Shown here one piece after another: positions 1 through 64,000 of a stretch of 64,000 nucleotides of DNA. The stretch is taken from NCBI RefSeq assembly GCF_007483665.1, contig NZ_VIQO01000039.1, positions 1 to 64,000 on the forward strand, given 5' to 3'. Both the position numbers and the translations under genes were made by a program. The notes beneath the pieces are model-generated. The model did no database searches and was not told where the DNA came from. It was given only the letters and a program-made list of their open reading frames with translations. The first letter of the stretch is position 1, and each line of letters begins with the position of its first letter. The DNA comes from Catellatospora sichuanensis (GTDB lineage: Bacteria; Actinomycetota; Actinomycetes; Mycobacteriales; Micromonosporaceae).

Positions 1-1
1 G

Positions 2-3000
2 GCGGTGTGGGCCGAGTCGGCCGCCGCCCACGCGCGCAAGGCGGCCGCCGACGCCGTCCTCGACGCGGACAAGTCGGCCCCGGCGATCGAGGCGGCGACG
101 AAGGCCAGCGCCGCCGCGAGCAACGCGACCGACATCGCCGTCCAAGCGGGCCACGTGAAGCAGGCGATCGAGTCGGCCAACCAGGCGATCAGCGCGGCAT
201 ATGCGGCCGCCGAGGATGCCGAGCTGGCCGCGATAGCCAACGAGGACGCGGCGCGGTTCGCGACGGAAGCCGGCGCGGAGGCGTCCGAGGCGGTGAAGCA
301 GGCGCGGCTGGCGCGCGCCAACGCCGTTCGCGCCCAGCGCGCGGCGCAGGCGGCGGAGCGTTACCTGCAGGTCGCGCTCGCGGCGACGATCGCCGCGAGG
401 GACGCGGCCCTGCGGGCGGCGGCCAACGCGCAAGCAGCGGCTCAGGCGGCGCTGCATGCGGCCGAACATGCCGGGCAGGCCGCGGAGGCGGCGAGCCTGG
501 CCACCGAACACGCCAATGCCGCCACTGTCGCGGCGCAGGCCGCGGTCGACGCGGCGGCGCAGGCGGGGACGGTGTTCGACGCGGCCCGGGTCGCCGACGC
601 GGAGCGGCTTGCCGTGATGCGTGACGAAGGGCTGGAGGGCGCGCAGGCCGCGAACGAGCTGTACGAGGCCCAGCAGCGCCAGGCCGACTTCGACGATGAG
701 CAGGCGACCAAGCGCGATCAGCAGACCAGCCAGCTGATCGCGTTGGCGCAGAACCCGGCCACGCCGACGGCCGAGGCCGTGGCAGCCGCCCGGCAGGTGG
801 CCCTGGCACTGGCCCAGGGGCAGGGCGTGTACACCCGCCAGGCGGCGCTGGACTCCCTGGCCGCCCCCGACGACCAGGCGCTCGAATTCGTGCGTACCGG
901 TCTGGCGGCGGCCGAGGCCCGCGACGACCGGCACGCGGTGATGAACATCGCGGTCACCGACAACGCGGCGCTCGCCGCGGCTGCCAGAACAGCGCTGGCC
1001 GGCACCGACGCGCAGGTCCGCACGTTCCTGCGTACTCAGAACTATCCGGGCCGGTACACACAGGACCGGGTCAAGGTCAACCAGCTCCTGGCCGCGGCGA
1101 GCGCGGCCGGTGACGTGGTGCTGGCCCAGGCGGCGCAGGCCGCGCTGAACGCCGAGACCCTGCAGGCGCTGCGTGAGTTCCTCGACACCGGCCGGTACAC
1201 CGCCGCCGCCACCGGGCAGCGGGTGCGGGTCAACCAGATCGCCGCCGCCGGCGGCCCGGAGGTCAAAGCCGCCGCGCAGATCGCGCTCGACGGCCCACCG
1301 GTGCTACTGGCCGAGTTCCTCGGCACCGGGCAGTACACCGCCGCGGAACGCGACTACGAGAGCATGGCCCACCTGTCGACGGTCGGCGGCATGCTCGAGA
1401 ACATTCACCAGATCGCGACCACGGCGGTGCAGAACTCCCAACTGGCGCACTCCGTGGCCGCCCAGGCCCGCGACGACGCCCAGCAGGCAGCGGCCTACGC
1501 CATGCAGGCGGCGGCGTCGGCCGAGCAGGCCACGGCGTACGCGATCCAGGCACAGGCCTATGTGGCCGAAGCGACCCAGGCGGTCGACAAGGCCGCTGCC
1601 GCGGCCGCCACGGCACGGTCTGCGGCGACACGGGCCAGCACCTCGGCCCGCAGCGCCATCCGGTCGGCCGGATGGGCGCTGTTGTCGCATCAGGCTGCGG
1701 TGCAGTCCGCCATCGACGCCCATGACGCCGCGGAGTTCGCCCGGGCCGTGGCGCTGGCCACCGGCCTGAACGCCGCGGACGCAGCCAAGCAGGCCTTCGA
1801 CGCCCACATCAGCCTGCGAAACGTGAGCATCACCCAGTGCCACCACGACTACGTCGACACCCCGTTCGACGGTCTGGAGGAGTTGTGGGGCCAGCCCGAC
1901 GGATCCTTCGGCCGTAACTGCGTCCTCAACAACATTCCCAACCCAGCCGACCCCGACGAGTTCGTCAAACGGATCTACGGCAACGCCGCGCTATGCAAGG
2001 TCTACCCGGAGGGTGGACAGCTGTACCGGAACTGCGTCAATTCCACCGCAGATCCCGCGTTCGGCGCCATGATGCCGATGACCTACCTTGCGGAGGCCCT
2101 CAAGAGCCTGACGGCGACGTTCGCGACGGTGGGCCTGACCTCCGCAGTCCTGTGTGTGGTCACCGTCGTTTGCGCCACGGTCGCCGGGACCCTGTTCAGC
2201 CTGGTCGAAATCGGTGACAACGTCATCAAGCTCGTCAACGGCGACCAGACCCTGGCCCAGACCCTGCTCAACCTGGGCCAGTCCGCGCTGGAGAGCCTGC
2301 TGCTGGCCGGGGTCGGGAAGTTGCTCAGCGCCGGGTTCCGGCACCTCAAGGACCTTTACGTCGCGTCCCGGAACGCCAACAAGCTGCTGGTGGAGATCAA
2401 GCTGGCGGATCTGGGCCGGCTGCACCTGGTGACCGCGGAATGGCTGAAGTCCTGTGTCCGGACCGGCAACAGCTTCGCCCCGGACACCCCGGTCCTGCTT
2501 GCCGACGGCAGCAGCAGGCCCATCGCCGACGTCCGAATCGGTGACGAGGTGCTGGCCACCGATCCGCGAAGCGAGGTGACGCGGCCGCGACCGGTCACCG
2601 ACACCATCGTCGGGACTGGGCGCAAGCACCTGGTGGAGATCACCGTCGAAGGTGCGGGCGACGAGAGCGGCCCGAGCCGGATCACGGCCACCGCCAATCA
2701 CCCTTTCTGGGTCCCGGATCTGCGGCAGTGGGTCGACGCGGGCAACCTGCGGGCCGGTCAGTTGCTGCGCACCGGTTCAGGCGCATGGGTGCAGATCAGC
2801 GCGGTCCGCTCGTGGACCTCGCAGGCGACGGTCCACAACCTCACCGTCGCCGAAGACCACACGTACTACGTGGTCGCCGGGGGCACGCCGGTTCTCGTAC
2901 ACAATGCAGACGGCCCGCCCTGCATAACCTTGGCCGCTCGTGATCACGTGATGAAGGGCGTGATCAACGGCGGAGGAGGCTTCGCGGGTTGGCACCTGCA

Positions 3001-3340
3001 CCCGAACCAGTCGGGCGGGATTCCCTCGGACAGATTCATCAACGGCACGCTGCAAGTGCTGAGCGACGGTTCTGTCCGGGTCAACGGGACTGTCGGTGCA
3101 CGGCTGCCGGATGGCTCGATCATCACCAAGGACGCCACGGTGGGGCATACGTTCTTTCCTGAGGACTGGGATGAAAACAAGATCATAGAGGCGGGGCAGT
3201 ATCTCTTCGCCCATGGCAGGTACACGTATCCCACGAAGGTCACGGCAACCTATGACGGTGTGAAGATGACCGGATTCCTCGAGAAGCAGGCCGACGGAAC
3301 CTATTCGCCGTCGACGTTCTTCCCTTCGGGGGGCAAATGA
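2..3340 (+). CDS. Polymorphic toxin: ALF repeats, Hint domain, EndoU-like C-terminal nuclease (5' partial)
   Basis: The reading frame is open to the window edge, so the N terminus and any secretion signal are missing. The first 1.8 kb encodes Ala-rich heptad-like helices (coiled coil). Between about nt 800 and 1350 there are repeats of the ALF type (FLDTGRYTAA, FLGTGQYTAA spaced about 43 residues apart), typical of actinobacterial polymorphic toxins. A hydrophobic stretch at nt 2100-2215 could cross a membrane. A Hint/intein-like self-processing domain follows (nt 2468-2910: NSFAPDTPVLLADG, TATANHPFW, VLVHNADG). The residue just before NSF is Gly; the nearest Cys is four residues upstream. 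The last 135 residues (RDHVMKG, GWHLHP, FFPEDWDENKI, and a terminal TFFPSGG) resemble the bacterial EndoU RNase toxin fold. Inference: a contact or secreted toxin whose tip is released by Hint cleavage and cuts RNA. EndoU assignment is good but not certain. Confidence 0.85.
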   Translation, partial: AVWAESAAAHARKAAADAVLDADKSAPAIEAATKASAAASNATDIAVQAGHVKQAIESANQAISAAYAAAEDAELAAIANEDAARFATEAGAEASEAVKQARLARANAVRAQRAAQAAERYLQVALAATIAARDAALRAAANAQAAAQAALHAAEHAGQAAEAASLATEHANAATVAAQAAVDAAAQAGTVFDAARVADAERLAVMRDEGLEGAQAANELYEAQQRQADFDDEQATKRDQQTSQLIALAQNPATPTAEAVAAARQVALALAQGQGVYTRQAALDSLAAPDDQALEFVRTGLAAAEARDDRHAVMNIAVTDNAALAAAARTALAGTDAQVRTFLRTQNYPGRYTQDRVKVNQLLAAASAAGDVVLAQAAQAALNAETLQALREFLDTGRYTAAATGQRVRVNQIAAAGGPEVKAAAQIALDGPPVLLAEFLGTGQYTAAERDYESMAHLSTVGGMLENIHQIATTAVQNSQLAHSVAAQARDDAQQAAAYAMQAAASAEQATAYAIQAQAYVAEATQAVDKAAAAAATARSAATRASTSARSAIRSAGWALLSHQAAVQSAIDAHDAAEFARAVALATGLNAADAAKQAFDAHISLRNVSITQCHHDYVDTPFDGLEELWGQPDGSFGRNCVLNNIPNPADPDEFVKRIYGNAALCKVYPEGGQLYRNCVNSTADPAFGAMMPMTYLAEALKSLTATFATVGLTSAVLCVVTVVCATVAGTLFSLVEIGDNVIKLVNGDQTLAQTLLNLGQSALESLLLAGVGKLLSAGFRHLKDLYVASRNANKLLVEIKLADLGRLHLVTAEWLKSCVRTGNSFAPDTPVLLADGSSRPIADVRIGDEVLATDPRSEVTRPRPVTDTIVGTGRKHLVEITVEGAGDESGPSRITATANHPFWVPDLRQWVDAGNLRAGQLLRTGSGAWVQISAVRSWTSQATVHNLTVAEDHTYYVVAGGTPVLVHNADGPPCITLAARDHVMKGVINGGGGFAGWHLHPNQSGGIPSDRFINGTLQVLSDGSVRVNGTVGARLPDGSIITKDATVGHTFFPEDWDENKIIEAGQYLFAHGRYTYPTKVTATYDGVKMTGFLEKQADGTYSPSTFFPSGGK

Positions 3341-3681
3341 CAGCTGTCTGGGAGTTCGCCTTCGACGAGGACGACGACCTCGTCATCACCAGCGAGTGGG
3401 TGCCGGCCGACCGCAAGCCGGCCCTGGAGATGCTGATCATGCTCCTCGGCGCCGCATGGCTGGTGGAGTTGTATCTCACGGAGTGGAGGAGACTCGAAGC
3501 CGAATTCGGACACGGCTATTCGGTTGGCACCGACGCGGTGAAGGTCCGCCGCATCGACGCCGAAGTCGCCTGCATCGAGGGCATCTACGGTCAGGTCGAA
3601 CCAGCGACGATCGGTGTCGCCGATCTCATCGAGATGTTGGAGAGTCTGGCCCGACATCTTCGTCGGCTCGGTCGCCTCTGA
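3337..3681 (+). CDS. Candidate immunity protein for the upstream EndoU-like toxin
   Basis: 114 residues. The ATG overlaps the toxin stop (ATGA), and a G-rich ribosome binding site lies inside the toxin's last codons, so the two are translationally coupled. The protein is acidic at the N terminus (FAFDEDDDL) with an amphipathic or hydrophobic helix near residues 30-45 and no signal peptide, which suits a cytoplasmic antitoxin. I do not recognise its family. The immunity role rests only on position directly after the toxin tip, the usual arrangement in polymorphic toxin loci, and on size. Confidence 0.75.
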   Translation: MTAVWEFAFDEDDDLVITSEWVPADRKPALEMLIMLLGAAWLVELYLTEWRRLEAEFGHGYSVGTDAVKVRRIDAEVACIEGIYGQVEPATIGVADLIEMLESLARHLRRLGRL

Positions 3682-3758
3682 GGCGTGAGGTGTGACGGCC
3701 GGGTGACGGGTTGCGGTGATCGGATACGGTCCCCGCAACCCGCCCCCAGCCTGACGCT

Positions 3759-4097
3759 TCAGCCGTGCTCGACGACGGCGCTCGTACCCGAGCCGGGCCG
3801 CGACTCCCACTGCCAGGTCTCGTCCAACCTCAGCCGACCGTCGTGCTGCACGGACAACGCGGACACACAGTGCCCTGTCGAGGTCTGCCCGTCGGTGTTG
3901 AGCTGTGTGTACCGGAATTCGAGTCGGTCGCCGTCGCGGGTGCCGACGAGGAAGCCGCGACGGATCGCGCCACCGGCGTATTCGGCCCAGATCATGCCGT
4001 CGTGCTCGTGGTAGGTGAACACCGTTTTCATGCCGACCTCGCCGCCGGCGACGTCGGCCACGGCGGCGAAGCGACGCCCGTCCAGTGATGCGATCAC
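3759..4097 (-). CDS. Small conserved beta-rich protein often mislabelled N-acetylglutamate synthase
   Basis: 112 residues with the conserved pattern MIASLDGRRF, GEVGMKTVFTYHEHD, WAEYAGGAIRRGFLVG and DETWQWES. I know these from a widespread family of about 110-residue cytosolic proteins that databases frequently call n-acetylglutamate synthase without an acetyltransferase domain. No signal peptide, membrane segment or obvious catalytic motif is visible. The start at 4097 matches the family N terminus; an internal ATG at residue 23 would cut into the conserved core. It is convergent with the immunity gene and divergent from the secreted gene at 4333. Its function is unknown to me. Confidence 0.75.
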   Translation of the reverse strand: MIASLDGRRFAAVADVAGGEVGMKTVFTYHEHDGMIWAEYAGGAIRRGFLVGTRDGDRLEFRYTQLNTDGQTSTGHCVSALSVQHDGRLRLDETWQWESRPGSGTSAVVEHG

Positions 4098-4248
4098 GAG
4101 TTGGATCCTGACATCCCATGCCGCGCGGCAGGAACTCCCGTCCGGGCTCCAATGGCGTGTCTCGCGCGTAACGGCTCTGGGCGCGCCGCCGCTGTACGCG
4201 ATCGTTCCGGTCGATACGAAGGTGCAATCACGACCGTCGGATTGGCCC

Positions 4249-4278
4249 TTGACCCCTCCTGCGGCGGGACGCTACGTT
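4249..4278 (+). promoter_or_regulatory. Predicted sigma-70-type promoter of the 4333 gene
   Basis: TTGACC at 4249-4254 and TACGTT at 4273-4278, separated by 18 bases, read toward the gene. The implied transcription start is near 4285, exactly where the leader hairpin begins. This is a pattern match by eye only. Confidence 0.45.
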
Positions 4279-4284
4279 CCGCGA

Positions 4285-4332
4285 GCGGATCCCATCTATG
4301 GGTTCCGCGCAAACACGGGGAGTTGACTTGCC
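4285..4332 (+). promoter_or_regulatory. 5' leader: hairpin plus CACGGGGAG ribosome-binding element
   Basis: A 10-bp stem with one mismatch (GCGGATCCCA / TGGGTTCCGC, 4285-4308, loop TCTA) is followed after 5 bases by CACGGGGAG (4314-4322), then 10 bases to ATG. The same order, hairpin then CACGGGGAG then start, recurs before the three paralogs and before the FtsX-like gene. Confidence 0.5.
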
Positions 4333-7287
4333 ATGCCATCAAAATGGCGTATGGCGACCTTCAGCGTCGCCACAGCAATGACAGTGTCCATGTCGGCACT
4401 CGGCCTGTCCGCGCCGGCCTCCGCCGATCCGATCGCGATACCGTCGCTCGTCGGCGACGGCGTCTACCCGGGTGCGGCACAGATCCTGGAAGAACAGAAC
4501 GTCCGGCTGATCGCGGGCGACGGGCACGTTCTGCTCGTCGACTGCGCGACGCCGCCGCAGGGTGACATCGGCCTGCTGAAGATCTGGACCACCGACGAGA
4601 CGATCGGCACCAGCGGCATCGGCCTGGTGTGCTTCAAAGTGACCGCCGACGCGGGCTGGCTCAGCCTGGAGGTCCCCGGGGTGTACGAGATCCGCGGCGA
4701 CGGCCAGCGGACCGGCACCGGCCACGAGGTGACCGCCGAGCTCGAGGACGCGACCGGCGAGGAGATCACGGTCGAGGTCGACCCGGACGGCAGCACCCCG
4801 GTGGGTCTGGGCGCCGACCCGACCGCGCCGCCGACCATGCTGCTGCAGCTGCGGGCAGGGGAGGGCGCCGCGCCGGCCGTCGGCACCCAGACGGCGATCG
4901 GCAAGCTCTTCGCCGTCGACCGGATGTGCACCGCGACCCTGGTCGCGCCGCGCTGGGTGCTGAGCGCGACCAGCTGCTTCGCCGACGATCCCCTGCAGCC
5001 GGCACTGACCGAAGGCGCCCCCGCGCGCCCCGGTGTCGTCCGGTTCCCCGGCCACGCCGCCGCGACGATCGACTGGGTGACCCCGCGTACGGGCCGTGAC
5101 CTGGTCCTGGCTCGCCTGGCCACGCCGATCCTGGACATCACGCCGGTGGCGCTGGCGACGGCGGCCGCTGCCACGGCGACCGCGGTCGGTTACGGCCGCA
5201 CGGCCGTCGACTGGGTCGCCGATCAGCAGCAGAGCGCCCAGCTCAGCTTCACCGGCAGCACCGCCACGACCCTGTCGTCCACCAGCGGCCCGCTGGTGTG
5301 CAAGGGCATGGCCGGCGCGCCCGTGCTGTCCGGCGGCAAACTCGCCGCGGTGCTGACCCAGGCGGGCCAGGCGGGCTGCTTCGACCTCACCGCGACCGGC
5401 AGCGCCGTCACCGCGACGCGCGCCGACGACCTCGCCACCTGGTTCAACGCGATCACGACCACGGCCGCGGACCACAGCTGGAGCCTGGCCGACACGCCTG
5501 CGGGTGCGAGCACCGGCACGGCGGTGACGACCGCGTCCGACAGTGTGTACACCGGAACCGCGCGGCCGCTGACCGCGACCGCGGGTGCGACGTGGAATGT
5601 GACCGCCGGCGACACGTTCACCCCGAGCGTCGCGCTCGACGGCGTCTCCGGCAGCCTGGCCACGACCGCTTCGGCGGTGGCCACCGACGGCTCGTTCACG
5701 GTGTCGGCCTGGGTCAAGCCCACCGGCCAGCCCGGAACCGTGCTGTCCCAGGACGCGGTCAACAAGACCGGGTTCGAGCTGTCCTCGACGGCGGGCAACG
5801 CGTGGCAGTTCAGCGTGTCGACCGAGGACTCGCGGTGGCTGTCTGTCTGGCAGGGTGCACGTTCGGACGGCGACACGCTCACCGTCGGCAAGTGGACGAA
5901 ACTCACGGCTTCCTTCAACAAGACCGACGGCGTCCTGAAACTGTTCGTCGACGGCGTCGAGGTCGGCCGGCACAGGAACGACGGAAACGCCAGCGTCAGC
6001 TCGACCGGGCCGTTGCGGATCGGTGCGCAGCGCTCGCGCGGCACCGTCGGCAGCTTCTTCGGCGGCCAGGTCGCGGCGGTCCAGGTGTGGAACAGGGTGG
6101 TCGATCCGGTGCAGGCCCAAGGCCCTGCCAGCTATTACAAGCGCCTGGCCGCGCCGACCCGATTCCTGGACACTCGCAACGGCACCGGCGGCACCACCGG
6201 CACGGTCGACCTGAACGATTCCATCCGGGTGCAGATCGCCGGGGTCAACGGCGTGCCGGCCACCGGCGTCACCGCCGTGGCGCTGAACGTGGCGACCGTC
6301 TCGCCGCAGTTCGGCAGCGGACTGGTGGCCTGGCCCGACCTTACGCCGCAGCCGTTGGGCGTCAACCTGAAGTACCGTGCAGGGGTCGTCACGTCCGGCT
6401 ACATGATCGTTCCGGTGGGCAGCAACGGTTACATCCGCCTGTCGCCCGTCTGGCGGGAGACGTTCTTCATCAGTCAGCCGACTGACAAGAGCACGCACAT
6501 CCTGGCCGACGTCAGTGGCTACTTCACCACGGACAGCGCCGTCACCGGGATCAGTTCCTACACCCCGGTCGTGCCGGTCCGCTTCGCGGACAGTCGCACG
6601 GGGGCCGGTGGCAACACCGGGAAGGTCCCGGCCGGCGCCACGTGGAATTACAAGGTCACCGGTGCGACGGTCGGGACGGGCACGGTTCCGAACGGGATCA
6701 CCGCGGTGGCGGTCAACATCACCACGGTCTCCGCCACGGCAGGCGGGTTCGTCACCACCTGGGAGCAGGGGCAGGCCAAGCCGGCCGTATCCGGTCTGCA
6801 GTATCAGCCGACCGATGTCTACGCCGGCATGGCGATCATCCCGGTCAACCCCACCACGGGCCAGTTCTCCCTGAGCGCCCACCAGCCGACGCACGTCATC
6901 ATCGACATCCTGGGCTACTTCGCGCCCGGCACCAGTGGGCAGAAGTACCACGCGTTCCCGTCCACCGGCCTGTTGTACACGGCTGAGAGTGGCACACAGG
7001 CCCCGGCAGGGGGCAGCAAGACCGTCACGCCGGTCGCCAACATGGTCGGCGCCAACATCACGCTCGTCGTCGGACTGGCTGCGCTGTCATCCGGCGGTGG
7101 CATGGTCACGTCCTACCCCAGCGCCACGCCCGCGCCGAGCACGTCGACGCTGAACTTCATCGTCGACAAGTCCGTCAGCAACAGCACCGTCGTCAACGCC
7201 GGTGCCAACGGGTCGGTCGCCTTCGCGGTCAGTGGATCCGCGGCGCACCTTGCGGTGTACAGCGACGGGTTCTTCTCCAACAACTGA
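4333..7287 (+). CDS. Secreted pseudo-trypsin/LamG protein with FLDTR-type repeats (paralog A)
   Basis: 984 residues. A Sec signal peptide (about 1-31, ending ASA-DP) is followed by an unrecognised domain (33-175: LPSLVGDGVYP, LLVDCATPP, GVYEIRGDG). Next is a trypsin-like fold (about 185-370). Its His position reads Ser (WVLSATSC), the Asp strand is kept (GRDLVLARL), and the GDSGGP position reads GMAGAP, so the triad is dead. A LamG/concanavalin-like domain (about 445-590) ends in VQVWNR. The C terminus holds two good copies and a weaker third of a roughly 130-residue actinobacterial repeat (RFLDTRNGTGG to DVSGYF; RFADSRTGAGG to DILGYF). Expected role: extracellular binding, not proteolysis. 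The start is set by the SD at 4317 and the signal peptide. It is the only family member on the plus strand. Function is inferred from folds. Confidence 0.85.
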   Translation: MPSKWRMATFSVATAMTVSMSALGLSAPASADPIAIPSLVGDGVYPGAAQILEEQNVRLIAGDGHVLLVDCATPPQGDIGLLKIWTTDETIGTSGIGLVCFKVTADAGWLSLEVPGVYEIRGDGQRTGTGHEVTAELEDATGEEITVEVDPDGSTPVGLGADPTAPPTMLLQLRAGEGAAPAVGTQTAIGKLFAVDRMCTATLVAPRWVLSATSCFADDPLQPALTEGAPARPGVVRFPGHAAATIDWVTPRTGRDLVLARLATPILDITPVALATAAAATATAVGYGRTAVDWVADQQQSAQLSFTGSTATTLSSTSGPLVCKGMAGAPVLSGGKLAAVLTQAGQAGCFDLTATGSAVTATRADDLATWFNAITTTAADHSWSLADTPAGASTGTAVTTASDSVYTGTARPLTATAGATWNVTAGDTFTPSVALDGVSGSLATTASAVATDGSFTVSAWVKPTGQPGTVLSQDAVNKTGFELSSTAGNAWQFSVSTEDSRWLSVWQGARSDGDTLTVGKWTKLTASFNKTDGVLKLFVDGVEVGRHRNDGNASVSSTGPLRIGAQRSRGTVGSFFGGQVAAVQVWNRVVDPVQAQGPASYYKRLAAPTRFLDTRNGTGGTTGTVDLNDSIRVQIAGVNGVPATGVTAVALNVATVSPQFGSGLVAWPDLTPQPLGVNLKYRAGVVTSGYMIVPVGSNGYIRLSPVWRETFFISQPTDKSTHILADVSGYFTTDSAVTGISSYTPVVPVRFADSRTGAGGNTGKVPAGATWNYKVTGATVGTGTVPNGITAVAVNITTVSATAGGFVTTWEQGQAKPAVSGLQYQPTDVYAGMAIIPVNPTTGQFSLSAHQPTHVIIDILGYFAPGTSGQKYHAFPSTGLLYTAESGTQAPAGGSKTVTPVANMVGANITLVVGLAALSSGGGMVTSYPSATPAPSTSTLNFIVDKSVSNSTVVNAGANGSVAFAVSGSAAHLAVYSDGFFSNN

Positions 7288-7295
7288 CAGCCGAT

Positions 7296-7331
7296 CCCGG
7301 CGGCGGCGCGGATGCCGCGTTCGCCGCCGGG
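7296..7331 (+). terminator. Hairpin terminator after paralog A
   Basis: Perfect 10-bp stem CCCGGCGGCG / CGCCGCCGGG starting 9 bases after the stop at 7287, with a further small inner stem. There is no U-tract, as is common in high-GC actinobacteria. Confidence 0.6.
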
Positions 7332-7358
7332 GTTCGCAAGTCCTGAGTCACCCAGGCT

Positions 7359-7393
7359 GGGCCGCGCCGAAGCGTGAGCTTCCGGCGCGGCCC
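7359..7393 (+). terminator. Second strong hairpin before the orphan FG-GAP fragment
   Basis: Stem GGGCCGCGCC-GAAGC / GCTTC-GGCGCGGCCC with one bulged base and a GTGA loop. It lies between paralog A and the orphan fragment, so read-through into the fragment should be low. It may be a tandem terminator or a relic of a lost gene's leader. Confidence 0.45.
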
Positions 7394-7402
7394 GAGCTAC
7401 GG

Positions 7403-8107
7403 GTGCTCGACACCGAAAGATACGGCGTGCTGGTCGCCGACTTCAACGGTGATGGTAAGGACGACCTCGCATATCACGGGCTGTGCGGCACGCCCTCGGT
7501 GCCGTGCTGGCGGGTGCTCGCGAGCACCGGCACCGGCTTCGCCGCGGCGCGAAACTGGTCCACCGACAGCACGGTGACCAGTGCGGACACCTTCACCTAC
7601 GGGTTCCATGTCGGCGACTTCGACGACGACGGCCGGGCCGACATCGCCTTCCGGGCATCGTGTGGCACCGACCGGCACGCCTGCTGGACGGTGCTGGCGA
7701 GCCAGCCCGGCGACTCGTTCGCCGTGCGCGGCTTCGGCGACGGGATGTGGGCCGATCCGGCGCTGACGCCCACCTACGGCGTGCTGGCCGCGGACTTCGA
7801 CGGGGACCGCCGCACCGATCTCGCCTATCCCGGGCTGTGCGGCACCGGTGTGTCCTGCCTGCGCGTCCAGTCGTCCACCGGAACGTCGTTCGTCTCTCTG
7901 AACTGGATCACCAGCCCGTTCTACTTCGACGACGCACCGGTGAACGTGAGCGCGCACTTCGGCATGCGCGCGGCAGACCGCAACGGCGACGGGCTCGCGG
8001 ACGTCGCGACCTGGGGCAAGTGCGGTGCGCCCGGCGTACCGCAGTGGCGCTACCTGCTGAGCACCACCGGCGGCGCGACGGTGTCCTGCTCCACGACCGG
8101 TCCCTGA
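7403..8107 (+). pseudogene. Orphan FG-GAP/VCBS-repeat fragment, probable C-terminal remnant of a lost paralog
   Basis: Coding signal is clear from about 7395 to the stop at 8105-8107. It shows four FG-GAP units: LVADFNGDGKDDLAYHG, HVGDFDDDGRADIAF, LAADFDGDRRTDLAYPG and RAADRNGDGLADVATWG, each with a Cys pair (GLCGTPSVPC, GLCGTGVSC). Such repeats form extracellular calcium-binding propeller blades. There is no signal peptide, no clear ribosome binding site and no promoter. The first in-frame start is GTG at 7403, already inside the first repeat, and two GC hairpins lie just upstream. The frame differs from paralog A, so it is not a simple read-through extension. The best reading is the detached C-terminal module of a fifth pseudo-protease paralog. 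A short expressed cytosolic protein cannot be excluded. Confidence 0.6.
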
Positions 8108-8115
8108 GCTGTGCC

Positions 8116-8151
8116 GTGCGGGTGGCGGTTCCTCGGAGCCGCCACCCGCAC
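8116..8151. terminator. Bidirectional terminator between convergent genes
   Basis: Perfect 13-bp stem GTGCGGGTGGCGG / CCGCCACCCGCAC. It sits between the orphan fragment stop (8107, plus strand) and the paralog B stop (8165, minus strand) and can serve both directions. Confidence 0.7.
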
Positions 8152-8164
8152 ATGGGTCATGCCG

Positions 8165-10756
8165 TCAGTAGACGATGATCTTGTCTAGGTCGGGGGCGAA
8201 TGCGGTGTCGTTGAAGAACCTGACGGTGTGCACACCGGGACCGAGCTTGACCTGTATCGGCGCCGAGTCCACCGGATCGGTCCAGCTGGTTCCGGTGAGG
8301 GTGACCAGTTGCGGCACACCGCCGTTGATGCCGATGTAGAACGACCGCGTGCCGTTGACGACGTACGAAACCGTCAACCGGTATGCGGGGGAGGGGAGGT
8401 CGACCGTCAGCGTCACCTGGTTGGCGCCGTTGCCGATGAAACCGACCTTGTTCCCACCCGAGCAGGTGGGACAGGCGGTGACCACCGCAGCACCGACGAG
8501 GGTGCCGGACTCGGCCTCCACGCCGCCACAGGTGATCTTCAGGTTGGCCCAGTCGGCGTGGTCGGAGGTGACGCCGTTCCCCGCGTCCGTGACGACCAGG
8601 CGCAGCATCGTCGCGCCGCTGACGTCGGCGGTCAGCAGCGAGGCCGCCTGGGAAAAGGTCTTCGTCCCGCTGTCGGCGACTTTCGTCGAGTCCTTCCAGA
8701 TCTGGAAGACGACCGACCCAGCGGCGGTCTCCTCGTCGTCCACACCCACATATGCGCTGACCGACATGCAGCCGCCGCCCAGGTAGTAGTAGACCTCGGC
8801 GGGCGCATGCATGCCGAGGCCCTTGTAGTAATGGGTGCCGTTGATGGTCTGGGGGTTTCCGTCGCCGGCCGCGTCCTCGCCCACGCTGCTGTTCTTCTCC
8901 ACCGGCCCGAAGCCGTTGGCGGCCCAAAGCCAGTTCGTGTCGCTCAGGTAGGACGTGCCGCGCGGCGGCGGAGCGAACTTGGGCGTGACGACGGCCTGGT
9001 TCCAGGTCTGCACGAAGGCGACCTGCCCGCCGAAATAGCCGCCGACGGTGGCGGCACCGGTCCGGTAGGCCCCGATGCGCAGCGCTCCACCCGCGTTCCA
9101 GCTGGTGCTGTGCGGGGCGAACGCCACGTCCGCGTCGCCGACGCGCAGGTAGACCTTGTTGTCCGCCTTCTTGAACGTCGCGGTCAGGTGAGTCCACACG
9201 CCCGGTGCGAAACTAGCCGCCGGGGCTGCCGCCGTGTCCCACACGGGGACGGCGACGTCGGAACGGGTCATCGCGAAGCGCCAGGAGTTGTCGGACGGGT
9301 CGGCCCACAGCCGGAATCCCGCCGTGTTGACACCGTCCTGGGACAGAACCGTCCCGGCGACGGTGGCCTTGGCCCAGACGCTGACGGTGAAGTCCTCACC
9401 CGTGGTGACGGCGGGTGCGCCGGTGGTGAGCGTGCCGGTGGTGCCGTTGAGGGCGATGTTCGGGCTGAACTGGTCGCCGGTGTTCCAGGTCGTGCCGGCG
9501 GTGGCGGTCAGTGGCAGGGCGGTGCCGGTGAACACGGTGTCGGTGGTGGTGGTCACAGCGGTGCCCGGTGTGGCCGCCGCCGGCGTGTCGGCGAGGGTCC
9601 AGGTGTGTGCGGCGGTGGTGGTGGTGATGGCATTGGACCAGGTGGTGAGGTCGTCGGTGCGGGTGGCCGTCACGCTGGTGTCGGTCGCGGTGACGCCGAG
9701 GCAGCCTGCCTGTCCGGCTTGGGTGAGGATGGCGGCGAGTTTGCCGTCGGTCAGGACGGGTGCGCCGGCCATGCCGCTGCATACGAGCGGTCCTGATGTG
9801 GTGGTCAGGGTGGTGGCGGTGGTGTTGGTGAAGGTGATCTGTGCGGTCTGCTGCTGGTCGGTGATCCAGTCGGTGTTGCGGCCGTATCCGGTGGCGGTCA
9901 GCGCGACTCCGGTCGGTGCGGTGGTCGCGAGCGCGACGGGAGTGATGTCCTGAATGGCGGTGGCCAGGCGGGCCAGAACCACGTCGCGGCCCGCACGCGG
10001 ACTCAGCCAGTCCACCGCGACGGCGGCGTGGCCGGGGAACACGACGTGGTGCACTCCGACCGGGGCTCCCTCGGTCACCTGGGGCTGGTTCGGGTCGGTG
10101 GCGAGGCAGCTCGCGGCTGTGAGGACCCAGCGGGGTGCGACGAGGGTTGTGGTGCACATGCGGTCGGGGCCGGTGAGTTTGCCGACCGCGGCTTGTGTGC
10201 CGGTGACGGGTGCGGGGCCGTCGCCTGCGCGTAGTTGGAGCAGCATGGTGGGTGGTGCGGTGGGGTCGGCGCCGAGGCCGACGGGGGTGCTGCCGTCGGG
10301 GTCGATCTCGACGGTGATCTCTTCGCCGGTTTCGTCTTCGAGTTCGGCGGTGACTTCGTGGCCGGTGCCGGTGGTCTGGCCGTCGCCGCGGATTTCGTAG
10401 ACGCCGGGTACTTCGAGGTTCAGTACGCCGGATGGCGCGTTGACTTTGAAGCAGACCCGTCCGACGCCGTCGGGGCCGATCAGTTCGTCGGTGGTCCACA
10501 CCTTGAGCAGGCCGATGTTGCCGACCGGTGGGGTCGCGCAGTCGGCCAGCACGATGTGTCCGTCGCCGGAGATCAGTCGGACGTTCTGCTCGGCGAGAAT
10601 CTGCGCCGCGTCAGGGTAGGGATAGACACCGTCGTCCACCAGGGACGGAAGCGCGACCGGAACAGCACCGGCCGGTGCGGACACACCGACCACCGCCACC
10701 GAGAACGCCAGCGTGGAAGCGGCGCAGAGCGCCGCCGAACGCCACTTGGAACTCAT
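8165..10756 (-). CDS. Secreted pseudo-trypsin/LamG protein with NPCBM and CBM35-like modules (paralog B)
   Basis: 863 residues from ATG 10756, chosen because GGGGAG lies 7 bases upstream and a signal peptide follows at once (MSSKWRSAAL to PAGA). The order is signal peptide, shared N-terminal domain (LPSLVDDGVYPYPDAAQI), pseudo-trypsin (WVLTAASC for His, GRDVVLARL, GMAGAP for Ser), and LamG-like domain. From about residue 599 an NPCBM/NEW2-like beta-sandwich follows (GLGMHAPAEVYYYLGGGC, FQIWKDSTKVADSGT). The last 120 residues are a CBM35/CBM6-like domain with a CPTCSGG motif (EAESGTLVG, VGFIGNGANQV, APDLDKI). Both terminal modules bind carbohydrate in known families. Expected role: wall- or glycan-anchored extracellular protein without protease activity. 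About 1.2 kb of the N-terminal coding DNA is nearly identical to paralog D. Confidence 0.85.
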   Translation of the reverse strand: MSSKWRSAALCAASTLAFSVAVVGVSAPAGAVPVALPSLVDDGVYPYPDAAQILAEQNVRLISGDGHIVLADCATPPVGNIGLLKVWTTDELIGPDGVGRVCFKVNAPSGVLNLEVPGVYEIRGDGQTTGTGHEVTAELEDETGEEITVEIDPDGSTPVGLGADPTAPPTMLLQLRAGDGPAPVTGTQAAVGKLTGPDRMCTTTLVAPRWVLTAASCLATDPNQPQVTEGAPVGVHHVVFPGHAAVAVDWLSPRAGRDVVLARLATAIQDITPVALATTAPTGVALTATGYGRNTDWITDQQQTAQITFTNTTATTLTTTSGPLVCSGMAGAPVLTDGKLAAILTQAGQAGCLGVTATDTSVTATRTDDLTTWSNAITTTTAAHTWTLADTPAAATPGTAVTTTTDTVFTGTALPLTATAGTTWNTGDQFSPNIALNGTTGTLTTGAPAVTTGEDFTVSVWAKATVAGTVLSQDGVNTAGFRLWADPSDNSWRFAMTRSDVAVPVWDTAAAPAASFAPGVWTHLTATFKKADNKVYLRVGDADVAFAPHSTSWNAGGALRIGAYRTGAATVGGYFGGQVAFVQTWNQAVVTPKFAPPPRGTSYLSDTNWLWAANGFGPVEKNSSVGEDAAGDGNPQTINGTHYYKGLGMHAPAEVYYYLGGGCMSVSAYVGVDDEETAAGSVVFQIWKDSTKVADSGTKTFSQAASLLTADVSGATMLRLVVTDAGNGVTSDHADWANLKITCGGVEAESGTLVGAAVVTACPTCSGGNKVGFIGNGANQVTLTVDLPSPAYRLTVSYVVNGTRSFYIGINGGVPQLVTLTGTSWTDPVDSAPIQVKLGPGVHTVRFFNDTAFAPDLDKIIVY

Positions 10757-10809
10757 ACAGGAACTCCCCGTGATGTGTTTCGCAGAACCTGCCGGCGGAT
10801 GCCGGCAGG
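10757..10809 (-). promoter_or_regulatory. 5' leader of paralog B: hairpin plus CACGGGGAG
   Basis: A perfect 9-bp stem CCTGCCGGC / GCCGGCAGG with loop GGAT (10788-10809) lies 15 bases upstream of CACGGGGAG (10764-10772), which is 7 bases before ATG. CTACTT just upstream (10810-10815) resembles the -10 of paralog D. Confidence 0.45.
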
Positions 10810-10853
10810 AAGTAGCAGGACGCGCGTGCCGACACCCCACGTGCCGTCGTGCA

Positions 10854-10894
10854 GGGAGCCGGTGTCGCCGCGCTGGGCGGCGATACCGGCTCCC
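10854..10894 (-). terminator. Terminator of paralog C
   Basis: Stem GGGAGCCGGT / ACCGGCTCCC (10 bp) enclosing a second CGCCG / CGGCG stem, beginning 25 bases beyond the stop of paralog C. B and C are therefore probably separate transcripts. Confidence 0.65.
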
Positions 10895-10919
10895 TCGTCG
10901 AGAGGCGTGGACCTCGACG

Positions 10920-13634
10920 TCAGTTCGTGCTGGTGTTGAGCCTGAACCACAGGTGGCCGTCTTTTCGGCTGATCACTTCGAGCCTGCCGTCGCCGGTGAC
11001 GTCCGCGTACTGGACGTAGTCGCGAGTGTTTGCACCGGCACCGAGGTCGTACCAGACGTTGCTGAACGCCACGGTGCTGGTGGAGCTGGTGCTGAGCTTG
11101 ATGTACAGGTGGTCGTTGTAGCGACCGGCGAAGTCCGCCTTGCCGTCGTTGTCGATGTCGGCCACGGTGATGGTGTTCCAGGGGATCCAGCCGGCGCCGT
11201 CGTCGTGCCAGTTGGCGGCGAAGCTGACCGAGCTCGTGGTGCTGGTATTGATCTTGTACCACATGTGGCCGTCCAGCCGGCTGACCAGTTCGGGCTTGCC
11301 GTCGCCGGTGACGTCCGCGAGCTGGATGTGGTCGCGGGCGTTCCAGCCGGTGCCCAGGTCGATCCAGCCGCCGAACGAGATGGCGTTGGTGGAGCTGGTG
11401 CTGAGCTTGATGTACAGGTGGTCGTTGTAGCGGCCGACGATGTCTGCCTTGCCGTCGTTGTTGACGTCGACCGCGGAAATGGTGTTCCAGGGGATCCAGC
11501 CGGCGCCGTCGTCGTGCCAGTTGGCGGCGAAGCTGACCGAGCTCGTGGTACTCGTGTTGATCTTGTACCACAGGTGGCCGTTGTACCGGCCGATCAGCTC
11601 GGGCTTGCCATCTCCGGTGATGTCGGCGAGCTGGATGTAGTCCCACGTGTTCCAGCCATGGCCCAGGTCGATCCAGCCGCCGAACGAGATGGTGCCGCCG
11701 GTGCTGGTGCTGAGCTTGATGTACAGGTGGTCGTTGTAGCGGCCGACGAAGTCCGCCTTGCCGTCGTTGTTGACGTCCGCCGTGGTCATGGCGCTCCAGG
11801 GGATCCAGCCCGCGCCGTCGTCGAACCAGTCGGCGGCGAAGCCGAACGTGCCCGACGCGATGGTCTCCCTGTTCCAGGTCCGCACGTCGGCGACCCGGCC
11901 GTTGAAGAAGCCGCCGAGGGCCGAGCCACTGCGGTGGGCGCCGATGCGCAGGCCGCCCGTGGCCTTCCACTTGACGGCATGACCGGTGCCTGCGACCTTC
12001 GTGCCGTTGACGTGGACGGCCACGGTGCCGGTCGACGCCTTGTAGGTGACGGTGACCTGGCTCCATACACCTAGGGGTGCGCTGTTCGGGGGTGCGAAGG
12101 CGGTGTCCCACGCCGGGCTGGCGACATCGGTCTGGCTCATGGAGAACCGCCAGGACTTGTCGGACGGCTCGGACCACAGCTTGAACGCGGCGGTGTTGGT
12201 GCCGTCCTGGGACAGGACGGTGCCCCCGTTCGCGGTGGGCTTGGCGCGGACGCTGACGGTGAAGTCGGCATCCGTCGTGACCGCCGGCGCACCGGTGACC
12301 AGCGTGCCGGTCGACCCGTCGACCGTGACGGACGGGCTGAAGGTGTCGCCGGTGTTCCACTTCGCGCCCGTCGTGGCCGTCAGTGGCAGTGCGGTCCCGC
12401 TGAACACGCTGTCGGCGGCGCCCGTGACGCTGGTGCCCGAGGTCGCCGCGGCGGGCATGTCGGCCAAGGTCCAGGTGTGGTCCGCCGTGGTCGTGGTGAT
12501 GGCGTTGAACCAGCTGGCGAGGTCGTCGGTGCGGGCAGCCGTGACGCTGCTGTCCGTGCCGGTGACGCCGGGGCAGCCCGCCTGGCCGGCCCGGCTGAGC
12601 ACGGCGGCGAGCTTGCCGCCGGACAGGACGGGCGCGCCCGCCATGCCGCTGCACACCAGCGGTGCGGTGCCGACGGTCAGTGTCGTGGCGCTGCTCGCGG
12701 TGAACCTGAGCTGGGCGGTCTGCTGCTGGTCGGCGATCGGCGCGGTCGGCGTGCGGCCGAAGCCCACGGCGGGCACATCGACCCCGGTGGCGACGACGGC
12801 GGTGGCCAGGGCGATCGGGGTGATGTCCTGGATCGGGGTGGCGAGCCGGGCCAGGACCACGTCGCGGCCCGGTCGCGGGCTCAGCCAGTCGATCGCGGTG
12901 ACCGCGTGCCCGGGGAACACGGCGTGGCTCGCGCCGGCCGGTGCTCCTTCGGTCAGTTGCGGCTGGGCGGGGTTGTCGGCGAAGCAGCTGCCGGCGGTGA
13001 GCGCCCAGCGTGGCGCGACCAGGGTCGCGGTGCACATCCGGCCGCGGTGGGAGATCTTGCCGACCGCCGCCTGGGCGCCGGTGACCGGCGCGGGGCCGGT
13101 GCCGGTTCGCAGCTGCAGCAGCATGGTGGGGGAGGCGTCGGGGTCGGTGCCCAGGCCTACCGGGGTGCTGCCGTCGCGGTCGACCTGGACGGTGATCTCC
13201 TCACCGGCGTCGCTGACGAGTTCGGCGGTGACCTCGTGGCCGGTGCCGGTCCGCTGTCCGTCGCCGCGGATCTCGTACACGCCGGGGACCTGCAGGTTGA
13301 GCAGCCCGGACGCGGCCGTCACCTTGAAACACACCAGGCCGATGCCGCTGGTGCCGATCATCTCGTCGGTGGTCCATACCTTCAGCAGACCGATGTCGCC
13401 CTGTGGCGGCGTCGCGCAGTCGGCGAGCACGATGTGCCCGTCGCCGGAGATCAGCCTGACGTTCTGCGCCGCCAGGATCGCGGCCGCGTCGGGATAGGGG
13501 TAGACACCGTCGTCCACCAGCGACGGCAACGCGATCGGATCGGCGGCGGCGGGCGCCGACCCGGCGACCACCGCCAAAGACACGGCCACCGCTGTCGCGG
13601 TGCCGAACGCCGCTAAACGCGACATCGAACCCAT
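10920..13634 (-). CDS. Secreted pseudo-trypsin/LamG protein with FG-GAP repeat domain (paralog C)
   Basis: 904 residues from ATG 13634 (CACGGGGAG 6 bases upstream; signal peptide MGSMSRLAAFG to APAAA). It has the shared N-terminal domain, then a pseudo-trypsin: His position Ser (WALTAGSC), Asp strand kept (GRDVVLARL), Ser position Ala (CSGMAGAP). A LamG-like domain ends near residue 590 (VRTWNR). The last 300 residues are FG-GAP/VCBS repeats (DVNNDGKADFVGRYND, DITGDGKPELIGRYNG) alternating with WFDDGAGWIPW and INTSTTSSVSF strands. These are calcium-binding propeller blades of the kind found in secreted adhesins and enzymes. The repeat coding DNA is itself a 309-bp tandem repeat. Expected role: extracellular ligand binding. 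The ligand is unknown. Confidence 0.85.
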   Translation of the reverse strand: MGSMSRLAAFGTATAVAVSLAVVAGSAPAAADPIALPSLVDDGVYPYPDAAAILAAQNVRLISGDGHIVLADCATPPQGDIGLLKVWTTDEMIGTSGIGLVCFKVTAASGLLNLQVPGVYEIRGDGQRTGTGHEVTAELVSDAGEEITVQVDRDGSTPVGLGTDPDASPTMLLQLRTGTGPAPVTGAQAAVGKISHRGRMCTATLVAPRWALTAGSCFADNPAQPQLTEGAPAGASHAVFPGHAVTAIDWLSPRPGRDVVLARLATPIQDITPIALATAVVATGVDVPAVGFGRTPTAPIADQQQTAQLRFTASSATTLTVGTAPLVCSGMAGAPVLSGGKLAAVLSRAGQAGCPGVTGTDSSVTAARTDDLASWFNAITTTTADHTWTLADMPAAATSGTSVTGAADSVFSGTALPLTATTGAKWNTGDTFSPSVTVDGSTGTLVTGAPAVTTDADFTVSVRAKPTANGGTVLSQDGTNTAAFKLWSEPSDKSWRFSMSQTDVASPAWDTAFAPPNSAPLGVWSQVTVTYKASTGTVAVHVNGTKVAGTGHAVKWKATGGLRIGAHRSGSALGGFFNGRVADVRTWNRETIASGTFGFAADWFDDGAGWIPWSAMTTADVNNDGKADFVGRYNDHLYIKLSTSTGGTISFGGWIDLGHGWNTWDYIQLADITGDGKPELIGRYNGHLWYKINTSTTSSVSFAANWHDDGAGWIPWNTISAVDVNNDGKADIVGRYNDHLYIKLSTSSTNAISFGGWIDLGTGWNARDHIQLADVTGDGKPELVSRLDGHMWYKINTSTTSSVSFAANWHDDGAGWIPWNTITVADIDNDGKADFAGRYNDHLYIKLSTSSTSTVAFSNVWYDLGAGANTRDYVQYADVTGDGRLEVISRKDGHLWFRLNTSTN
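10930..11850 (-). repeat. 309-bp tandem repeat encoding 103-residue FG-GAP double units
   Basis: The same segment recurs at 11101, 11410 and 11719, exactly 309 bases apart, giving almost three units within the 3' end of paralog C. The copies are very similar at DNA level, so the array is young or homogenised and could change copy number by slippage or unequal crossover. Confidence 0.8.
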
Positions 13635-13684
13635 GTAAAGCTCCCCGTGGTTGATGTGGCCCGCCAGGCGAAGATGCCTGGCGG
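13635..13684 (-). promoter_or_regulatory. 5' leader of paralog C: hairpin plus CACGGGGAG
   Basis: A perfect 9-bp stem CCGCCAGGC / GCCTGGCGG (13661-13684) lies 11 bases upstream of CACGGGGAG (13641-13649), 6 bases before ATG. I could not find a convincing -35/-10 pair upstream. Confidence 0.45.
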
Positions 13685-13828
13685 ACAGGCGGTCGGCAGC
13701 GGATCCTCCGCATGACGCGTCAGAGCCCGCTGGCGATCGTCGTGATTGAACAGTGGCGCGACGACGACAGTAACGCCGTTGGGCCACCTGGTTCTGAACT
13801 GCTGAAACTCGACGTAGCGGAACACCTG

Positions 13829-13871
13829 TCATGATCATCGCGCGGCCGTCCGGCTGGCGCGATGATCATGA
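13829..13871 (-). terminator. Terminator of paralog D
   Basis: Perfect 15-bp stem TCATGATCATCGCGC / GCGCGATGATCATGA with a 13-base GC loop, 16 bases after the paralog D stop at 13888. Confidence 0.7.
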
Positions 13872-13887
13872 CGGGTTGGTTGCCGAG

Positions 13888-16635
13888 TCAGTTCGTGATC
13901 GGGGCGCCCAGGTTCTGGACGGGCGCCCAGATCGTGACGAAGTCCCACGACTTGAGGCTCAGATTGCCCGCGGAGTTGAGGTAGATCTCCATGTCACCGG
14001 TTCCCGGGTTGAAGGTCACCCACGGGCTGTTGGTGATCGGTGTGGTGAGATCGCCCGGATTGGCCCAGCCGACACTCGGCCGCCAGTACTTCTCCTTCAG
14101 CGCGCCACCGGAGTTGACGTAGACCTGCGTGTTGCCGTTGACCGGGTTGTAGACGGCCGCAGGGCTGCCCGTCATGGCGAGGGCGAGGTTGCCGAGGGTC
14201 GACCACCCGGCCGCCGCATTCCAGTAGAGCTCCTTGAGCAGGCCGCCCGAGTTGGCGTACACCTGAATGTTGTTGTTGTTCGGGTTGTACAGCGCGGACG
14301 GCTGGCCGGTCATCGGAACACCGAGGTTCTTCAGCGAGGACCAGGCACCGCCGGTGAAGTACTTCTCGCTCAGCGAGCCACCGGAGTTGAGGTACACCTC
14401 GACGTTTCGGTTGACCGGGTTGTAGATCACTGTCGGGCTGCCGGTGATGCTCGCGCCCAGGCTCTGCACCGCCGACCAGCCACCGCTCGGGCTCCAGTGC
14501 CGCTCCTTGAGCACGTTCCCGGAGTTGAAGTAGATCTCCACGTTGTCGGTGTTCGGATTGACCAGCACCGCCGGCTGGCCGGTCGCCGCCACACCGAAGG
14601 ACGTGGTGGTCCACGTGGTGCCGTCGAACGACGTCTCGCTGAGCAGCCCGCCGGAGACGTGGTAGACCTGGATGTTGTTGTTGACCGGGTTCTGCACGAC
14701 GGTCGGGATGCCCTGAACCGTGCTGCCCAGGGACTGGGGCACCGACCAGGACGTGCCGTTGAAGTGCGTCTCCTTGAGCGTGCCACCGGAGTTGAAGTAG
14801 ACCTCGGCGTTGCCGTTGCGGTTGATGAGGGTGGAGCCGGCGGTGGGGTAGGTGCGGAAGGCGGTGTTCGCCGCGTTCCACGTCTGGACGAGCGCCAGCT
14901 GGCCGGCGTACCAGGAACCGACGGTGCTCGCGCCGGTCTTGACCGCGCCCAGTCGAAGGCCGCCGGTGGCCGCCCACCTCGCGGGGTTGTGGATCGAGGC
15001 CCGGTTGACCCCGTCGACGTCGAGGGTCATCAGGCCGCTCGATGCCCTGAACGCGATGTTGAGGTGCGCCCACTGGCCCAGTTGCACGCTGTTCGCGGGA
15101 GCGGCAGCGGTCGCCCACGTGGCGGTGGTGCTGTCGGCACTGCTCATGGCGAATCGCCAGGACTTGGTCGCCGCGTCGCTGTACAGCTTGAACGCGGCCG
15201 TCTGGGTCCCGTTCTGCGACACGACCACGCCGCCGGCCACGGTCGGCTTGACTCGGACGCTGATGGTGAAATCGGCGTTCGTGTTGACGGCGGGTGCGCC
15301 GGTGGTGAGCGTGCCGGTGGTGCCGTTGAGGGCGATGTTCGGGCTGAACTGGTCGCCGGTGTTCCAGGTCGTGCCGGCGGTGGCGGTCAGTGGCAGGGCG
15401 GTGCCGGTGAACACGGTGTCGGTGGTGGTGGTGACGGGGGTGCCCGGTGTCGCTGTCGCTGGCATGTCGGCCAGGGTCCAGGTGTGTGCGGCGGTGGTGG
15501 TGGTGATGGCGTTGAACCAGGTGGTGAGGTCGTCGGTGCGGGTGGCGGTGACGCTGGTGTCGGTGGTGGTGCTGCCGAGGCAGCCTTGCTGTCCGGCTTG
15601 GGTGAGGATGGCGGCGAGTTTGCCGTCGGTCAGGACGGGTGCGCCGGCCATGCCGCTGCAGACCAGTGGTCCTGAAGCAGCCGACAGGGTGGTGGCGGTG
15701 GTGTTGGTGAAGGTGATCTGTGCGGTCTGCTGCTGGTCGGTGATCCAGTCGGTGTTGCGTCCGTAGCCGGTGGCGGTCAGTGCGACGCCGGTCGGTGCGG
15801 TGGTCGCGAGTGCGACGGGGGTGATGTCCTGGACCGGGGTGGCCAGGCGGGCCAGAACCACGTCGCGGCCGGTACGCGGGATCAGCCAGTCCACTGCGAC
15901 CGGGGCGTGCCCCGGGAAGGTGACCTGATAGGCGCCGTTCGATACGCCTTCGGTCACCTGGGGCTGGTTCGGGTCGGCGGCGAGGCAGCTCGCGGCTGCG
16001 AGGACCCAGCGGGGTGCGACGAGGGTTGTGGTGCACATGCGGTCGTGGCCGGTGAGTTTGCCGACCGCGGCTTGTGTGCCGGTGACGGGTGCGGGGCCGT
16101 CGCCTGCGCGTAGTTGGAGCAGCATGGTGGGTGGTGCGGTGGGGTCGGCGCCGAGGCCGACGGGGGTGCTGCCGTCGGGGTCGATCTCGACGGTGATCTC
16201 TTCGCCGGTTTCGTCTTCGAGTTCGGCGGTGACTTCGTGGCCGGTGCCGGTGGTCTGGCCGTCGCCGCGGATTTCGTAGACGCCGGGTACTTCGAGGTTC
16301 AGTACGCCGGATGGCGCGTTGACTTTGAAGCAGACCCGTCCGACGCCGTCGGGGCCGATCAGTTCGTCGGTGGTCCATACCTTGAGCAGGCCGATGTTGC
16401 CGACCGGTGGGGTCGCGCAGTCGGCCAGGACGATGTGTCCGTCGCCGGAGATCAGGCGGACGTTCTGCTCGGCGAGGATCTGCGCCGCGTCAGGGTAGGG
16501 ATAGACACCGTCGTCCACCAGGGACGGAAGCCCGACCGGAACAGCGCCCGCCGGGACGGCGCCGCCGGCCATCCAGCTGGACACCGCCACCGTCGCAGCT
16601 GTGCACATAGTTATTGCACGCAAAACAACACGCAT
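13888..16635 (-). CDS. Secreted pseudo-trypsin/LamG protein with probable seven-bladed lectin propeller (paralog D)
   Basis: 915 residues from ATG 16635 (G-rich SD 7 bases upstream; signal peptide MRVVLRAITM to PAGA). It has the shared N-terminal domain, then a pseudo-trypsin with Ser for His (WVLAAASC), GRDVVLARL kept, and Ala for Ser (CSGMAGAP), then LamG. From about residue 598 there are seven repeats of about 47 residues around a core such as NVEVYLNSGGSLSEKYF, NIQVYANSGGLLKELYW and NTQVYVNSGGALKEKYW, each followed by GW/W and a TGQP or TGSP turn. Seven such units suggest a closed seven-bladed propeller like PLL-type sugar-binding lectins. Expected role: extracellular glycan binding. The N-terminal 1.2 kb nearly matches paralog B, while LamG and C terminus differ. 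Confidence 0.85.
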   Translation of the reverse strand: MRVVLRAITMCTAATVAVSSWMAGGAVPAGAVPVGLPSLVDDGVYPYPDAAQILAEQNVRLISGDGHIVLADCATPPVGNIGLLKVWTTDELIGPDGVGRVCFKVNAPSGVLNLEVPGVYEIRGDGQTTGTGHEVTAELEDETGEEITVEIDPDGSTPVGLGADPTAPPTMLLQLRAGDGPAPVTGTQAAVGKLTGHDRMCTTTLVAPRWVLAAASCLAADPNQPQVTEGVSNGAYQVTFPGHAPVAVDWLIPRTGRDVVLARLATPVQDITPVALATTAPTGVALTATGYGRNTDWITDQQQTAQITFTNTTATTLSAASGPLVCSGMAGAPVLTDGKLAAILTQAGQQGCLGSTTTDTSVTATRTDDLTTWFNAITTTTAAHTWTLADMPATATPGTPVTTTTDTVFTGTALPLTATAGTTWNTGDQFSPNIALNGTTGTLTTGAPAVNTNADFTISVRVKPTVAGGVVVSQNGTQTAAFKLYSDAATKSWRFAMSSADSTTATWATAAAPANSVQLGQWAHLNIAFRASSGLMTLDVDGVNRASIHNPARWAATGGLRLGAVKTGASTVGSWYAGQLALVQTWNAANTAFRTYPTAGSTLINRNGNAEVYFNSGGTLKETHFNGTSWSVPQSLGSTVQGIPTVVQNPVNNNIQVYHVSGGLLSETSFDGTTWTTTSFGVAATGQPAVLVNPNTDNVEIYFNSGNVLKERHWSPSGGWSAVQSLGASITGSPTVIYNPVNRNVEVYLNSGGSLSEKYFTGGAWSSLKNLGVPMTGQPSALYNPNNNNIQVYANSGGLLKELYWNAAAGWSTLGNLALAMTGSPAAVYNPVNGNTQVYVNSGGALKEKYWRPSVGWANPGDLTTPITNSPWVTFNPGTGDMEIYLNSAGNLSLKSWDFVTIWAPVQNLGAPITN

Positions 16636-16690
16636 GAAGCCACTTCCCCCGTGGACTGTCTATCGTGGACGTCCGAAGTATTTGCTCCGG
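16636..16690 (-). promoter_or_regulatory. 5' leader of paralog D: small hairpin plus CACGGGGGAAG
   Basis: CCGGAG / CTTCGG (16673-16690, one G-U pair) sits at the predicted 5' end of the transcript. CACGGGGGAAG (16643-16653) lies 7 bases before ATG. It is a variant of the leader seen before paralogs A, B and C. Confidence 0.4.
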
Positions 16691-16697
16691 CAGGCGG

Positions 16698-16727
16698 AAG
16701 TTAGCGTCCCTCATTGATCTGCGTCAA
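16698..16727 (-). promoter_or_regulatory. Predicted promoter of paralog D
   Basis: On the minus strand TTGACG (16727-16722), an 18-base spacer, then TAACTT (16703-16698). The predicted start is near 16690, at the leader hairpin. It overlaps the end of the decayed flavoprotein tail. Confidence 0.45.
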
Positions 16728-17065
16728 GCGCGATCCAGGCGGGCATCGAACATCGGGCCTACCTCGGCACGGCGGAGCAGGACGTCGACCCGCATATGCG
16801 AACGGTCCTCTTCGGCTGGAGTCGGCAGGGTGCCCGGGTCGAAGTCGTGGAGTCAGGCGGTGGACCGTTCGTAGACGCGGTTGAACACGCGGGGCATGAT
16901 CAGGTCGCGCATGCGGCCGGTGACGATCCCGGCGGTCTTGGCGTCCTGGTCGGACTGCTCCATGCGGACGAGTTCGGCGGTCCGGTCGCGTCGCAATGCG
17001 TCGAACGTGGCGAGCGCCGTCGCGACCGCCTCAGTCGGTAGGCGGTGCGATACCGGGCCGGCATG
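16724..17065 (-). pseudogene. Decayed C-terminal tail of an FAD-dependent monooxygenase
   Basis: On the minus strand one frame reads TEAVATALATFDALRRDR, then RTAELVRMEQSDQDAKTAG, then RMRDLIMPRVFNRVYERSTA. It meets TGA at 16855-16853 and continues with LHDFDPGTLPTP to a second stop at 16724. The pattern matches the C terminus of PHBH-like FAD monooxygenases (alpha-helical ARRDR stretch, RDL.MP, then WLxxFDP). The stop falls exactly where the family Trp stands, so TGG to TGA is likely. Nothing upstream encodes the FAD-binding part; the next feature is the ThuA terminator. Hence a truncated relic with a nonsense change, now partly reused as the paralog D promoter. Confidence 0.55.
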
Positions 17066-17068
17066 CCG

Positions 17069-17099
17069 CGGTCGTGCCGATCGCGCGTCAGCACGACCG
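17069..17099 (-). terminator. Terminator of the quinoprotein-ThuA operon
   Basis: Perfect 9-bp stem CGGTCGTGC / GCACGACCG with a 13-base loop, starting 18 bases after the ThuA-like stop at 17118. Confidence 0.55.
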
Positions 17100-17117
17100 G
17101 CACGAGCCTTACGGCGT

Positions 17118-18104
17118 CTAGCGGCAGAACGGGACTTTGCCCATCGTGGACTGAATTCCGCCCAGAATGAGCTGCTGGAACTCCGTCGCCCCGGGGAAGG
17201 AGCCGTCCGTGGAGAAAGACCGGGCGTCGTGGCCCAGGGTGGTCAGGAACGCGCGCCCGCCGTCGTAGTACTGGCACCAGGCCACCGGGTGGACGTCGCC
17301 GTGGCCCGGGTGGCCCATCGAACCGGCGACGCCGCGTTGCATCGTGGACTCGTCCACGGCGGCCAGGATGCGCACGTCGGACGGGAACGGCACCAGGTTG
17401 TACCACTCGTCGGTGAAGGTCCAGGTCGCGGGAAGCCCGGCCGTCGAGGCGTCCCGGCGGCTGAGCGTCTTCACCGTCGCGACCTGGTTGGGTCCGTGGT
17501 CGTAGTAGTTCGCCCCGCCGAGCAGGCCTTCGTACCACGGCCAGTTGTACTCGGTGCCGAACGCGTTGTGGATGCCCACGAAGCCGCCGCCGCCGCGGAT
17601 GTACTGGCGCAGCGCGGTCTGTGCGCCGTCGTCGAGGGTGTCGCGGGACGTGCTGAAGAAGATGATCGCGTTGTAGCCGAACAGCTGCCCGGCCGAGGCC
17701 AGCCGCGTGACGTCCTCGGTGTAGTCGACGCCGAACCCGTTGTCCTGGCCCATCTTGACGATGGCGTGGTGGACGACGTTTGCCTCGGTCAGCGGCGGGT
17801 TCAGGCCGGCGGCCAGCGCCGGGCCGAGATTGGCGTGCCGCGGTCCGGCGGTACGCGTGTACAGCAGGACCCTGTAGCCGTCGGCCGGGTCGAAGTTGCC
17901 CCAGTCGTGGTAGCACTTCACGTCGGTGCCGCGGCACACGCCGTAGTCCGGGTCGCCCAGCTGCTGGGCGCCCCTGTCCCGGCCCCGGTCGTCGTGCGCG
18001 GCGGACGGCAGTCCTGTCAGCACGGCGAAGGTGAGGGTGGCCAGGATGCCGGCCAGAGCTGTCAGGGCCACGGTCAGGCGGGTCTTCATCGGGAGTCTGC
18101 GCAC
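17118..18104 (-). CDS. Secreted ThuA-like domain protein
   Basis: 328 residues. I prefer the GTG at 18104 (VRRLPMKTRL) because AGGAGAGG lies 7 bases upstream; ATG 18089 is the alternative and leaves the same signal peptide (ALAGILATLTFAVLTGLPSAA). The mature part has the ThuA/trehalose-utilisation fold, a class I glutamine amidotransferase-like flavodoxin fold: RVLLYTRTAGPRH, YNAIIFFSTSRDTL, YIRGGGGFVGIHNAFGTEY, FTDEWYN, HPVAWCQYYDGGRAFLTTLGH. ThuA-like proteins are linked to disaccharide oxidation, but the reaction is not established. It follows the quinoprotein gene by 20 bases, so they form an operon and probably act together outside the membrane. Confidence 0.85.
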   Translation of the reverse strand: MRRLPMKTRLTVALTALAGILATLTFAVLTGLPSAAHDDRGRDRGAQQLGDPDYGVCRGTDVKCYHDWGNFDPADGYRVLLYTRTAGPRHANLGPALAAGLNPPLTEANVVHHAIVKMGQDNGFGVDYTEDVTRLASAGQLFGYNAIIFFSTSRDTLDDGAQTALRQYIRGGGGFVGIHNAFGTEYNWPWYEGLLGGANYYDHGPNQVATVKTLSRRDASTAGLPATWTFTDEWYNLVPFPSDVRILAAVDESTMQRGVAGSMGHPGHGDVHPVAWCQYYDGGRAFLTTLGHDARSFSTDGSFPGATEFQQLILGGIQSTMGKVPFCR

Positions 18105-18124
18105 GTCGTTGCCTCTCCTGGCGG

Positions 18125-20242
18125 TCAGTAGACCTCGACCTTGCCGGTCGGTCTGGGGCTGAACGAGTCGTTGAAGAAGTACTCGCCCTTGGCGGTGAAG
18201 GTGTAGGTGAACGACTCGCCGGGCTGCAGCCTGATGTCGAACAGCCCCTCGAAGAACTGGGTGGCGCCGTGCACGTTCACGTTGTCGGCGGGGTTGACGA
18301 AGGTGACGGTCGTGCCGACCGGCACCCGCAGGTGCGTGGGGGCCATGGCGTTGACCGCGGTCGACTCGACGGTGCCCACGGTCCCGGTCGCGGGGTTGTA
18401 GATCCGTGCCAGGACCACGGTGTTGCCGACCGCGCTGCCCTCCACCGGGCCGCCGGACACCGGCCGGCGTACCACCGGCGGGGGCGGCGCGGCGGCGGCG
18501 GCGACCGTGCCGCCGATCTTGAAAGCCCATAGGTGGTCACCGCGCGGGGCGGAGTTGCCGTAGGGGATGCCCGTGCCGCCGGCGTAGACCGCGACGTACT
18601 GCTCGCCGTCGATCTCGTAGCTGATCGGGCTGCTGCTGATCGCGGCCCCGGTCTGGAAGCGCCACAGCTCGCGCCCGTTGCGGGCGTCGAGGGCCAGCAG
18701 GTTCCCGTCGGGCTGTCCGATGAACAGCAGGTCGCCCGCGGTGGTGAGGATGCCGTTGCCGTGCGCCAGGGAGTACGGCATGTGCTTCTTCCACCGCACC
18801 CGGTTGGTGGCGGGATCGACGGCGACGACGCCGCCGGTCTGGTATTCGCCCGGCGGGCGCAGGCCGTTGCTGGACTCGGTGAGCGAGTGCGCCGCGGCGA
18901 CGTAGCCGTATCCGGTGTAGACGAGGCCGGTGCGGTGGCTGAACGACTGGTGGCTCCAGTCGGCTCCGCCGCCGTGGCCGGGGATGGACAGGATCGGCAC
19001 GTCCCAGTGCGGGTCGTACAGCGACCCCTGCACGTAGTTGGGAACGGCGCGGTTGGGGTCGCCGGGGATCTCGGCGCCGAGCGGCTGGTCGACGACCCGG
19101 GTCTCGGTCCAGGCCCCCTGGCGCGGGAACGGCTGGGTGGGCCAGGTCTTCTGCCTGGGCTCCTGCGGCACCGGGACCTCGTCGATGCCCAGGGGAGCGG
19201 AGCCGTCCTCGCGGTCGAGGATGAAGTACATGCCGGACTTGCTGCCGTACACGACCAGCTTGCGGTCACGGCCGCGGATCTTCGTGTCCACGAGGACCGG
19301 GGCCATGGTGTTGTCCATGTCCCAGATGCCGTGGTGGATCGACTGGAAGTGCCAGCGGTACCGGCCGGTCTTGAGGTCCATGGCGACGATGGAGCTGGAG
19401 AACAGGTTCAGGCCTCCGCGCTCCGAGCCGTCCTGGGAGGACCGGTTGCCGCGCGGGTTGCCGAAGGTCCAGTAGACGAGGCCGAGGTCGGGGTCGAGCG
19501 CGGGGTGCATCCAGGGTGCCGCGCCGCCGTTCTGCCACGACGTGCCCTCCCACGTCTCGTGGCCGAATTCGCCCGGCTCGGGTGCGCCCCAGAAGTGCCA
19601 GACGACGTCGCCGTTGCGGGCGTCGAGGGCCAGCGCCGCGGCGCGGTCGCTGTCGTGGGTGCCGACGTAGAGGATGCCGTCGTAGTGGGTGACGGCGACC
19701 TTCTCCATGTTGCCGTATTCGCTGACCTGCCGTTCCCAGGCGACCGCGCCGGTCTCCCGGTCGAGCGCGATGATCCAGTTGCCGCGGCCGTGGGTGAACA
19801 CCCTGCCGTCGCCGACCGCGACGCCGCGGCGGGTCACCGTGCCGCGGGTCTGTCGGTACACCCATTTGGTGACGCCGGTGGCGCCGTCGACGGCGAACAC
19901 GTTGCCGAATGCGGACTCGATGTAGAGCACCCCGTCGACGGCCACCGCGGTGCTCTGGTTGGTGCCGGTGTCGATGCCGCCCTCGATGCGGTTGTGCCAC
20001 GCCCCGCCCAGGCGGTCGATGGTGCGGCGGTTGACGCGGTGCAGCGACGTGTAGTTCTGGTTGCCGTAGTTGCCGCCGACCTTGGGGAAGTCGGCACCGC
20101 CCGGGGTGGTGCAGCGGGAGCCGCCGTGCCCGTGCGAGGCGGGTGCGGCGTCGGCGGCGGTGCCGGCGGCCGGCACCAGTGCTGCGCCGACGGCCGTCGC
20201 CGCTGCTCCGGTGAGTAATGCCCGTCGTGGGATCTCTGCCAT
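18125..20242 (-). CDS. PQQ-type quinoprotein dehydrogenase with Tat signal and degenerate cupredoxin tail
   Basis: 705 residues from ATG 20242 (GAGG 5 bases upstream). The N terminus has a Tat-like signal (IPRRALLTGAAATAVG). Residues about 55-590 form an eight-bladed quinoprotein propeller with W-motifs such as ALDRETGAVAWERQV, ALDARNGDVVWHFWG and ALDARNGRELWRFQTG. The expected PQQ/metal region is present (WTFGNPRGN and GIWDMDNTMAPV, equivalent to the Asn and catalytic Asp of alcohol dehydrogenases). The last 100 residues are cupredoxin-like (VPVGTTVTFVNP, LQPGESFTYTFTAKGEYFF), but the Cys-His-Met copper ligands read FNDSFSPRP, so the copper site looks lost. Role: periplasm-side oxidation of a sugar, polyol or quinate-like alcohol. 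The substrate is not readable. First gene of an operon with the ThuA-like gene. Confidence 0.85.
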   Translation of the reverse strand: MAEIPRRALLTGAAATAVGAALVPAAGTAADAAPASHGHGGSRCTTPGGADFPKVGGNYGNQNYTSLHRVNRRTIDRLGGAWHNRIEGGIDTGTNQSTAVAVDGVLYIESAFGNVFAVDGATGVTKWVYRQTRGTVTRRGVAVGDGRVFTHGRGNWIIALDRETGAVAWERQVSEYGNMEKVAVTHYDGILYVGTHDSDRAAALALDARNGDVVWHFWGAPEPGEFGHETWEGTSWQNGGAAPWMHPALDPDLGLVYWTFGNPRGNRSSQDGSERGGLNLFSSSIVAMDLKTGRYRWHFQSIHHGIWDMDNTMAPVLVDTKIRGRDRKLVVYGSKSGMYFILDREDGSAPLGIDEVPVPQEPRQKTWPTQPFPRQGAWTETRVVDQPLGAEIPGDPNRAVPNYVQGSLYDPHWDVPILSIPGHGGGADWSHQSFSHRTGLVYTGYGYVAAAHSLTESSNGLRPPGEYQTGGVVAVDPATNRVRWKKHMPYSLAHGNGILTTAGDLLFIGQPDGNLLALDARNGRELWRFQTGAAISSSPISYEIDGEQYVAVYAGGTGIPYGNSAPRGDHLWAFKIGGTVAAAAAPPPPVVRRPVSGGPVEGSAVGNTVVLARIYNPATGTVGTVESTAVNAMAPTHLRVPVGTTVTFVNPADNVNVHGATQFFEGLFDIRLQPGESFTYTFTAKGEYFFNDSFSPRPTGKVEVY

Positions 20243-20596
20243 GCTGACCTCGTTCCTGTGCTGAAGGCGGTCTGTCTGCGGTGGCGTGTCCTGTGCGGCT
20301 CGGGGTGGATTCGCATGCGATGTGTGGCGACTGCGGGCAGGCGTGACCGGCTGCGCGATGCCGGGCGGTAAGCGGGCTGGAGGCGTCGCGTGCAACGCGT
20401 TGTCCGTCAACGAATCCGACTAACGATCATGAGGTCCACTAGACGGACCTAATGGGCCATCTAGAGGCACGGCTCAATATATGACCGACCTCGCTGCGGC
20501 GCAAGGCGAGGCTTCCGGAATGTGTCGTCGCGTCGATCGGCAGACCCGATGGCACGCGACGGCAGGTCCGGGCCGTGGCGGCGCGGACGGGACTGG
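20243..20596 (-). promoter_or_regulatory. 354-bp gene-free region upstream of the quinoprotein operon
   Basis: No coding signal. It holds AGGTCC / GGACCT with a 7-base spacer (20432-20450) and a perfect palindrome CAACGCGTTG (20393-20402) with an overlapping CGTTG / CAACG pair. The segment 20431-20467 resembles the element found before the citryl-CoA lyase and aldehyde dehydrogenase genes (shared GGTCCA.TAGA core). It also receives the 3' end of the citryl-CoA lyase gene, for which I see no clear terminator. Confidence 0.35.
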
Positions 20597-21403
20597 TCAG
20601 TTCCCGAGGTAGGTCGGCAGGATCGCGGTCGGGATCGGACCCTTGTTGCGCCGGCCCTGCTGGGTCTCCTCCCAGGCGTGGGCCAGGATGCCGATGCTGC
20701 GGCTGAGCACGAACAGGCCGCGGGCCAGCGGGGCCGGGAAGCCGAGTTCGGCGTAGATGACCGCGGTCGCCCCGTCGATGTTCATCGGCACCGGACGCCG
20801 GCCCGGTCGCTGCAGTGCCGCCTCCACGGCGCGGGCCGCGGTCGCGTGCCGACCCTCGACCACGCCGTCGCGTACGGCCGTGTCGACCAGGCCCAGCAGG
20901 GGATCGCGGCGCGGGTCCACGGGGTGGAAGCGGTGCCCGAAGCCGGGAATGTAACGCGAGTGGGTGCGCCACGCGGTCAGCGCGTCGGCGACCGCGGTGT
21001 CGAGATCGGCGCCCGCGTCCTGGCGGGCGCAGATGTCGGACAGCACCTCGACACACTGCTGTCCCGCCCCGCCATGCGAGTCGCCGAGCAGGTTGACGCC
21101 GGTGGCGACCGCGTTGTTCAAACCGATGCCGCAGGTCGCGGCCATGCGTGCGGCGGCGATCGACGGCGCGTGCGGGCCATGGTCGACGCCGGCGACGAGC
21201 GCGGCCTCCAGCAGGGCCGCCTGCCGCGGGTCGGGCATGTCTCCGCGCAGCATCAACCAGATCATGTCGGTGAGGCCGGTGGAGCCGATCAGCTCCTGCA
21301 CCGGGCGGCCGCGCAGCTCGATCACGCCGGGTGCCATCCGGGACACCGACGTGGCCCACCAGTCCGCGACCATCGCCGCGGTCGTGTCCTGCGTGGTGTT
21401 CAC
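20597..21403 (-). CDS. Citryl-CoA lyase / short citrate synthase-like protein
   Basis: 268 residues, about the length of stand-alone citryl-CoA lyase-type proteins and much shorter than citrate synthase. Family signatures are visible: a first His region (GVDHGPHAPSIAAAR), GDSHGGAGQQCVEV, the IPGFGHRFHPVDPR motif that binds CoA in the citrate synthase fold, and VPMNIDGATAVIYAELGFP. These enzymes cleave or form a C-C bond on a CoA thioester (for example citryl-CoA to acetyl-CoA plus oxaloacetate). Nearby CoA-transferase, TPP-lyase and aldehyde dehydrogenase genes suggest it cleaves a hydroxyacyl-CoA in a catabolic route. The actual substrate is unknown. It is transcribed divergently from the shikimate dehydrogenase gene across a 281-bp regulatory region. 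Confidence 0.8.
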   Translation of the reverse strand: MNTTQDTTAAMVADWWATSVSRMAPGVIELRGRPVQELIGSTGLTDMIWLMLRGDMPDPRQAALLEAALVAGVDHGPHAPSIAAARMAATCGIGLNNAVATGVNLLGDSHGGAGQQCVEVLSDICARQDAGADLDTAVADALTAWRTHSRYIPGFGHRFHPVDPRRDPLLGLVDTAVRDGVVEGRHATAARAVEAALQRPGRRPVPMNIDGATAVIYAELGFPAPLARGLFVLSRSIGILAHAWEETQQGRRNKGPIPTAILPTYLGN

Positions 21404-21458
21404 GTCGCCTCCTGCGGTGCCGGGACCGACTGTTCGACCCTCGCCGAACCTACAGCGG

Positions 21459-21493
21459 AGTCCGCAGAGTGGGCTAGTGGGTCCGTTGAGTGG
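21459..21493. promoter_or_regulatory. Putative shared regulator site upstream of citryl-CoA lyase and shikimate dehydrogenase genes
   Basis: A 35-base element beginning AGTCCG and ending GAGTGG. It aligns without gaps to 24835-24869 at 25 of 35 positions. Both lie in divergent intergenic regions of the catabolic cluster, so a common regulator (IclR 23833-24678 is the nearest candidate) is plausible. Confidence 0.4.
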
Positions 21494-21619
21494 ATTTCTC
21501 CGTGCGTTCCGTGGGTGGGGCGGTGCACATTGCTCACGTCGCAGGCCGCCGCCACTCGGGCCGGGCGGTGGATCGTCCGCAGCGGACGGTGCGGCGGGCT
21601 CGCGAGCGCCTCGCGACTC

Positions 21620-21684
21620 TTGACTTCAGACACCGCCGTATAGCTAATTAACGTACTAGCTCGTATAACAAGCAGGGGGGCTCG
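21620..21684 (+). promoter_or_regulatory. AT-rich promoter region of the shikimate dehydrogenase-like gene
   Basis: An unusually AT-rich stretch for this DNA, with TTGACT at 21620, TAGCTAATTAACGTAC at 21641 and CGTATAAC at 21662. I cannot choose a single -35/-10 pair. AACGTACT (21650-21657) recurs before the TetR and dehydratase genes at 35877-35884. Confidence 0.35.
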
Positions 21685-22569
21685 GTGGGCCGAGGACGAC
21701 GTTTCCTGGTGGGGCTCATCGGTTGCGACCTCGGTCCGTCGCTCAGCCCCGCGCTGCACGAGCGGGAGGCCGACGAGCTGGACGTGCGCTACCTGTACCA
21801 GGTCATCGACCTCGACGTGCTGGACCTCGGCGCGGAGGACGTCGGCGCGCTCGTCGCGCACGCCGGGCAGCTCGGCTTCGCCGGTCTCAACATCACGCAC
21901 CCGTCGAAGCAGGTGGTGGTGAAGTACCTCGACGAGCTGTCCGCCGACGCCGCGGTGCTCGGCGCGGTGAACACCGTGGTGTTCCGGCAGGGACAGGCGG
22001 TCGGGCACAACACGGACTGGTCGGGCTTCCTCACCGGATTCCGGCGCGGGCTGCCCGGTGCCCCGGTCGGCGACGTCGTGCTGCTGGGCGCCGGGGGAGC
22101 GGGCACCGCGGTCGCCTTCGCACTCGTACGGCTCGGGGTGCGGCGGCTGACCGTGGTGGACCTGGCGGTGGAGCGCGCCGAACACCTCGCCGAGGTGGTG
22201 CGCCGCGCCGCGGGGCCCGCCGCGCCCGTGACGGTTCGCACCGCCCGCACGGTCGAGGAGGTCCGCGACCGGCTGGCCGCGGCCGACGGCCTGGTCAACG
22301 CCACACCCGTCGGGATGAGCGGGGACGGGGCGACGCCGCTGCCGGCCGAGCTGCTCCGTCCGGGGATGTGGGTCGCGGACATCGTCTACCGTCCGCTGCT
22401 GACCGAGCTGCTGCGCCAGGCCCGCGCGGCGGGCTGCCGGACCCTGGACGGCGGCGGCATGGTCGTGGCCCAGGCGGCGGAGACGTTCCAGCTGATCACC
22501 GGGCTGTCGCCCGACCTCGAGCGGATGTACCGGCACTTCTCATCACTCACCGCCGCGGCGGCGTCGTGA
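21685..22569 (+). CDS. Shikimate/quinate dehydrogenase-like oxidoreductase
   Basis: 294 residues, the usual AroE/YdiB length. GTG start at 21685 with a G-rich SD just before. The substrate domain has LGPSLSPALH and NITHPSKQ with the catalytic Lys at residue 75 and Asp at 111 (HNTDWSGF). The NAD(P) domain has LLGAGGAGTAVAFAL. ATPVGMSG and GMVVAQAAETFQLITG follow the family. The residues after the glycine loop (VDLAVERA) end the second strand with Asp rather than the Asn-Arg-Thr seen in NADP-dependent AroE, hinting at NAD use, as in catabolic quinate/shikimate dehydrogenases. Its location among transport and degradation genes, not aro biosynthesis genes, also points to a catabolic role. It ends 24 bases from the convergent CoA-transferase gene. 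Confidence 0.85.
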   Translation: MGRGRRFLVGLIGCDLGPSLSPALHEREADELDVRYLYQVIDLDVLDLGAEDVGALVAHAGQLGFAGLNITHPSKQVVVKYLDELSADAAVLGAVNTVVFRQGQAVGHNTDWSGFLTGFRRGLPGAPVGDVVLLGAGGAGTAVAFALVRLGVRRLTVVDLAVERAEHLAEVVRRAAGPAAPVTVRTARTVEEVRDRLAAADGLVNATPVGMSGDGATPLPAELLRPGMWVADIVYRPLLTELLRQARAAGCRTLDGGGMVVAQAAETFQLITGLSPDLERMYRHFSSLTAAAAS

Positions 22570-22593
22570 CGGAGAGGGGGAGCCGGCCGTATG

Positions 22594-23778
22594 TCAGGAC
22601 CCGGGCTTGCGCCACCGGCGCGTGATCTCCGGGAGCTCGTCGTTGTGCTCGCCGAGCAGCGGCGGCGCGCCCACCGGATGCAGCGGTTCGCCGTCGACGA
22701 GCACCCCGGTGCCGCTCAGGCGCAGCCGCCGGTCGGTGGCCGGGCCCGGGAAGCGCACGTCGGCGAAGAACCGGCGGTGGGCCAGCTGTTCCAGCTCGAC
22801 GGCCTGCGGCACGGTGAGGATCCGGGCGGCCGGCACGCCGACCCGGTTGAGTTCCTGCTCCCAGGCGAGTGCGGGGCGTGCCCGCAGGGCGTCGTCCAGC
22901 TCCTCGTTGAGCGCGTCGCGGTGCGCCTTGCGCTGCTCCCGGGTGGCGAAGCGCGGATCGCTCACCAGATCGGGCCGGCCCACGCAGTGGCACAGGCTCT
23001 CGAACTGCTCCTGCCGGTTGGCCGCGATGTTGAGCGGGCCGTCGGCGGCGTGGAAGGTGCCCGACGGGGCGGCGGTCGGGTTCTGGTTGCCCATCGCCCG
23101 TGGCGGCACGCCGCCGACGAGATGGTTGGAGACCGCCCAGCCCATCGCCGACACGGACGCCTCCAGCATCGACACGTCGAGGAACGAGCCCTGCCCGTGC
23201 CGCTCCCGCCCGGCGATCGCGGCGGTGACGGCCAGCGCGGCGGTGAGCCCGCCCAGCGTGTCGCTGATCGGGAAGCCGACCCGCAGCGGGGCGGTGTCCT
23301 GCGTACCGGTGATGCTCATCATGCCGGAGAGGCCCTGGATCACCTGGTCGTATGCGGGAGCCTGGCTCATCGGCCCGCTCTGCCCGAAGCCGCTGATCGC
23401 GCAGTAGACCAGCCTCGGGTTCAGCTCGCGCAGGCGCTCCCAGCCGAACCCGATCCGGGCCAGCACCCCGGCCCGGAAGTTCTCCACCAGCACGTCCGCG
23501 GCCGTGACCAGTTCCACGAACGACGCCCGTCCGTCGTCGTCCTTGAGGTCGAGCTCCACCGACTTCTTGCCCGCGTTCTGCGCCAGGAACGAGGCGCCCA
23601 GGGCGGCCTCGTTGAGTTCGGGGTCGGGGCCGAGGCGGCGGGCCAGGTCTCCGACGCCGGGGATCTCGACCTTGAGGACCTCCGCGCCGAGCAGGGCCAG
23701 TTGATACGTGCAGTACGGGCCGGCGAGCACGTTGGTCAGGTCGAGCACGCGGATGCCGGCGAGCGGTCGATGCGCCAT
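22594..23778 (-). CDS. CaiB/BaiF (class III) CoA-transferase
   Basis: 394 residues from ATG 23778 (GAGGAG 7 bases upstream). Class III signatures are clear: GIRVLDLTNVLAGPYCTYQL, GAEVLKVEIPG, NAGKKSVELDLK, LVENFRAGVL, and the catalytic Asp at residue 144 in YDQVIQGLSG that carries the acyl-anhydride intermediate. PTAAPSGTFHAADG and GVPAARILTVPQA also fit. It moves CoA between carboxylic acids, activating a substrate acid without ATP. With the citryl-CoA lyase-like enzyme nearby it could activate a dicarboxylic or hydroxy acid for cleavage. It lies 54 bases downstream of the IclR gene on the same strand, so they are likely co-transcribed. Confidence 0.9.
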   Translation of the reverse strand: MAHRPLAGIRVLDLTNVLAGPYCTYQLALLGAEVLKVEIPGVGDLARRLGPDPELNEAALGASFLAQNAGKKSVELDLKDDDGRASFVELVTAADVLVENFRAGVLARIGFGWERLRELNPRLVYCAISGFGQSGPMSQAPAYDQVIQGLSGMMSITGTQDTAPLRVGFPISDTLGGLTAALAVTAAIAGRERHGQGSFLDVSMLEASVSAMGWAVSNHLVGGVPPRAMGNQNPTAAPSGTFHAADGPLNIAANRQEQFESLCHCVGRPDLVSDPRFATREQRKAHRDALNEELDDALRARPALAWEQELNRVGVPAARILTVPQAVELEQLAHRRFFADVRFPGPATDRRLRLSGTGVLVDGEPLHPVGAPPLLGEHNDELPEITRRWRKPGS

Positions 23779-23832
23779 GCATGGTCTCCTCGGGTGGGCT
23801 GGCTGACACAAGGCGCGCCGGCGCGGCGCGAC

Positions 23833-24678
23833 CTAGAGGGACGTGCCGAGCGGATGGTCGAAGCCGCGCTCGGACACCTGCTGTGCCATGCGCTTGACCT
23901 CCGCCGCGAACTCGGCGACCCGGGCTTCGGTGAAGCGCAGCGTGGGTCCGCTGAGACTGAGTGCGGCGACGACGGCGCCGGAGCGGCCCACGATCGGGGC
24001 GGCCACCGCCGACAGGCCCTCGTCGCGTTCGCCGTGGCTGACGGCGTATCCGGCGACGGCGGCCTCGTCGATCCACTCCTGCAGCCGCTTGACGTGGCCG
24101 GATCCGTAGGGGGAGCTGCGGGCGACCCGGGCCAGCAGCGCGGGGCTCGCGTCGCGCAGCAGCACCTTGGCCGTGGCGCCGGCCCAGAGCGGGAGCTCGT
24201 CGCCGACGTGCACGACGTGGCGCAGTGCCTGCGGGCTCTCCTGCTGTGCGATGCAGACCCGGAAGACGTCGCGGGCGACGTAGACGTTGACCGTCTCGCG
24301 CATGCGGGCCGCGAGCTCGCGCATGCCGCGCTGGGTCTCCGGCGGCAGCTCCCAGCTGCTGTGGGCCAGGTGCGCCCAGCGCCACAGGCCGGGGCCTGCC
24401 ATGTAGCCGCTCGTGGTGGCCCAGAGCAGGCCGCTCTGCTCCAGTGTCGAGACCAGACGGATCACCGTGGTCTTCGCGAGACCGGTGGCCTCGGTGATCT
24501 CGCGGACCGTCACGGTCGGCCGCTCGGCGGTGAGCAGCGTGAGGATGTCCAGTGCCCGCTGGACGCTGCGTACTCCCTGCTGGTCGCCGCTGTCGGCGGC
24601 CGGTTGCGATGCCGCGGCGTGGTCCTGCGCGGTTCGCTGCCGTCCGGCTGCCCTGTCGTGTCCCGTTGCCGCCGCCAC
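23833..24678 (-). CDS. IclR-family transcriptional regulator
   Basis: 281 residues. A disordered N-terminal tail (about 35 residues) precedes a winged helix-turn-helix (RSVQRALDILTLL, TVREITEATGLAKTTVIRLV, LEQSGLL). The effector domain shows the usual IclR pattern: LPLWAGATAKVLLRD, GYAVSHGERDEGLSAVAAPI, ALSLSGPTLRF. IclR proteins usually sense small aromatic or organic acids and control catabolic operons. It is transcribed away from the aldehyde dehydrogenase operon across 209 bp holding a candidate operator and is the likely local regulator of the cluster. The ligand is unknown. Confidence 0.9.
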   Translation of the reverse strand: MAAATGHDRAAGRQRTAQDHAAASQPAADSGDQQGVRSVQRALDILTLLTAERPTVTVREITEATGLAKTTVIRLVSTLEQSGLLWATTSGYMAGPGLWRWAHLAHSSWELPPETQRGMRELAARMRETVNVYVARDVFRVCIAQQESPQALRHVVHVGDELPLWAGATAKVLLRDASPALLARVARSSPYGSGHVKRLQEWIDEAAVAGYAVSHGERDEGLSAVAAPIVGRSGAVVAALSLSGPTLRFTEARVAEFAAEVKRMAQQVSERGFDHPLGTSL

Positions 24679-24834
24679 GGTTCCTCGCTTTCCTCATGTC
24701 CACATCGATGGCCTGCGGATGAGCATCCCATCACGACTGTCGACGACCTGCGCGCCTGGTGGTGCCTTCACTCGTCCGTAACGTTCTGGACTCGACCCCT
24801 TGCTAGATCCAGCGGACGCCCGTACGTTACACCC

Positions 24835-24869
24835 AGTCCGTAGAGCGGTCCAGTAGAACCACAGAGTGG
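24835..24869. promoter_or_regulatory. Putative regulator site between IclR and aldehyde dehydrogenase genes
   Basis: 35-base element with GGTCCAGTAGAACCAC in the middle and AGTGGTCC at the end, giving GGTCC/GGACC-type half sites. It matches 21459-21493 at 25 of 35 positions. It ends 18 bases before the aldehyde dehydrogenase GTG, so binding could repress that operon. A reverse copy of AACGTAC (24822-24828) lies just upstream. Confidence 0.4.
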
Positions 24870-24887
24870 TCCACGAAGGAGGTTCCG

Positions 24888-26366
24888 GTGCTCGACGCCA
24901 TTCTCAAGCCCGGCGCTGATGCGGTGTACACGGCCGCGAATCTGGTGGCCGGCAACTGGGTCGTGGCTGGACCCTATGACGAGCGGGTGGGACCATACGT
25001 CCGCACCGTGGTCAGCAGAGCACCGGTCACCGCGGCGGCCGATGTGGACGCGGTAGCCGGGCACGCGCGCGGCGCGGCCCGGCACATGGCGCGGCTGGCT
25101 CCGGCGGCGCGCGCGGAAGTCCTCGATGAGGCGGGGCGGCTGGCCCAGGCCCATCGCGCCGAGTTCGCCCGCCTGATCGCGCTGGAGCTGGGCAAGCCGC
25201 TGCGCGACGGGCTGGGCGAGATGGACCGGGTGGCCGACACCTTCACCGTCTGCGCCGCCGAAGCGCGTCAGATCGGCGGTGAGGTGCTGCCGGTCGCGGG
25301 CTGGCGACGGGGGATCGGCAACACCGCGCTGACCTACCGCGCCCCGGCCGGTGTGGCACTGGCGATCACGCCGTTCAACGCCCCGGCCAACCTGCTGGCG
25401 CACAAGCTCGGCGCTTCCTTCGCGGCGGGCAACACCACCATCGTCAAGGCTCCGCCGCAGGCGCCCGCGGTCTCCGCGGCCGTGGTGGCGCTGCTGCTCG
25501 AAGCCGGCGCGCCCGAGCAGGCGGTGCAGTTGCTGCACGGCGGCGGCGACATCGGCGCGGCGCTGTGTGCGCTGACCGAGGTCAGCGTCGTGAGCTTCAC
25601 CGGCAGCGCGGCGACCGGCGCGGCCGTGGCCCGCGCGGCAGGTGCCAAGCGCCTCGTGCTGGAACTCGGGGGCAACGCCGCCACCATCGTGTGCGAGGAC
25701 GCCGACATCGCCGCGGCCGCCCGGGTCTGCGCCCGGACCGGCTACTCCAACTCCGGCCAGAGCTGCATCTCGGTGCAGCGGGTGTACGTGCACCGCGACC
25801 GCTACGCGCAGTTCCTCGGCGCGCTCACCGCCGAGGTCGAGAGCCTGGTGGTCGGCGACCCGCTCGACCCCGCCACCGATGTCGGCTCCATGGTGGACGA
25901 AGCCGCCGCCGAGCGCGTCGTGTCGTGGGCCGCCCAAGCCGTCGCGGGCGGCGCGACGATCACCACCGGCGGCCGGCGCGACGGCGCGACCGTGTTCCCC
26001 ACCGTGGTGGCCGCCCCGCCCGCCGACGCCGCCGTCGTGGTGCACGAGGTCTTCGGGGCGCTGGTCGCCGTCATGCCCTACGACGACTTCGACGCCGTCC
26101 TGGCCGCCTGCAACGAAAGCCGCTACGGACTGCAGGCCGGCCTGTTCACCCGCGACCTCGGGCGGGCCGTCACGGCATGGCGCGAACTCGAGGTCGGCGG
26201 GCTCGTCGTCAACGGATCGTCCAACTTCCGCCTCGACCATGTGCCCTTCGGCGGGGTGAAGGACTCCGGCTTCGGGCGCGAGTCGCCCCGCCTGATGATC
26301 GAGGACTTCACCACGGTGAAGACCATGCTGCTGCGCGGCATGTCGATCTGGGGTGAGCACGGGTGA
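24888..26366 (+). CDS. NAD(P)-dependent aldehyde dehydrogenase
   Basis: 492 residues, standard for the superfamily. GTG start with AAGGAGG five bases upstream. The cofactor domain has ITPFNAPANLLAHKLG and the FTGSAATG loop. The general base is Glu259 (LELGGNAA) and the nucleophile Cys293 (SNSGQSCISVQRVY). The C-terminal VNGSSNFRLDHVPFGGVKDSG motif is complete, so it should be active. It oxidises an aldehyde to an acid. Sequence resembles the group that includes glyceraldehyde-3-phosphate and lactaldehyde-type enzymes, but the substrate cannot be set. First gene of a six-gene operon with a TPP-dependent enzyme and an importer, so its aldehyde probably comes from the TPP enzyme. Confidence 0.9.
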   Translation: MLDAILKPGADAVYTAANLVAGNWVVAGPYDERVGPYVRTVVSRAPVTAAADVDAVAGHARGAARHMARLAPAARAEVLDEAGRLAQAHRAEFARLIALELGKPLRDGLGEMDRVADTFTVCAAEARQIGGEVLPVAGWRRGIGNTALTYRAPAGVALAITPFNAPANLLAHKLGASFAAGNTTIVKAPPQAPAVSAAVVALLLEAGAPEQAVQLLHGGGDIGAALCALTEVSVVSFTGSAATGAAVARAAGAKRLVLELGGNAATIVCEDADIAAAARVCARTGYSNSGQSCISVQRVYVHRDRYAQFLGALTAEVESLVVGDPLDPATDVGSMVDEAAAERVVSWAAQAVAGGATITTGGRRDGATVFPTVVAAPPADAAVVVHEVFGALVAVMPYDDFDAVLAACNESRYGLQAGLFTRDLGRAVTAWRELEVGGLVVNGSSNFRLDHVPFGGVKDSGFGRESPRLMIEDFTTVKTMLLRGMSIWGEHG

Positions 26367-26398
26367 GCAGCCTTCGCACGAGCGACAGAGGAGCACCG

Positions 26399-28183
26399 AT
26401 GAGCACAGACACCGAGGCCCGCGTCCTGCCCGCCGACGACGTCGCGAGCGGCACCGGTGCCCTCGCCATGGCCCGGCAGCTCCAGGCGTACGGCGTCGAG
26501 TACGTGTTCGGCACCTGCGGCCATACCAACATCGCGCTGCTGGCCGCGTTCGAGCAGGTCGGCATCGAGTTCGTGATCGCGCGGCACGAGCAGGCCGCCG
26601 CGCACGCGGCCGATGGATACGCCCGGGTCTCCGGCAAGGTCGGCGTGCTGCTGGTCCACGTCGGCCCCGGCATGATGAACGCCGTCACCGGAGTGGCCAC
26701 GGCCGCGCTGGACTCCGTGCCCCTCGTGACGATCGCCGGGGACGTGCCGTCCTATATGCACGGCAGGCACCCGCACCAAGAGGTCAACCTGCACGCCGAC
26801 GCCGACCAGACGGCGATCTTCCGGCCGTTCGTCAAGCGGGCCTGGCACGCGCACCGGGTCGAGGATCTGCCGCGCTTCCTGGAGCGCGCGTTCTGGACGG
26901 CGACCTCCGGCCGTCCCGGCGCCGTGCTGCTCAACGTCCCGATGGACCTGTTCTCCCGGCCGCTGGCCGACCACCACACCGACCGGTACCCGCAGCCCGT
27001 GCAGACGACGGCCCCCGCGCTCCCGGCAGACGACGCGGCACGCATCGCCCGCGAGCTGGTGTCGGCCCGGCAGCCGCTCATCTACCTCGGCGGCGGACTG
27101 GGCCGCGGCGCCGGGCGCGCGGCCCTGCTCACGCTCGCCGAGCACCTCGACATCCCCATCGCGCACTCGCTGATGGCCAAGGGCGCGGTCCCCGACGAGC
27201 ACCCGCTGCTGCTGGGCATGCCTGGATTCTGGGGCACCGAGAGCACCAACGGCTACGCACTGAACGCCGACGTGGTGCTCGCCATCGGCACCCGCTTCGC
27301 CGAGACCGACGCCAGCTCCTGGGATCCCGCCTACACCTGGCGCTTCCCGCCGTCGCGGCTGATCCAGATCGACATCGACCCGGCGGAGATCGGCCGCAAC
27401 TACCCGGTCGAGATCGGCGTCGTGGCCGACGCGACCCTGGCCGTGCAGGCGATCACCGGGCAGGTGCTCGACCAGTTGCCGCAGGGACGGTCGCGGCCCG
27501 AACTGCGAGCCGACATCGCGGCCGCCCGCTCGGCGCTGTTCGCCGGAAGCGCGGAACGCGGGCGCAGCGACCAGTTCCCGCTGCGCCCCGAGCGCATCCT
27601 CGCCGACGTGCGGGCCGCGCTGCCCTCCGACACGATCCTGGTGACCGACGTCGGCTGGAACAAGAACGGCGTGGCGCAGTGCTACCCACTGCCCGCCGAC
27701 GGGCGCTTCATCACCCCCGGTGGCGCGTCGACCATGGGCTTCGGCCCGGCTGCGGCGCTCGGCGTGCAACTGGCGGCACCGGAGAAGGTCGTGGTCGCGC
27801 TCATCGGCGACGGGGGCATGAGCGCCCAGCTGCCCGCGCTGCCGATGGCGGTCGAGCGCGGCCTGCCGGTGATCTTCCTGGTGATGAACAACCGAGCCCA
27901 CGGCACCATCGCCGACCTGCAGGCGGCGAACTTCGGCCGCAGTTACGGCTGCGAGTTCCGCGACCCGGACGGCAACCCCTACAGCCCCGACTTCGCCGCG
28001 CTCGGCCGGGCCTGCGGGGCGGACGGATACGACATCGCGCAGCCGGCGGACCTCGTAGCCGCGCTTCGTACGGCAGTGCAGCGGCGCCGACCGGCGGTGC
28101 TGGACGTGCCCATGGTCAACGAGCCGGTGCCGACCCCCGGGCACTGGAACATCAAGGACATCTACCACGGCGTATTCGAGTGA
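26399..28183 (+). CDS. Thiamine-diphosphate-dependent lyase/ligase (acetolactate synthase-like)
   Basis: 594 residues from ATG 26399, which has AGAGGAG five bases upstream; a GTG at 26363 overlapping the previous stop is less likely. The N-terminal domain carries the catalytic Glu64 (RHEQAAAHAADGYARVSG). The middle domain shows PLIYLGGGLGRG and ALNADVVLAIGTRFAETD. The ThDP/Mg motif is GDGGMS with NN about 27 residues on (LVMNNRAHGT). The C terminus is VNEPVPTPGHWNIKD. The family covers acetolactate synthase, glyoxylate carboligase, oxalyl-CoA decarboxylase and aldehyde lyases. No partner small subunit is present, so a catabolic decarboxylase or lyase producing an aldehyde for the upstream dehydrogenase is more likely than isoleucine-valine synthesis. 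Substrate unknown. Confidence 0.85.
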   Translation: MSTDTEARVLPADDVASGTGALAMARQLQAYGVEYVFGTCGHTNIALLAAFEQVGIEFVIARHEQAAAHAADGYARVSGKVGVLLVHVGPGMMNAVTGVATAALDSVPLVTIAGDVPSYMHGRHPHQEVNLHADADQTAIFRPFVKRAWHAHRVEDLPRFLERAFWTATSGRPGAVLLNVPMDLFSRPLADHHTDRYPQPVQTTAPALPADDAARIARELVSARQPLIYLGGGLGRGAGRAALLTLAEHLDIPIAHSLMAKGAVPDEHPLLLGMPGFWGTESTNGYALNADVVLAIGTRFAETDASSWDPAYTWRFPPSRLIQIDIDPAEIGRNYPVEIGVVADATLAVQAITGQVLDQLPQGRSRPELRADIAAARSALFAGSAERGRSDQFPLRPERILADVRAALPSDTILVTDVGWNKNGVAQCYPLPADGRFITPGGASTMGFGPAAALGVQLAAPEKVVVALIGDGGMSAQLPALPMAVERGLPVIFLVMNNRAHGTIADLQAANFGRSYGCEFRDPDGNPYSPDFAALGRACGADGYDIAQPADLVAALRTAVQRRRPAVLDVPMVNEPVPTPGHWNIKDIYHGVFE

Positions 28184-28200
28184 AACAGCACGTCGACACC

Positions 28201-28219
28201 GGGCGCGAGCCGCGCGCCC
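28201..28219 (+). other. Small hairpin between the TPP-enzyme and binding-protein genes
   Basis: GGGCGCG / CGCGCCC with a 5-base loop inside the 95-bp gap. It may mark an RNA processing or stabilising point ahead of the binding-protein gene. Confidence 0.3.
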
Positions 28220-28278
28220 CGCACCCCACCAGGTAACGCATCCCGTCTCCGTTCCTCCCCACAACAGAGGTGATGTGC

Positions 28279-29433
28279 ATGTTCTCGTCCCTGCGGCGCC
28301 GCGCCGCCGTCATGCTCCTCGGACTCGCCCTTCCGGTCGCGCTCGCGGCCTGCTCCGCACCCGGCGGAGACCAGGGCGACTCGAACAAGACCGACGGTCC
28401 GATCAAGATCGCGCTCGTGGACGCGCAGAGCGGGCAGCTCAGCTCGCTGGGCGCCTGGGAGCTCAAGGGCGCCCGCCTGGCGATCGACGAGTGGAACGCG
28501 GCCGGCGGCATCAACGGCCGCCAGATCGAACTCGGCGTCTTCGACGACCAGGGCGACCCGACCGTGGGCACCAACCTGGCCCGGAAGATCGCCAGCGAGG
28601 GCTACATCGCGATGATCGGCACCGCCGAGAGCGCGGTCACCATCGCCATGGCCCCGATCCTGCGCGAATCCAAGATCCCGAACATCACGTCCGGCCAGTC
28701 GCCCGGCCTGGTCGCGGTGAAGAGCCCGTTCCTGTTCCTCAACGGCCCCACCAGCGTCACCTACGACGAGACCCTGGCGAAGTACATCGTGGACACCAAG
28801 GGGCTCAAGAACATCGCGATGATCACGAACAACGGCGGCTACGGCAAGGGCGAGCACGACGCGTTCACCAAGTCGTTGCAGGCCCGCGGCGTGAAGCCGA
28901 TCGAGGACCAGGTCGTCACCGCCGACCAGAAGGACTTCAGCGCGGCGCTGACCACGATCCGGCAGAAGAACCCGCAGGTCATCTTCATCGGCGCGGAGGA
29001 GGTCCAGTCCGGCCTGATCGTCAAGCAGGCCCGCGACCTCGGCATCACCGTGCCGTTCGCCGGCGCGGCGCCGCAGGGCACCCCGGTCTTCGCCGACACG
29101 GCCGGCACGGCCAACGTCGAGGGCACCATCGTCAGCTCGCCCTACCTGAGCAACGAGGTCAGCGAGGCGTCGAAGAAGTTCGCCGCGGCGTACAAGGCGA
29201 AGTTCAACGAGGACGCCGAGATGCACGGCGCCAAGGCCTACGACGGCACGCAGATCCTGCTCAACGCGCTGAAGACCAGCAACGTCGCGACCGGGCAGGC
29301 ACTGGCCGACGCGATCCGCGCCACCAAGTACGCCGGTCTGCTGGGCGACTTCGCGTTCGACGACACCGGCGTGGGCATCTTCGCCACCCGGATCGGCACG
29401 ATCCAGGGCGGCAAGCTGGTCGCCGCCGGCTGA
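28279..29433 (+). CDS. Branched-chain amino acid-type ABC transporter substrate-binding lipoprotein
   Basis: 384 residues from ATG 28279 (GAGG 8 bases upstream; ATG 28273 is too close). A lipobox at LALPVALAACS anchors it outside the membrane. The mature part is a periplasmic-binding fold of the LivJ/LivK class: IKIALVDAQSGQLSSLG, KGARLAIDEWNAAGGINGR, VFDDQGDPTVGTNLARKI, AMITNNGGYGKGEHDAF. This class (HAAT systems) imports amino acids but very often aromatic and hydroaromatic acids. The neighbouring dehydroshikimate dehydratase-like and shikimate dehydrogenase-like genes favour an aromatic-type ligand. Part of the importer encoded at 28279-32948. Confidence 0.9.
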   Translation: MFSSLRRRAAVMLLGLALPVALAACSAPGGDQGDSNKTDGPIKIALVDAQSGQLSSLGAWELKGARLAIDEWNAAGGINGRQIELGVFDDQGDPTVGTNLARKIASEGYIAMIGTAESAVTIAMAPILRESKIPNITSGQSPGLVAVKSPFLFLNGPTSVTYDETLAKYIVDTKGLKNIAMITNNGGYGKGEHDAFTKSLQARGVKPIEDQVVTADQKDFSAALTTIRQKNPQVIFIGAEEVQSGLIVKQARDLGITVPFAGAAPQGTPVFADTAGTANVEGTIVSSPYLSNEVSEASKKFAAAYKAKFNEDAEMHGAKAYDGTQILLNALKTSNVATGQALADAIRATKYAGLLGDFAFDDTGVGIFATRIGTIQGGKLVAAG

Positions 29434-29442
29434 TGATCACCC

Positions 29443-29486
29443 GAGCGGTCGCCGCAGGCGGGTCATCCCGCATGCGGCGACCGCTC
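29443..29486 (+). terminator. Strong intercistronic hairpin after the binding-protein gene
   Basis: Perfect 13-bp stem GAGCGGTCGCCGC / GCGGCGACCGCTC with an inner GCGGG / CCCGC stem. It lies between binding-protein and permease genes, where partial termination or 3'-end protection usually gives excess binding protein over membrane subunits. Confidence 0.6.
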
Positions 29487-29518
29487 CCGTTCCCCTCGCT
29501 CTGCGCACAGGGAGTGCC

Positions 29519-30388
29519 ATGCAGGTCTTTCTTCAAACGTTCATCGGCGGGATGAGCCTCGGCGCGATCTACGCACTCGTGGCACTGGGCTTCTCGCTCG
29601 TCTTCCGCACGATGGGCCTGGTCAACTTCTCGCACGGCAACGTCGTCATGATCGGCGCGTACCTCGCCTCGACGTTCTACCTCTCCACGAAGCTGCCCTT
29701 CGCGCTGGCCATGGCCCTGGCCATCGGCGGCACCGGGCTGATCGGCGTGATCATCGAGCGGGTGCTGCGCCCGCTGGAGAACAAGGACTTCGACCTCATG
29801 CTGATCGGCACCATCGGGTTCGGCATCGTGCTCGAAGCCGTCGCGATCATCATCTGGGGCGCGACCGGCAACGCCGTGCCCAACCCCGTGCCCACCGGTC
29901 CGCTGGAAGTGCTCGGGCTGCGCATCCGCACATACGACCTGGTCGTGCTCGCGATCGCGACCGCCGCCGCCGTGCTGCTGGTCTTCTTCCTGCAGTCCAC
30001 CAAACGCGGCGCGGCCATGCAGGCCGTCGCGATGGACCACGAGGCCGCCACGGCCGTCGGCATCCACGTCGGACGCAGCAACGCGATCGCCTTCATGCTC
30101 GGCGCAGGCCTGGCCGCGCTCGCCGGCGGGCTGGTCGGCCCGCTGCTCTACGTCAACCCCACCATGGGCGGCGCGCTCGGCATCAAGGGCTTCGCCGCCG
30201 CGATCCTGGGCGGCTTCGGCAGCATCCCCGGCGCGATCGTCGGCGGGTTCGCGATCGGCGTGCTGGACGCGTTCACCGCGGGCCACTTCCAGGGCTACTC
30301 GGAACTGGTCACCTTCCTGGTCTTCACCGTGGTCATCATGATCCGGCCCACCGGAATCTTCGGCGAGAGGACGGTGAACCGCGCATGA
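29519..30388 (+). CDS. livH: Branched-chain amino acid-type ABC permease (LivH class)
   Basis: 289 residues, mostly membrane helices. Family landmarks: GGMSLGAIYALVALGFSLVF, VNFSHGNVVMIGAYLA, the EAA-like loop AVAMDHEAATAVGIHVG, and LGGFGSIPGAIVGGFAIG. It forms one half of the transmembrane channel of the importer. A GGGAG SD lies 4 bases before the ATG. Its stop overlaps the next ATG (ATGA), so translation of the two permeases is coupled. Confidence 0.9.
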   Translation: MQVFLQTFIGGMSLGAIYALVALGFSLVFRTMGLVNFSHGNVVMIGAYLASTFYLSTKLPFALAMALAIGGTGLIGVIIERVLRPLENKDFDLMLIGTIGFGIVLEAVAIIIWGATGNAVPNPVPTGPLEVLGLRIRTYDLVVLAIATAAAVLLVFFLQSTKRGAAMQAVAMDHEAATAVGIHVGRSNAIAFMLGAGLAALAGGLVGPLLYVNPTMGGALGIKGFAAAILGGFGSIPGAIVGGFAIGVLDAFTAGHFQGYSELVTFLVFTVVIMIRPTGIFGERTVNRA

Positions 30389-32198
30389 AACTGCGCGTCG
30401 CCGGTATCGGCGTGCTGGCGGTCCTCGCCTGGCTGCTGCCCTACCAGCTCGACTCCTACCTGATCCACGTCGCGAACGTGGTGATCCTGTTCGCCATCCT
30501 CGCGATCGGCCTCGGCCTGGTCATGGGCATCGCGGGGCAGATCAACCTCGCCCAGATCGCGCTGTTCGGCGTGGCCTCCTACGCCACGGCCATCCTGACC
30601 ACCCGGGCCGGCTTCGGGTTCTGGACGGCCGCCGCGCTGGCCATGCTCATCGTGGCCGCCATCGGGCTGCTGATCGGCACGCCTGCGCTGCGCATGCAGT
30701 CGCACTACCTCGGCATCGTCACCCTCGGCCTCGCCCTGGCGCTGACCAACTGGGTCACCAACGCCCACATCGCCGGCGGCGCGGAGGGCATCACCGGCAT
30801 CCCCGCCCCGACACTGCCCGGCATCGACCTGCGCAACGACTACTTCTTCTACTACCTGGAACTCATCGTGTTCGCGCTGGCGCTGGCCTTCGGCCTGTTC
30901 GTGGTGCGCACCCCGCTCGGGCGCAAGATGCGCGCGATGCGCGACGACTCCCTCGCGGCGGGCGCGGTCGGGGTGGAGGTGCCGCAGCTGCGCATGACGG
31001 CGTTCTTCCTGGCCAGCATCTACGGGGGTGTCGCCGGTGTGCTCTACGCGGGCCTCATCCGCTACGTCGCGCCGGAGACGTTCAGCATCGCCAACATGTT
31101 CCTGCTGCTCGCCATGGTGATCATCGGAGGGCGGCAGAGCCTGGTCGGCTGCGTCGTCGGCGCGGTCGCGCTGTCCCTGCTGCGCGAGGTGCTGGTCGAC
31201 TACCCGACGTACGCGCAGGTGGCCTACGGGACCATCGTGGTGCTGACCGTCGTGTTCGCTCCCACCGGCCTGGCCGGCCTGCCCGTCCGCGCCCGTGGCC
31301 TGCTGCAACGCCTCGGCTGGCTGCGCCGCGACACGGGCGCGCCGCCGAAACTCGGCGACTTCCGGCCGTACGACGAGGTCGAGCGCCCGGCCGAGCAGGT
31401 GATCCTGCGCATCGACGACGTGAGCATGCACTTCCGCGGCCTCAAGGCCCTGCAGGAGGTGACCATGGAGATCACGTCAGGTGAGATCCGTGGCGTCGTC
31501 GGCCCGAACGGCTCCGGCAAGACCACGCTGTTCAACGTGGTCAGCGGGCTCTACCGGCCCACCTCGGGCCGGGTCTGGCTGGGGGAGCGGGACCTGACCG
31601 CCGCCCGCCCGCACACCCTGGCCCGCGCCGGCGTCGCCCGCACCTTCCAGAACCTGCGGCTGTTCCCGCTGCTCACCGTGCGCGAGAACCTGCTCGTGGC
31701 ACTCGACCAGACCTCGGTGCTCGGCAGCTGGCGGTACGCGCTGTGGCAGCCCGGCGTATGGCGCCACGACCGGGCCCTGCGCCGGCAGGCCGACGAGCTG
31801 CTCGACCGCTTCGGGCTCACCGCGTTCGCCGACGCGGCCCCCGGCGAGCTGCCCTACGGCACCCAGCGACGGGTCGAGATCGCCCGCGCCATGGCCCGCC
31901 ACCCGCGCCTGCTGCTGCTCGACGAGCCCGCCGCGGGCCTCAACGGCGAGGAGGTCCGCCAGCTCAGCGAGATCGTGCGGTCCATCCGTTCGACCGGCGT
32001 CACCGTCGTGCTCATCGAGCACAACATGGGCCTGGTCATGTCGCTGTGCGAGCGGGTCACCGTCTTCGCGAGCGGCCGCGTCATCGCCGACGGCACACCG
32101 GCCGAGGTGGCCCGCGCGCCACAGGTGGTCGAGGCATATCTGGGCGACTCCGCCATGTCCGAGGACGTGCCGGTCGCCACCGCGACGGAGGCGACACG

Positions 32199-32202
<4 letters not shown>
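30385..32202 (+). CDS. Fused branched-chain-type ABC permease and ATPase (LivM-LivG fusion)
   Basis: 605 residues. Residues 1 to about 310 are a LivM-type permease (GIAGQINLAQIALFGVASYA, GTPALRMQSHYLGIVTLGLA, LGRKMRAMRDDSLAAGAVGV). After a roughly 35-residue linker an ATPase of the LivG type begins near residue 345: Walker A GPNGSGKTT, Q-loop RTFQNLRLF, the signature region PYGTQRRVEIARAMA (Y-G-T-Q instead of S-G-G-Q, common in LivG), Walker B LLLLDEPAAGLNG, H-loop IEHNMG. It supplies one channel half and one of two nucleotide-binding domains. No stop or frameshift separates the halves, so the fusion looks genuine. Confidence 0.9.
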
Positions 32203-32948
<746 letters not shown>

Positions 32949-32991
32949 AAGGCTTCCGCGACGGCCGCCCGACGGCGCTCGCGCTCGCGCT

Positions 32992-33029
32992 GCGACCGTC
33001 ACCCGCACCCACCGGCGGGTGACGGTCGC
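32992..33029. terminator. Bidirectional terminator between the importer operon and the dehydratase gene
   Basis: Perfect 14-bp stem GCGACCGTCACCCG / CGGGTGACGGTCGC, 43 bases after the LivF stop and 10 bases beyond the convergent stop at 33040. Confidence 0.7.
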
Positions 33030-33039
33030 ACGTCGCGGA

Positions 33040-35832
33040 TCAGGCCGGTCCCGGTCCGGGGCGCCGGGCGACGTCGAGATGCTCGCGGGTCGCCGCGAGC
33101 GCCATGCGCGCATACTCCGTGGCTCCCACCTGCGCCACCAGCGTCGCCCGCGGGATTTCCAGCGCGTACGGGATCCCGGCGGGCAGCGCAGCCAGGATCC
33201 CGTGCACGTCGATGCCCCCGTCGCCGGGGAACAGGCGCTCGAACCGGGCGGTGTGGATCAGGCCCTCGTTCGTGGCGGGCACGGCTGCCGGGGCGTCGCA
33301 GACGTGGGCGAAGTGGAACCACTCCGCGGGCAGCTCCCGCAGCTGGGCCACGCTGGAGCCGGACCGGGCGAAGTGCAGCAGGTCGACCAGCAGTCCCGCG
33401 TTGGGCTGGTCCGCCGCCCGCAGCACCCTGGCTGCCTCGGCCAGGTCGGGCGTCTCCGTCCACGATGGAAACTCCAGATCGACGGTCAGGCCCAGCGGCC
33501 GGGCCATCTCGCACAACTGGGCGAACCGGGCGATCTTGCGGGCGCGGTCGGGATCGGGCAGCTGCGTGATCACGTGGTGGGCGCCGAGCTCGGCCCCGGC
33601 CTCCAGGAAACGCTGCAGCTCCCGCGGGTCGTCATGCGGGCTGATCCGGGCCAGCTCGATGTCGAGCACCTCGATGCCGGTCGCGGCCAGGCGTACCTTC
33701 GTCTTGCGCATCAGCGCCGGGTCGGTGGCCAGCGGGTAGTGCGGCTCCTGCGGCGTGACGCGGTTCAGGCGCAGCCCGACATAGCGGTAGCCGGCCGCGG
33801 CCGCGGCCTCGACCAGGTCCGGCGGAGCCAGGCTCAGCGCGGTGAGGTGCGCCAGCGAGTAGTCGTGCCGCCGGTCGTCGCGCGGCTGCGTGGTGTCGCG
33901 TGGCTCCGCCGCGTCGCGCAGGGTGATCAGGCGGCGCAGCCGGTGCGCCGCCATGCGTACGGGAGCGCTGCCCGGTGCGCCGTAGCCGGCGTACCCGTCG
34001 ATGCGCTGCACCACCTCGAAGAAGAGGCGGGAGCCGAGCATCTCGGTGTAGAAGTGCAGGAACTCGCCGTGCTCGTCCCGGTCGTAGAGGATCGAGTACT
34101 CCCGCATCGCGGCCAGCAGCGGCGGCGGCGGCGCGAGCCGGGCGTCGAGGTCGTCGTAATAGTTGTCGGGCATGCGCAGCACCGGCGCGCCCATGGCACG
34201 CATGGCTTTGGCGCTGGCGATCACGTCGTGGCTGGCGAACGCGATGTGCTGCGGGCTGGCGACCGCCGGAGCCCAGTCACCGCGGCGCAGCGGCGCGGTG
34301 TTGAGCATGATGCGGATCCTGCCGCTCCCGTCGCCCGCGGCCCGGCTGCGGATCAGCCCGAACGGCGCGGCGAGCTCGGTGGCGCCACCGGAGCGCAGGC
34401 CGAGCACCAGGCTGTAGAACAGCACGACCTGGTCGAAGTCGTCCACGGACTCGGTCAGTGAAACGTAGTCGGTCGCGGTGACGAAACCGTCGGTCCGGGC
34501 GTACGCGCCGGTGGCGGTGAAGTCGGCCAGCCAGCCGCCGCTGTCGGAGCCGTCGCGGCAGAAGAAGACCGCCGTGCCGTCCGGGGCCGCCACGGAACTG
34601 AGCTCGGCCTCGTCGGGACGCCGGGTGCGGGGCAGCACCGGGGCGAGCAGGCGGACGGCCCGCTGCGTCGAGGCGGCCGGGTCCGTGCTCTCCACAGCGA
34701 GCGCGCAGACGGCCGCCGTGCCGGGCGCCACCGTGCGCTGCGGCTCGAAGTTGAGCAGGACCCGGGCTTCACCCTGCTGCCACAACTGCACCGGCTTGGA
34801 ACGGTGCTGCCCGGTGTGGGCGAACCCGAGCGCGGCCAGCGTGCCCGCCACCACCGGGCCGGAGATGTCGTCGACCGCGAGCTCGGTGAAGACGTGGCCG
34901 CCCAGCGGTGGCGCGGGCGGCAGGCCCGACATCCGCAGGCGCTCGCGCACCGGCGGCGGACCCTGCGTGCCGACGAGTTCCTGCAGGCTGAGCAGCGAGC
35001 GCATGCCGTCGATCGCCGCGTGCCGGGGATCGGCCTGACGGTATACGTCGTTGAACACCTCCAACGACAGCGGCCCGTCGTATCCGGTGCTGAGCACGTG
35101 GCCCACGAAACCGGTCAGGTCGAACGAGCCCAGGCCGGGGAACAGCCGGTGATGGCGGCTCCACTCGACCAGGTCCGAATGCAGCCGCGGGGCGTCGGCG
35201 AGCTGGAGGTGGAATATCTTCGCGCCCGGGATGACGCGGATACCGGCCGGGTCGACGCCGCGGGAGAGCACATGGAAGCTGTCCAGGCACAGGCCGAGCG
35301 CGGGATGGCCGACATGCCGCACGATCCGCCAGGCGTGCTGGTAGGTGTTGACGAACCGGCCCCATGACAGGGGCTCGTACGCGATCCGCATCCCGCGCTC
35401 GGCCGCGCGCGAGGCCAGCTGGTGCAGCTGCTCGGCGGCGAGGTCGTCGTCGTCGACGCAGTCCGCCGACTCCGACGAGCAGACCAGCATCGTGTCGGCG
35501 CCCAGCTGCCCGAGCAGGTCGAACTTGCGTTCCGCGCGGCGCAGGCTGGCCCGCAGCACGTCCGGGGGGACGGCTTCGAAGTCGCGGAACGGCTGGTAGG
35601 CCACGATGGACAGGCCTCGCCGGGCGCACTCCTGGCCGACGCGACGCGGCGACCATGGGGAGGCGACGAGGTCGTTCTCGAAGATCTCGATCCCCTGGAA
35701 ACCGGCCGCGGCAGCCGCGGCGAGCTTGTCCTCCAACGTTCCGGACAGGCACACGGTCGCGATCGCCGGGCCGAGCGCGGGTCGCGGTCGAGGTGCGGGG
35801 TCCGTCGTGGGGTGCCTTTCCGTGGTGAGCAT
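33040..35832 (-). CDS. Three-domain 3-dehydroshikimate dehydratase-like protein (TIM barrel, HPPD-like, second TIM barrel)
   Basis: 930 residues; ATG 35832 with AGGGAGAG 4 bases upstream. Residues 1-285 are a sugar-phosphate isomerase/AP-endonuclease-2 TIM barrel with a full metal set (RIAYEPLSWG, LCLDSFHVLSRG, FHLQLADAP, LSLEVFND). Residues about 300-630 are a 4-hydroxyphenylpyruvate dioxygenase-like VOC pair with His, His and Glu in HVFTELAVDD, PQHIAFASHDV and RLFFEVVQRIDGYAGYG. This two-domain layout is that of QuiC1-type dehydroshikimate dehydratases, which make protocatechuate. Unusually, residues about 660-930 add a second TIM barrel with its own ligands (LTVDLEFPSW, LLVDLLHFARSG, FHFAHVCDAP, YALEIPR). 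Role of the third domain is unknown; a second hydroaromatic isomerase or dehydratase is possible. Divergent from a TetR gene. Confidence 0.8.
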   Translation of the reverse strand: MLTTERHPTTDPAPRPRPALGPAIATVCLSGTLEDKLAAAAAAGFQGIEIFENDLVASPWSPRRVGQECARRGLSIVAYQPFRDFEAVPPDVLRASLRRAERKFDLLGQLGADTMLVCSSESADCVDDDDLAAEQLHQLASRAAERGMRIAYEPLSWGRFVNTYQHAWRIVRHVGHPALGLCLDSFHVLSRGVDPAGIRVIPGAKIFHLQLADAPRLHSDLVEWSRHHRLFPGLGSFDLTGFVGHVLSTGYDGPLSLEVFNDVYRQADPRHAAIDGMRSLLSLQELVGTQGPPPVRERLRMSGLPPAPPLGGHVFTELAVDDISGPVVAGTLAALGFAHTGQHRSKPVQLWQQGEARVLLNFEPQRTVAPGTAAVCALAVESTDPAASTQRAVRLLAPVLPRTRRPDEAELSSVAAPDGTAVFFCRDGSDSGGWLADFTATGAYARTDGFVTATDYVSLTESVDDFDQVVLFYSLVLGLRSGGATELAAPFGLIRSRAAGDGSGRIRIMLNTAPLRRGDWAPAVASPQHIAFASHDVIASAKAMRAMGAPVLRMPDNYYDDLDARLAPPPPLLAAMREYSILYDRDEHGEFLHFYTEMLGSRLFFEVVQRIDGYAGYGAPGSAPVRMAAHRLRRLITLRDAAEPRDTTQPRDDRRHDYSLAHLTALSLAPPDLVEAAAAAGYRYVGLRLNRVTPQEPHYPLATDPALMRKTKVRLAATGIEVLDIELARISPHDDPRELQRFLEAGAELGAHHVITQLPDPDRARKIARFAQLCEMARPLGLTVDLEFPSWTETPDLAEAARVLRAADQPNAGLLVDLLHFARSGSSVAQLRELPAEWFHFAHVCDAPAAVPATNEGLIHTARFERLFPGDGGIDVHGILAALPAGIPYALEIPRATLVAQVGATEYARMALAATREHLDVARRPGPGPA

Positions 35833-35965
35833 GGGACTCTCCCTTGCGCGGGGCGGCAGCCGCGGTGGCCGTTATGAACGTACTGGATAGTTACTTATAC
35901 ACTCGGCGCGACCGACGGGGAAGGTTCCGGCGCCCGGACAGGACTGACTACAGTGGGCGTCGACG
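35833..35965. promoter_or_regulatory. Divergent regulatory region between the dehydratase-like and TetR genes
   Basis: 133 bp with an AT-rich core (35872-35912) including AACGTACTGG and GATAGTTACTTATAC. AACGTACT is shared with the region upstream of the shikimate dehydrogenase-like gene. It is a likely site for the TetR protein; I could not define a perfect palindrome. Confidence 0.4.
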
Positions 35966-35980
35966 ATGGAGGGAGCGCCG

Positions 35981-36631
35981 TTGCCCGCACAACCCAAGGT
36001 CGCCGTGGGGCCGTCGGTGCGCGACGCCGACCGGACCAGGTCGGAGATCCTCGACGTCGCCACGCACGAGTTCGCCGACAAGGGGTACGCGGGCGCGCGG
36101 GTGGACGAGATCGCCGCGAAGACCCGCACCACCAAGCGGATGATCTACTACTACTTCACCGGCAAGGAGCAGCTCTACATCGCCGTGCTGGAGCGTGCCT
36201 ACGCCGGGATCCGCGCACTGGAGCAGCAGCTCGACGTCGACCATCTGGACCCCGCCGACGCGATCCGGCGGCTGGCGTCGCTGACCTTCGACCACCATGA
36301 GGCGCATCCCGACTTCATCCGCCTGGTCAGCATCGAGAACATCCACCGCGCCCAGCACCTGATCCGTTCGGACATCCTGCCGGGTCTGGCCGATCCGGCG
36401 CTGAACGTGCTGACCCGCATCCTCGACCGCGGCCGCGCCGCCGGGCGGTTCCGCGACGACGTCGACCCGATCGACGTGCACATGGTGATCAGCGCGTTCT
36501 GTGTGTTCCGCACGGCCAACCGGTACACCTTCAACGCGATCTTCAAGCGGGACATGCTCGACCCCGCCCGGCGCGAGCACCACCGGCAGATGCTCGGTGA
36601 CCTGGTGCTGGAGTATCTGACGGCGCCCTGA
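35981..36631 (+). CDS. TetR-family transcriptional regulator
   Basis: 216 residues from TTG 35981, preferred because GGAGGGAG stands 7 bases upstream; ATG 35966 (221 residues) has only a weak SD. The N-terminal helix-turn-helix is typical (RSEILDVATHEFADKGYAGA, VDEIAAKTRTTKRMIYYYF, GKEQLYIAVLERAY). The ligand domain (DFIRLVSIENIHRAQHLIRS) is of the TetR type seen with aromatic-catabolism regulators. It is divergent from the dehydratase-like gene and probably represses it until a hydroaromatic or aromatic ligand binds. A 22-base piece of its 3' end (36541-36562) recurs exactly at 41202-41223. Confidence 0.88.
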   Translation: MPAQPKVAVGPSVRDADRTRSEILDVATHEFADKGYAGARVDEIAAKTRTTKRMIYYYFTGKEQLYIAVLERAYAGIRALEQQLDVDHLDPADAIRRLASLTFDHHEAHPDFIRLVSIENIHRAQHLIRSDILPGLADPALNVLTRILDRGRAAGRFRDDVDPIDVHMVISAFCVFRTANRYTFNAIFKRDMLDPARREHHRQMLGDLVLEYLTAP

Positions 36632-36653
36632 CCGGCTCGGCGGGGCCGGCGCT

Positions 36654-37367
36654 TCAGGGCTTGTCGGTCAGTCGTCCGTCCCTCAGATGCAGCGCCTGGT
36701 CGCACCGCGCGGCGATGTCGGTGTCGTGGGTGGCGACGACGATCGTGGTGCCCTCCTCGTCCCGCAGCCGCAACAGCAGGTCCATGACCGCGGCTCCGTT
36801 GTGGCTGTCGAGATTGCCGGTGGGCTCGTCGGCCAGCAGGAGCGACGGCCGGTTGATCAGCGCACGGGCGATGGCCACCCGCTGCTGCTGGCCGCCGGAC
36901 AGCCGGGAGGGCAATGCCGCCGCCTTGTCGGCGAGCCCGACCAGCGCCAGCAGTTCCCGGGCGCGGGCGTGTTTGTCGAAGTCGGTGCGAAACGGCAGCA
37001 CCGGTACGACGACGTTGTCGAGTGCGGTGAGGGCGGGCAGCAGGTGGAAGCGCTGGAAGACCAGGCCGATCCCACGCCGGTATGCCGCTGCCGCCGCCGA
37101 CGACAGGCCACTCACGGGCCGGCCCGCGACCTCGATGACACCTTCGTCGCAGCGTTCGATGGCGCCGATCATGTGCAGCAGCGTGGACTTGCCCGAACCG
37201 CTGGGACCGGTCAGGGCGATCACGCTGCCCGCGGCGATGGTCAGGCTCACGTCGTCGACGGCCACCACCGGCGGTGCGCCGGCCGGCATCGGGAACATTC
37301 TGCGCACCCCGCGCAGGCGTACGAGCGGATCGGCGGCCGGGCGGCCCTGCTTTGGCGGCTCATCCAT
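36654..37367 (-). CDS. ABC transporter ATPase (MacB/LolD type)
   Basis: 237 residues from ATG 37367 (MDEPPKQG), 8 bases after the permease stop; a longer upstream frame overlaps the permease gene and is unlikely. Walker A GPSGSGKST, Q-loop LVFQRFHLL, signature LSGGQQQRVAIARAL, Walker B LLLADEPTGNLDS, H-loop VATHDTDIA. The EPTGNLDS signature defines the MacB/LolD/FtsE group, which powers mechanotransmission rather than classical import. Partner of the FtsX-like permease. Cargo unknown. Convergent with the TetR gene 22 bp away. Confidence 0.9.
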   Translation of the reverse strand: MDEPPKQGRPAADPLVRLRGVRRMFPMPAGAPPVVAVDDVSLTIAAGSVIALTGPSGSGKSTLLHMIGAIERCDEGVIEVAGRPVSGLSSAAAAAYRRGIGLVFQRFHLLPALTALDNVVVPVLPFRTDFDKHARARELLALVGLADKAAALPSRLSGGQQQRVAIARALINRPSLLLADEPTGNLDSHNGAAVMDLLLRLRDEEGTTIVVATHDTDIAARCDQALHLRDGRLTDKP

Positions 37368-37375
37368 CGGGGTCC

Positions 37376-40237
37376 TCACTCCTCGGCAAGTAGCTGCGCG
37401 GTGGGCAGCCTCCGCAGCACGGCCATCGGGACCAGCACCGACAGGCCGCTGACGGCGACACCGGTGAGCAGCGCGGCGAGTGCGCACCAGAGCAGCGGCG
37501 CGGTGACCTGGCCGACGAACCAGGCGGCGCCGCCGAGGCCCAGCGCGGCTCCGGCCGTGCCGCCGAGGACGCCGATGCCGACGGCCTCGATCGTCACGAG
37601 GCGGTGGAGCAGCCGCTCCGGCCAGCCGACGGCCCGGAACAGGGCGAGCTCGGCCGCCCTGTCCTGGATGGTCAGATAGACCAGATCGGCGATGGTCACG
37701 ACGCCGAGGACCACGGTGATCGCGACGGCGAGGTAGTCGACGGTGCGTGCCTGCAGCGAGATGGCCTCGCCGAGCAGGGTGCCGGTCACCGCGCCGCGGA
37801 AGGCGAACGTGATCGCGAGCAGGACCGTCAGCGCGGACACGCCGATGGCGATGCCGGCGGCGCCCAGCAGTGTCCGGCCGGGGCTGCGGGTGAGGTTGGC
37901 GAACGCGAGGGTGCTGATCCGCCGGGGTGCCCTATATCTTCGGAGGCTGAGCGCGACGGAGGGGCGTACCGCTGCCGCGGGGTCCGCGCGGGTGGCACGC
38001 CAGGCGGGCCACAGCGTGGCGAGCAAGGTCAGCGCCAGCGCGGCCGGAACGGCGATCAGGGCGTGGCGCCAGTCGATCCGCATGCCGAACACGGTGATTC
38101 CGGTGACGGCGAGGGCGGTGCCGAGCGCTCCGGCGGCGAGGCCGCTTCCGGACGCCTCGAGCAGCAGCAAAGACAGGATCTTGCGTCGGGGCCAGCCGAG
38201 GCAGGAGAGTATCGCCAGTTCCAGGCGGCGGGAGCGCATCGCGGCGCTGGTGGCGTTCAGCACCGCCAGCCCGCACACCGTGAGCACGAGGCCCGACAGC
38301 AGCAGGCTCTTGCGGTCGATGGCCTCGACCAGCACGACCGCCACCCCCTTGCGCACCCAGGACTGCGCGACGGTGAGGGCGGGCCGGCCGTAGCGGCCCT
38401 CCGGGTAGGCCACCGACACCGCGGTGGGTGAGGAGCCGAGGGTGATGTCGACCTGCAGGCCGGTGCGCTCGGCGATGCGGGCGGCGGCGAGCCTGACCTT
38501 CTCCCTGGAGACCGGGTCGATGCCCAGGTCACCGGCGAGGCGTACCCGGATCGCGCTGATCGGAGCCTCGGGGCGCAGCTGGTATTCGGGGTAGTCGGGC
38601 CGGGTGTTGAAGTCCTTGTCGCCGAGCAGCAGGGGCACCGACTCCATCGTGGTGAGCATGAGCGGCGGCTGGCTGAGCAGGCCTGCGAGGTTGGCGTTGG
38701 GCCGCAGCGTCGCGCCGCCCAGTGCCTGGCGGGATGCGGCGTCGGCGCCGGTGACGCCCGGGTTGAAGTAGGTGTCCATCGGCACCGCGGACAGGGCGCC
38801 ACCGATGTCGACCTTGCCCGCGTCGAAGGTGCCGACGAGCTGGAGGCCGACGTCGGGCAGCGAGGTCAGGCCGATTACCGCCGGGTCGCGGTCCAGGCCG
38901 TGGTGGACGGCGATGCCGCCGCGCACGCCGAGGTCGGCCAGTTCCATCGGCACGGCGTGGGCCGTGTCGCCCATGGACGAGCCGGAGCCCCAGATCTTCG
39001 GGTCCTGTCCGACGGCTTCGGCGCGCAGGCCGTCGCCGTCGGACGTGAGCCGGGCCGGTCCGACGGTCCAGAAGACACCGAGCAGCGGTGATCCGTTGAA
39101 CGTGCCGTCGCCGTAGATCATGTCGCCGGTGTGCGCGGCCGGGTCGCGGATGCGGTCGACGAAGCCGGGGTAGACCTGCTGCGCGGTGACCCGCCGCTGA
39201 TCCACGGGTGTGCCGGGCACGGCGCCCAGCGTGGCGCGGACCTTCTCCTGGTCCGGGTTGGCGCGCACCACCTGTACCGCGGCCGGGTCGAGCCGCTGCA
39301 CGCCGAGGCGCAGCGTCGTGTCGAGCTGCGGTCGGTCGGCCATCAGGATCGGCACCCCCTCGTAAGCCATGACCGGTGGGTTGGACAGCGGCTCGGGGAA
39401 GCTGTAAGGGCGCGGTCCCTCACCGTCGGTGAAGTAGCGACCGGAGGTGACGGCGGTGTCGAGGCGGGCGAGGGCGGCTTCGGCGGTGGGGTCGACGGCG
39501 GCGAGCAGGAAGGGGATCGACCAGCCGAGCCGCAGGACCGCAGTGGTGGCCTGGGGCAGGCCGTCGTATCCGATGGAGCCGGGTCCGCCGACACAGGTGA
39601 GCGAGGATCGCGCCTGCTCGGCCAGAGGGCTGGTCGGGCCGCCCTCGCCGGCGGCGCAGACGAGCACCGACGTGCCGTCGCCGGACAGCTCCTGCGGGCC
39701 GACCAGCTGCCCGGTGTAGCGGGCGGGCTTCGGCTGCCTGAGCGGGTTGCGGGTGACGTACACGTAGGCGGCGCCGTCGGGGATGTTGCTGAGCCCCGCA
39801 TCGGTGACCCAGGTGGGCTGGACGCGCAGCACCTGCTGCGTGGCCGTGGGGTCGAGCTGCCCGGTGAGGTCGACCTCGACCGGGACGGTGCGCATGCTGT
39901 ATCCGACGACCGCGACGGGTGCGGCCACCGCAATCCCGTCGACCTGCTGGATCGTGTGCCACTGGTCGACGGTGATGCCGCCGTTCATGCCCGCCAGTTG
40001 TCCGGATTGGACGAGATTGCGCTGCTGTTCCAGCGGAAGGCGGCTGCCGGTGGGGCGGACCAGGATGTCATAGGTCGGCCGGTAGTTGGCCACGACAGTA
40101 CCGATGGCGTCCAGTCGCTCGGCGGTGGCGGCCGACGTCAGCAAGGTGAAGGCGGCCACCGCAGCGGCGATCATCGCGACGAAGGCCCCGGTCCGCCTGA
40201 CCCTGACCCGCCATTGCGCCATGGTCATCGACCACAT
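37376..40237 (-). CDS. Large FtsX-like ABC permease with extracellular domain
   Basis: 953 residues from ATG 40237, with GGGGAG 7 bases upstream. One N-terminal helix (GAFVAMIAAAVAAFTLLTSA) is followed by about 600 extracellular residues. Then a first FtsX block appears (LVLTVCGLAVLNATSAAMRS, RRLELAILSCLGWPRRKIL), and a second at the C terminus (RTLLGAAGIAIGVSALTVLL, ELALFRAVGWPERLLHRLV). The double FtsX layout is typical of actinobacterial MacB-type exporters. It may extract or move a lipid, lipoprotein or peptide at the outer face. The leader carries the same CACGGGGAG element as the pseudo-protease genes. Divergent from a small lipoprotein gene. Confidence 0.88.
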   Translation of the reverse strand: MWSMTMAQWRVRVRRTGAFVAMIAAAVAAFTLLTSAATAERLDAIGTVVANYRPTYDILVRPTGSRLPLEQQRNLVQSGQLAGMNGGITVDQWHTIQQVDGIAVAAPVAVVGYSMRTVPVEVDLTGQLDPTATQQVLRVQPTWVTDAGLSNIPDGAAYVYVTRNPLRQPKPARYTGQLVGPQELSGDGTSVLVCAAGEGGPTSPLAEQARSSLTCVGGPGSIGYDGLPQATTAVLRLGWSIPFLLAAVDPTAEAALARLDTAVTSGRYFTDGEGPRPYSFPEPLSNPPVMAYEGVPILMADRPQLDTTLRLGVQRLDPAAVQVVRANPDQEKVRATLGAVPGTPVDQRRVTAQQVYPGFVDRIRDPAAHTGDMIYGDGTFNGSPLLGVFWTVGPARLTSDGDGLRAEAVGQDPKIWGSGSSMGDTAHAVPMELADLGVRGGIAVHHGLDRDPAVIGLTSLPDVGLQLVGTFDAGKVDIGGALSAVPMDTYFNPGVTGADAASRQALGGATLRPNANLAGLLSQPPLMLTTMESVPLLLGDKDFNTRPDYPEYQLRPEAPISAIRVRLAGDLGIDPVSREKVRLAAARIAERTGLQVDITLGSSPTAVSVAYPEGRYGRPALTVAQSWVRKGVAVVLVEAIDRKSLLLSGLVLTVCGLAVLNATSAAMRSRRLELAILSCLGWPRRKILSLLLLEASGSGLAAGALGTALAVTGITVFGMRIDWRHALIAVPAALALTLLATLWPAWRATRADPAAAVRPSVALSLRRYRAPRRISTLAFANLTRSPGRTLLGAAGIAIGVSALTVLLAITFAFRGAVTGTLLGEAISLQARTVDYLAVAITVVLGVVTIADLVYLTIQDRAAELALFRAVGWPERLLHRLVTIEAVGIGVLGGTAGAALGLGGAAWFVGQVTAPLLWCALAALLTGVAVSGLSVLVPMAVLRRLPTAQLLAEE

Positions 40238-40461
40238 TGCCGCACTCCCCGTGGTGAATTCGCCGTTGAGCGACGTCGGCGCGCGCGGTGATGTGATCGC
40301 TAACATCGCACGGTCACCATAGCCCGCTGATTCATATCCGTGAAGGTGTACGAGGCGCGGCATAATCGGCTAATAGCCATAGTTGGTCCCATGTGTCGGG
40401 ATATATTGCGTTCGCTGGGCAGATCGGTGTCTGGGCAGGTTTTCCGTGAGCGGGGGCGCAC
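40238..40461. promoter_or_regulatory. Divergent intergenic region with CACGGGGAG leader
   Basis: 224 bp without coding signal. On the minus strand CACGGGGAG (40245-40253) lies 7 bases before the FtsX ATG, preceded by a CGCCG / CGGCG stem with an 11-base loop. The rest is comparatively AT-rich (GGATATATTGCG near 40400) and should hold the promoters of both genes. Confidence 0.4.
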
Positions 40462-41061
40462 ATGAACACGCGGTTGAGGAACTCACGCTGGGGCAGGTCG
40501 GCCGTGCTGTGGGCGGCCGCGATCGGGGTTCTCGTACTGCCGGCTTGCGCAAGCCCCGTGACGTCCGCAACCGCGCCGCGCATTGCGCAACCCTCTGCCA
40601 CGGGCGCCCTGCTTCCCCGCGACATCGTCATTCCGCTGAACGAGGTTCAGACGTTCTTTCCGGACGTGACACAGGAATCCACCACGGGCTGGAACGCCAC
40701 CGCCTCGGGCAGTCCCACGGCCACGAGAAGCGTCGCCTACACCAGCGGCGACGGCTCGAAGAAGGTCACCATCTCGGCGGACGCGTACGCGACTCCGGCC
40801 GACGCGTCCGCCGGCTACCAGCAGGCCGTCGAGCTGAGCCGCGCCGTCCCCGACGTCAAGGCCGTGCCGGTGCCCAGCCTGGGTGAGCAGGCCTTCGCCG
40901 GAAGCGTGACCCAGAACGGCCAGACCCACGTCGGCCTCGGCGTGCTCGACGGCACGATGGTGGTGGGCGCCACGATCGCCGGCTACGAAGCCACTCCGGA
41001 GAACATTGCCAGACTGACAGACCTGGCACGGGCAGAGGTCGCCGCGGCCAAGAACCGCTGA
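40462..41061 (+). CDS. Small secreted lipoprotein of unknown function
   Basis: 199 residues with a lipoprotein signal (AAAIGVLVLPACAS). The mature domain (RDIVIPLNEVQTFFPDV, TRSVAYTSGDGSKKVTISA, VKAVPVPSLGEQAFAG, QTHVGLGVLDGTMVVGATI) resembles extracellular sensor-like lipoproteins of actinobacteria, but I do not recognise a named family. G-rich SD before ATG. Divergent from the ABC exporter, so it could be a partner or cargo of that system, an inference from position only. Confidence 0.75.
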   Translation: MNTRLRNSRWGRSAVLWAAAIGVLVLPACASPVTSATAPRIAQPSATGALLPRDIVIPLNEVQTFFPDVTQESTTGWNATASGSPTATRSVAYTSGDGSKKVTISADAYATPADASAGYQQAVELSRAVPDVKAVPVPSLGEQAFAGSVTQNGQTHVGLGVLDGTMVVGATIAGYEATPENIARLTDLARAEVAAAKNR

Positions 41062-41080
41062 GCGGGCGGCCGCGGGATCG

Positions 41081-41223
41081 GGCGCCGAGGGTAGTGGACG
41101 GGATCGCCATCACGATGACCCGCGACACCTAGGTCCAGGTCACCTGAGCCGCTCCCGGCGCCGTTCGTCCACCGACCTCACTGGCGGCGGGGAGCCACGG
41201 GCTTCAAGCGGGACATGCTCGAC
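41081..41223 (+). pseudogene. Composite patch of three gene-tail duplications
   Basis: 41101-41147 repeats the 3' end of the gene at 41744-42217: both read GIAITMTRDT, but here the next codon is TAG where the intact gene has TAC, then VQVT and TGA. 41178-41202 repeats the last codons of the ROK gene (42263-42287, 24 of 25 bases; reverse strand PVAPRRQ-stop). 41202-41223 is identical over 22 bases to the TetR gene at 36541-36562. The patch looks like recombination debris joining three local gene ends. Confidence 0.55.
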
Positions 41224-41664
41224 TGGCTCGCGCTGTATCTCGCGGCGGGCCTGGCCGGTGTGGCCCTGATGCTGGTGCTGCACCCGCTCGACACCGGCGG
41301 CGGCTCCTCCGACGCGGTCGCCGGCCTGATCGGTGCGCTTGCCGTCATGACGTGGCGCAGCGGCTGGACGCCGCCGCTGCCCGCCTTCCTGTATGCCGTG
41401 CACTTCGTGCTCTACCTGGCGGCCTTCGCGGCGGCGGTGGTGATCGCGGCGACTGTCGCCGGCGCGGCGGCGGTCGCGCTGGTGATGTCGACGCATCGGA
41501 TGGGCGCCACCCGCCTGGCGCGCGGCGTCATGGTCGCGCTCGTGGTGGCCGGCGCAGTCCTGATGGCCACGCTGGGCGACTCCCACGGCGCCGGACTGGT
41601 GACCGGATTGGTCCTGGCAGTGCTGCTGAAAGAGCCGGAAGGTCGGGCATCGGGCCTGACCTGA
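41215..41664 (+). CDS. Small integral membrane protein, unknown
   Basis: 149 residues with about four hydrophobic helices (WLALYLAAGLAGVALMLVL, AFAAAVVIAATVAGAAAVAL, MVALVVAGAVLMAT, GAGLVTGLVLAVLL). No motif I recognise. The ATG lies inside a 22-base stretch shared with the TetR gene, and the SD is weak (AAGCGGG), so the 5' end may have been captured by recombination. It may or may not be expressed. Confidence 0.55.
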   Translation: MLDWLALYLAAGLAGVALMLVLHPLDTGGGSSDAVAGLIGALAVMTWRSGWTPPLPAFLYAVHFVLYLAAFAAAVVIAATVAGAAAVALVMSTHRMGATRLARGVMVALVVAGAVLMATLGDSHGAGLVTGLVLAVLLKEPEGRASGLT

Positions 41665-41743
41665 CGGGATCGACCACCCCGGGGAAACCGCCAGGACACT
41701 CAGTTGTCACGGCAAAGCTCGCCGATGGTTCACGGACATCGAT

Positions 41744-42217
41744 ATGATCGGGCATTCTCGAAGCCTGTCGAAACGGCGGCCCATGGACCCCTTCGCGATC
41801 TTGCAGACCGGAGTCGGCGGCGGGACGTGGCTCGCCGCAGGCACGAACCGCGACCTGACGATCCACAACCGCAGCGGCCGCGCCGTCTTCGTCGCGCTGT
41901 GCAGCGGTGGCGACTCCTACGCGGCGGGTTGGGGGTTCATCCCCGACGGCGGCGGGCGAGCCGTGGCGATCGCGGCGACCGGCAAGGGCGAGGTGTGCCT
42001 GTTCGCGAGAACCGCGGACGGCCGGTGGACCTTCGGCGGATCCGAGAAGTTCTACGTCGCGCAGCCCTGGGGCGACAGTGTCCAGGAGGGGTCGACGTTC
42101 AAAATCAAGAATGCGCGCACGCAACGCCCGTCCCTGCTTGCCGGCGCCGGTGAGCTGAGGGTCGTGGGCGGCATCGCCATCACGATGACACGCGACACCT
42201 ACTTCCAGATCGCCTGA
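41744..42217 (+). CDS. Hypothetical protein, DUF1036-like beta domain possible
   Basis: 157 residues if ATG 41744 is used; ATG 41783 (MDPFAILQTG) would give 144. Neither has a strong SD. The core (DLTIHNRSGRAVFVALCSG, AAGWGFIPDGGGRAVAIA, GEVCLFARTADGRWTFGG, EKFYVAQPWGD) looks like a small beta-sandwich with slight likeness to DUF1036 (a protein moiety responding with a physical property change). No signal peptide. Its last 50 bases are duplicated with a nonsense change at 41101-41147. Function unknown. Confidence 0.65.
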   Translation: MIGHSRSLSKRRPMDPFAILQTGVGGGTWLAAGTNRDLTIHNRSGRAVFVALCSGGDSYAAGWGFIPDGGGRAVAIAATGKGEVCLFARTADGRWTFGGSEKFYVAQPWGDSVQEGSTFKIKNARTQRPSLLAGAGELRVVGGIAITMTRDTYFQIA

Positions 42218-42262
42218 GGCCGTTCCGGTTGCGGGAGCGAGCGCTCGCCGCTGCCGGGACGG

Positions 42263-43432
42263 TCACTGGCGCCGGGGAGCCACGGGCGCGGACAGGCCGG
42301 CGCTGAACAGCCGTACGTCGACCTCGTTGAGGGACAGTTTCAGCGCGCCGAGGGCGACGGAGTCCGCGCCGAGAGTGGAGGCGCGCACGTCGGGCATGCG
42401 CAGGCACAGGCGCTGAAGTTCGTTGCGTAGCGGCTCGAGCACGAGGTCGGCGGACCGGGAGAAGCCGCCACCGAACACGACCACCTGGGGGTCGAGGGTG
42501 AGCACGAGCGCGGCCGCGCCGACGGCGAGGTCCTTGACGTAGCGGTTGACCGCGGCCCGCGCGGCCCGGTCTCCCTCCCGCGCGGCGTTGAAGACCCAGG
42601 CGGCGGCGTCGTCAGGGCTGACGGTCGCGGGCACACCGGGGCAGTTCTGCAGGTGCTCGGGGGCGTTGAGCCAGCGGACGTGCTTCAACGCGCCGATCTC
42701 GCCGGCCGCGCCGCCGAAGCCCCGGCGCAGCACACCGTCGATGATCAGGCCCGCGCCGGTACGCATGCCGCCCAGCAGGTAGACGATGTCGTCGGCGTCG
42801 GTCGCCGCGCCTTTCCACCGCTCGGCCAGGGCTGCCAGCTTGCAGTCGTTCTCTACGACGACCGGGCAGGAGAACCGCGTGCCCAGGTGCGCGGCCAGGT
42901 CGACGCTCTTCCAGCCGGGCAGCGGGGTGAAGAAGCTGGTCCGCCCGGACGCGTCGACCGCGCCGGTGACCGCGGCGGTGACGGCCCAGATGTCCGCGGC
43001 CGCCTTGCCGGCCTCGGCGACGCAGGCGCTGACGACCTCGTCGAGCACGGCGAGGCGTTCGGCGGGTTCGGCCTCGGCGGCCACGGACTGGCGGACGGTG
43101 TGCACGATGTTGCCGTCGAGGTCGGCCAGCAGCGCCAGTATCTTGTGGACACCCACGTCCACGCCGAGCACGTGACCGGCGCCGGCGCGGAACCGGTAGC
43201 GGCGTGCCGGGCGGCCGACGGCGCTGCTGGCGCCGGGCTCGAGCACGGTGGCCCAGCCGTCGGAGACCAGCCCCTGGGCGATGACGTCTACGGCGGGCCG
43301 GGACAGCCCGGTGCGCTGGGACAGCTCGGTGACGGTGGACGGCGGGTGGTCACGCAGCGCGCGCACGATGCTCAGGGAGTTGAGCTCGCGCAGCCGCGGC
43401 AGGTCCGTTCCGGTTGTTGCTAACTCTGTCAC
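42263..43432 (-). CDS. ROK-family transcriptional repressor
   Basis: 389 residues. N-terminal winged helix (NSLSIVRALRDHPPSTVTEL, QRTGLSRPAVDVIAQGLVSD) then an ROK sugar-binding domain: GVDVGVHKILALLADLDG, VENDCKLAALAERW, LGGMRTGAGLIIDGVLRRG, GAAGEIGALKH. The zinc-binding CxCGxxGCxE of ROK kinases is absent (APEHLQNCPGVPA), so it is a regulator rather than a sugar kinase. It lies downstream of, and in the same direction as, the galactoside importer and alpha-galactosidase genes and probably represses them. The inducer may be galactose, melibiose or a related sugar. Confidence 0.9.
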   Translation of the reverse strand: MTELATTGTDLPRLRELNSLSIVRALRDHPPSTVTELSQRTGLSRPAVDVIAQGLVSDGWATVLEPGASSAVGRPARRYRFRAGAGHVLGVDVGVHKILALLADLDGNIVHTVRQSVAAEAEPAERLAVLDEVVSACVAEAGKAAADIWAVTAAVTGAVDASGRTSFFTPLPGWKSVDLAAHLGTRFSCPVVVENDCKLAALAERWKGAATDADDIVYLLGGMRTGAGLIIDGVLRRGFGGAAGEIGALKHVRWLNAPEHLQNCPGVPATVSPDDAAAWVFNAAREGDRAARAAVNRYVKDLAVGAAALVLTLDPQVVVFGGGFSRSADLVLEPLRNELQRLCLRMPDVRASTLGADSVALGALKLSLNEVDVRLFSAGLSAPVAPRRQ

Positions 43433-43640
43433 GTTCTGTCCCTTGTTTGCGTGCGGTCGAGCCCGCGCAATACGCTTTGATCTTTACAAAATCGTGGAGT
43501 GATGGCAAGCCCACCCACCGTGAGGGCCGGTGCTGCGCACCAGGGCGGACCGGACCACCGGGACGACGGTCCAGGCCCGGCTGCGCCGCCCGCGGACGGG
43601 GGAGGGCAACCGGGCCGGGTCCGGACGGAGCCGGAACATG
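43433..43640 (-). promoter_or_regulatory. 208-bp region upstream of the ROK gene with operator-like AT-rich site
   Basis: TTTACAAAAT (43483-43492) is embedded in an AT-rich island and nearly matches TTGACAAAAT upstream of the sugar permease operon (48479-48470, minus strand). A weak GGACCG / CGGTCC stem (43547-43572) may end the alpha-galactosidase transcript. No gene is visible. Confidence 0.35.
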
Positions 43641-45137
43641 TCAGGAGATCGGATAGGCCTGAGCCGCCGGCGTGACCGCCGCGGTGAAGTCCACCCTGCG
43701 CCCGCCGACGCTGTACTCGTACCGACCCAGCCGCCGGATCTCCGGCTGCGCCGCCAGGTAGCTGCTCATGTCGTCGAGCTCGGTGGCCGACAGCCAGCTG
43801 GGCGGGTCGGACACGGCCCGGAACCGGCAGATGTCGGCCAGCTCTCGCAACCACGCCAGCTGCTGATCGGTGAGCAGGTTCAGCCGGCTGCGGAAGTAGA
43901 TGACGTCGGGGTCGACCTCGGCCAGCGGTTGGTGCCACAGCCGGTGCAGCGTGTTGACCACCGCGTTGCGGGCCATCGCGTCGGACGGGTCGTCACTGGC
44001 GTAGTTCTGCCACATCGGCGCCACGTCGGGTCCGCTGCGCAGCCCGTCGAGGATGCCCAGCGACGGCAGCAGCATGGCCCCGCTGCCCAGCAGGTACACG
44101 TCGTCGCCGGCGACCTCGCGGATCAGGGTGAGCGCGTCGCGATAGGACTGCTCCCGCTCGGCGTCGTCGGCGCGGATGCCGGGCGCTGCCCCGGCGTTGA
44201 TGAAGTCGAGCTTCAGATACTTGAAGCCCCACTCGTGCACCACCCGGTGGGTCAGCTCGCTGAGGTAGTCGCGGGCGGCGGGCCGGGACAGGTCGAGGGC
44301 GTGGTAGCCGCTGCCCCAGTTGTTTCCCGCGATCACATGCTCGCCGCGGTGGTCGCGCAGCAGCAGCTCGGGGCGCTCCCGGGCGAGCTCCGAGCCGGGC
44401 AGGGCGATGAACGGAGCCAGCCACAGCCCGGCGGTCATGCCCGCGTCGGTGATCCGGTCTGCGAGGGCCTTCATCCCGGACGGGAACTTGTGGTTGGGCT
44501 GCCAGTCGCCGACCAGCCGCTCCCAGCCGTCGTCGACCTGCACGACGTCGAACGGCATCCCGCGCAGGTCGTCGATGTCCTTGGCGAGCTGCTGCTCGGT
44601 GACGGTCTCGTAATAGGCGTACCAGGAGCACCAGACGTTGCCGGCGCGGCGGGTGCTGCTGCCCAGCCGCTGCGCCAGCTGCCGGGTGTACGCGGCGAAG
44701 ACCTCGTCCTCGGGGCCGTAGGCGGCGAACCAGGGCTGGGCTCCGTGCTCGTACCAGCCGGACAGGGTGTCCCGGTCGGCGGCCAGTCGCGGGACGCCCA
44801 GTCCGAGCGCGCCGAGCAGCAGGACGTTGCCGTCACCGGCGTCGAGGGCGGCCACGGCGGAGGAGTGGTGCCGGGCCGCATCGTCCCAGACGGTGTCGTC
44901 GGCGGTGAGGCGTCGCTGCGGGTTGGCGATACGCAGCGGCGGTTCGCTCAGCCGACGCCATCCGCAGGGACTCCAGGAGTTGTGCCCGTGCCGGTAGAAC
45001 AGGGCATCGCCCAGTCCGTGCAGCAACGCGACCCGTCCCGGTGGCAGGACCAGGCCCCCGTCGGCTGCTTGCGGGCTGCCGGGGCCGTCGTGTTCGAGGG
45101 CGAAAGTGTGGCCGGCCAGCTCGATGAGCAGTGCCAT
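43641..45137 (-). CDS. GH36-type alpha-galactosidase
   Basis: 498 residues from ATG 45137 (AAGGAG 4 bases upstream). After a short N-terminal beta domain (FYRHGHNSWSPCGWRRL) comes the catalytic barrel: NVWCSWYAYYETVTEQQ, VVQVDDGWERLVGDWQPN, KFPSGMKALADRI, GLWLAPFIA. The nucleophile is Asp311 (KYLKLDFINAG) and the acid/base probably Asp371 (LRSGPDVAPMWQ), 60 residues apart as in Thermotoga GalA. No signal peptide, so it acts inside the cell on imported alpha-galactosides such as melibiose or raffinose-type sugars. Encoded directly downstream of the importer's binding protein. Confidence 0.88.
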   Translation of the reverse strand: MALLIELAGHTFALEHDGPGSPQAADGGLVLPPGRVALLHGLGDALFYRHGHNSWSPCGWRRLSEPPLRIANPQRRLTADDTVWDDAARHHSSAVAALDAGDGNVLLLGALGLGVPRLAADRDTLSGWYEHGAQPWFAAYGPEDEVFAAYTRQLAQRLGSSTRRAGNVWCSWYAYYETVTEQQLAKDIDDLRGMPFDVVQVDDGWERLVGDWQPNHKFPSGMKALADRITDAGMTAGLWLAPFIALPGSELARERPELLLRDHRGEHVIAGNNWGSGYHALDLSRPAARDYLSELTHRVVHEWGFKYLKLDFINAGAAPGIRADDAEREQSYRDALTLIREVAGDDVYLLGSGAMLLPSLGILDGLRSGPDVAPMWQNYASDDPSDAMARNAVVNTLHRLWHQPLAEVDPDVIYFRSRLNLLTDQQLAWLRELADICRFRAVSDPPSWLSATELDDMSSYLAAQPEIRRLGRYEYSVGGRRVDFTAAVTPAAQAYPIS

Positions 45138-45180
45138 GGTTCTCCTTGGCGGGTGAGATGCAGATGAGTTGCAGGTGCGG

Positions 45181-45216
45181 GGTGCGGCGGGACGCGACCA
45201 TGCGTCCCGCCGCACC
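45181..45216 (-). terminator. Intercistronic hairpin after the sugar-binding protein gene
   Basis: Perfect 15-bp stem GGTGCGGCGGGACGC / GCGTCCCGCCGCACC between the binding-protein stop (45232) and the alpha-galactosidase start (45137). Likely partial termination or RNA stabilisation favouring the binding protein. Confidence 0.6.
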
Positions 45217-45231
45217 TGTTCGTCGTGCGGG

Positions 45232-46578
45232 CTACTTGAACAGGGCGTTGACCTGGTCGTTGGCCTTCTTCAGGGCGGTGGCCGAGTCGGACTGGCCGAG
45301 GATCGCCGACTGGATGGCGTCCTGCACGAGCTGGCTGACCTCGTTGCCGTGCTCGGTGATCGGCACGAAGAACGTGCCGCCGGGCGCCGCGGCCTCGTCG
45401 ACGAACACCTTCACGTCGCGGCCCTTGCCCTGGTGGGCGGCCAGCGCCTTCTCGCTGGCGGACTTGATGGCCGGGAAGACCACGCCGTTGCCGCCGACGA
45501 TGTTCTGGCAGTCGGCGGAGCCCAGGAACTTGACCCACTTCCAGGCCTCGTCCTTGTGCTTGGTGCCGGACCAGATCGCGTCGGACAGGCCGTTGATCGC
45601 CGTCTTGCGGCCCTGCGGGCCCGCCGGCAGCGGCGCGAACGCGAACTTCAGCTTCGCGCCCTCACCCAGGTAGCTGTTGATCATCCAGGAACCGGCGAAG
45701 GTGATGGCGCCCTTGCCGGCGTTGAGCAGCGAGTCCCGGCTGAGCGTGGAAGCCTTGTCCAGCGCGGGGCTGTAACCCTTGGCGGACAGCGACTTGAACC
45801 AGTCGATGGTCTGGGCGAGCTTGGGGTCGTCGTACTTGTACTGGGTGCCCCAGGGGTTCTTGTCCAGGTAGGTGAAGCCGTTGCTGGCGGCCAGGTTGCC
45901 CCAGCCGTTCTGGCCCTGCGAGCCGTCGGCCCACTCCGGCAGGTAGCCGAAGACCTTGACCTTGGTCTTGTCGAACGCCGGGTCCAGGCCGTTGCGGCCC
46001 TTCTCGTCGACCGTGGCCTTGGCGATGACCTGCTCGAAGCTGCCGCCATCGGTCGGGTTCCAGGTCAGGTCCTTCAGCGCGGCCGCGTCGATGCCCTGGG
46101 CCTTGAGGTGCTCGGTGTTGTAGACCAGCGCCATGGTGTCCCAGTCCTTCGGCAGACCGAAGCGCTGGCCGTCCTTGGTGAACAGGTCGGCCAGGCCGCC
46201 CTGGTACTGGGACAGGTCGACCTTGTCGGCGTCGACGAAGGGCTGGATGTCGAGGATCTGCCCGGAGCTGACGAACTGCGGGTAGTACGAGCCCTGGTTG
46301 GTCCACACGTCCGGGGCGTCGCCCGCGGCGATCTGCGTGGTCAGGTTCTGCCAGTACTCGGTCCACGCCGCCTGGCTGATCTTGATGGTGATGTTCGGGT
46401 TGGCCTTGGTGAACGCGTCGGCGCACTGCTGGTACGACGCCTTCTGGTTGTCGTCCCAGAGCCAGTAGTCCAGGGTGACGGCGGCGCCGGGCTCCTCTTC
46501 GGCGGTGCTGCAAGCGGCCAGGCCGGCCACCACGGCCAGGGACAGCAGCGCTGCTCCGGCCCGTGATCTGCGGTTCAT
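45232..46578 (-). CDS. Sugar ABC transporter substrate-binding lipoprotein (family 1)
   Basis: 448 residues with lipobox LAVVAGLAACSTA. Typical family 1 solute-binding features: VTLDYWLWDDNQKASYQQCA, FTKANPNITIKISQAAWTEY, AAGDAPDVWTNQGSY, FGLPKDWDTMALVYNTEHLK, and the C-terminal AWKWVKFLGSADCQNI. It captures an oligosaccharide outside the cell for the permeases encoded just upstream. With the GH36 enzyme next door, alpha-galactosides are the best guess. AAGGA-type SD precedes the ATG. Confidence 0.9.
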   Translation of the reverse strand: MNRRSRAGAALLSLAVVAGLAACSTAEEEPGAAVTLDYWLWDDNQKASYQQCADAFTKANPNITIKISQAAWTEYWQNLTTQIAAGDAPDVWTNQGSYYPQFVSSGQILDIQPFVDADKVDLSQYQGGLADLFTKDGQRFGLPKDWDTMALVYNTEHLKAQGIDAAALKDLTWNPTDGGSFEQVIAKATVDEKGRNGLDPAFDKTKVKVFGYLPEWADGSQGQNGWGNLAASNGFTYLDKNPWGTQYKYDDPKLAQTIDWFKSLSAKGYSPALDKASTLSRDSLLNAGKGAITFAGSWMINSYLGEGAKLKFAFAPLPAGPQGRKTAINGLSDAIWSGTKHKDEAWKWVKFLGSADCQNIVGGNGVVFPAIKSASEKALAAHQGKGRDVKVFVDEAAAPGGTFFVPITEHGNEVSQLVQDAIQSAILGQSDSATALKKANDQVNALFK

Positions 46579-46612
46579 CGGGTCCTTCTTTCCTTTTGGG
46601 GGGTGGGTGTTG

Positions 46613-47497
46613 TCACTTGCTGCCGGTGAAGTTCAGGGACTGGACCAGCCGCTTGCCCATGAAGATCAGCAGGACGAGCACGGGCAGGACCGACAGCGTC
46701 GAGGCGGCCATCAGGCCGGTCCAGTCGGGTTGGGTGTTGGGCGACTGCTGCAGGAACACCCCGAGCGCGACGGTGACGAGGCGGTTCTCCTCGTCGCGGC
46801 CGACCAGCAGCGGCCACAGGTAGTCCTTCCAGGCCCACACGGTGGTGGTCAGCCCGATGGTGATCAGCGGGCCGCGGCTCATCGGCAGGGCGATGCGCCA
46901 GAAGATGCCCCATGGCCCGTTGCCGTCGAGGATCGCCGCCTCCTCCACGTCGCGGGGCAGCGACAGGAAGAACTGGCGCAGGAAGAACACCGCGAACGGG
47001 GTCATCAGGATGGTCGGGGCGACCATGCCGGCCATCGTGCTCATCAGGCCGAGGTCCTTGACGAAGATGAAGTTCGGCAGCAGCGTGAAGATCGGCGGCA
47101 CCATCAGCGCCGCGATCACGATCCCGAACACCAGGTCGCGGCCGGGGAAGCGCAGCCGGGCGAACGCGTACCCGGCCATCGCGCAGAACAGCGTCTGCAC
47201 GGCGGCGATCAGGCTGCAGTAGACGATCGAGTTCCACAGGTAGCCGGCGAAGTTCAGGTGCGCGCCGGACCCGCCGGCGGCGCGGGCCTCGGCTTCGGTG
47301 GTCAGCCCGAGTACCCGGGTGAAGTTGATCAGCGTCGGGTTTTCGGGCAGCAGGCTCGCGTTGTCGGTGTAGATGTCGGCCGCCGGGGTGAGCGCGGTGC
47401 GGATCATCCACCAGAACGGGAAGACGGTCACCACGACGAAGACGGCCATCGCCACCCATGCCAGTGCGCGTCCGGGGCTGAAGGTCCTGCGTGTCAT
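46613..47497 (-). CDS. Sugar ABC permease, MalG class
   Basis: 294 residues with six predicted helices. Landmarks: FPFWWMIRTALTPAADIYTD, LFCAMAGYAFARLRFPGRD, and the EAA loop DVEEAAILDGNGPWGIFWRI that contacts the ATPase. Pairs with the MalF-type subunit encoded 15 bases upstream. No ATPase gene is present in the cluster, so a shared MsiK-like ATPase elsewhere is expected, as in streptomycetes. Confidence 0.9.
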   Translation of the reverse strand: MTRRTFSPGRALAWVAMAVFVVVTVFPFWWMIRTALTPAADIYTDNASLLPENPTLINFTRVLGLTTEAEARAAGGSGAHLNFAGYLWNSIVYCSLIAAVQTLFCAMAGYAFARLRFPGRDLVFGIVIAALMVPPIFTLLPNFIFVKDLGLMSTMAGMVAPTILMTPFAVFFLRQFFLSLPRDVEEAAILDGNGPWGIFWRIALPMSRGPLITIGLTTTVWAWKDYLWPLLVGRDEENRLVTVALGVFLQQSPNTQPDWTGLMAASTLSVLPVLVLLIFMGKRLVQSLNFTGSK

Positions 47498-47512
47498 GTC
47501 TGTCCGCCCCTC

Positions 47513-48394
47513 TCAGGCCAGGTCCGAGCGCGAGGCACGCAGCATGCGCATCTGTATCGCGGTGAGCAGGCCGAGGATCAGGGCCAGGCAGATCGCCGCC
47601 GCGGCGGCGTAACCCATGTGGAAGTACTTGAATGCCTGCTGGTAGATGAAGTAGTAGATGACCTGGGTGGCCGAGACGGGCCCGCCCTTGGTGGTGACCG
47701 CGATGGTGTCGAAGATCTGGAACGAGCCGATCATGGACACGACCAGCACCAGGGCCAGCACCGGCCGCAGCAGCGGCAGGGTGATGCCGCGGAACATGCG
47801 CCACTCCCCGGCGCCGTCGATCGCCGCGCCCTCGTAGAGGTACTGCGGGATCTGCAGCATCCCGGCGTAGAGCAGCAGCGCCGTGTAGCCGGTGTAGGCC
47901 CAGGTGTTGATGCCGGCGACGGTCGGCATCGCCCAGGTCTCGTCGGTGAAGAAGCCGACCGGGTCGAAGCCGAAGGTGTGCAGCAGCTGGTTGACGAAGC
48001 CGAGGTTGGTGTCGAGCAGCCACATCCACAGCAGGCCGATGGTGACGTTGGGGACGAGCCACGGCAGCAGCAGCGTGGCCCGTAGCACGACCGAGCGGGT
48101 CAGCCGGTGCATCAGCGACGCGACGCCCAGTGCCAGCAGGGTCTGCGACCCGATGTTGAGCACGACGTACCAGGCCGTCACCAGCATCGAGTTCCAGAAC
48201 TTCTCGTCGGCGAACAACTTGGCGTAGTTCTCGGTGCCCACGTACGACGCGGTGTTGAGCATGTTGTAGTCGGTGACCGAGTACCACACGCCCCGGGCGG
48301 CCGGGTAGCCGTAGAAGACGGCGAATCCCACCAGCACCGGTGCCAGGAACCACCACGCCGCCCGGCGGTCGTCCCGCGGTTTTGTCGCGCTCAT
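47513..48394 (-). CDS. Sugar ABC permease, MalF class
   Basis: 293 residues, six helices. Landmarks: RAAWWFLAPVLVGFAVFYGY, LVPNVTIGLLWMWLLDTN, and EAA loop YEGAAIDGAGEWRMFRGITL. GAGG 6 bases before ATG 48394. First gene of the galactoside operon (permease, permease, binding protein, alpha-galactosidase), divergent from the DUF4832 array. Confidence 0.9.
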   Translation of the reverse strand: MSATKPRDDRRAAWWFLAPVLVGFAVFYGYPAARGVWYSVTDYNMLNTASYVGTENYAKLFADEKFWNSMLVTAWYVVLNIGSQTLLALGVASLMHRLTRSVVLRATLLLPWLVPNVTIGLLWMWLLDTNLGFVNQLLHTFGFDPVGFFTDETWAMPTVAGINTWAYTGYTALLLYAGMLQIPQYLYEGAAIDGAGEWRMFRGITLPLLRPVLALVLVVSMIGSFQIFDTIAVTTKGGPVSATQVIYYFIYQQAFKYFHMGYAAAAAICLALILGLLTAIQMRMLRASRSDLA

Positions 48395-48651
48395 CCACGT
48401 CCTCGGATCCGTCTATCGGTCGGCTCTTGCCAGCCGCCCCGCTCTCGAATAATGATGTAGACCTTCGAAATTTTGTCAACACCTCTTCGTATTACTTCGG
48501 TAACGACGAGGGGGCCGACCAGCTAAGAACTGCTGTGCCGATGCTCCGACCAGGGACTATGTGGACCCTGTGCGTCGGCTCAGTGGTGTGCCCGCGCGGC
48601 ACGCAGCCCCGCACCACCCGCAGAAACGCCCGACTCCCACCGGAGATCGCC
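48395..48651. promoter_or_regulatory. Divergent regulatory region between galactoside operon and DUF4832 array
   Basis: 257 bp. Toward the minus strand TTGACA (48479-48474) is followed about 19 bases on by CATTAT, a fair promoter. TTGACAAAATTTCGAA overlaps it and resembles the site upstream of the ROK gene, so it may be the ROK operator. An AT-rich patch at 48482-48502 may serve the plus-strand gene. Confidence 0.4.
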
Positions 48652-51255
48652 ATGAAATCACGTTCACGCGGCCGAACCATCCTGGCCGCAGTCGCCGCCG
48701 CAGCGCTCGGCGCCGCCCTGACACTCGTCGGCCCGGCCCCCGCGTCGGCCGCCCCGGCCGGCCCGCCCCCGCGCCCGGCAGCACCCGCCAGCCCTGACCC
48801 GACGCTGCAGGTCCACGCCCTCACCGCCGCACCCGGGCCGGTGGACAACCCGCTGAAGGGCTGGGCCAAGTTCTACTCACCCGGCGCCAACCAGAACGTC
48901 GGCTACCCGCACGCGCTGACCTGGGGCTACTTCGGCCTGTCCGAGATCATGACCAGCTCGTCGAACTGTGCCGGCTACAACTGGTCGATCGTGGACAGCA
49001 TGCTGGCCGAGACGGCCGGCTACGGCAACCAGGCCGCCATCCGCATCTACCTGACCTACCCCGGCGGCACCGGCAGCCACCCGGGCAACGCCATCCCGCC
49101 GTGCTTCAACGGCAACGTGGCCAACCGCGCCGACACCTACTGGAACGTCACCCACCCCGACTACGACAGCCCGTTCCTGATCAACGCGATGAAGAACTTC
49201 ATCGCCGCGTTCGGCGCCCGGTACGACGGCGACCCCCGGCTCGGGTTCATCCACCTGGGCCTGGTCGGGCTCTGGGGCGAGTGGCACACCTGGCCGTACG
49301 ACACCGACACCGCCGACGGGCTGCCCAACTACATGCCCAGCGATGCCAACGGCGCGCAGCTGCTCGCCGCGTTCGACGCCGCGTTCAACACCACCAAGGT
49401 CGAGCTGCGTTATCCCGGCGCGGCCGGGGGAGCGGCCAACACCCGCGACATCGGCTACCACGACGACTCGTTCTGCTACCGGGAAGGCTCACCACTGCAG
49501 GGCGTGACCCTGCCCGTGTCCATGGGCGGCGCCTCCTACGCCCAGCTGCAGCGCAAGCTCGACTCCGGCACCGAGAACAAGTGGATCACCAGCTCGATGG
49601 GCGGCGAGCTGCGCCCGGAGATCCAGTCGTCGGCGTTCCAGTACTGGCCCAACGGGTCGGGCCAGGTGGACAACCTCAAGGCGTGCATCGAGCTCGACCA
49701 CGCCACCTGGATGATCAACGAGCAGAGCGGCGGCTACGCCTCCGGTGACGCCAACGTGGCGGCCGCCGTGCGGCTGATGGGCTACAACCTCACCGTCGAC
49801 AACGCCTACTACAAGGACACCGCCAGCGGTGCGACCAGCGTCGGCGTGCAGATCAGCAACAGCGGCGTGGCTCCGTTCTACTACCCGTGGACGGTCACGC
49901 TCGGCCTGAAGAACAGCTCCGGGACCGTGGTGCGCACCTTCGACACGTCCTGGGACCTGCGTAAGGTCCAGCCGCTGACGATCCGGAACTTCCCCGACTG
50001 GAACACCGGGGCCAACCCGAGCTACCGCGACTTCGGCTACCGGCAGTACTTCCAGCACAGCGCCGACCTGTCCGGCCTGGCCCAGGGCGGCTACCAGTGG
50101 GTCATGCGGGTCAAGAACCCCCTGGAGGCCGTCAACGCCAACGCCAAGAAGCTGCGTTTCGCCAACGCCACCCAGAACGCCGACGGCTGGCTCGGCCTCG
50201 GCACGGTCAACGTCGGCACGTCCGGCGGCGGCGACACCACCGCGCCCAGCACCCCGACCGGCCTGGCCTCGACCGGCCTGACGTCGTCGTCGGTGTCGCT
50301 GTCCTGGAACGGCTCCACCGACAACGTGGGCGTCACCGGGTACGAGGTCTTCCGCGGCGGCACCCTGGTCGGCAGCCCGACCGCGACGTCGTTCACCGAC
50401 ACCGGCCTGACCGCGTCGACCAGCTACAGCTACACCGTCAAGGCACGGGACGCGGCCGGGAACCGGTCGGCGGCGAGCAACACGCTCACGGTCTCCACCT
50501 CGGCGGGCACCGGCGGAACGGTCACGTACGAGGCTGAAGCGTCGGGCAACACCCGGACCGGCACCGCGGCAGTCGCCGCCTGCGCGGCGTGCTCGGGCGG
50601 CTCGAAGGTCGGCTACCTCGGCAACGGCGCGGCGGTGGCCTTCAACGGCGTCGCGGGCGGCACCGGCGGAAGCCGGACGGTGACCGTGTACTACACCTCC
50701 GCGGAAGCTCGGACCGCTGTCGTCAACGGGCAGACGGTCAGCTTCCCGGCCACCGCCAACTGGGACACCGTCGGCTCCACCACGGTCACCCTGAACCTGT
50801 CCGCCGGGACCAACACCATCACGGTCGGCAATCCCTCCGGCTGGGCGCCCGACATCGACCGCATCGCCGTCGCAGGCAGCGGCGGCGGCACCGGACCGGC
50901 CGGTTACGAGGCCGAAGCGTCCGGCAACACCCGGACCGGCACCGCGGTGGTCGCGGCCTGCGGGTCGTGCTCGGGCGGGTCGAAGGTCGGCTACGTCGGC
51001 AACGGCGCAACCCTGGCGTTCAACAACGTCGCAGGCGGCACGGGCGGCGCGCGGACCATCACCATCTACTACCTGTCGGCCGTGGCGCGTACCGCGGTGG
51101 TCAACGGGCAGACGGTGAACTTCGCGCCGACCGCCGACTGGAACACCGTCGGCTCGACCACGGTCACGTTGACCCTGGGCGCGGGCAACAACACGGTCAC
51201 CGTCGCCAACCCGAGCGGCTGGGCCCCCGACCTCGACCGCATCACCGTCAGCTGA
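48652..51255 (+). CDS. Secreted DUF4832-type protein with FN3 and two CBM35-like domains (paralog 1)
   Basis: 867 residues from ATG 48652 (GGAG 6 bases upstream). Signal peptide about 1-36. Residues about 50-330 form a TIM-barrel-like domain (VDNPLKGWAKF, AIRIYLTYPGG, FIHLGLVGLWGEWHTWP with Glu210). Then comes the DUF4832 beta domain (GGELRPEIQSSAF, ATWMINEQSGGY, GVAPFYYPWTVTLGL, WDLRKVQPLTIRNFPDWN). One FN3 domain (PTGLASTGLTSSSVSLSWNG) follows, then two CBM35/CBM6-like domains with CAACSGG and CGSCSGG motifs. The GEWH motif after a beta strand recalls clan GH-A acid/base positions, so a glycoside hydrolase activity is plausible but unproven. Located next to an alpha-galactoside operon. Confidence 0.82.
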   Translation: MKSRSRGRTILAAVAAAALGAALTLVGPAPASAAPAGPPPRPAAPASPDPTLQVHALTAAPGPVDNPLKGWAKFYSPGANQNVGYPHALTWGYFGLSEIMTSSSNCAGYNWSIVDSMLAETAGYGNQAAIRIYLTYPGGTGSHPGNAIPPCFNGNVANRADTYWNVTHPDYDSPFLINAMKNFIAAFGARYDGDPRLGFIHLGLVGLWGEWHTWPYDTDTADGLPNYMPSDANGAQLLAAFDAAFNTTKVELRYPGAAGGAANTRDIGYHDDSFCYREGSPLQGVTLPVSMGGASYAQLQRKLDSGTENKWITSSMGGELRPEIQSSAFQYWPNGSGQVDNLKACIELDHATWMINEQSGGYASGDANVAAAVRLMGYNLTVDNAYYKDTASGATSVGVQISNSGVAPFYYPWTVTLGLKNSSGTVVRTFDTSWDLRKVQPLTIRNFPDWNTGANPSYRDFGYRQYFQHSADLSGLAQGGYQWVMRVKNPLEAVNANAKKLRFANATQNADGWLGLGTVNVGTSGGGDTTAPSTPTGLASTGLTSSSVSLSWNGSTDNVGVTGYEVFRGGTLVGSPTATSFTDTGLTASTSYSYTVKARDAAGNRSAASNTLTVSTSAGTGGTVTYEAEASGNTRTGTAAVAACAACSGGSKVGYLGNGAAVAFNGVAGGTGGSRTVTVYYTSAEARTAVVNGQTVSFPATANWDTVGSTTVTLNLSAGTNTITVGNPSGWAPDIDRIAVAGSGGGTGPAGYEAEASGNTRTGTAVVAACGSCSGGSKVGYVGNGATLAFNNVAGGTGGARTITIYYLSAVARTAVVNGQTVNFAPTADWNTVGSTTVTLTLGAGNNTVTVANPSGWAPDLDRITVS

Positions 51256-51271
51256 CCCTTCCGCCCACACA

Positions 51272-51299
51272 CCGGCCAGGTGAACGGGGGCCTGGCCGG
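51272..51299 (+). terminator. Hairpin after DUF4832 paralog 1
   Basis: Perfect 9-bp stem CCGGCCAGG / CCTGGCCGG, 16 bases after the stop. Confidence 0.5.
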
Positions 51300-51325
51300 C
51301 CAACCCTCCCACCGAGGTAACCCAT

Positions 51326-52690
51326 ATGAGAAGAGCAGCCCGCCTCACCGTCGCCCTGCTGGCGGCCCTCACCCTCGCCGCGGGAACACCCGCCGCGGCC
51401 CGGCCCGCACCCACCGAACCGCAATGGAGCCCGCTGACCTACACCTCCGCGCCCGCGGACAACCCCCTCAAGGGCTTCATGCCGTACGCGGGCAGCTACC
51501 AGACCTTCCCGTACAGCATGGAATGGTTCTACCTGCCCGTGCGCGACGTGATGACCGGCCCGAAGCAGTTCCGCTGGGACGCCGTCGAACGCCAGCTCAA
51601 CGCCATCGCCGCCCGCGGCCACCAGGCCGTGTTCCGGTTCTACCTCGACTACCCCGGCAAGCCCACCGGCATCCCGCAGTACCTGCTCGACCAGGGCCTG
51701 GCCACCCACGCCTACGACGACTTCGGCAACAACGGCGTCAGCGTCGCCCCGGACTACAGCGACCCGCGCCTGGTCGCCGCCGTGCAGGACTTCATCACCG
51801 CGCTCGGCCGCAGGTACGACGGCGACCCGCGCATCGGCTTCCTCACCCTCGGGCTGATCGGCTTCTGGGGCGAGTGGCACACCTGGCCCTACGACGGCTG
51901 GACCAAGCCCGAGAACTGGATGCCCTCGACCGAGATCCTCACCGGCATCCTGAACACCTTCGACACCGCGTTCGACAAGACCAGGCTGCTGGCCCGCTAT
52001 CCGAGCCCGCAGAACAAGGACCTCGGCATCGGCTACCACGACGACTCGTTCGCCTTCGAGACCCTGCCGCCGACCTCATGGCACTTCGTGCAGCGACTCA
52101 TCGACGAGGGCGTCACCGACAAGTGGCAACGTGAGCCCATCGGCGGCGAGCTGCGCCCGGAGATCCAGTCCTGCCTGTTCGAGCAGCCCGTCACCTGCGG
52201 GCAGTACGAGGACTTCACACAGTCCGTCGACCTGACCCACATCAGCTGGATGATCAACCACGCGGCGTTCGCGAACGGGGGCTACACCGGCGACGAGTAC
52301 TTCCGCGCCCTGTCCGCGGCCAAGTCGCTGGGCTACGAGCTGACCGTCACCGAGGCCGCGCTGTCCCGCGACCGGGTCTCGGTGCGCGTGGCCAACCGCG
52401 GCACCGCGCCCTTCTACTACGACTGGCGGGCCGAGCTGGCCGCCGTCGACGGCCAGGGCCGCATCGTCAGGCGCTGGCAGACCGGCTGGACCGTGGACGG
52501 CATCCAGCCCGGCCAGGCCCCCGCCGAGCTGACCACCCGCATCGACACCCGCGGCCTGCGCCCCGGCAGCTACGACATCGTCATGCGCGTGGCCAACCCG
52601 CTGCCGAACGGCATCCCGTTGCGGTTCGCCAACACCAGCCAGGACACCCACACCGGCTGGCTGCACCTCGGTGCCGTCACCACCCGCTGA
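51326..52690 (+). CDS. Secreted DUF4832-type protein, core only (paralog 2)
   Basis: 454 residues: signal peptide (MRRAARLTVALLAAL to AAARP) and the two-part core without accessory domains. The barrel part has ADNPLKGFMPY, AVFRFYLDYPGK and LTLGLIGFWGEWHTWP (Glu183). The beta part has GGELRPEIQSCLF, ISWMINHAAF, TAPFYYDWRAELAAVDG and SYDIVMRVANPLPNG. It shows what the minimal unit of this family is. It lies between hairpins on both sides, so it is probably its own transcript or weakly linked to its neighbours. Function as for paralog 1: putative extracellular carbohydrate-active protein. Confidence 0.82.
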   Translation: MRRAARLTVALLAALTLAAGTPAAARPAPTEPQWSPLTYTSAPADNPLKGFMPYAGSYQTFPYSMEWFYLPVRDVMTGPKQFRWDAVERQLNAIAARGHQAVFRFYLDYPGKPTGIPQYLLDQGLATHAYDDFGNNGVSVAPDYSDPRLVAAVQDFITALGRRYDGDPRIGFLTLGLIGFWGEWHTWPYDGWTKPENWMPSTEILTGILNTFDTAFDKTRLLARYPSPQNKDLGIGYHDDSFAFETLPPTSWHFVQRLIDEGVTDKWQREPIGGELRPEIQSCLFEQPVTCGQYEDFTQSVDLTHISWMINHAAFANGGYTGDEYFRALSAAKSLGYELTVTEAALSRDRVSVRVANRGTAPFYYDWRAELAAVDGQGRIVRRWQTGWTVDGIQPGQAPAELTTRIDTRGLRPGSYDIVMRVANPLPNGIPLRFANTSQDTHTGWLHLGAVTTR

Positions 52691-52722
52691 CGGCACCGAC
52701 GCACCAAGCACCACCGCACCTC

Positions 52723-52751
52723 GGCGCCGCCGGCAGCCGGCCGGCGGCGCC
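52723..52751 (+). terminator. Hairpin after DUF4832 paralog 2
   Basis: Perfect 11-bp stem GGCGCCGCCGG / CCGGCGGCGCC with a 7-base loop. Confidence 0.5.
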
Positions 52752-52805
52752 CGCACCGAACCCTTTCCTGTTCCTGAACTTCGTCCCCGAAGGGAACAAC
52801 GGTTC

Positions 52806-55478
52806 ATGCCATCCGTACGCAAGCTGCTCGCCACCACGGCGGCGGCGTTGACGCTCGCGCTGGTCGCCACCAGCGCGGCCGCCGCACCCGCGGGCCCGCC
52901 CGCCCGGCCGCCCGCCGGTCCAGGCCCCGACACGAGCCTGGCCACCCACACCTACACGTACGCCGACGCCGCGCTCGGCCAGCCGCTGAAGGGGTTCGCC
53001 CCCTACCTCTTCCCCGGTGACAACCTGTCCACCAAGTACCCCGGCGGCCTGGTCTGGAGCTACTTCGCCCTGAACGAGGTGATGAAGGACCCGGCCAACT
53101 GCGCGAACATCGACTGGAGCGTGTTCGAGAAGGCGCTCGACGAGGCCGCCGTCTGGAGCCGCCAGACCGCCTTCCGCTTCTACCTGGAATACCCCGGCGG
53201 CAGCGGCACCCACCCCGGCAACGGCATCCCGCCGTGCCTGAACGGCAAGATGGCGCTGCGCAACAACGGGTTCTGGGGCACCGTCAGCCCCGACTACGAC
53301 GACCCGGACGTCATCAACGCGCTGACCACCTTCATCAACGCGTTCGCCGCACGCTACGACAAGGCCGGTCCGGGCGGCACCGCCGACCCGCGCATCGGGT
53401 TCATGTCGCTGGGCCTGGTCGGCCTGTGGGGCGAGTGGCACACCTGGCCGTACGACCGGGATCTGGCCGACGGCTACCCGAACCTGATGCCGACCGACGC
53501 CACCATCCGCACCCTCATCGGGGCGTACGACACGGCGTTCGACAACATCCAGCTGGAGGTCCGCTACCCGCTTGCCGGCACCGAGACGGCGAACATCGGC
53601 TTCCATGACGACTCCTGGCCCTACAAGGAGTTCCGCAGCGGCGGGCAGCTCAAGAGCATGACCCTGCCGATGTCGATGAACGGGTGGGAGGACGCGTTCC
53701 TGCAGCTGCAGCTCAACACCGGCACCGAGAACCGGTGGGTCACCCACTCCATCGGCGGCGAGGCCCGTCCCGAGATTCAGGGCACGCTCTACGCCAACTG
53801 GCCGGGCGGCTCCGGGCAGGTCGACGACGTGCTCGCGGCGACCGAGCTCACCCACATCAGCTGGATGATCAACCAGACCGGCGCGGGCGGGTACAGCACC
53901 AGTGATCCGAAGGTCTCCGCCGGCGTCCGCAAGATGGGCTACAACCTGCACATCCCGCAGGCCAACTTCAACGCGACCGCCGCTGGCAACTTCAAGGTCG
54001 GCGTCACCGTGCAGAACGACGGCGTGGCGCCGTTCTACTACCCGTGGACGGTGCAGCTCGGCCTGCGCAACAGCGCGGGCAGCGTCGTGAAGACCTGGGA
54101 CACCAGTTGGGACCTGCGCACCGTGCAGCCCTTGAAGATCCGGGCCTTCCCCGACTGGAACGTGGGGGCCGACCCGAAGTACCTCGACTTCGGCCGCCCG
54201 GTCAACTTCTCCGCGACCGTCAGCACCGCGGGCGTGCCCGCGGGCGCCTACAGCCTGGTCCTGAAGGTACGCAACCCGCTGGAGGCGGTCACCGCGGACG
54301 TGCTGCGCGCCCGCCCGGCAGCCAGCAGGCTGACCGACTGGGTCATCGACCAGTGGCGTCCGCGGCTGCCGCTGTCGTTCGCCAACAGCAACCAGGGCGC
54401 CGACGGCTGGGTCAACCTCGGCAGCGTGTCGACCACCGGCACCTGCACGGGTGACTGCACGGCTCCGTCGGCGCCGTCGGGCCTGACCGTCTCCGGGGTG
54501 ACGAACACGAGCGTGTCGCTGTCGTGGTCGGCGGCCACGGACAACGTGGGAGTCACGGGCTACCGGGTGTTCCGGGACGGGGTGCTGGTGGGTTCGCCGT
54601 CGGGCACGTCGTTCACCGACTCGGGCCGTTCGCCGGGGCAGACGTACCAGTACACGGTCCGGGCGGTCGACGCCGCCGGAAACGTGTCCAATTCGTCCGC
54701 ATCGGTGTCCGCGACCACCACGGGGTGCGCGGGTGACTGCACTGCCCCTAGTTCGCCTATATTGTCCTCGCCTGCGAAGACCGACACGAGCGTGTCGCTG
54801 TCGTGGACCGCGTCGACCGACAACGTGGGCGTGACCGGTTACGAGGTGTTCCGCGGGTCGACGCTGATCGGCAGCCCGACGAGCACGTCCTTCACCGACA
54901 CGGGCCTCACGGCGTCGACGGCCTACAGCTACACCGTCAAGGCCCGAGACGCGGCGGGCAACCGGTCGGCCGCCAGCAACACCGTCCCGGTCACCACCAG
55001 CGCGGCACCCCAGCCACCGACCGGATTGGTGCTGGACAACTACGACGGCACCCCGGCGTATCCGTCCTCGACGCAGAACGACCTGGGCAAGTGGACGGGC
55101 GGCAACTGCTTCCTCGATGGCGGCGGCTCGGGCGTGGTCACGGGCGGGGCGCTGAGCCTGCGCTACAACGCCTGCGGCTGGTTCGGCTCCGACGTGGGTG
55201 TGGACCTGAGCGCCTACACCTACCTCGTCGTGCGCATCAAGGGCGCGGCCGGTGGCGAGCAGGGCCACTTCAACCTGGGGTTGGGCGGGTCGACGAAGGT
55301 CTTCGGCGACTTCACCCTCGACGGGGGTGCGCATCCGGTGATCACGACGGCGTACCAGGACATCAAGATCCCGATGGCCGCCAACGGCATCAACCGCAAC
55401 TCGCCGTCCCAGTTGGCCATGGGCTTCTGGTACGGCGGCAACTCCACCATCACCATCGACCACATCACGTTCCAGTAG
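52806..55478 (+). CDS. Secreted DUF4832-type protein with two FN3 and a C-terminal CBM-like domain (paralog 3)
   Basis: 890 residues from ATG 52806 (signal peptide MPSVRKLLATT to SAAAA; SD AAGGGA somewhat distant). The barrel part (QPLKGFAPYLF, AFRFYLEYPGG, MSLGLVGLWGEWHTWP, Glu210) is closest to paralog 1, as is the beta part (GGEARPEIQGTLY, ISWMINQTGAGGY, WDLRTVQPLKIRAFPDWN). Two FN3 domains follow, each introduced by a CxGDCTAPS linker. The last 150 residues are a beta-sandwich (LVLDNYDGTPAYPSS, NCFLDGGGSGVV, WFGSDVGVDLSAYTYLVVRI, ITIDHITFQ) like CBM11/CIA30-type carbohydrate-binding folds. The FN3-CBM cassette is almost copied in paralog 4. Confidence 0.82.
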   Translation: MPSVRKLLATTAAALTLALVATSAAAAPAGPPARPPAGPGPDTSLATHTYTYADAALGQPLKGFAPYLFPGDNLSTKYPGGLVWSYFALNEVMKDPANCANIDWSVFEKALDEAAVWSRQTAFRFYLEYPGGSGTHPGNGIPPCLNGKMALRNNGFWGTVSPDYDDPDVINALTTFINAFAARYDKAGPGGTADPRIGFMSLGLVGLWGEWHTWPYDRDLADGYPNLMPTDATIRTLIGAYDTAFDNIQLEVRYPLAGTETANIGFHDDSWPYKEFRSGGQLKSMTLPMSMNGWEDAFLQLQLNTGTENRWVTHSIGGEARPEIQGTLYANWPGGSGQVDDVLAATELTHISWMINQTGAGGYSTSDPKVSAGVRKMGYNLHIPQANFNATAAGNFKVGVTVQNDGVAPFYYPWTVQLGLRNSAGSVVKTWDTSWDLRTVQPLKIRAFPDWNVGADPKYLDFGRPVNFSATVSTAGVPAGAYSLVLKVRNPLEAVTADVLRARPAASRLTDWVIDQWRPRLPLSFANSNQGADGWVNLGSVSTTGTCTGDCTAPSAPSGLTVSGVTNTSVSLSWSAATDNVGVTGYRVFRDGVLVGSPSGTSFTDSGRSPGQTYQYTVRAVDAAGNVSNSSASVSATTTGCAGDCTAPSSPILSSPAKTDTSVSLSWTASTDNVGVTGYEVFRGSTLIGSPTSTSFTDTGLTASTAYSYTVKARDAAGNRSAASNTVPVTTSAAPQPPTGLVLDNYDGTPAYPSSTQNDLGKWTGGNCFLDGGGSGVVTGGALSLRYNACGWFGSDVGVDLSAYTYLVVRIKGAAGGEQGHFNLGLGGSTKVFGDFTLDGGAHPVITTAYQDIKIPMAANGINRNSPSQLAMGFWYGGNSTITIDHITFQ

Positions 55479-55484
55479 CAGCCC

Positions 55485-55521
55485 GGCCGCCTGGCAGGGC
55501 TCCCGACCCGGCCAGGCGGCC
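55485..55521 (+). terminator. Hairpin after DUF4832 paralog 3
   Basis: Perfect 10-bp stem GGCCGCCTGG / CCAGGCGGCC beginning 7 bases after the stop. Confidence 0.5.
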
Positions 55522-55549
55522 TACCCTCCCGATGCACAGGAAGGCCACC

Positions 55550-58063
55550 ATGCCCACCCGCGTACTGCGGATGTTCACCGCGACAACGCTACTGGCCGCG
55601 CTGGCGGTCGTGTCGCTCGGCACGCCCGCCCAGGCCGCCACCGTCACCTACCAGGCCGATCCGGCCACCGCGTTCGCCAACCCGGAACGCGGCTACCACA
55701 ACCGCTACGAGATCATCAACGACCCGGCGGTCAACGACTACGTCAACGCCGCCACCATCCCCGGTTTCAACCCCGACCTGCTCGACCGCACCTTCGCCCG
55801 CGCCAAGGCCGGCGGCAACACCCTGGTGCACAGCTACCTGCACCTCGACAAGTACAAGACCCAGGCCCTGCCCCAGGCGCTGCTGGACAACCTCGCCTCC
55901 GGCCTGGCCGCGGTCCGCACCGCCGGCATGAAGATCGTCCTGCGGCCCGCCTACACCTGGGACGGCTACGCCACCGTCGCCGAAGCGCAGATCCTCGCCC
56001 ACATCGCCCAGATCAACGCCGTGATCACCGCGAACGCCGACGTCGTCCTGCACCTGGAGACCGGCTACCTCGGCGCCTGGGGCGAGTGGCACACCGGCGG
56101 CCTGACCAACCCGTCGTCGGTCGAGGAGGCACCCGCCCGGTACCGCATCGTCAAGAAGATCGCCGACACCACCCCGGCGAGCATTCCGCTGGCGATGCGC
56201 TATCCGATCTACATCAAGGAGATGGTCGACCCCACCTCCTGCGTCGTGCCCGAAGGCTGCACGCTGACCCAGGCGCAGAAGGACCGGATCAGCTTCCACA
56301 ACGACTGCTTCCTGGCCGACCTCAACGACATGGGCACCTACGACAACCCATCGTGGATGGGCTGGTTCTACATCGAACAGAAGAAGCAGTGGATGTACGA
56401 CCTGGCCACCTCGACCGGGTTCAACAAGATGGTCGGCGGCGAGACCTGCGGCGCCGACGGCTACAACGACGCCGCCTGCGTCAACGCGCAGACCGAGATG
56501 AACAAGCTCAACTTCACCGAGATCAACGAGGACTACGCCGCCGTCAACACCGACAAGTGGAAGGCGGCCCACCTCGCCGCCAGCGGCAACGACCCGGCCG
56601 AGCCCTGCTTCGTGCGCATCAAGCGCAAGCTCGGGTACCGGCTGAGGCTGCTCGACGCCACCTTCCCCACCACCGTCGCACCCGGCGGCAGTCTCAGCCT
56701 CACCGCCCACCTCAGCAACGACGGGTGGTCCGGGCTCATCAAGAACCGCACCGCCTACCTCGTGCTCGACAACGGCGCCAACCGCTACAACCTGCCGCTG
56801 AGCAGCGTCGACCCGCGCACCTGGCTGGCCGGCAACAGCACCGTCACCGCGAACGTCACGCTGCCCGGCGGCGCGGTCGCGGGCAACTACACGCTGGCGC
56901 TGTGGCTGCCGGACCCCAGCGCGGGGCTGCAGGCCCGTCCCGAGTACGCGATCCGGCTGGCCAACACCGGTACGTGGGACGCGGCCAAGGGGTACAACGT
57001 GCTGGCCTCGTCGGTCGCCGTCGGTTCCTGCACGGGTGACTGCACGGCACCGTCCGTGCCGACCGGACTGACCGTGTCCGGGGTGACGAACACCAGCGTG
57101 TCGCTGTCGTGGGCGGCGTCCACGGACAACGTCGGGGTGACCGGGTACCAGGTGTTCCGCGGGTCGACGCAGGTCGGCAACCCGACAGGCACGTCGTTCA
57201 CCGACTCGGGCCGCTCGCCGGGGCAGACCTACCAGTACACGGTCCGGGCCGTGGACGCCGCGGGCAACGTGTCCGGGTCGTCGGCCACGGTGTCGGCGAC
57301 CACGACCGGCTGCTCAGGCGACTGCACCGCGCCGAGTGCGCCGACGCTGTCGTCTCCGGGCAAGACCGACACGACGGTGTCGCTGTCGTGGACGGCCTCG
57401 ACCGACAACGTGGCCGTGACCGGCTACGAGGTGTTCCGCGGATCGACGCTGATCGGCAGCCCGACGGGGACCTCGTTCACCGACACCGGCCGGACCGCGT
57501 CGACCGCTTACAGCTACACGGTCAAGGCCCGCGACGCGGCGGGCAACCGCTCGGCGGCCAGCAACACGGTGACGGTCACCACGGATGCCGCTCCGCAGCC
57601 GCCGACCGGGCTGGTGCTGGACAACTACGACGGCACTCCGGCGTATCCGGCCTCGTCGCAGAACGACCTGGGTAAATGGACGGGCGGGAACTGCTTCCTC
57701 GACGGCGGCGGCTCCGGAGTGGTGACCGGCGGGGCGCTGAGCCTGCGCTACAACAACTGCGGCTGGTTCGGCTCGGACGTCGGCGTGGACCTGAGCGCCT
57801 ACACCTACCTGGTCGTACGGATCAAGGGCGCGACCGGAGGGGAGCAGGGGCACTTCAGCCTCGGTCTGGGCGGCTCCACGAAGGTGTTCGCCGACTTCAC
57901 CCTCGACGGCGGAGCGCATCCGGTGATCACCACCGGCTACCAGGACATCCGCATCCCGATGGCCGCCAACGGCATCAACCGCAACTCGCCGTCCCAGCTG
58001 GCCATGGGCTTCTGGTACGGCGGCAACTCCGCCATCACCATCGACCACATCACCTTCCAGTAA
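55550..58063 (+). CDS. Secreted DUF4874/DUF4832 protein with two FN3 and a C-terminal CBM-like domain (paralog 4)
   Basis: 837 residues from ATG 55550 (AGGAAGG just upstream; signal peptide MPTRVLRMFTATTLL to PAQAA). It has the canonical DUF4874 start (FANPERGYHNRYE), then LVHSYLHLDKYK, IVLRPAYTWDGY, HLETGYLGAWGEWHTG (Glu179) and a DUF4832 beta domain (SFHNDCFLADLNDMGTYDN, VGGETCGADGYN, IKRKLGYRLRLLDATFP). It is thus more divergent in the core than paralogs 1-3. The two FN3 domains and CBM-like tail (residues about 495-837) are nearly the same as in paralog 3, base for base without net gaps. Putative extracellular carbohydrate-active enzyme. Confidence 0.85.
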   Translation: MPTRVLRMFTATTLLAALAVVSLGTPAQAATVTYQADPATAFANPERGYHNRYEIINDPAVNDYVNAATIPGFNPDLLDRTFARAKAGGNTLVHSYLHLDKYKTQALPQALLDNLASGLAAVRTAGMKIVLRPAYTWDGYATVAEAQILAHIAQINAVITANADVVLHLETGYLGAWGEWHTGGLTNPSSVEEAPARYRIVKKIADTTPASIPLAMRYPIYIKEMVDPTSCVVPEGCTLTQAQKDRISFHNDCFLADLNDMGTYDNPSWMGWFYIEQKKQWMYDLATSTGFNKMVGGETCGADGYNDAACVNAQTEMNKLNFTEINEDYAAVNTDKWKAAHLAASGNDPAEPCFVRIKRKLGYRLRLLDATFPTTVAPGGSLSLTAHLSNDGWSGLIKNRTAYLVLDNGANRYNLPLSSVDPRTWLAGNSTVTANVTLPGGAVAGNYTLALWLPDPSAGLQARPEYAIRLANTGTWDAAKGYNVLASSVAVGSCTGDCTAPSVPTGLTVSGVTNTSVSLSWAASTDNVGVTGYQVFRGSTQVGNPTGTSFTDSGRSPGQTYQYTVRAVDAAGNVSGSSATVSATTTGCSGDCTAPSAPTLSSPGKTDTTVSLSWTASTDNVAVTGYEVFRGSTLIGSPTGTSFTDTGRTASTAYSYTVKARDAAGNRSAASNTVTVTTDAAPQPPTGLVLDNYDGTPAYPASSQNDLGKWTGGNCFLDGGGSGVVTGGALSLRYNNCGWFGSDVGVDLSAYTYLVVRIKGATGGEQGHFSLGLGGSTKVFADFTLDGGAHPVITTGYQDIRIPMAANGINRNSPSQLAMGFWYGGNSAITIDHITFQ
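57031..58063 (+). repeat. 1,033-bp FN3-FN3-CBM cassette duplicated between paralogs 3 and 4
   Basis: 54446-55478 and 57031-58063 align over 1,033 bases with no net insertion, from the CACGGGTGACTGCACGG linker to the stop codon. The N-terminal cores of the same two genes are far more different, so the cassette moved or was converted as a unit. Confidence 0.8.
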
Positions 58064-58072
58064 CCGACCACC

Positions 58073-58115
58073 GGCCGGCCAGGCGCCCAGCGACAGACCG
58101 GGCTCCTGGCCGGCC
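58073..58115 (+). terminator. Hairpin after DUF4832 paralog 4
   Basis: Perfect 11-bp stem GGCCGGCCAGG / CCTGGCCGGCC, 9 bases after the stop. Confidence 0.55.
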
Positions 58116-58207
58116 GACATGGAACCCTCCGAAAGCCGGGTGACGCGACCGCCCACACCGGACCGGCATCGCCGGCCCCAAGCGAGTCACCCCGTCGGGG
58201 CCGTCCC

Positions 58208-59034
58208 GTGCGCCCGGTCACCGCCGACAGGAACGCACGCGTCCCGGCCGCACGCCCGTGGCGTCCGGCCGCCGCGACCGCCGTCGCCGCCGCCGTCCTG
58301 TTCGCGGGCAACGCCGCACGGCGCACCGCGTCGGGCCACCGCAGCGCTACGGCGACACGTTCGGCCACCAGCCCGGCGTCGAGTTCGTGCAAGGTGCGGC
58401 CCGCTACGGCCTGGTCGCGATCGCGGTGGCGGTCACCGCGGTGCTGACCTGGTACGCCTACCAGCACGGCCGTGCCGATCCCGCCCGCTGGACGGTCCTC
58501 TGCCTCGCACTGGCCGCACCGGTGCACACCGCCACGACCAACAGCCTCTACCTGACAGCCGCGCCGTCCGGCTTGCTCGCTGTCGGATGTCTGGCGGCCG
58601 TGCTCGGTGCGTACGCCGTCATCCGCGCCGACCGGCGGCTGCCCTGGGACGCGCTCGGCGCGGGCGTGGTGGCCGCGGGCGTCGCCGTCCACGCCGTGGC
58701 CATTCGGCACGAGGGTCCCTGGGCGCTTGCCGGCTCGCTGCTGCTCGTGGTGGGAATGTGCTTCGCGCTGAGTGCCGGCCTGACCCGCGTGCTGCGTACG
58801 GAGCGCGGTGCGCCGGTCGAGGTCGCCGGTTCGGCGCTGCTCGGCCTGGCCGCGATGCTGCTGGCCGGTCAGGCCCTCGGGCCGCTGGCGGTCGAGTCCG
58901 CCGTGGGCGCCGGGCTCGACGACGGCCTGCGCACCGTTCCGTTGCTGGCGTGCGCCGCGGCGGTGGCCCTGGTGGCCATGTCCGGCGCCATCGCGGGTCT
59001 CCGCAGAAGGGACTTGCGCGATAACTCTATCTAG
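58208..59034 (+). pseudogene. Multi-helix membrane protein gene with a frameshift near 58310-58345
   Basis: From GTG 58208 one frame reads RPWRPAAATAVAAAVLFAGN, a good first membrane helix, then degenerates. From about 58345 a second frame reads RYGDTFGHQPGVEFVQGAARYG and continues through six or so helices (LVAIAVAVTAVLTWYAY, LLLVVGMCFALSAGL, LLGLAAMLLAGQALG) to the TAG at 59032-59034. A single-base indel between the frames restores one roughly 275-residue membrane protein. Either the gene is broken or the sequence has an error. The family is not recognised. It directly precedes the PadR gene, whose operator overlaps its stop. Confidence 0.6.
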
Positions 59035-59041
59035 GTAGATA
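59028..59041. promoter_or_regulatory. Inverted repeat TATCTA-GG-TAGATA, probable PadR operator
   Basis: Perfect 6-bp arms with a 2-base spacer, ending 8 bases before the PadR ATG and just before its SD (GGAGG 59044-59048). Its position suggests autorepression. AT-rich palindromes of this type are typical PadR sites. Confidence 0.55.
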
Positions 59042-59049
59042 TTGGAGGC

Positions 59050-59379
59050 ATGGTACGCGCCCGACAGCCCTCCCCGCAGACCGCGGCCGTGCTCACCGCC
59101 CTCGCCGAGACCGGCGACGGCTGGAGTCACGGCTACGACCTGTGCCGCGCCCTCGGCCTGAAGGCGGGCACCGTCTACCCGATCCTCATCCGCCTCGCCG
59201 AGCGCGGGCACGTGGAGACCTCCTGGGAGACCGACCCGCCACGCGGGCGGCCGCCCCGCCACCTGTACCGGCTCAGCACCGCCGGCGCAGAACTCGCCCG
59301 CACCGTCGCCCACGCGGCACGCGCCGGCGAAGCCCCGCCCGCCCCGGGTGCGGCCCGGCTCGCCCCCCGGGCCGCCTGA
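59050..59379 (+). CDS. PadR-family transcriptional regulator
   Basis: 109 residues. Winged helix with the PadR pattern: SPQTAAVLTALAETGDGWSHGYDL, LGLKAGTVYPILIRLAERG, SWETDPPRGRPPRHLYRLSTAG. The short C terminus ends in an Ala/Pro-rich tail, as in the class 2 PadR proteins that pair with membrane proteins. SD GGAGG directly before ATG. It likely represses its own transcript and the following membrane-protein gene 48 bases downstream. Confidence 0.9.
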   Translation: MVRARQPSPQTAAVLTALAETGDGWSHGYDLCRALGLKAGTVYPILIRLAERGHVETSWETDPPRGRPPRHLYRLSTAGAELARTVAHAARAGEAPPAPGAARLAPRAA

Positions 59380-59427
59380 CCTTCGACCGCACCATCCCCG
59401 ATCCGCCCTGCTGCTCGGAGGCCATCG

Positions 59428-60656
59428 ATGCCCGACTTCCTCTTCTTCCTGGTGCTGATCGCACCGCCCGTGCTCGCGGTCGTGGTGGTGGCGGTCCGGC
59501 TGCGGGACGCCGTACGCCAGGGCGGCGCGGGCACCCTGGGTGCCCGCGCCCGTGCTGCGTGGCGCGCCGGCGTCAGACGTCCCGTGTGGCGGGGACTGCT
59601 CGCCGTCGCCGCCTGCGTTGGTCTGCTCACCTTCGCCCTGGAACGCGCGTATCTGGCCACGGTCGCGAACGGCCCCCGCTGGGGCGTCGACGTGGTGCTG
59701 GTGACCCTGATGCTCGGACTGCTCGCCGCACTCGGCTACGGCGGCCTCGCCAGCCTGGCCGCGGCCGCCGTGGCCCGCGTCCGCGGATTCGGAGCGGGCG
59801 CCGTCGCCGGGCTGCTGGCCATGGTCGCCGTCGCCGCCGGTGCCGCGGCCGCGCACCTGCCCCTGCGCGCCGCGTACCGGGCAGACCCCGGCAGTTTCCC
59901 CGCCGTCGCGAACCCCGGCGAGGGCGCCCTGCTGCTGCCGTTCGAGATCTTCCTCGTCGTGCTGATCTGGGCCATGCCGTGGTCCGTCCTCGGTGCGGCG
60001 CTCGGCGCCAGGACCGCGTCGGCAGGGCGGGAACCGGCGCGCGACGTTTGGCAGGTCCTGCTCGACCTGACCACCGCCGACCTGCCCGAAAGCCGGTCTG
60101 CGTGGGGCGCGGCGCTGCGGGCCGAACTCGCGGCGATCGACCCGCCGGCCGAGCGCCGCAGGTTCGCCCTCGGCGGCGTGTGGGCTGCGCTGCGGTCCGG
60201 GCGGCCGCGCGGCATGTGGATCCCGGCCGCCGGGGTGGCGATCGTCGTGGCAGGTGGCAACTTCGCCGCCTCGCGCTGGTCACTGGCGCACGACCAGGGC
60301 GGCGTACTCAGCTTCTGGGTCTCCTTCCCGAGCTTCCTGCTGCTCGCCGTCGCGCTCGCCGCGGCCTGGCGCAGCCGGTCCTTCGGTGCGGGTCTGCGCA
60401 CCGGAGCCCTGTCCGGGCTCGCCGCCCTGGTGGCGGTGCTCGCCGTCAGCATTCCCGAAGCCGTCGTCTGGGCAACCGGCGGGCCGGATACCTGAGCACC
60501 GGCGATGCCGTGCCACCGGACTGGCAGTCGGCGGTCCTCGACGTGCTCCGCGTGGACTTCCTGCTCATGATGGTGGTCTTCTGGCTGGCGGGTATGGCGG
60601 GCGGCGCGGCCCTCGGCGCCGCGTTCCGGCGGCGGCCCACCGGCGCTCCCGACTGA
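59428..60656 (+). pseudogene. PadR-associated membrane protein gene with a frameshift near 60480
   Basis: The first frame gives 355 residues with several helices (MPDFLFFLVLIAPPVLAVVV, VWRGLLAVAACVGLLTFAL, AVAGLLAMVAVAAGAAAAH, WVSFPSFLLLAVALAAAW) and a cytosolic segment (DLTTADLPESRSAWGAALRA). It ends abruptly at VVWATGGPDT. One base shift continues as AGYLSTGDAVPPDWQSAVL, then DVLRVDFLLMMVVFWLAGMA, a convincing last helix, to the stop at 60654-60656. The intact protein would have about 409 residues. Together with the gene at 58208 this is the second single-base frame break around PadR. Confidence 0.6.
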
Positions 60657-60859
60657 CCCGCCGCTGCCGCAGTGCGCAGGCAGGACGCGCCGCGACAGCG
60701 GCACCCGCCAAGAGCCGTGCGGCGGAGCCCGGACAGCGCCTCAGCGCAGGCGCTGCAGGATGTCGTCGGCGGGCAGCACCCGCCGCTCGCCGATGATCCG
60801 GGAGATCACGCGGGGCGATGGGGCGATGCACGAGGTGCGGCCGCGCAGACGGGCAACGG
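60657..60859. other. 203-bp gap with a possible C-terminal relic
   Basis: No full gene. On the minus strand a short frame ending near 60741 reads ISRIIGERRVLPADDILQRL, protein-like but without a start or recognisable family. It could be a relic of a truncated gene downstream of the DUF4383 gene. Confidence 0.25.
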
Positions 60860-61354
60860 CTACGGATTGGCGTGCGGCTCGACGGCGAACTTGTCGCCGG
60901 GGCGGGTGCTGTGGCGCAGCACCTCCTCGGTGACGGCCTCGCGTGGGGTGCCGGTCCTGCCGTACAGCCCGGCGGCCAGCAGGATCGTGCCCGTCACGAA
61001 CGACGCGATGCAGGTCGCCATGTCCAGGTTGAGCTTGTTGACCGAGGTCTGCAGCACGGCGAGCGTCGCCAGGCCGCCGAGCAGGCAGACCGCGCCTACG
61101 CCGAGGTGCACGGCCATGGCTGCGGTCCGGCCGATGACCGTCCCGGCCAGCCCGACGGCGCCGAGGGCGACGCACAGCCAGGCCAGCGCGGGGTTCGTGC
61201 GCAGGCCCAGCATCCGGGCGTCGCCGTCGTGGAAGAACGGCTGCCCGGCGGTGGCGATCACGCTGAGCAGCCCGAAGGCCAGCAGGTAAGCGGCGGACGA
61301 ACCGGCGAGCAGTCGCCACAGGGGCCGCATCCGGTGATTGATGGGCAGATGCAT
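60860..61354 (-). CDS. DUF4383-family membrane protein
   Basis: 164 residues, four helices. The pattern fits DUF4383: LLAGSSAAYLLAFGLLSVI, GLRTNPALAWLCVALGAVGL, AAMAVHLGVGAVCLLGGLAT, NKLNLDMATCIASFVTGTIL. These are common in actinobacteria; the function is unknown. The ATG at 61354 has no visible SD. It is divergent from the F420-dependent oxidoreductase gene. Confidence 0.8.
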   Translation of the reverse strand: MHLPINHRMRPLWRLLAGSSAAYLLAFGLLSVIATAGQPFFHDGDARMLGLRTNPALAWLCVALGAVGLAGTVIGRTAAMAVHLGVGAVCLLGGLATLAVLQTSVNKLNLDMATCIASFVTGTILLAAGLYGRTGTPREAVTEEVLRHSTRPGDKFAVEPHANP

Positions 61355-61444
61355 GGCATACAGGTGCCCGGTCGATGGCCGATGGAAACCGGGTATCGCG
61401 GGCGCCGGGTTTCCCTGCGGTCAGGCCCGGGTACCCGGCAAATC

Positions 61445-62392
61445 ATGAGAATCGGATACTTTCTGTCCAGCGAGGAGTACTCGCCGCAGGAGCTCCTGGA
61501 GCAGGCCCAGCGGGCCCAGGATGCGGGGTTCTCCGCGCTGTGGATCTCGGACCACTTCCATCCCTGGGTCGATGCGCAGGGGCACAGTCCGTTCGTGTGG
61601 TCGATGATCGGCGCACTGAGCCGCGTGACGACGCTGCCGATCACGACCGCGGTGACGTGCCCGACGGTACGGACCCACCCGGCGATCATCGCCCAGGCGG
61701 CCGCGACCAGCGCCGTGCTCACCGAGGGCCGGTTCACGCTGGGTGTCGGCTCCGGCGAGGCGCTCAACGAGCACATCACCGGCGAGCACTGGCCACCGGC
61801 CAAGGCGCGCCTCGACATGCTCGAAGAAGCCGTCGAGGTCATCCGCGAACTGTGGACCGGCGAGGACGTCGAGCACGACGGCGTGTACTACACGGTGGAG
61901 AACGCCCGGATCTACACGCTGCCCGACACCCCGCCGAAGATCTACGTGTCCGGGCTGGCGCCGACCTCGACGAAACTGGCCGGTCGCATCGGCGACGGTT
62001 ACATCAGCACCCAGCCGAACGCGGAGATGCTGCAGCTGTTCCGCGACAGCGGCGGCGCCGGCAAACCGAGCGCCGCGGGCGGCAAGGCGTGCTACGCCCC
62101 GGACCGCGACGAGGCGGTGCGGCTGGCCCACCACTTGTGGCCGACGTCGGGCCTGACCGGAGAGCTGTCGCAGATCCTGCCCACGCCCGCCCACTTCGAG
62201 CAGGCCGCGACCCCGGTGACACCCGACGCGATCGCCGAGAAGATCGCGTGCGGGCCCGACCCGCAGGTCCACCGGGACCTGGTCGGCAAGTACCGCGACG
62301 CGGGCTTCGACGAGTTCTACGTCGCCTCGGTCGGCCCGCACTTCCGCGACATGATCGACCTGTACGCCAAGGAGATCCTGCCGCACCAGTGA
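61445..62392 (+). CDS. F420-dependent luciferase-like oxidoreductase, glucose-6-phosphate dehydrogenase type
   Basis: 315 residues from ATG 61445, the family start (MRIGYFLSSEEYSPQEL). The frame is open upstream but lacks coding character there. Motifs: ALWISDHFHPWVDAQGHSPF, TCPTVRTHPAIIAQAAAT, FTLGVGSGEALNEHITG, the E-HDGVYYTVENARIYTLP segment, and DEFYVASVGPHFRDMIDLYA. This fits the FGD-like subgroup, which uses coenzyme F420 for hydride transfer to or from a sugar phosphate or other substrate. The substrate is not certain. No SD is visible, so it may be leaderless. Confidence 0.88.
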   Translation: MRIGYFLSSEEYSPQELLEQAQRAQDAGFSALWISDHFHPWVDAQGHSPFVWSMIGALSRVTTLPITTAVTCPTVRTHPAIIAQAAATSAVLTEGRFTLGVGSGEALNEHITGEHWPPAKARLDMLEEAVEVIRELWTGEDVEHDGVYYTVENARIYTLPDTPPKIYVSGLAPTSTKLAGRIGDGYISTQPNAEMLQLFRDSGGAGKPSAAGGKACYAPDRDEAVRLAHHLWPTSGLTGELSQILPTPAHFEQAATPVTPDAIAEKIACGPDPQVHRDLVGKYRDAGFDEFYVASVGPHFRDMIDLYAKEILPHQ

Positions 62393-62408
62393 CCGGTGCA
62401 GGCCCCGC

Positions 62409-62657
62409 TTACAGGCCCGGCATGGCGGGGCCGTAACGCCGCCAGACAACCGTGACGACGAGCCAGTACGGGATGGCGACCGCGGCGGTGACGGCCTTGA
62501 CGTTCCAGTCCATCTGCTCCGCCAGCCACCAGCACCCGCCGGCGAGCGCCACGAACATGCCGATGGTCACGATCCTCCACCGGATCCTGCGACCGCGTTG
62601 GTCGGCCGGGTACGGCTCTGATGCGAATCGAGGGGAGTCATCGTGTTCTGCGGTCAT
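62409..62657 (-). CDS. Small membrane protein with two helices
   Basis: 82 residues from ATG 62657 (a GTG sits one codon upstream). Charged N terminus (HDDSPRFASEPYPADQRGRR) then two helices (IVTIGMFVALAGGCWWLAEQ, VTAAVAIPYWLVVTVVW). Small actinobacterial membrane proteins with this layout are common and uncharacterised. Weak SD. Convergent with the F420 oxidoreductase, 16 bp apart. Confidence 0.6.
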   Translation of the reverse strand: MTAEHDDSPRFASEPYPADQRGRRIRWRIVTIGMFVALAGGCWWLAEQMDWNVKAVTAAVAIPYWLVVTVVWRRYGPAMPGL

Positions 62658-62765
62658 CACGCATCCGTTGCTCGAGCTGGGGGCTGTGCGGCACTGAGGC
62701 TAACAGCGGCGAAGACGCCAAGCGAACCGCGACCCACAGCTGTGGGCTGCCGCGGCGGACGGCCC

Positions 62766-62805
62766 GTCGGCCGCGAGCTCCGGGCTCCCGGGGTTCGCGG
62801 CCGAC
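62766..62805 (-). terminator. Terminator of the epoxide hydrolase gene
   Basis: Perfect 10-bp stem GTCGGCCGCG / CGCGGCCGAC enclosing a CCGG / CCGG pair, 27 bases beyond the stop at 62833. Confidence 0.6.
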
Positions 62806-62832
62806 AGCGGCTCCTGCCGGGTGGCGACCCGG

Positions 62833-63921
62833 TCAGCCGTTCTTGACGAGGGTGAGGAAGAAGTCCCGGATGTCGTCGGCGAGCAGCTCGGGCACCTCCA
62901 TCGCGGCGAAGTGGCCGCCGCGCTCGAACTCCGACCAGTGCCTGATGTCGTACAGCCGCTCGGCCAGGGGCCGCACCGACTGCGTGATGTCGTGCGCGAA
63001 CACCGCCACGCCGACCGGCACCGGGCACGGCTCGGTCCCGCGCGGAGTCTCACGGTGCAGCCGCGCCGAGGAGGCCGCGGTGGCGGTCAGCCAGTACAGC
63101 GAGATGTCGGTGAGCATCCGCTCGTCGCTGATCGGCGCCCGCGGGTCCGTCCACTGGGCGAAGCGCTCGGCGATCCAGGCCAGCTGGCCGACCGGGGAGT
63201 CGGTGAGCGCGTAGCCGATGGTCTGCGGGGTGGCGGCCTGCAGAGTCTGGTACGGCGGACGGTTCGCCATCAGCTGCCGGACCTTGTCCAGCCGCGCCTC
63301 GTCCGTTGCGGACAGCTCGATGCCGGCGTCCGGGACCGGCCGGGTCGGCAGGTAGTTGACGTGCACCCCGACGACCTGCTCGGGTGCCACCGCGCCGAGC
63401 GCCGTGGAGATGCCCGAGCCGAAGTCGCCACCCTGCGCGCCGTAGCGCTCGTATCCGAGGCGGCGCATCAGCTCGGCCCAGGCCCGCGCGACCCGGACGA
63501 TGTCCCAGCCGCGCTCGTGGGTCGGCCCGGAGAAGCCGTAACCCGGGATGGACGGGATCACCAGGTGGAAGTCGCGCGACAGCGGCTCGATCACGTCGAG
63601 GAACTCCAGGAACGAACCGGGCCAGCCGTGGGTGAGGATCAGCGCGAGCGCGTCCGGCTTCGCGGACCGGACGTGGACGAAGTGGATGTTCTGGCCTTCG
63701 ATCTCGGTGGTGAAGTGTGGCAGCTCGTTGAGCTTGGCCTCGTGCTCGCGCCAGTCGTAGCCGGTGCGCCAGTATTCGGCCAGCTCCTGGAGCCGCGCGA
63801 GGGGGAAGCCGTAGTCCCACCCGGCGTCGGCGACCTCGTTCGGCCAACGGGTGCGGGCGAGCCGGTCGTTCAGGTCGTCGAGGTCGGCCTGGGGGATGTC
63901 GATACGGAAAGGCTTGATCAC
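62833..63921 (-). CDS. Epoxide hydrolase (alpha/beta hydrolase with epoxide hydrolase N-terminal domain)
   Basis: 362 residues from GTG 63921, preferred because GGGAG lies 8 bases upstream; a TTG at 63936 would add five residues. The N-terminal meander matches the EHN domain (FRIDIPQADLDDLNDRLART, RWPNEVADAGWDYGFPLARL, YWRTGYDWREHEAKLNELPH). The hydrolase core has the oxyanion motif THGWPGSFLEF, PGYGFSGP, the nucleophile Asp in YGAQGGDFGSGI, and His in GGHFAAMEVPELLADDI. All catalytic parts look intact. It opens epoxides to diols in the cytoplasm, for detoxification or terpenoid or juvenile-hormone-like substrates. A palindromic operator upstream suggests inducible control. Confidence 0.9.
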   Translation of the reverse strand: MIKPFRIDIPQADLDDLNDRLARTRWPNEVADAGWDYGFPLARLQELAEYWRTGYDWREHEAKLNELPHFTTEIEGQNIHFVHVRSAKPDALALILTHGWPGSFLEFLDVIEPLSRDFHLVIPSIPGYGFSGPTHERGWDIVRVARAWAELMRRLGYERYGAQGGDFGSGISTALGAVAPEQVVGVHVNYLPTRPVPDAGIELSATDEARLDKVRQLMANRPPYQTLQAATPQTIGYALTDSPVGQLAWIAERFAQWTDPRAPISDERMLTDISLYWLTATAASSARLHRETPRGTEPCPVPVGVAVFAHDITQSVRPLAERLYDIRHWSEFERGGHFAAMEVPELLADDIRDFFLTLVKNG

Positions 63922-63955
63922 GGTCGTGGCTCCCAACGGATCTATCCGGCTAAAT

Positions 63956-63972
63956 CGTTAGTGACACTAACG
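63956..63972. promoter_or_regulatory. 17-bp palindromic operator upstream of the epoxide hydrolase gene
   Basis: CGTTAGTG-A-CACTAACG: perfect 8-bp arms around one base, 35 bases before the hydrolase start. TetR and MarR proteins bind sites of this kind. The cognate regulator is probably encoded just beyond the window. Confidence 0.6.
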
Positions 63973-64000
63973 TTTGTTCTCCGAACGATAGCACGATTGT

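What the first reader, a model, noticed from the sequence alone, without database searches (positions are those of the whole stretch)
4333..16635. Family of four secreted trypsin-like proteins with the catalytic triad uniformly dismantled
All four paralogs keep the chymotrypsin-type framework (CT.TLVAPRW.L, GRD.VLARL, C.GMAGAP), but the catalytic His is Ser and the catalytic Ser is Ala in every copy, with the preceding Asp changed to Met. The same double loss in four diverged genes points to selection for a non-proteolytic role, such as a binding scaffold, inhibitor trap or decoy. I know of no described system of this composition.
Basis: partly seen in the sequence, partly recalled or inferred. 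Interest (0 to 1): 0.85.

Follow-up and report, generated by a model that had tools for sequence, protein, structure and literature searches.

The report
Fused arms of umbrella toxin particles
The four "dead trypsins" look like the arms of an antibacterial umbrella toxin particle: the protease fold serves as a docking socket rather than an enzyme, and the adaptor that normally plugs into it is fused to the same protein.

Summary
In detail: four intact genes encode secreted proteins whose trypsin-like domain has Ser at His57, Met at Asp194 and Ala at Ser195 (Asp102 is kept). The claim that no such system is described does not hold. The trypsin part matches UmbA, and the ~145 residues before it match UmbB, of the Streptomyces umbrella toxin particle (PDB 8w20). 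The start of the window encodes an UmbC-like toxin (ALF repeats, PT-HINT, EndoU). Published work already reports that S. coelicolor UmbA domains lack the triad, that two tested showed no protease activity, that UmbB lies in the old substrate cleft, and that UmbA-UmbB fusions exist (PMC11062931).

So this is a new member of a known kind, in Micromonosporaceae. The genome carries 17 UmbB-UmbA fusions, no separate UmbB that the searches found, and 7-9 UmbC-like genes. No His57 occurs in 130 UmbA-like domains; the replacing residues vary.

One pattern not seen in what I read: separate UmbA proteins often appear to begin, after signal-peptide removal, at a trypsin-like V-x-G-G N-terminus and nearly always keep Asp194, which is lost mainly in one clade with UmbB fused in front. 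This is a hypothesis, not independently replicated.

The parts
2..3340 (+). UmbC-like toxin, C-terminal part (open at the start of the contig): ALF repeats at 929-1342, PT-HINT about 2504-2908, EndoU nuclease tip about 2936-3328
   Evidence: Pfam ALF 4.1e-26, PT-HINT 1.5e-15, EndoU 2.4e-10; ALF places; the contig begins at window base 1
3337..3681 (+). 114-aa ORF overlapping the end of the UmbC gene; candidate immunity protein (UmbD position)
   Evidence: position only; no Pfam or NCBIfam match; inference
4333..7287 (+). Gene A, UmbB-UmbA fusion: UmbB part about 4429-4860, trypsin-like part about 4891-5448, Laminin_G_3 5641-6108, RFLDTR-type tail (name of the tail motif recalled)
   Evidence: phmmer to 8w20_B 2.1e-07 (residues 3-175) and 8w20_C 2.6e-18 (residues 196-455); Pfam Trypsin and Laminin_G_3
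4972..4974 (+). Ser214 codon of gene A, at the place of catalytic His57
   Evidence: alignment A1, alignment of 113 domains
5308..5313 (+). Met326-Ala327 codons of gene A, at the places of Asp194-Ser195
8165..10756 (-). Gene B, UmbB-UmbA fusion with Laminin_G_3, NPCBM and a CBM_35 match below its cut-off at the tip
   Evidence: UmbB part 100% identical to that of gene D
10920..13634 (-). Gene C, UmbB-UmbA fusion with Laminin_G_3 and FG-GAP repeats at the tip
13888..16635 (-). Gene D, UmbB-UmbA fusion with a tail resembling the Ralstonia-type fucose lectin repeat
   Evidence: NCBIfam NF052355 1.9e-09, 37.7 bits against a cut-off of 100
7289..8107 (+). Headless FG-GAP segment (no UmbB, no trypsin part, no clear signal peptide) just after gene A; possible orphan tip cassette
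   Evidence: FG-GAP 9.6e-13; GC3 88%; 26-33% identity to FG-GAP tips of two other arms of the genome

Best explanation
The four genes encode the arms (spokes) of an antibacterial umbrella toxin particle. In each protein the N-terminal ~145 residues are the UmbB adaptor and the next ~190 are the UmbA trypsin-like socket, followed by a carbohydrate-binding or propeller-like tip. The UmbB face is expected to clip onto ALF repeats of the neighbouring UmbC-like EndoU toxin (and of other UmbC proteins of the genome). The start of UmbB is expected to lie in the old substrate cleft of the dead protease, and the variable tip to choose the target cell. Losing His57 and Ser195 fits: the cleft holds a permanent peptide and must not cut it. 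Shown here: homology of both halves, loss of catalytic residues, predicted trypsin fold, neighbouring UmbC-like toxin, conservation falling from UmbB to socket to tip. Inferred from the published S. coelicolor particle: assembly, docking in the cleft, delivery, killing.
For: Sequence matches to solved umbrella particle chains: 8w20_C 2.6e-18, 9oee_A 1e-17 (UmbA) and 8w20_B 2.1e-07 (UmbB); the next PDB match is at E 0.1. AlphaFold2 of the trypsin part: mean pLDDT 82, pTM 0.84; the top four Foldseek PDB hits are umbrella-particle chains (8w20_E, C, G and 9oee_A; E 3.5e-14 to 2e-13, TMq 0.78-0.80), then mesotrypsin and other trypsins. UmbC-like neighbour with ALF, PT-HINT and EndoU. Genome-wide: 17 fusions, five full-length UmbC-like ORFs with 7-8 ALF stretches each; ALF in 0 of 14 control genomes; all 15 matches of an S. 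coelicolor UmbB query lie inside fusion ORFs. Identity among the 17 arms averages UmbB 80%, socket 55%, tip 31%, as expected if the UmbB face must fit shared rings while tips diversify. The Arg that S. coelicolor UmbA needs for UmbB (my alignment places it at R289 of gene A, inferred) is Arg in 37 of 39 N-fusions, 11 of 11 C-fusions and 80 of 80 domains without UmbB in the ORF. Published: UmbA without the triad, UmbB strand in the cleft, UmbA-UmbB fusions (PMC11062931).
Against: AlphaFold2 of UmbB plus socket failed (pLDDT 28, 11 close rows), so docking in its own cleft was not modelled here. The window UmbC is cut by the contig start, so ring completeness is untested for it; 2 of 7 UmbC-like ORFs scanned show no PT-HINT match. 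The tips here (LamG, NPCBM, FG-GAP) differ from most S. coelicolor tips, and sugar binding is only inferred. The immunity candidate has no family match. The UmbB Glu of the docking motif is Asp in genes B-D and Gly in gene A.
Confidence: 0.93

Rival explanations
1. Stand-alone pseudoproteases acting as inhibitor traps or decoys for foreign proteases or inhibitors, with no link to a toxin particle.
For: Dead catalytic site, intact predicted fold, N-termini that look like signal peptides.
Against: The fused UmbB module, the adjacent UmbC-like toxin and the identity pattern across 17 arms are unexplained by it; the published relatives are particle subunits.
Confidence: 0.03
2. Active secreted esterases of the FusH type (fusidic acid esterase), as some annotations ('secreted esterase') suggest, using another catalytic arrangement.
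For: NCBIfam FusH is the best-scoring NCBIfam model (68-87 bits), and the PDB chains of UmbA carry the name 'secreted esterase'.
Against: Scores are far below the FusH cut-off of 999 and the best stretch covers profile positions 71-259 of 520; neither His57 nor Ser195 is present. Whether FusH itself has a catalytic site was not checked.
Confidence: 0.02
3. Arms that no longer assemble: a decaying paralogue family drifting after loss of function.
For: Docking Glu relaxed to Asp or Gly and Asp194 replaced by several residues in one clade; a headless tip fragment lies beside gene A.
Against: Seventeen long open frames with UmbB parts 69-100% identical between paralogues and diversified tips; strong third-position GC and similar ribosome sites in the four window genes.
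Confidence: 0.02

Closest known systems
UmbA (UmbA1, UmbA4) of Streptomyces coelicolor, PDB 8w20 and 9oee
   Same: Trypsin-like domain with Ser at His57 and no Ser195 (alignments), variable binding tip; top sequence and fold match
   Different: UmbA is a separate protein and keeps Asp194 (GDTGGP, GDAGGP); here UmbB is fused in front and Asp194 is Met
UmbB of S. coelicolor, PDB 8w20 chain B
   Same: Homologous adaptor domain with the x-V-[E/D]-D ... YP start
   Different: Here part of the arm protein; docking Glu is Asp or Gly; no separate UmbB found in the genome
UmbAB fusions noted in Zhao et al. 2024 (PMC11062931, section 10 and Fig. 5c legend, read)
   Same: UmbA and UmbB in one chain, UmbB start modelled in the trypsin cleft
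   Different: Order of the domains is not stated in the text read; two orders were found here (UmbB first, or UmbB last)
FusH, fusidic acid esterase (NCBIfam NF000157)
   Same: Homologous trypsin-like region
   Different: Far below the curated cut-off; no catalytic His or Ser here

Membership tests
UmbA (umbrella toxin arm) | Trypsin-like domain homologous to UmbA | tested here: met
   phmmer 2.6e-18 to 8w20_C; Foldseek E 3.5e-14 to 8w20_E
UmbA (umbrella toxin arm) | Incomplete catalytic triad | tested here: met
   Ser at 57, Ala at 195 in 4 of 4; 0 of 130 UmbA-like domains keep His57
UmbA (umbrella toxin arm) | Variable lectin or binding tip after the trypsin part | tested here: met
   Laminin_G_3, NPCBM, FG-GAP, fucose-lectin-like repeats; sugar binding itself not tested
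UmbA (umbrella toxin arm) | Cleft holds the N-terminal strand of UmbB through a Glu-Arg contact | tested here: inconclusive
   Arg conserved, Glu is Asp or Gly in the window; AlphaFold2 of both parts failed
UmbB (adaptor) | Homology to UmbB | tested here: met
   2.1e-07 to 8w20_B
Umbrella toxin locus | UmbC with ALF repeats and polymorphic toxin tip near UmbB | tested here: met
   window 2-3340: ALF, PT-HINT, EndoU, about 1 kb before gene A
Umbrella toxin locus | Immunity gene beside umbC | tested here: inconclusive
   ORF 3337-3681 in the right place, no family match
Umbrella toxin particle | Secreted five-spoked particle that inhibits competitors | not testable with these tools
   needs purification, electron microscopy and growth assays
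Active trypsin-family (S1) protease | His57, Asp102, Ser195 | tested here: not met
   only Asp102 present
FusH fusidic acid esterase | NCBIfam curated cut-off | tested here: not met
   68-87 bits against 999

The most novel reading that the evidence does not exclude
Umbrella arms have kept the zymogen switch of trypsin after losing the enzyme: in separate UmbA, signal-peptide removal creates the V-x-G-G N-terminus that pairs with Asp194 and shapes the cleft, so the UmbB socket becomes usable only after export, which would stop particles assembling inside the producer. Where UmbB is fused in front of the domain the free N-terminus cannot exist; the socket is served by its own tethered UmbB, and both Asp194 and the docking Glu become free to change.
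Probability: 0.22. Interest if true: 0.6.

Novelty: new member of a known kind. Interest (0 to 1): 0.3.

Why it matters
It shows that a striking "dead protease" family is part of a known class of antibacterial particle, in a Micromonosporaceae genome where every arm found has its adaptor built in: 17 arms against 7-9 toxins. That would change where mixing happens: in S. coelicolor a separate UmbB lets arms be swapped at the UmbA-UmbB contact; here swapping should be possible only at the arm-to-ring contact. It also gives a testable idea for why a dead protease keeps its activation machinery.

Tried and rejected
Inhibitor trap or decoy: dropped once the UmbB half and the UmbC-like neighbour were found. 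Active esterase (FusH): cut-off not met, no catalytic residues. AlphaFold2 of UmbB plus socket with 11 close rows gave pLDDT 28 and was not used; a second job on the trypsin part alone with 15 rows worked.

The idea that fusion of UmbB in front always frees Asp194 was tested on a larger set and is not borne out in general: 13 of 39 N-fusions keep Asp194, the 11 outside the main clade all keep it, and the independent-pairs test found one usable pair on supported branches with no difference. What remains is that the loss is confined to one N-fusion clade (26 of its 30 rows) plus one separate UmbA. A regular-expression count of the docking Glu was faulty and was replaced by alignment.

Row selection. 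In one search duplicates and trypsin stretches under 140 residues were dropped, then rows needed a score above 145 and Cys42: 130 kept, with no filter on residue 57; 22 printed rows were set aside, 16 of them with His57 (ordinary trypsins by that mark) and 6 without or unreadable. Searches use rows above 139 bits with Cys42, without His57 and with residue 194 readable (133); the tree left out two of them: L091, whose position-57 region aligned badly, and L138, the Trp194 row. One search found a signal-peptide site in 87 of the 90 rows that are not N-fusions. Sampling: genomes were found by matches to the window's own domain or to the UmbB profile, and fusions outside the window genome were fetched because their open frame was long, so the classes are not sampled alike and distant UmbA types are under-sampled.

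Full report
What is there. The window is the start of contig C28 of a 9.45 Mb, 65-contig genome. Four long genes, A-D, at 4333-16635 encode proteins of 863-984 residues with N-termini that look like signal peptides. Coding character is clear: third-position GC 87-94%, a similar ribosome-site motif before each start. All four have a Pfam Trypsin match above the cut-off, with Ser at His57, Asp102 kept, Met at Asp194, Ala at Ser195 and Ala at Gly197.

What it belongs to. A sequence search of the PDB with gene A gives three strong matches (the next is at E 0.1): residues 196-455 match 8w20_C (2.6e-18), a similar stretch matches 9oee_A (1e-17), and residues 3-175 match 8w20_B (2.1e-07). Entry titles call 8w20 the Umb1 umbrella toxin particle and 9oee an UmbA4 complex. 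In the published S. coelicolor particle these are UmbA and UmbB (PMC11062931; 12 of 18 passages shown, sections 10 and 7 read). Each window gene is therefore UmbB fused in front of UmbA. AlphaFold2 on the trypsin part of gene A with 14 relatives gave mean pLDDT 82 and pTM 0.84. The closest PDB structures are 8w20_E, C and G and 9oee_A, then mesotrypsin and other trypsins.

The partner toxin is next door. The ORF at window 2-3340, cut by the contig start, has ALF repeats, a PT-HINT domain and an EndoU nuclease tip, which is the UmbC plan. A 114-residue ORF overlapping its end (3337-3681) stands where the immunity gene stands in S. coelicolor but matches no family.

The genome. It has 17 UmbB-UmbA fusion ORFs (18 matches, of which one, L023, is an ordinary trypsin with His57). 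All 15 matches to an S. coelicolor UmbB query lie inside fusion ORFs; that query missed 2 of the 17, so it is not fully sensitive. A 23-row UmbB profile gave 14 matches in this genome, again in fusion ORFs, but only the best 14 of 95 candidates were scored. No separate UmbB was found. ALF-bearing ORFs: five full-length UmbC-like ones on C11, C7, C29, C23 and C22; four partial ones at contig ends (window C28, C22, C15, C29); and one on C9 whose C-terminus reads as a sortase-type anchor and is not counted. Hence 7-9 UmbC genes, since N- and C-terminal halves may belong together (in one search, 150 of 338 candidates were scored, and ALF was found in 0 of 14 control genomes). Of the seven scanned with Pfam, five have PT-HINT; recognised tips are EndoU (window), Colicin D type and DddA-like deaminase on C22, and a weak Ntox27 below cut-off on C23. 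Identity among the 17 arms falls from UmbB (mean 80%, range 69-100) to socket (55%, 40-89) to tip (31%, 0-67). That is what one expects if the UmbB face must fit shared rings and the tips diversify. Tips include LamG, FG-GAP, NPCBM, CBM_4_9, ricin-type and B-lectin domains and, in one arm, a glycosyl hydrolase family 10 domain.

Organism. The genome's family is Micromonosporaceae by this inference: contig G1036:C6, a genome in the same family code, is 416,422 bases long, the same as Winogradskya consettensis NZ_BOQP01000006.1. The genus was not identified.

Spread. With the trypsin part as query: 18 of 61 genomes of the family (E 1e-3, ordinary trypsins included), 21 of 298 of the order and 20 of 394 of the class (E 1e-15). 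With the UmbB profile: 49 of 249 genomes of a second family, f15, and 51 of 300 of the own family.

How fixed is the loss? In one search, 130 UmbA-like domains (score above 145, Cys42 present, no filter on residue 57) contain no His57: 39 with UmbB in front, 11 with UmbB at the C-terminus, 80 without UmbB in the same ORF. Ser195 is kept in 5 of 130, in none of the 39 with UmbB in front. Replacements vary (57: mostly S, also A, T, G, N, R and others; 195: A, T, G). The Ser/Ala pair of the window occurs in 65 of 131 rows. So absence of catalysis is fixed across genera; the particular pair is not.

Two fusion orders. UmbB stands in front of the trypsin part in the window genome, Nonomuraea, Thermocatellispora, a Hamadaea MAG and others, and after the tip in Micromonospora sp. 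KC606, Winogradskya, Jidongwangia and others. On a quick tree of 131 rows, UmbB-in-front needs 8 changes and UmbB-behind 4; only 31 of 128 inner branches are strongly supported. Fusions of UmbA and UmbB were already noted in PMC11062931; the order of domains is not given in the text I read, and its supplements were not open to me.

The Asp194 pattern. In active trypsins Asp194 pairs with the new N-terminus at residue 16 (established knowledge, recalled). With a crude signal-peptide rule, 49 of 76 separate UmbA and 6 of 11 UmbB-behind fusions begin V/I/L-x-G/S, the cut lying mostly 24-32 residues before Cys42, against 8 of 73 separate UmbB proteins used as a control. Asp194 is Asp in 79 of 80 separate UmbA and 11 of 11 UmbB-behind fusions, but in 13 of 39 UmbB-in-front fusions, where it is otherwise Met 20, Tyr 2, Ala 2, Asn 1, Thr 1. 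The one exception among separate UmbA (L138, Trp) begins after its apparent signal peptide with GPIPGPAW instead of V-x-G-G, although the loose rule scored it as having the motif; that loose rule also flagged 2 of 41 UmbB-in-front rows. The docking Glu of UmbB, shown by others to be needed for UmbA binding, is Glu in 75 of 76 separate UmbB (one Gln) and 8 of 8 UmbB-behind rows, but Asp 21, Glu 18, Gly 1 in UmbB-in-front fusions (duplicates removed); on the tree's rows it is Glu in 10 of 11 UmbB-behind fusions, with one Val.

Limits of that pattern. All losses of Asp194 in fusions fall in one clade of 30 rows (26 lost, 4 kept; branch support 98 as printed), while 11 other UmbB-in-front rows keep it. 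The independent-pairs test gave one usable pair on supported branches and no difference. The link between fusion and loss of Asp194 is therefore suggested by one clade and one singleton, not established.

Literature. Searches of the open library for umbrella toxin, UmbA, UmbB and UmbC gave two papers that work on the system: PMC11062931 (abstract, outline, passages, sections 7 and 10 read) and PMC13274773 (passages and section 46 read). Other papers that mention the term were seen as listings only. The main text of neither contains 'zymogen' or 'oxyanion', and 'Asp194' does not occur in PMC11062931 (not asked of the other). This does not show that the pattern is unpublished elsewhere.

Verdict. 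The genome's all-fused, 17-arm set and the possible relic activation switch are the parts worth keeping.

Noticed in passing
window 7289-8107 (+): Headless FG-GAP segment without UmbB, trypsin part or clear signal peptide right after gene A; 26-33% identical to FG-GAP tips of two other arms of the genome. It may be an orphan tip cassette left by tip exchange.
   Followed up: partly
window genes B (8165-10756) and D (13888-16635): UmbB parts 100% and sockets 89% identical while tails are 42% identical: perhaps recent duplication or conversion of the head with exchange of the tip.
   Followed up: partly
L219:3485-6904 (genome contig C15): An arm with a glycosyl hydrolase family 10 domain (2.9e-91) plus Laminin_G_3 in its tail.
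   Followed up: no
L216 (contig C9, about 52143-53120): ALF-repeat protein of 326 aa whose end reads as a sortase-type cell-wall anchor (LPTTG, hydrophobic stretch, arginines; recalled motif); not counted as an UmbC.
   Followed up: no
L027 (contig C22, 172249-175602): UmbC-like protein with a DddA-like double-stranded DNA deaminase tip (3.2e-16).
   Followed up: no
L024/C28, L027/C22, L215/C15, L217/C29 contig ends: Four contig ends fall inside UmbC-like genes, suggesting that repeats among UmbC paralogues broke the assembly; the window's UmbC is one of them.
   Followed up: partly
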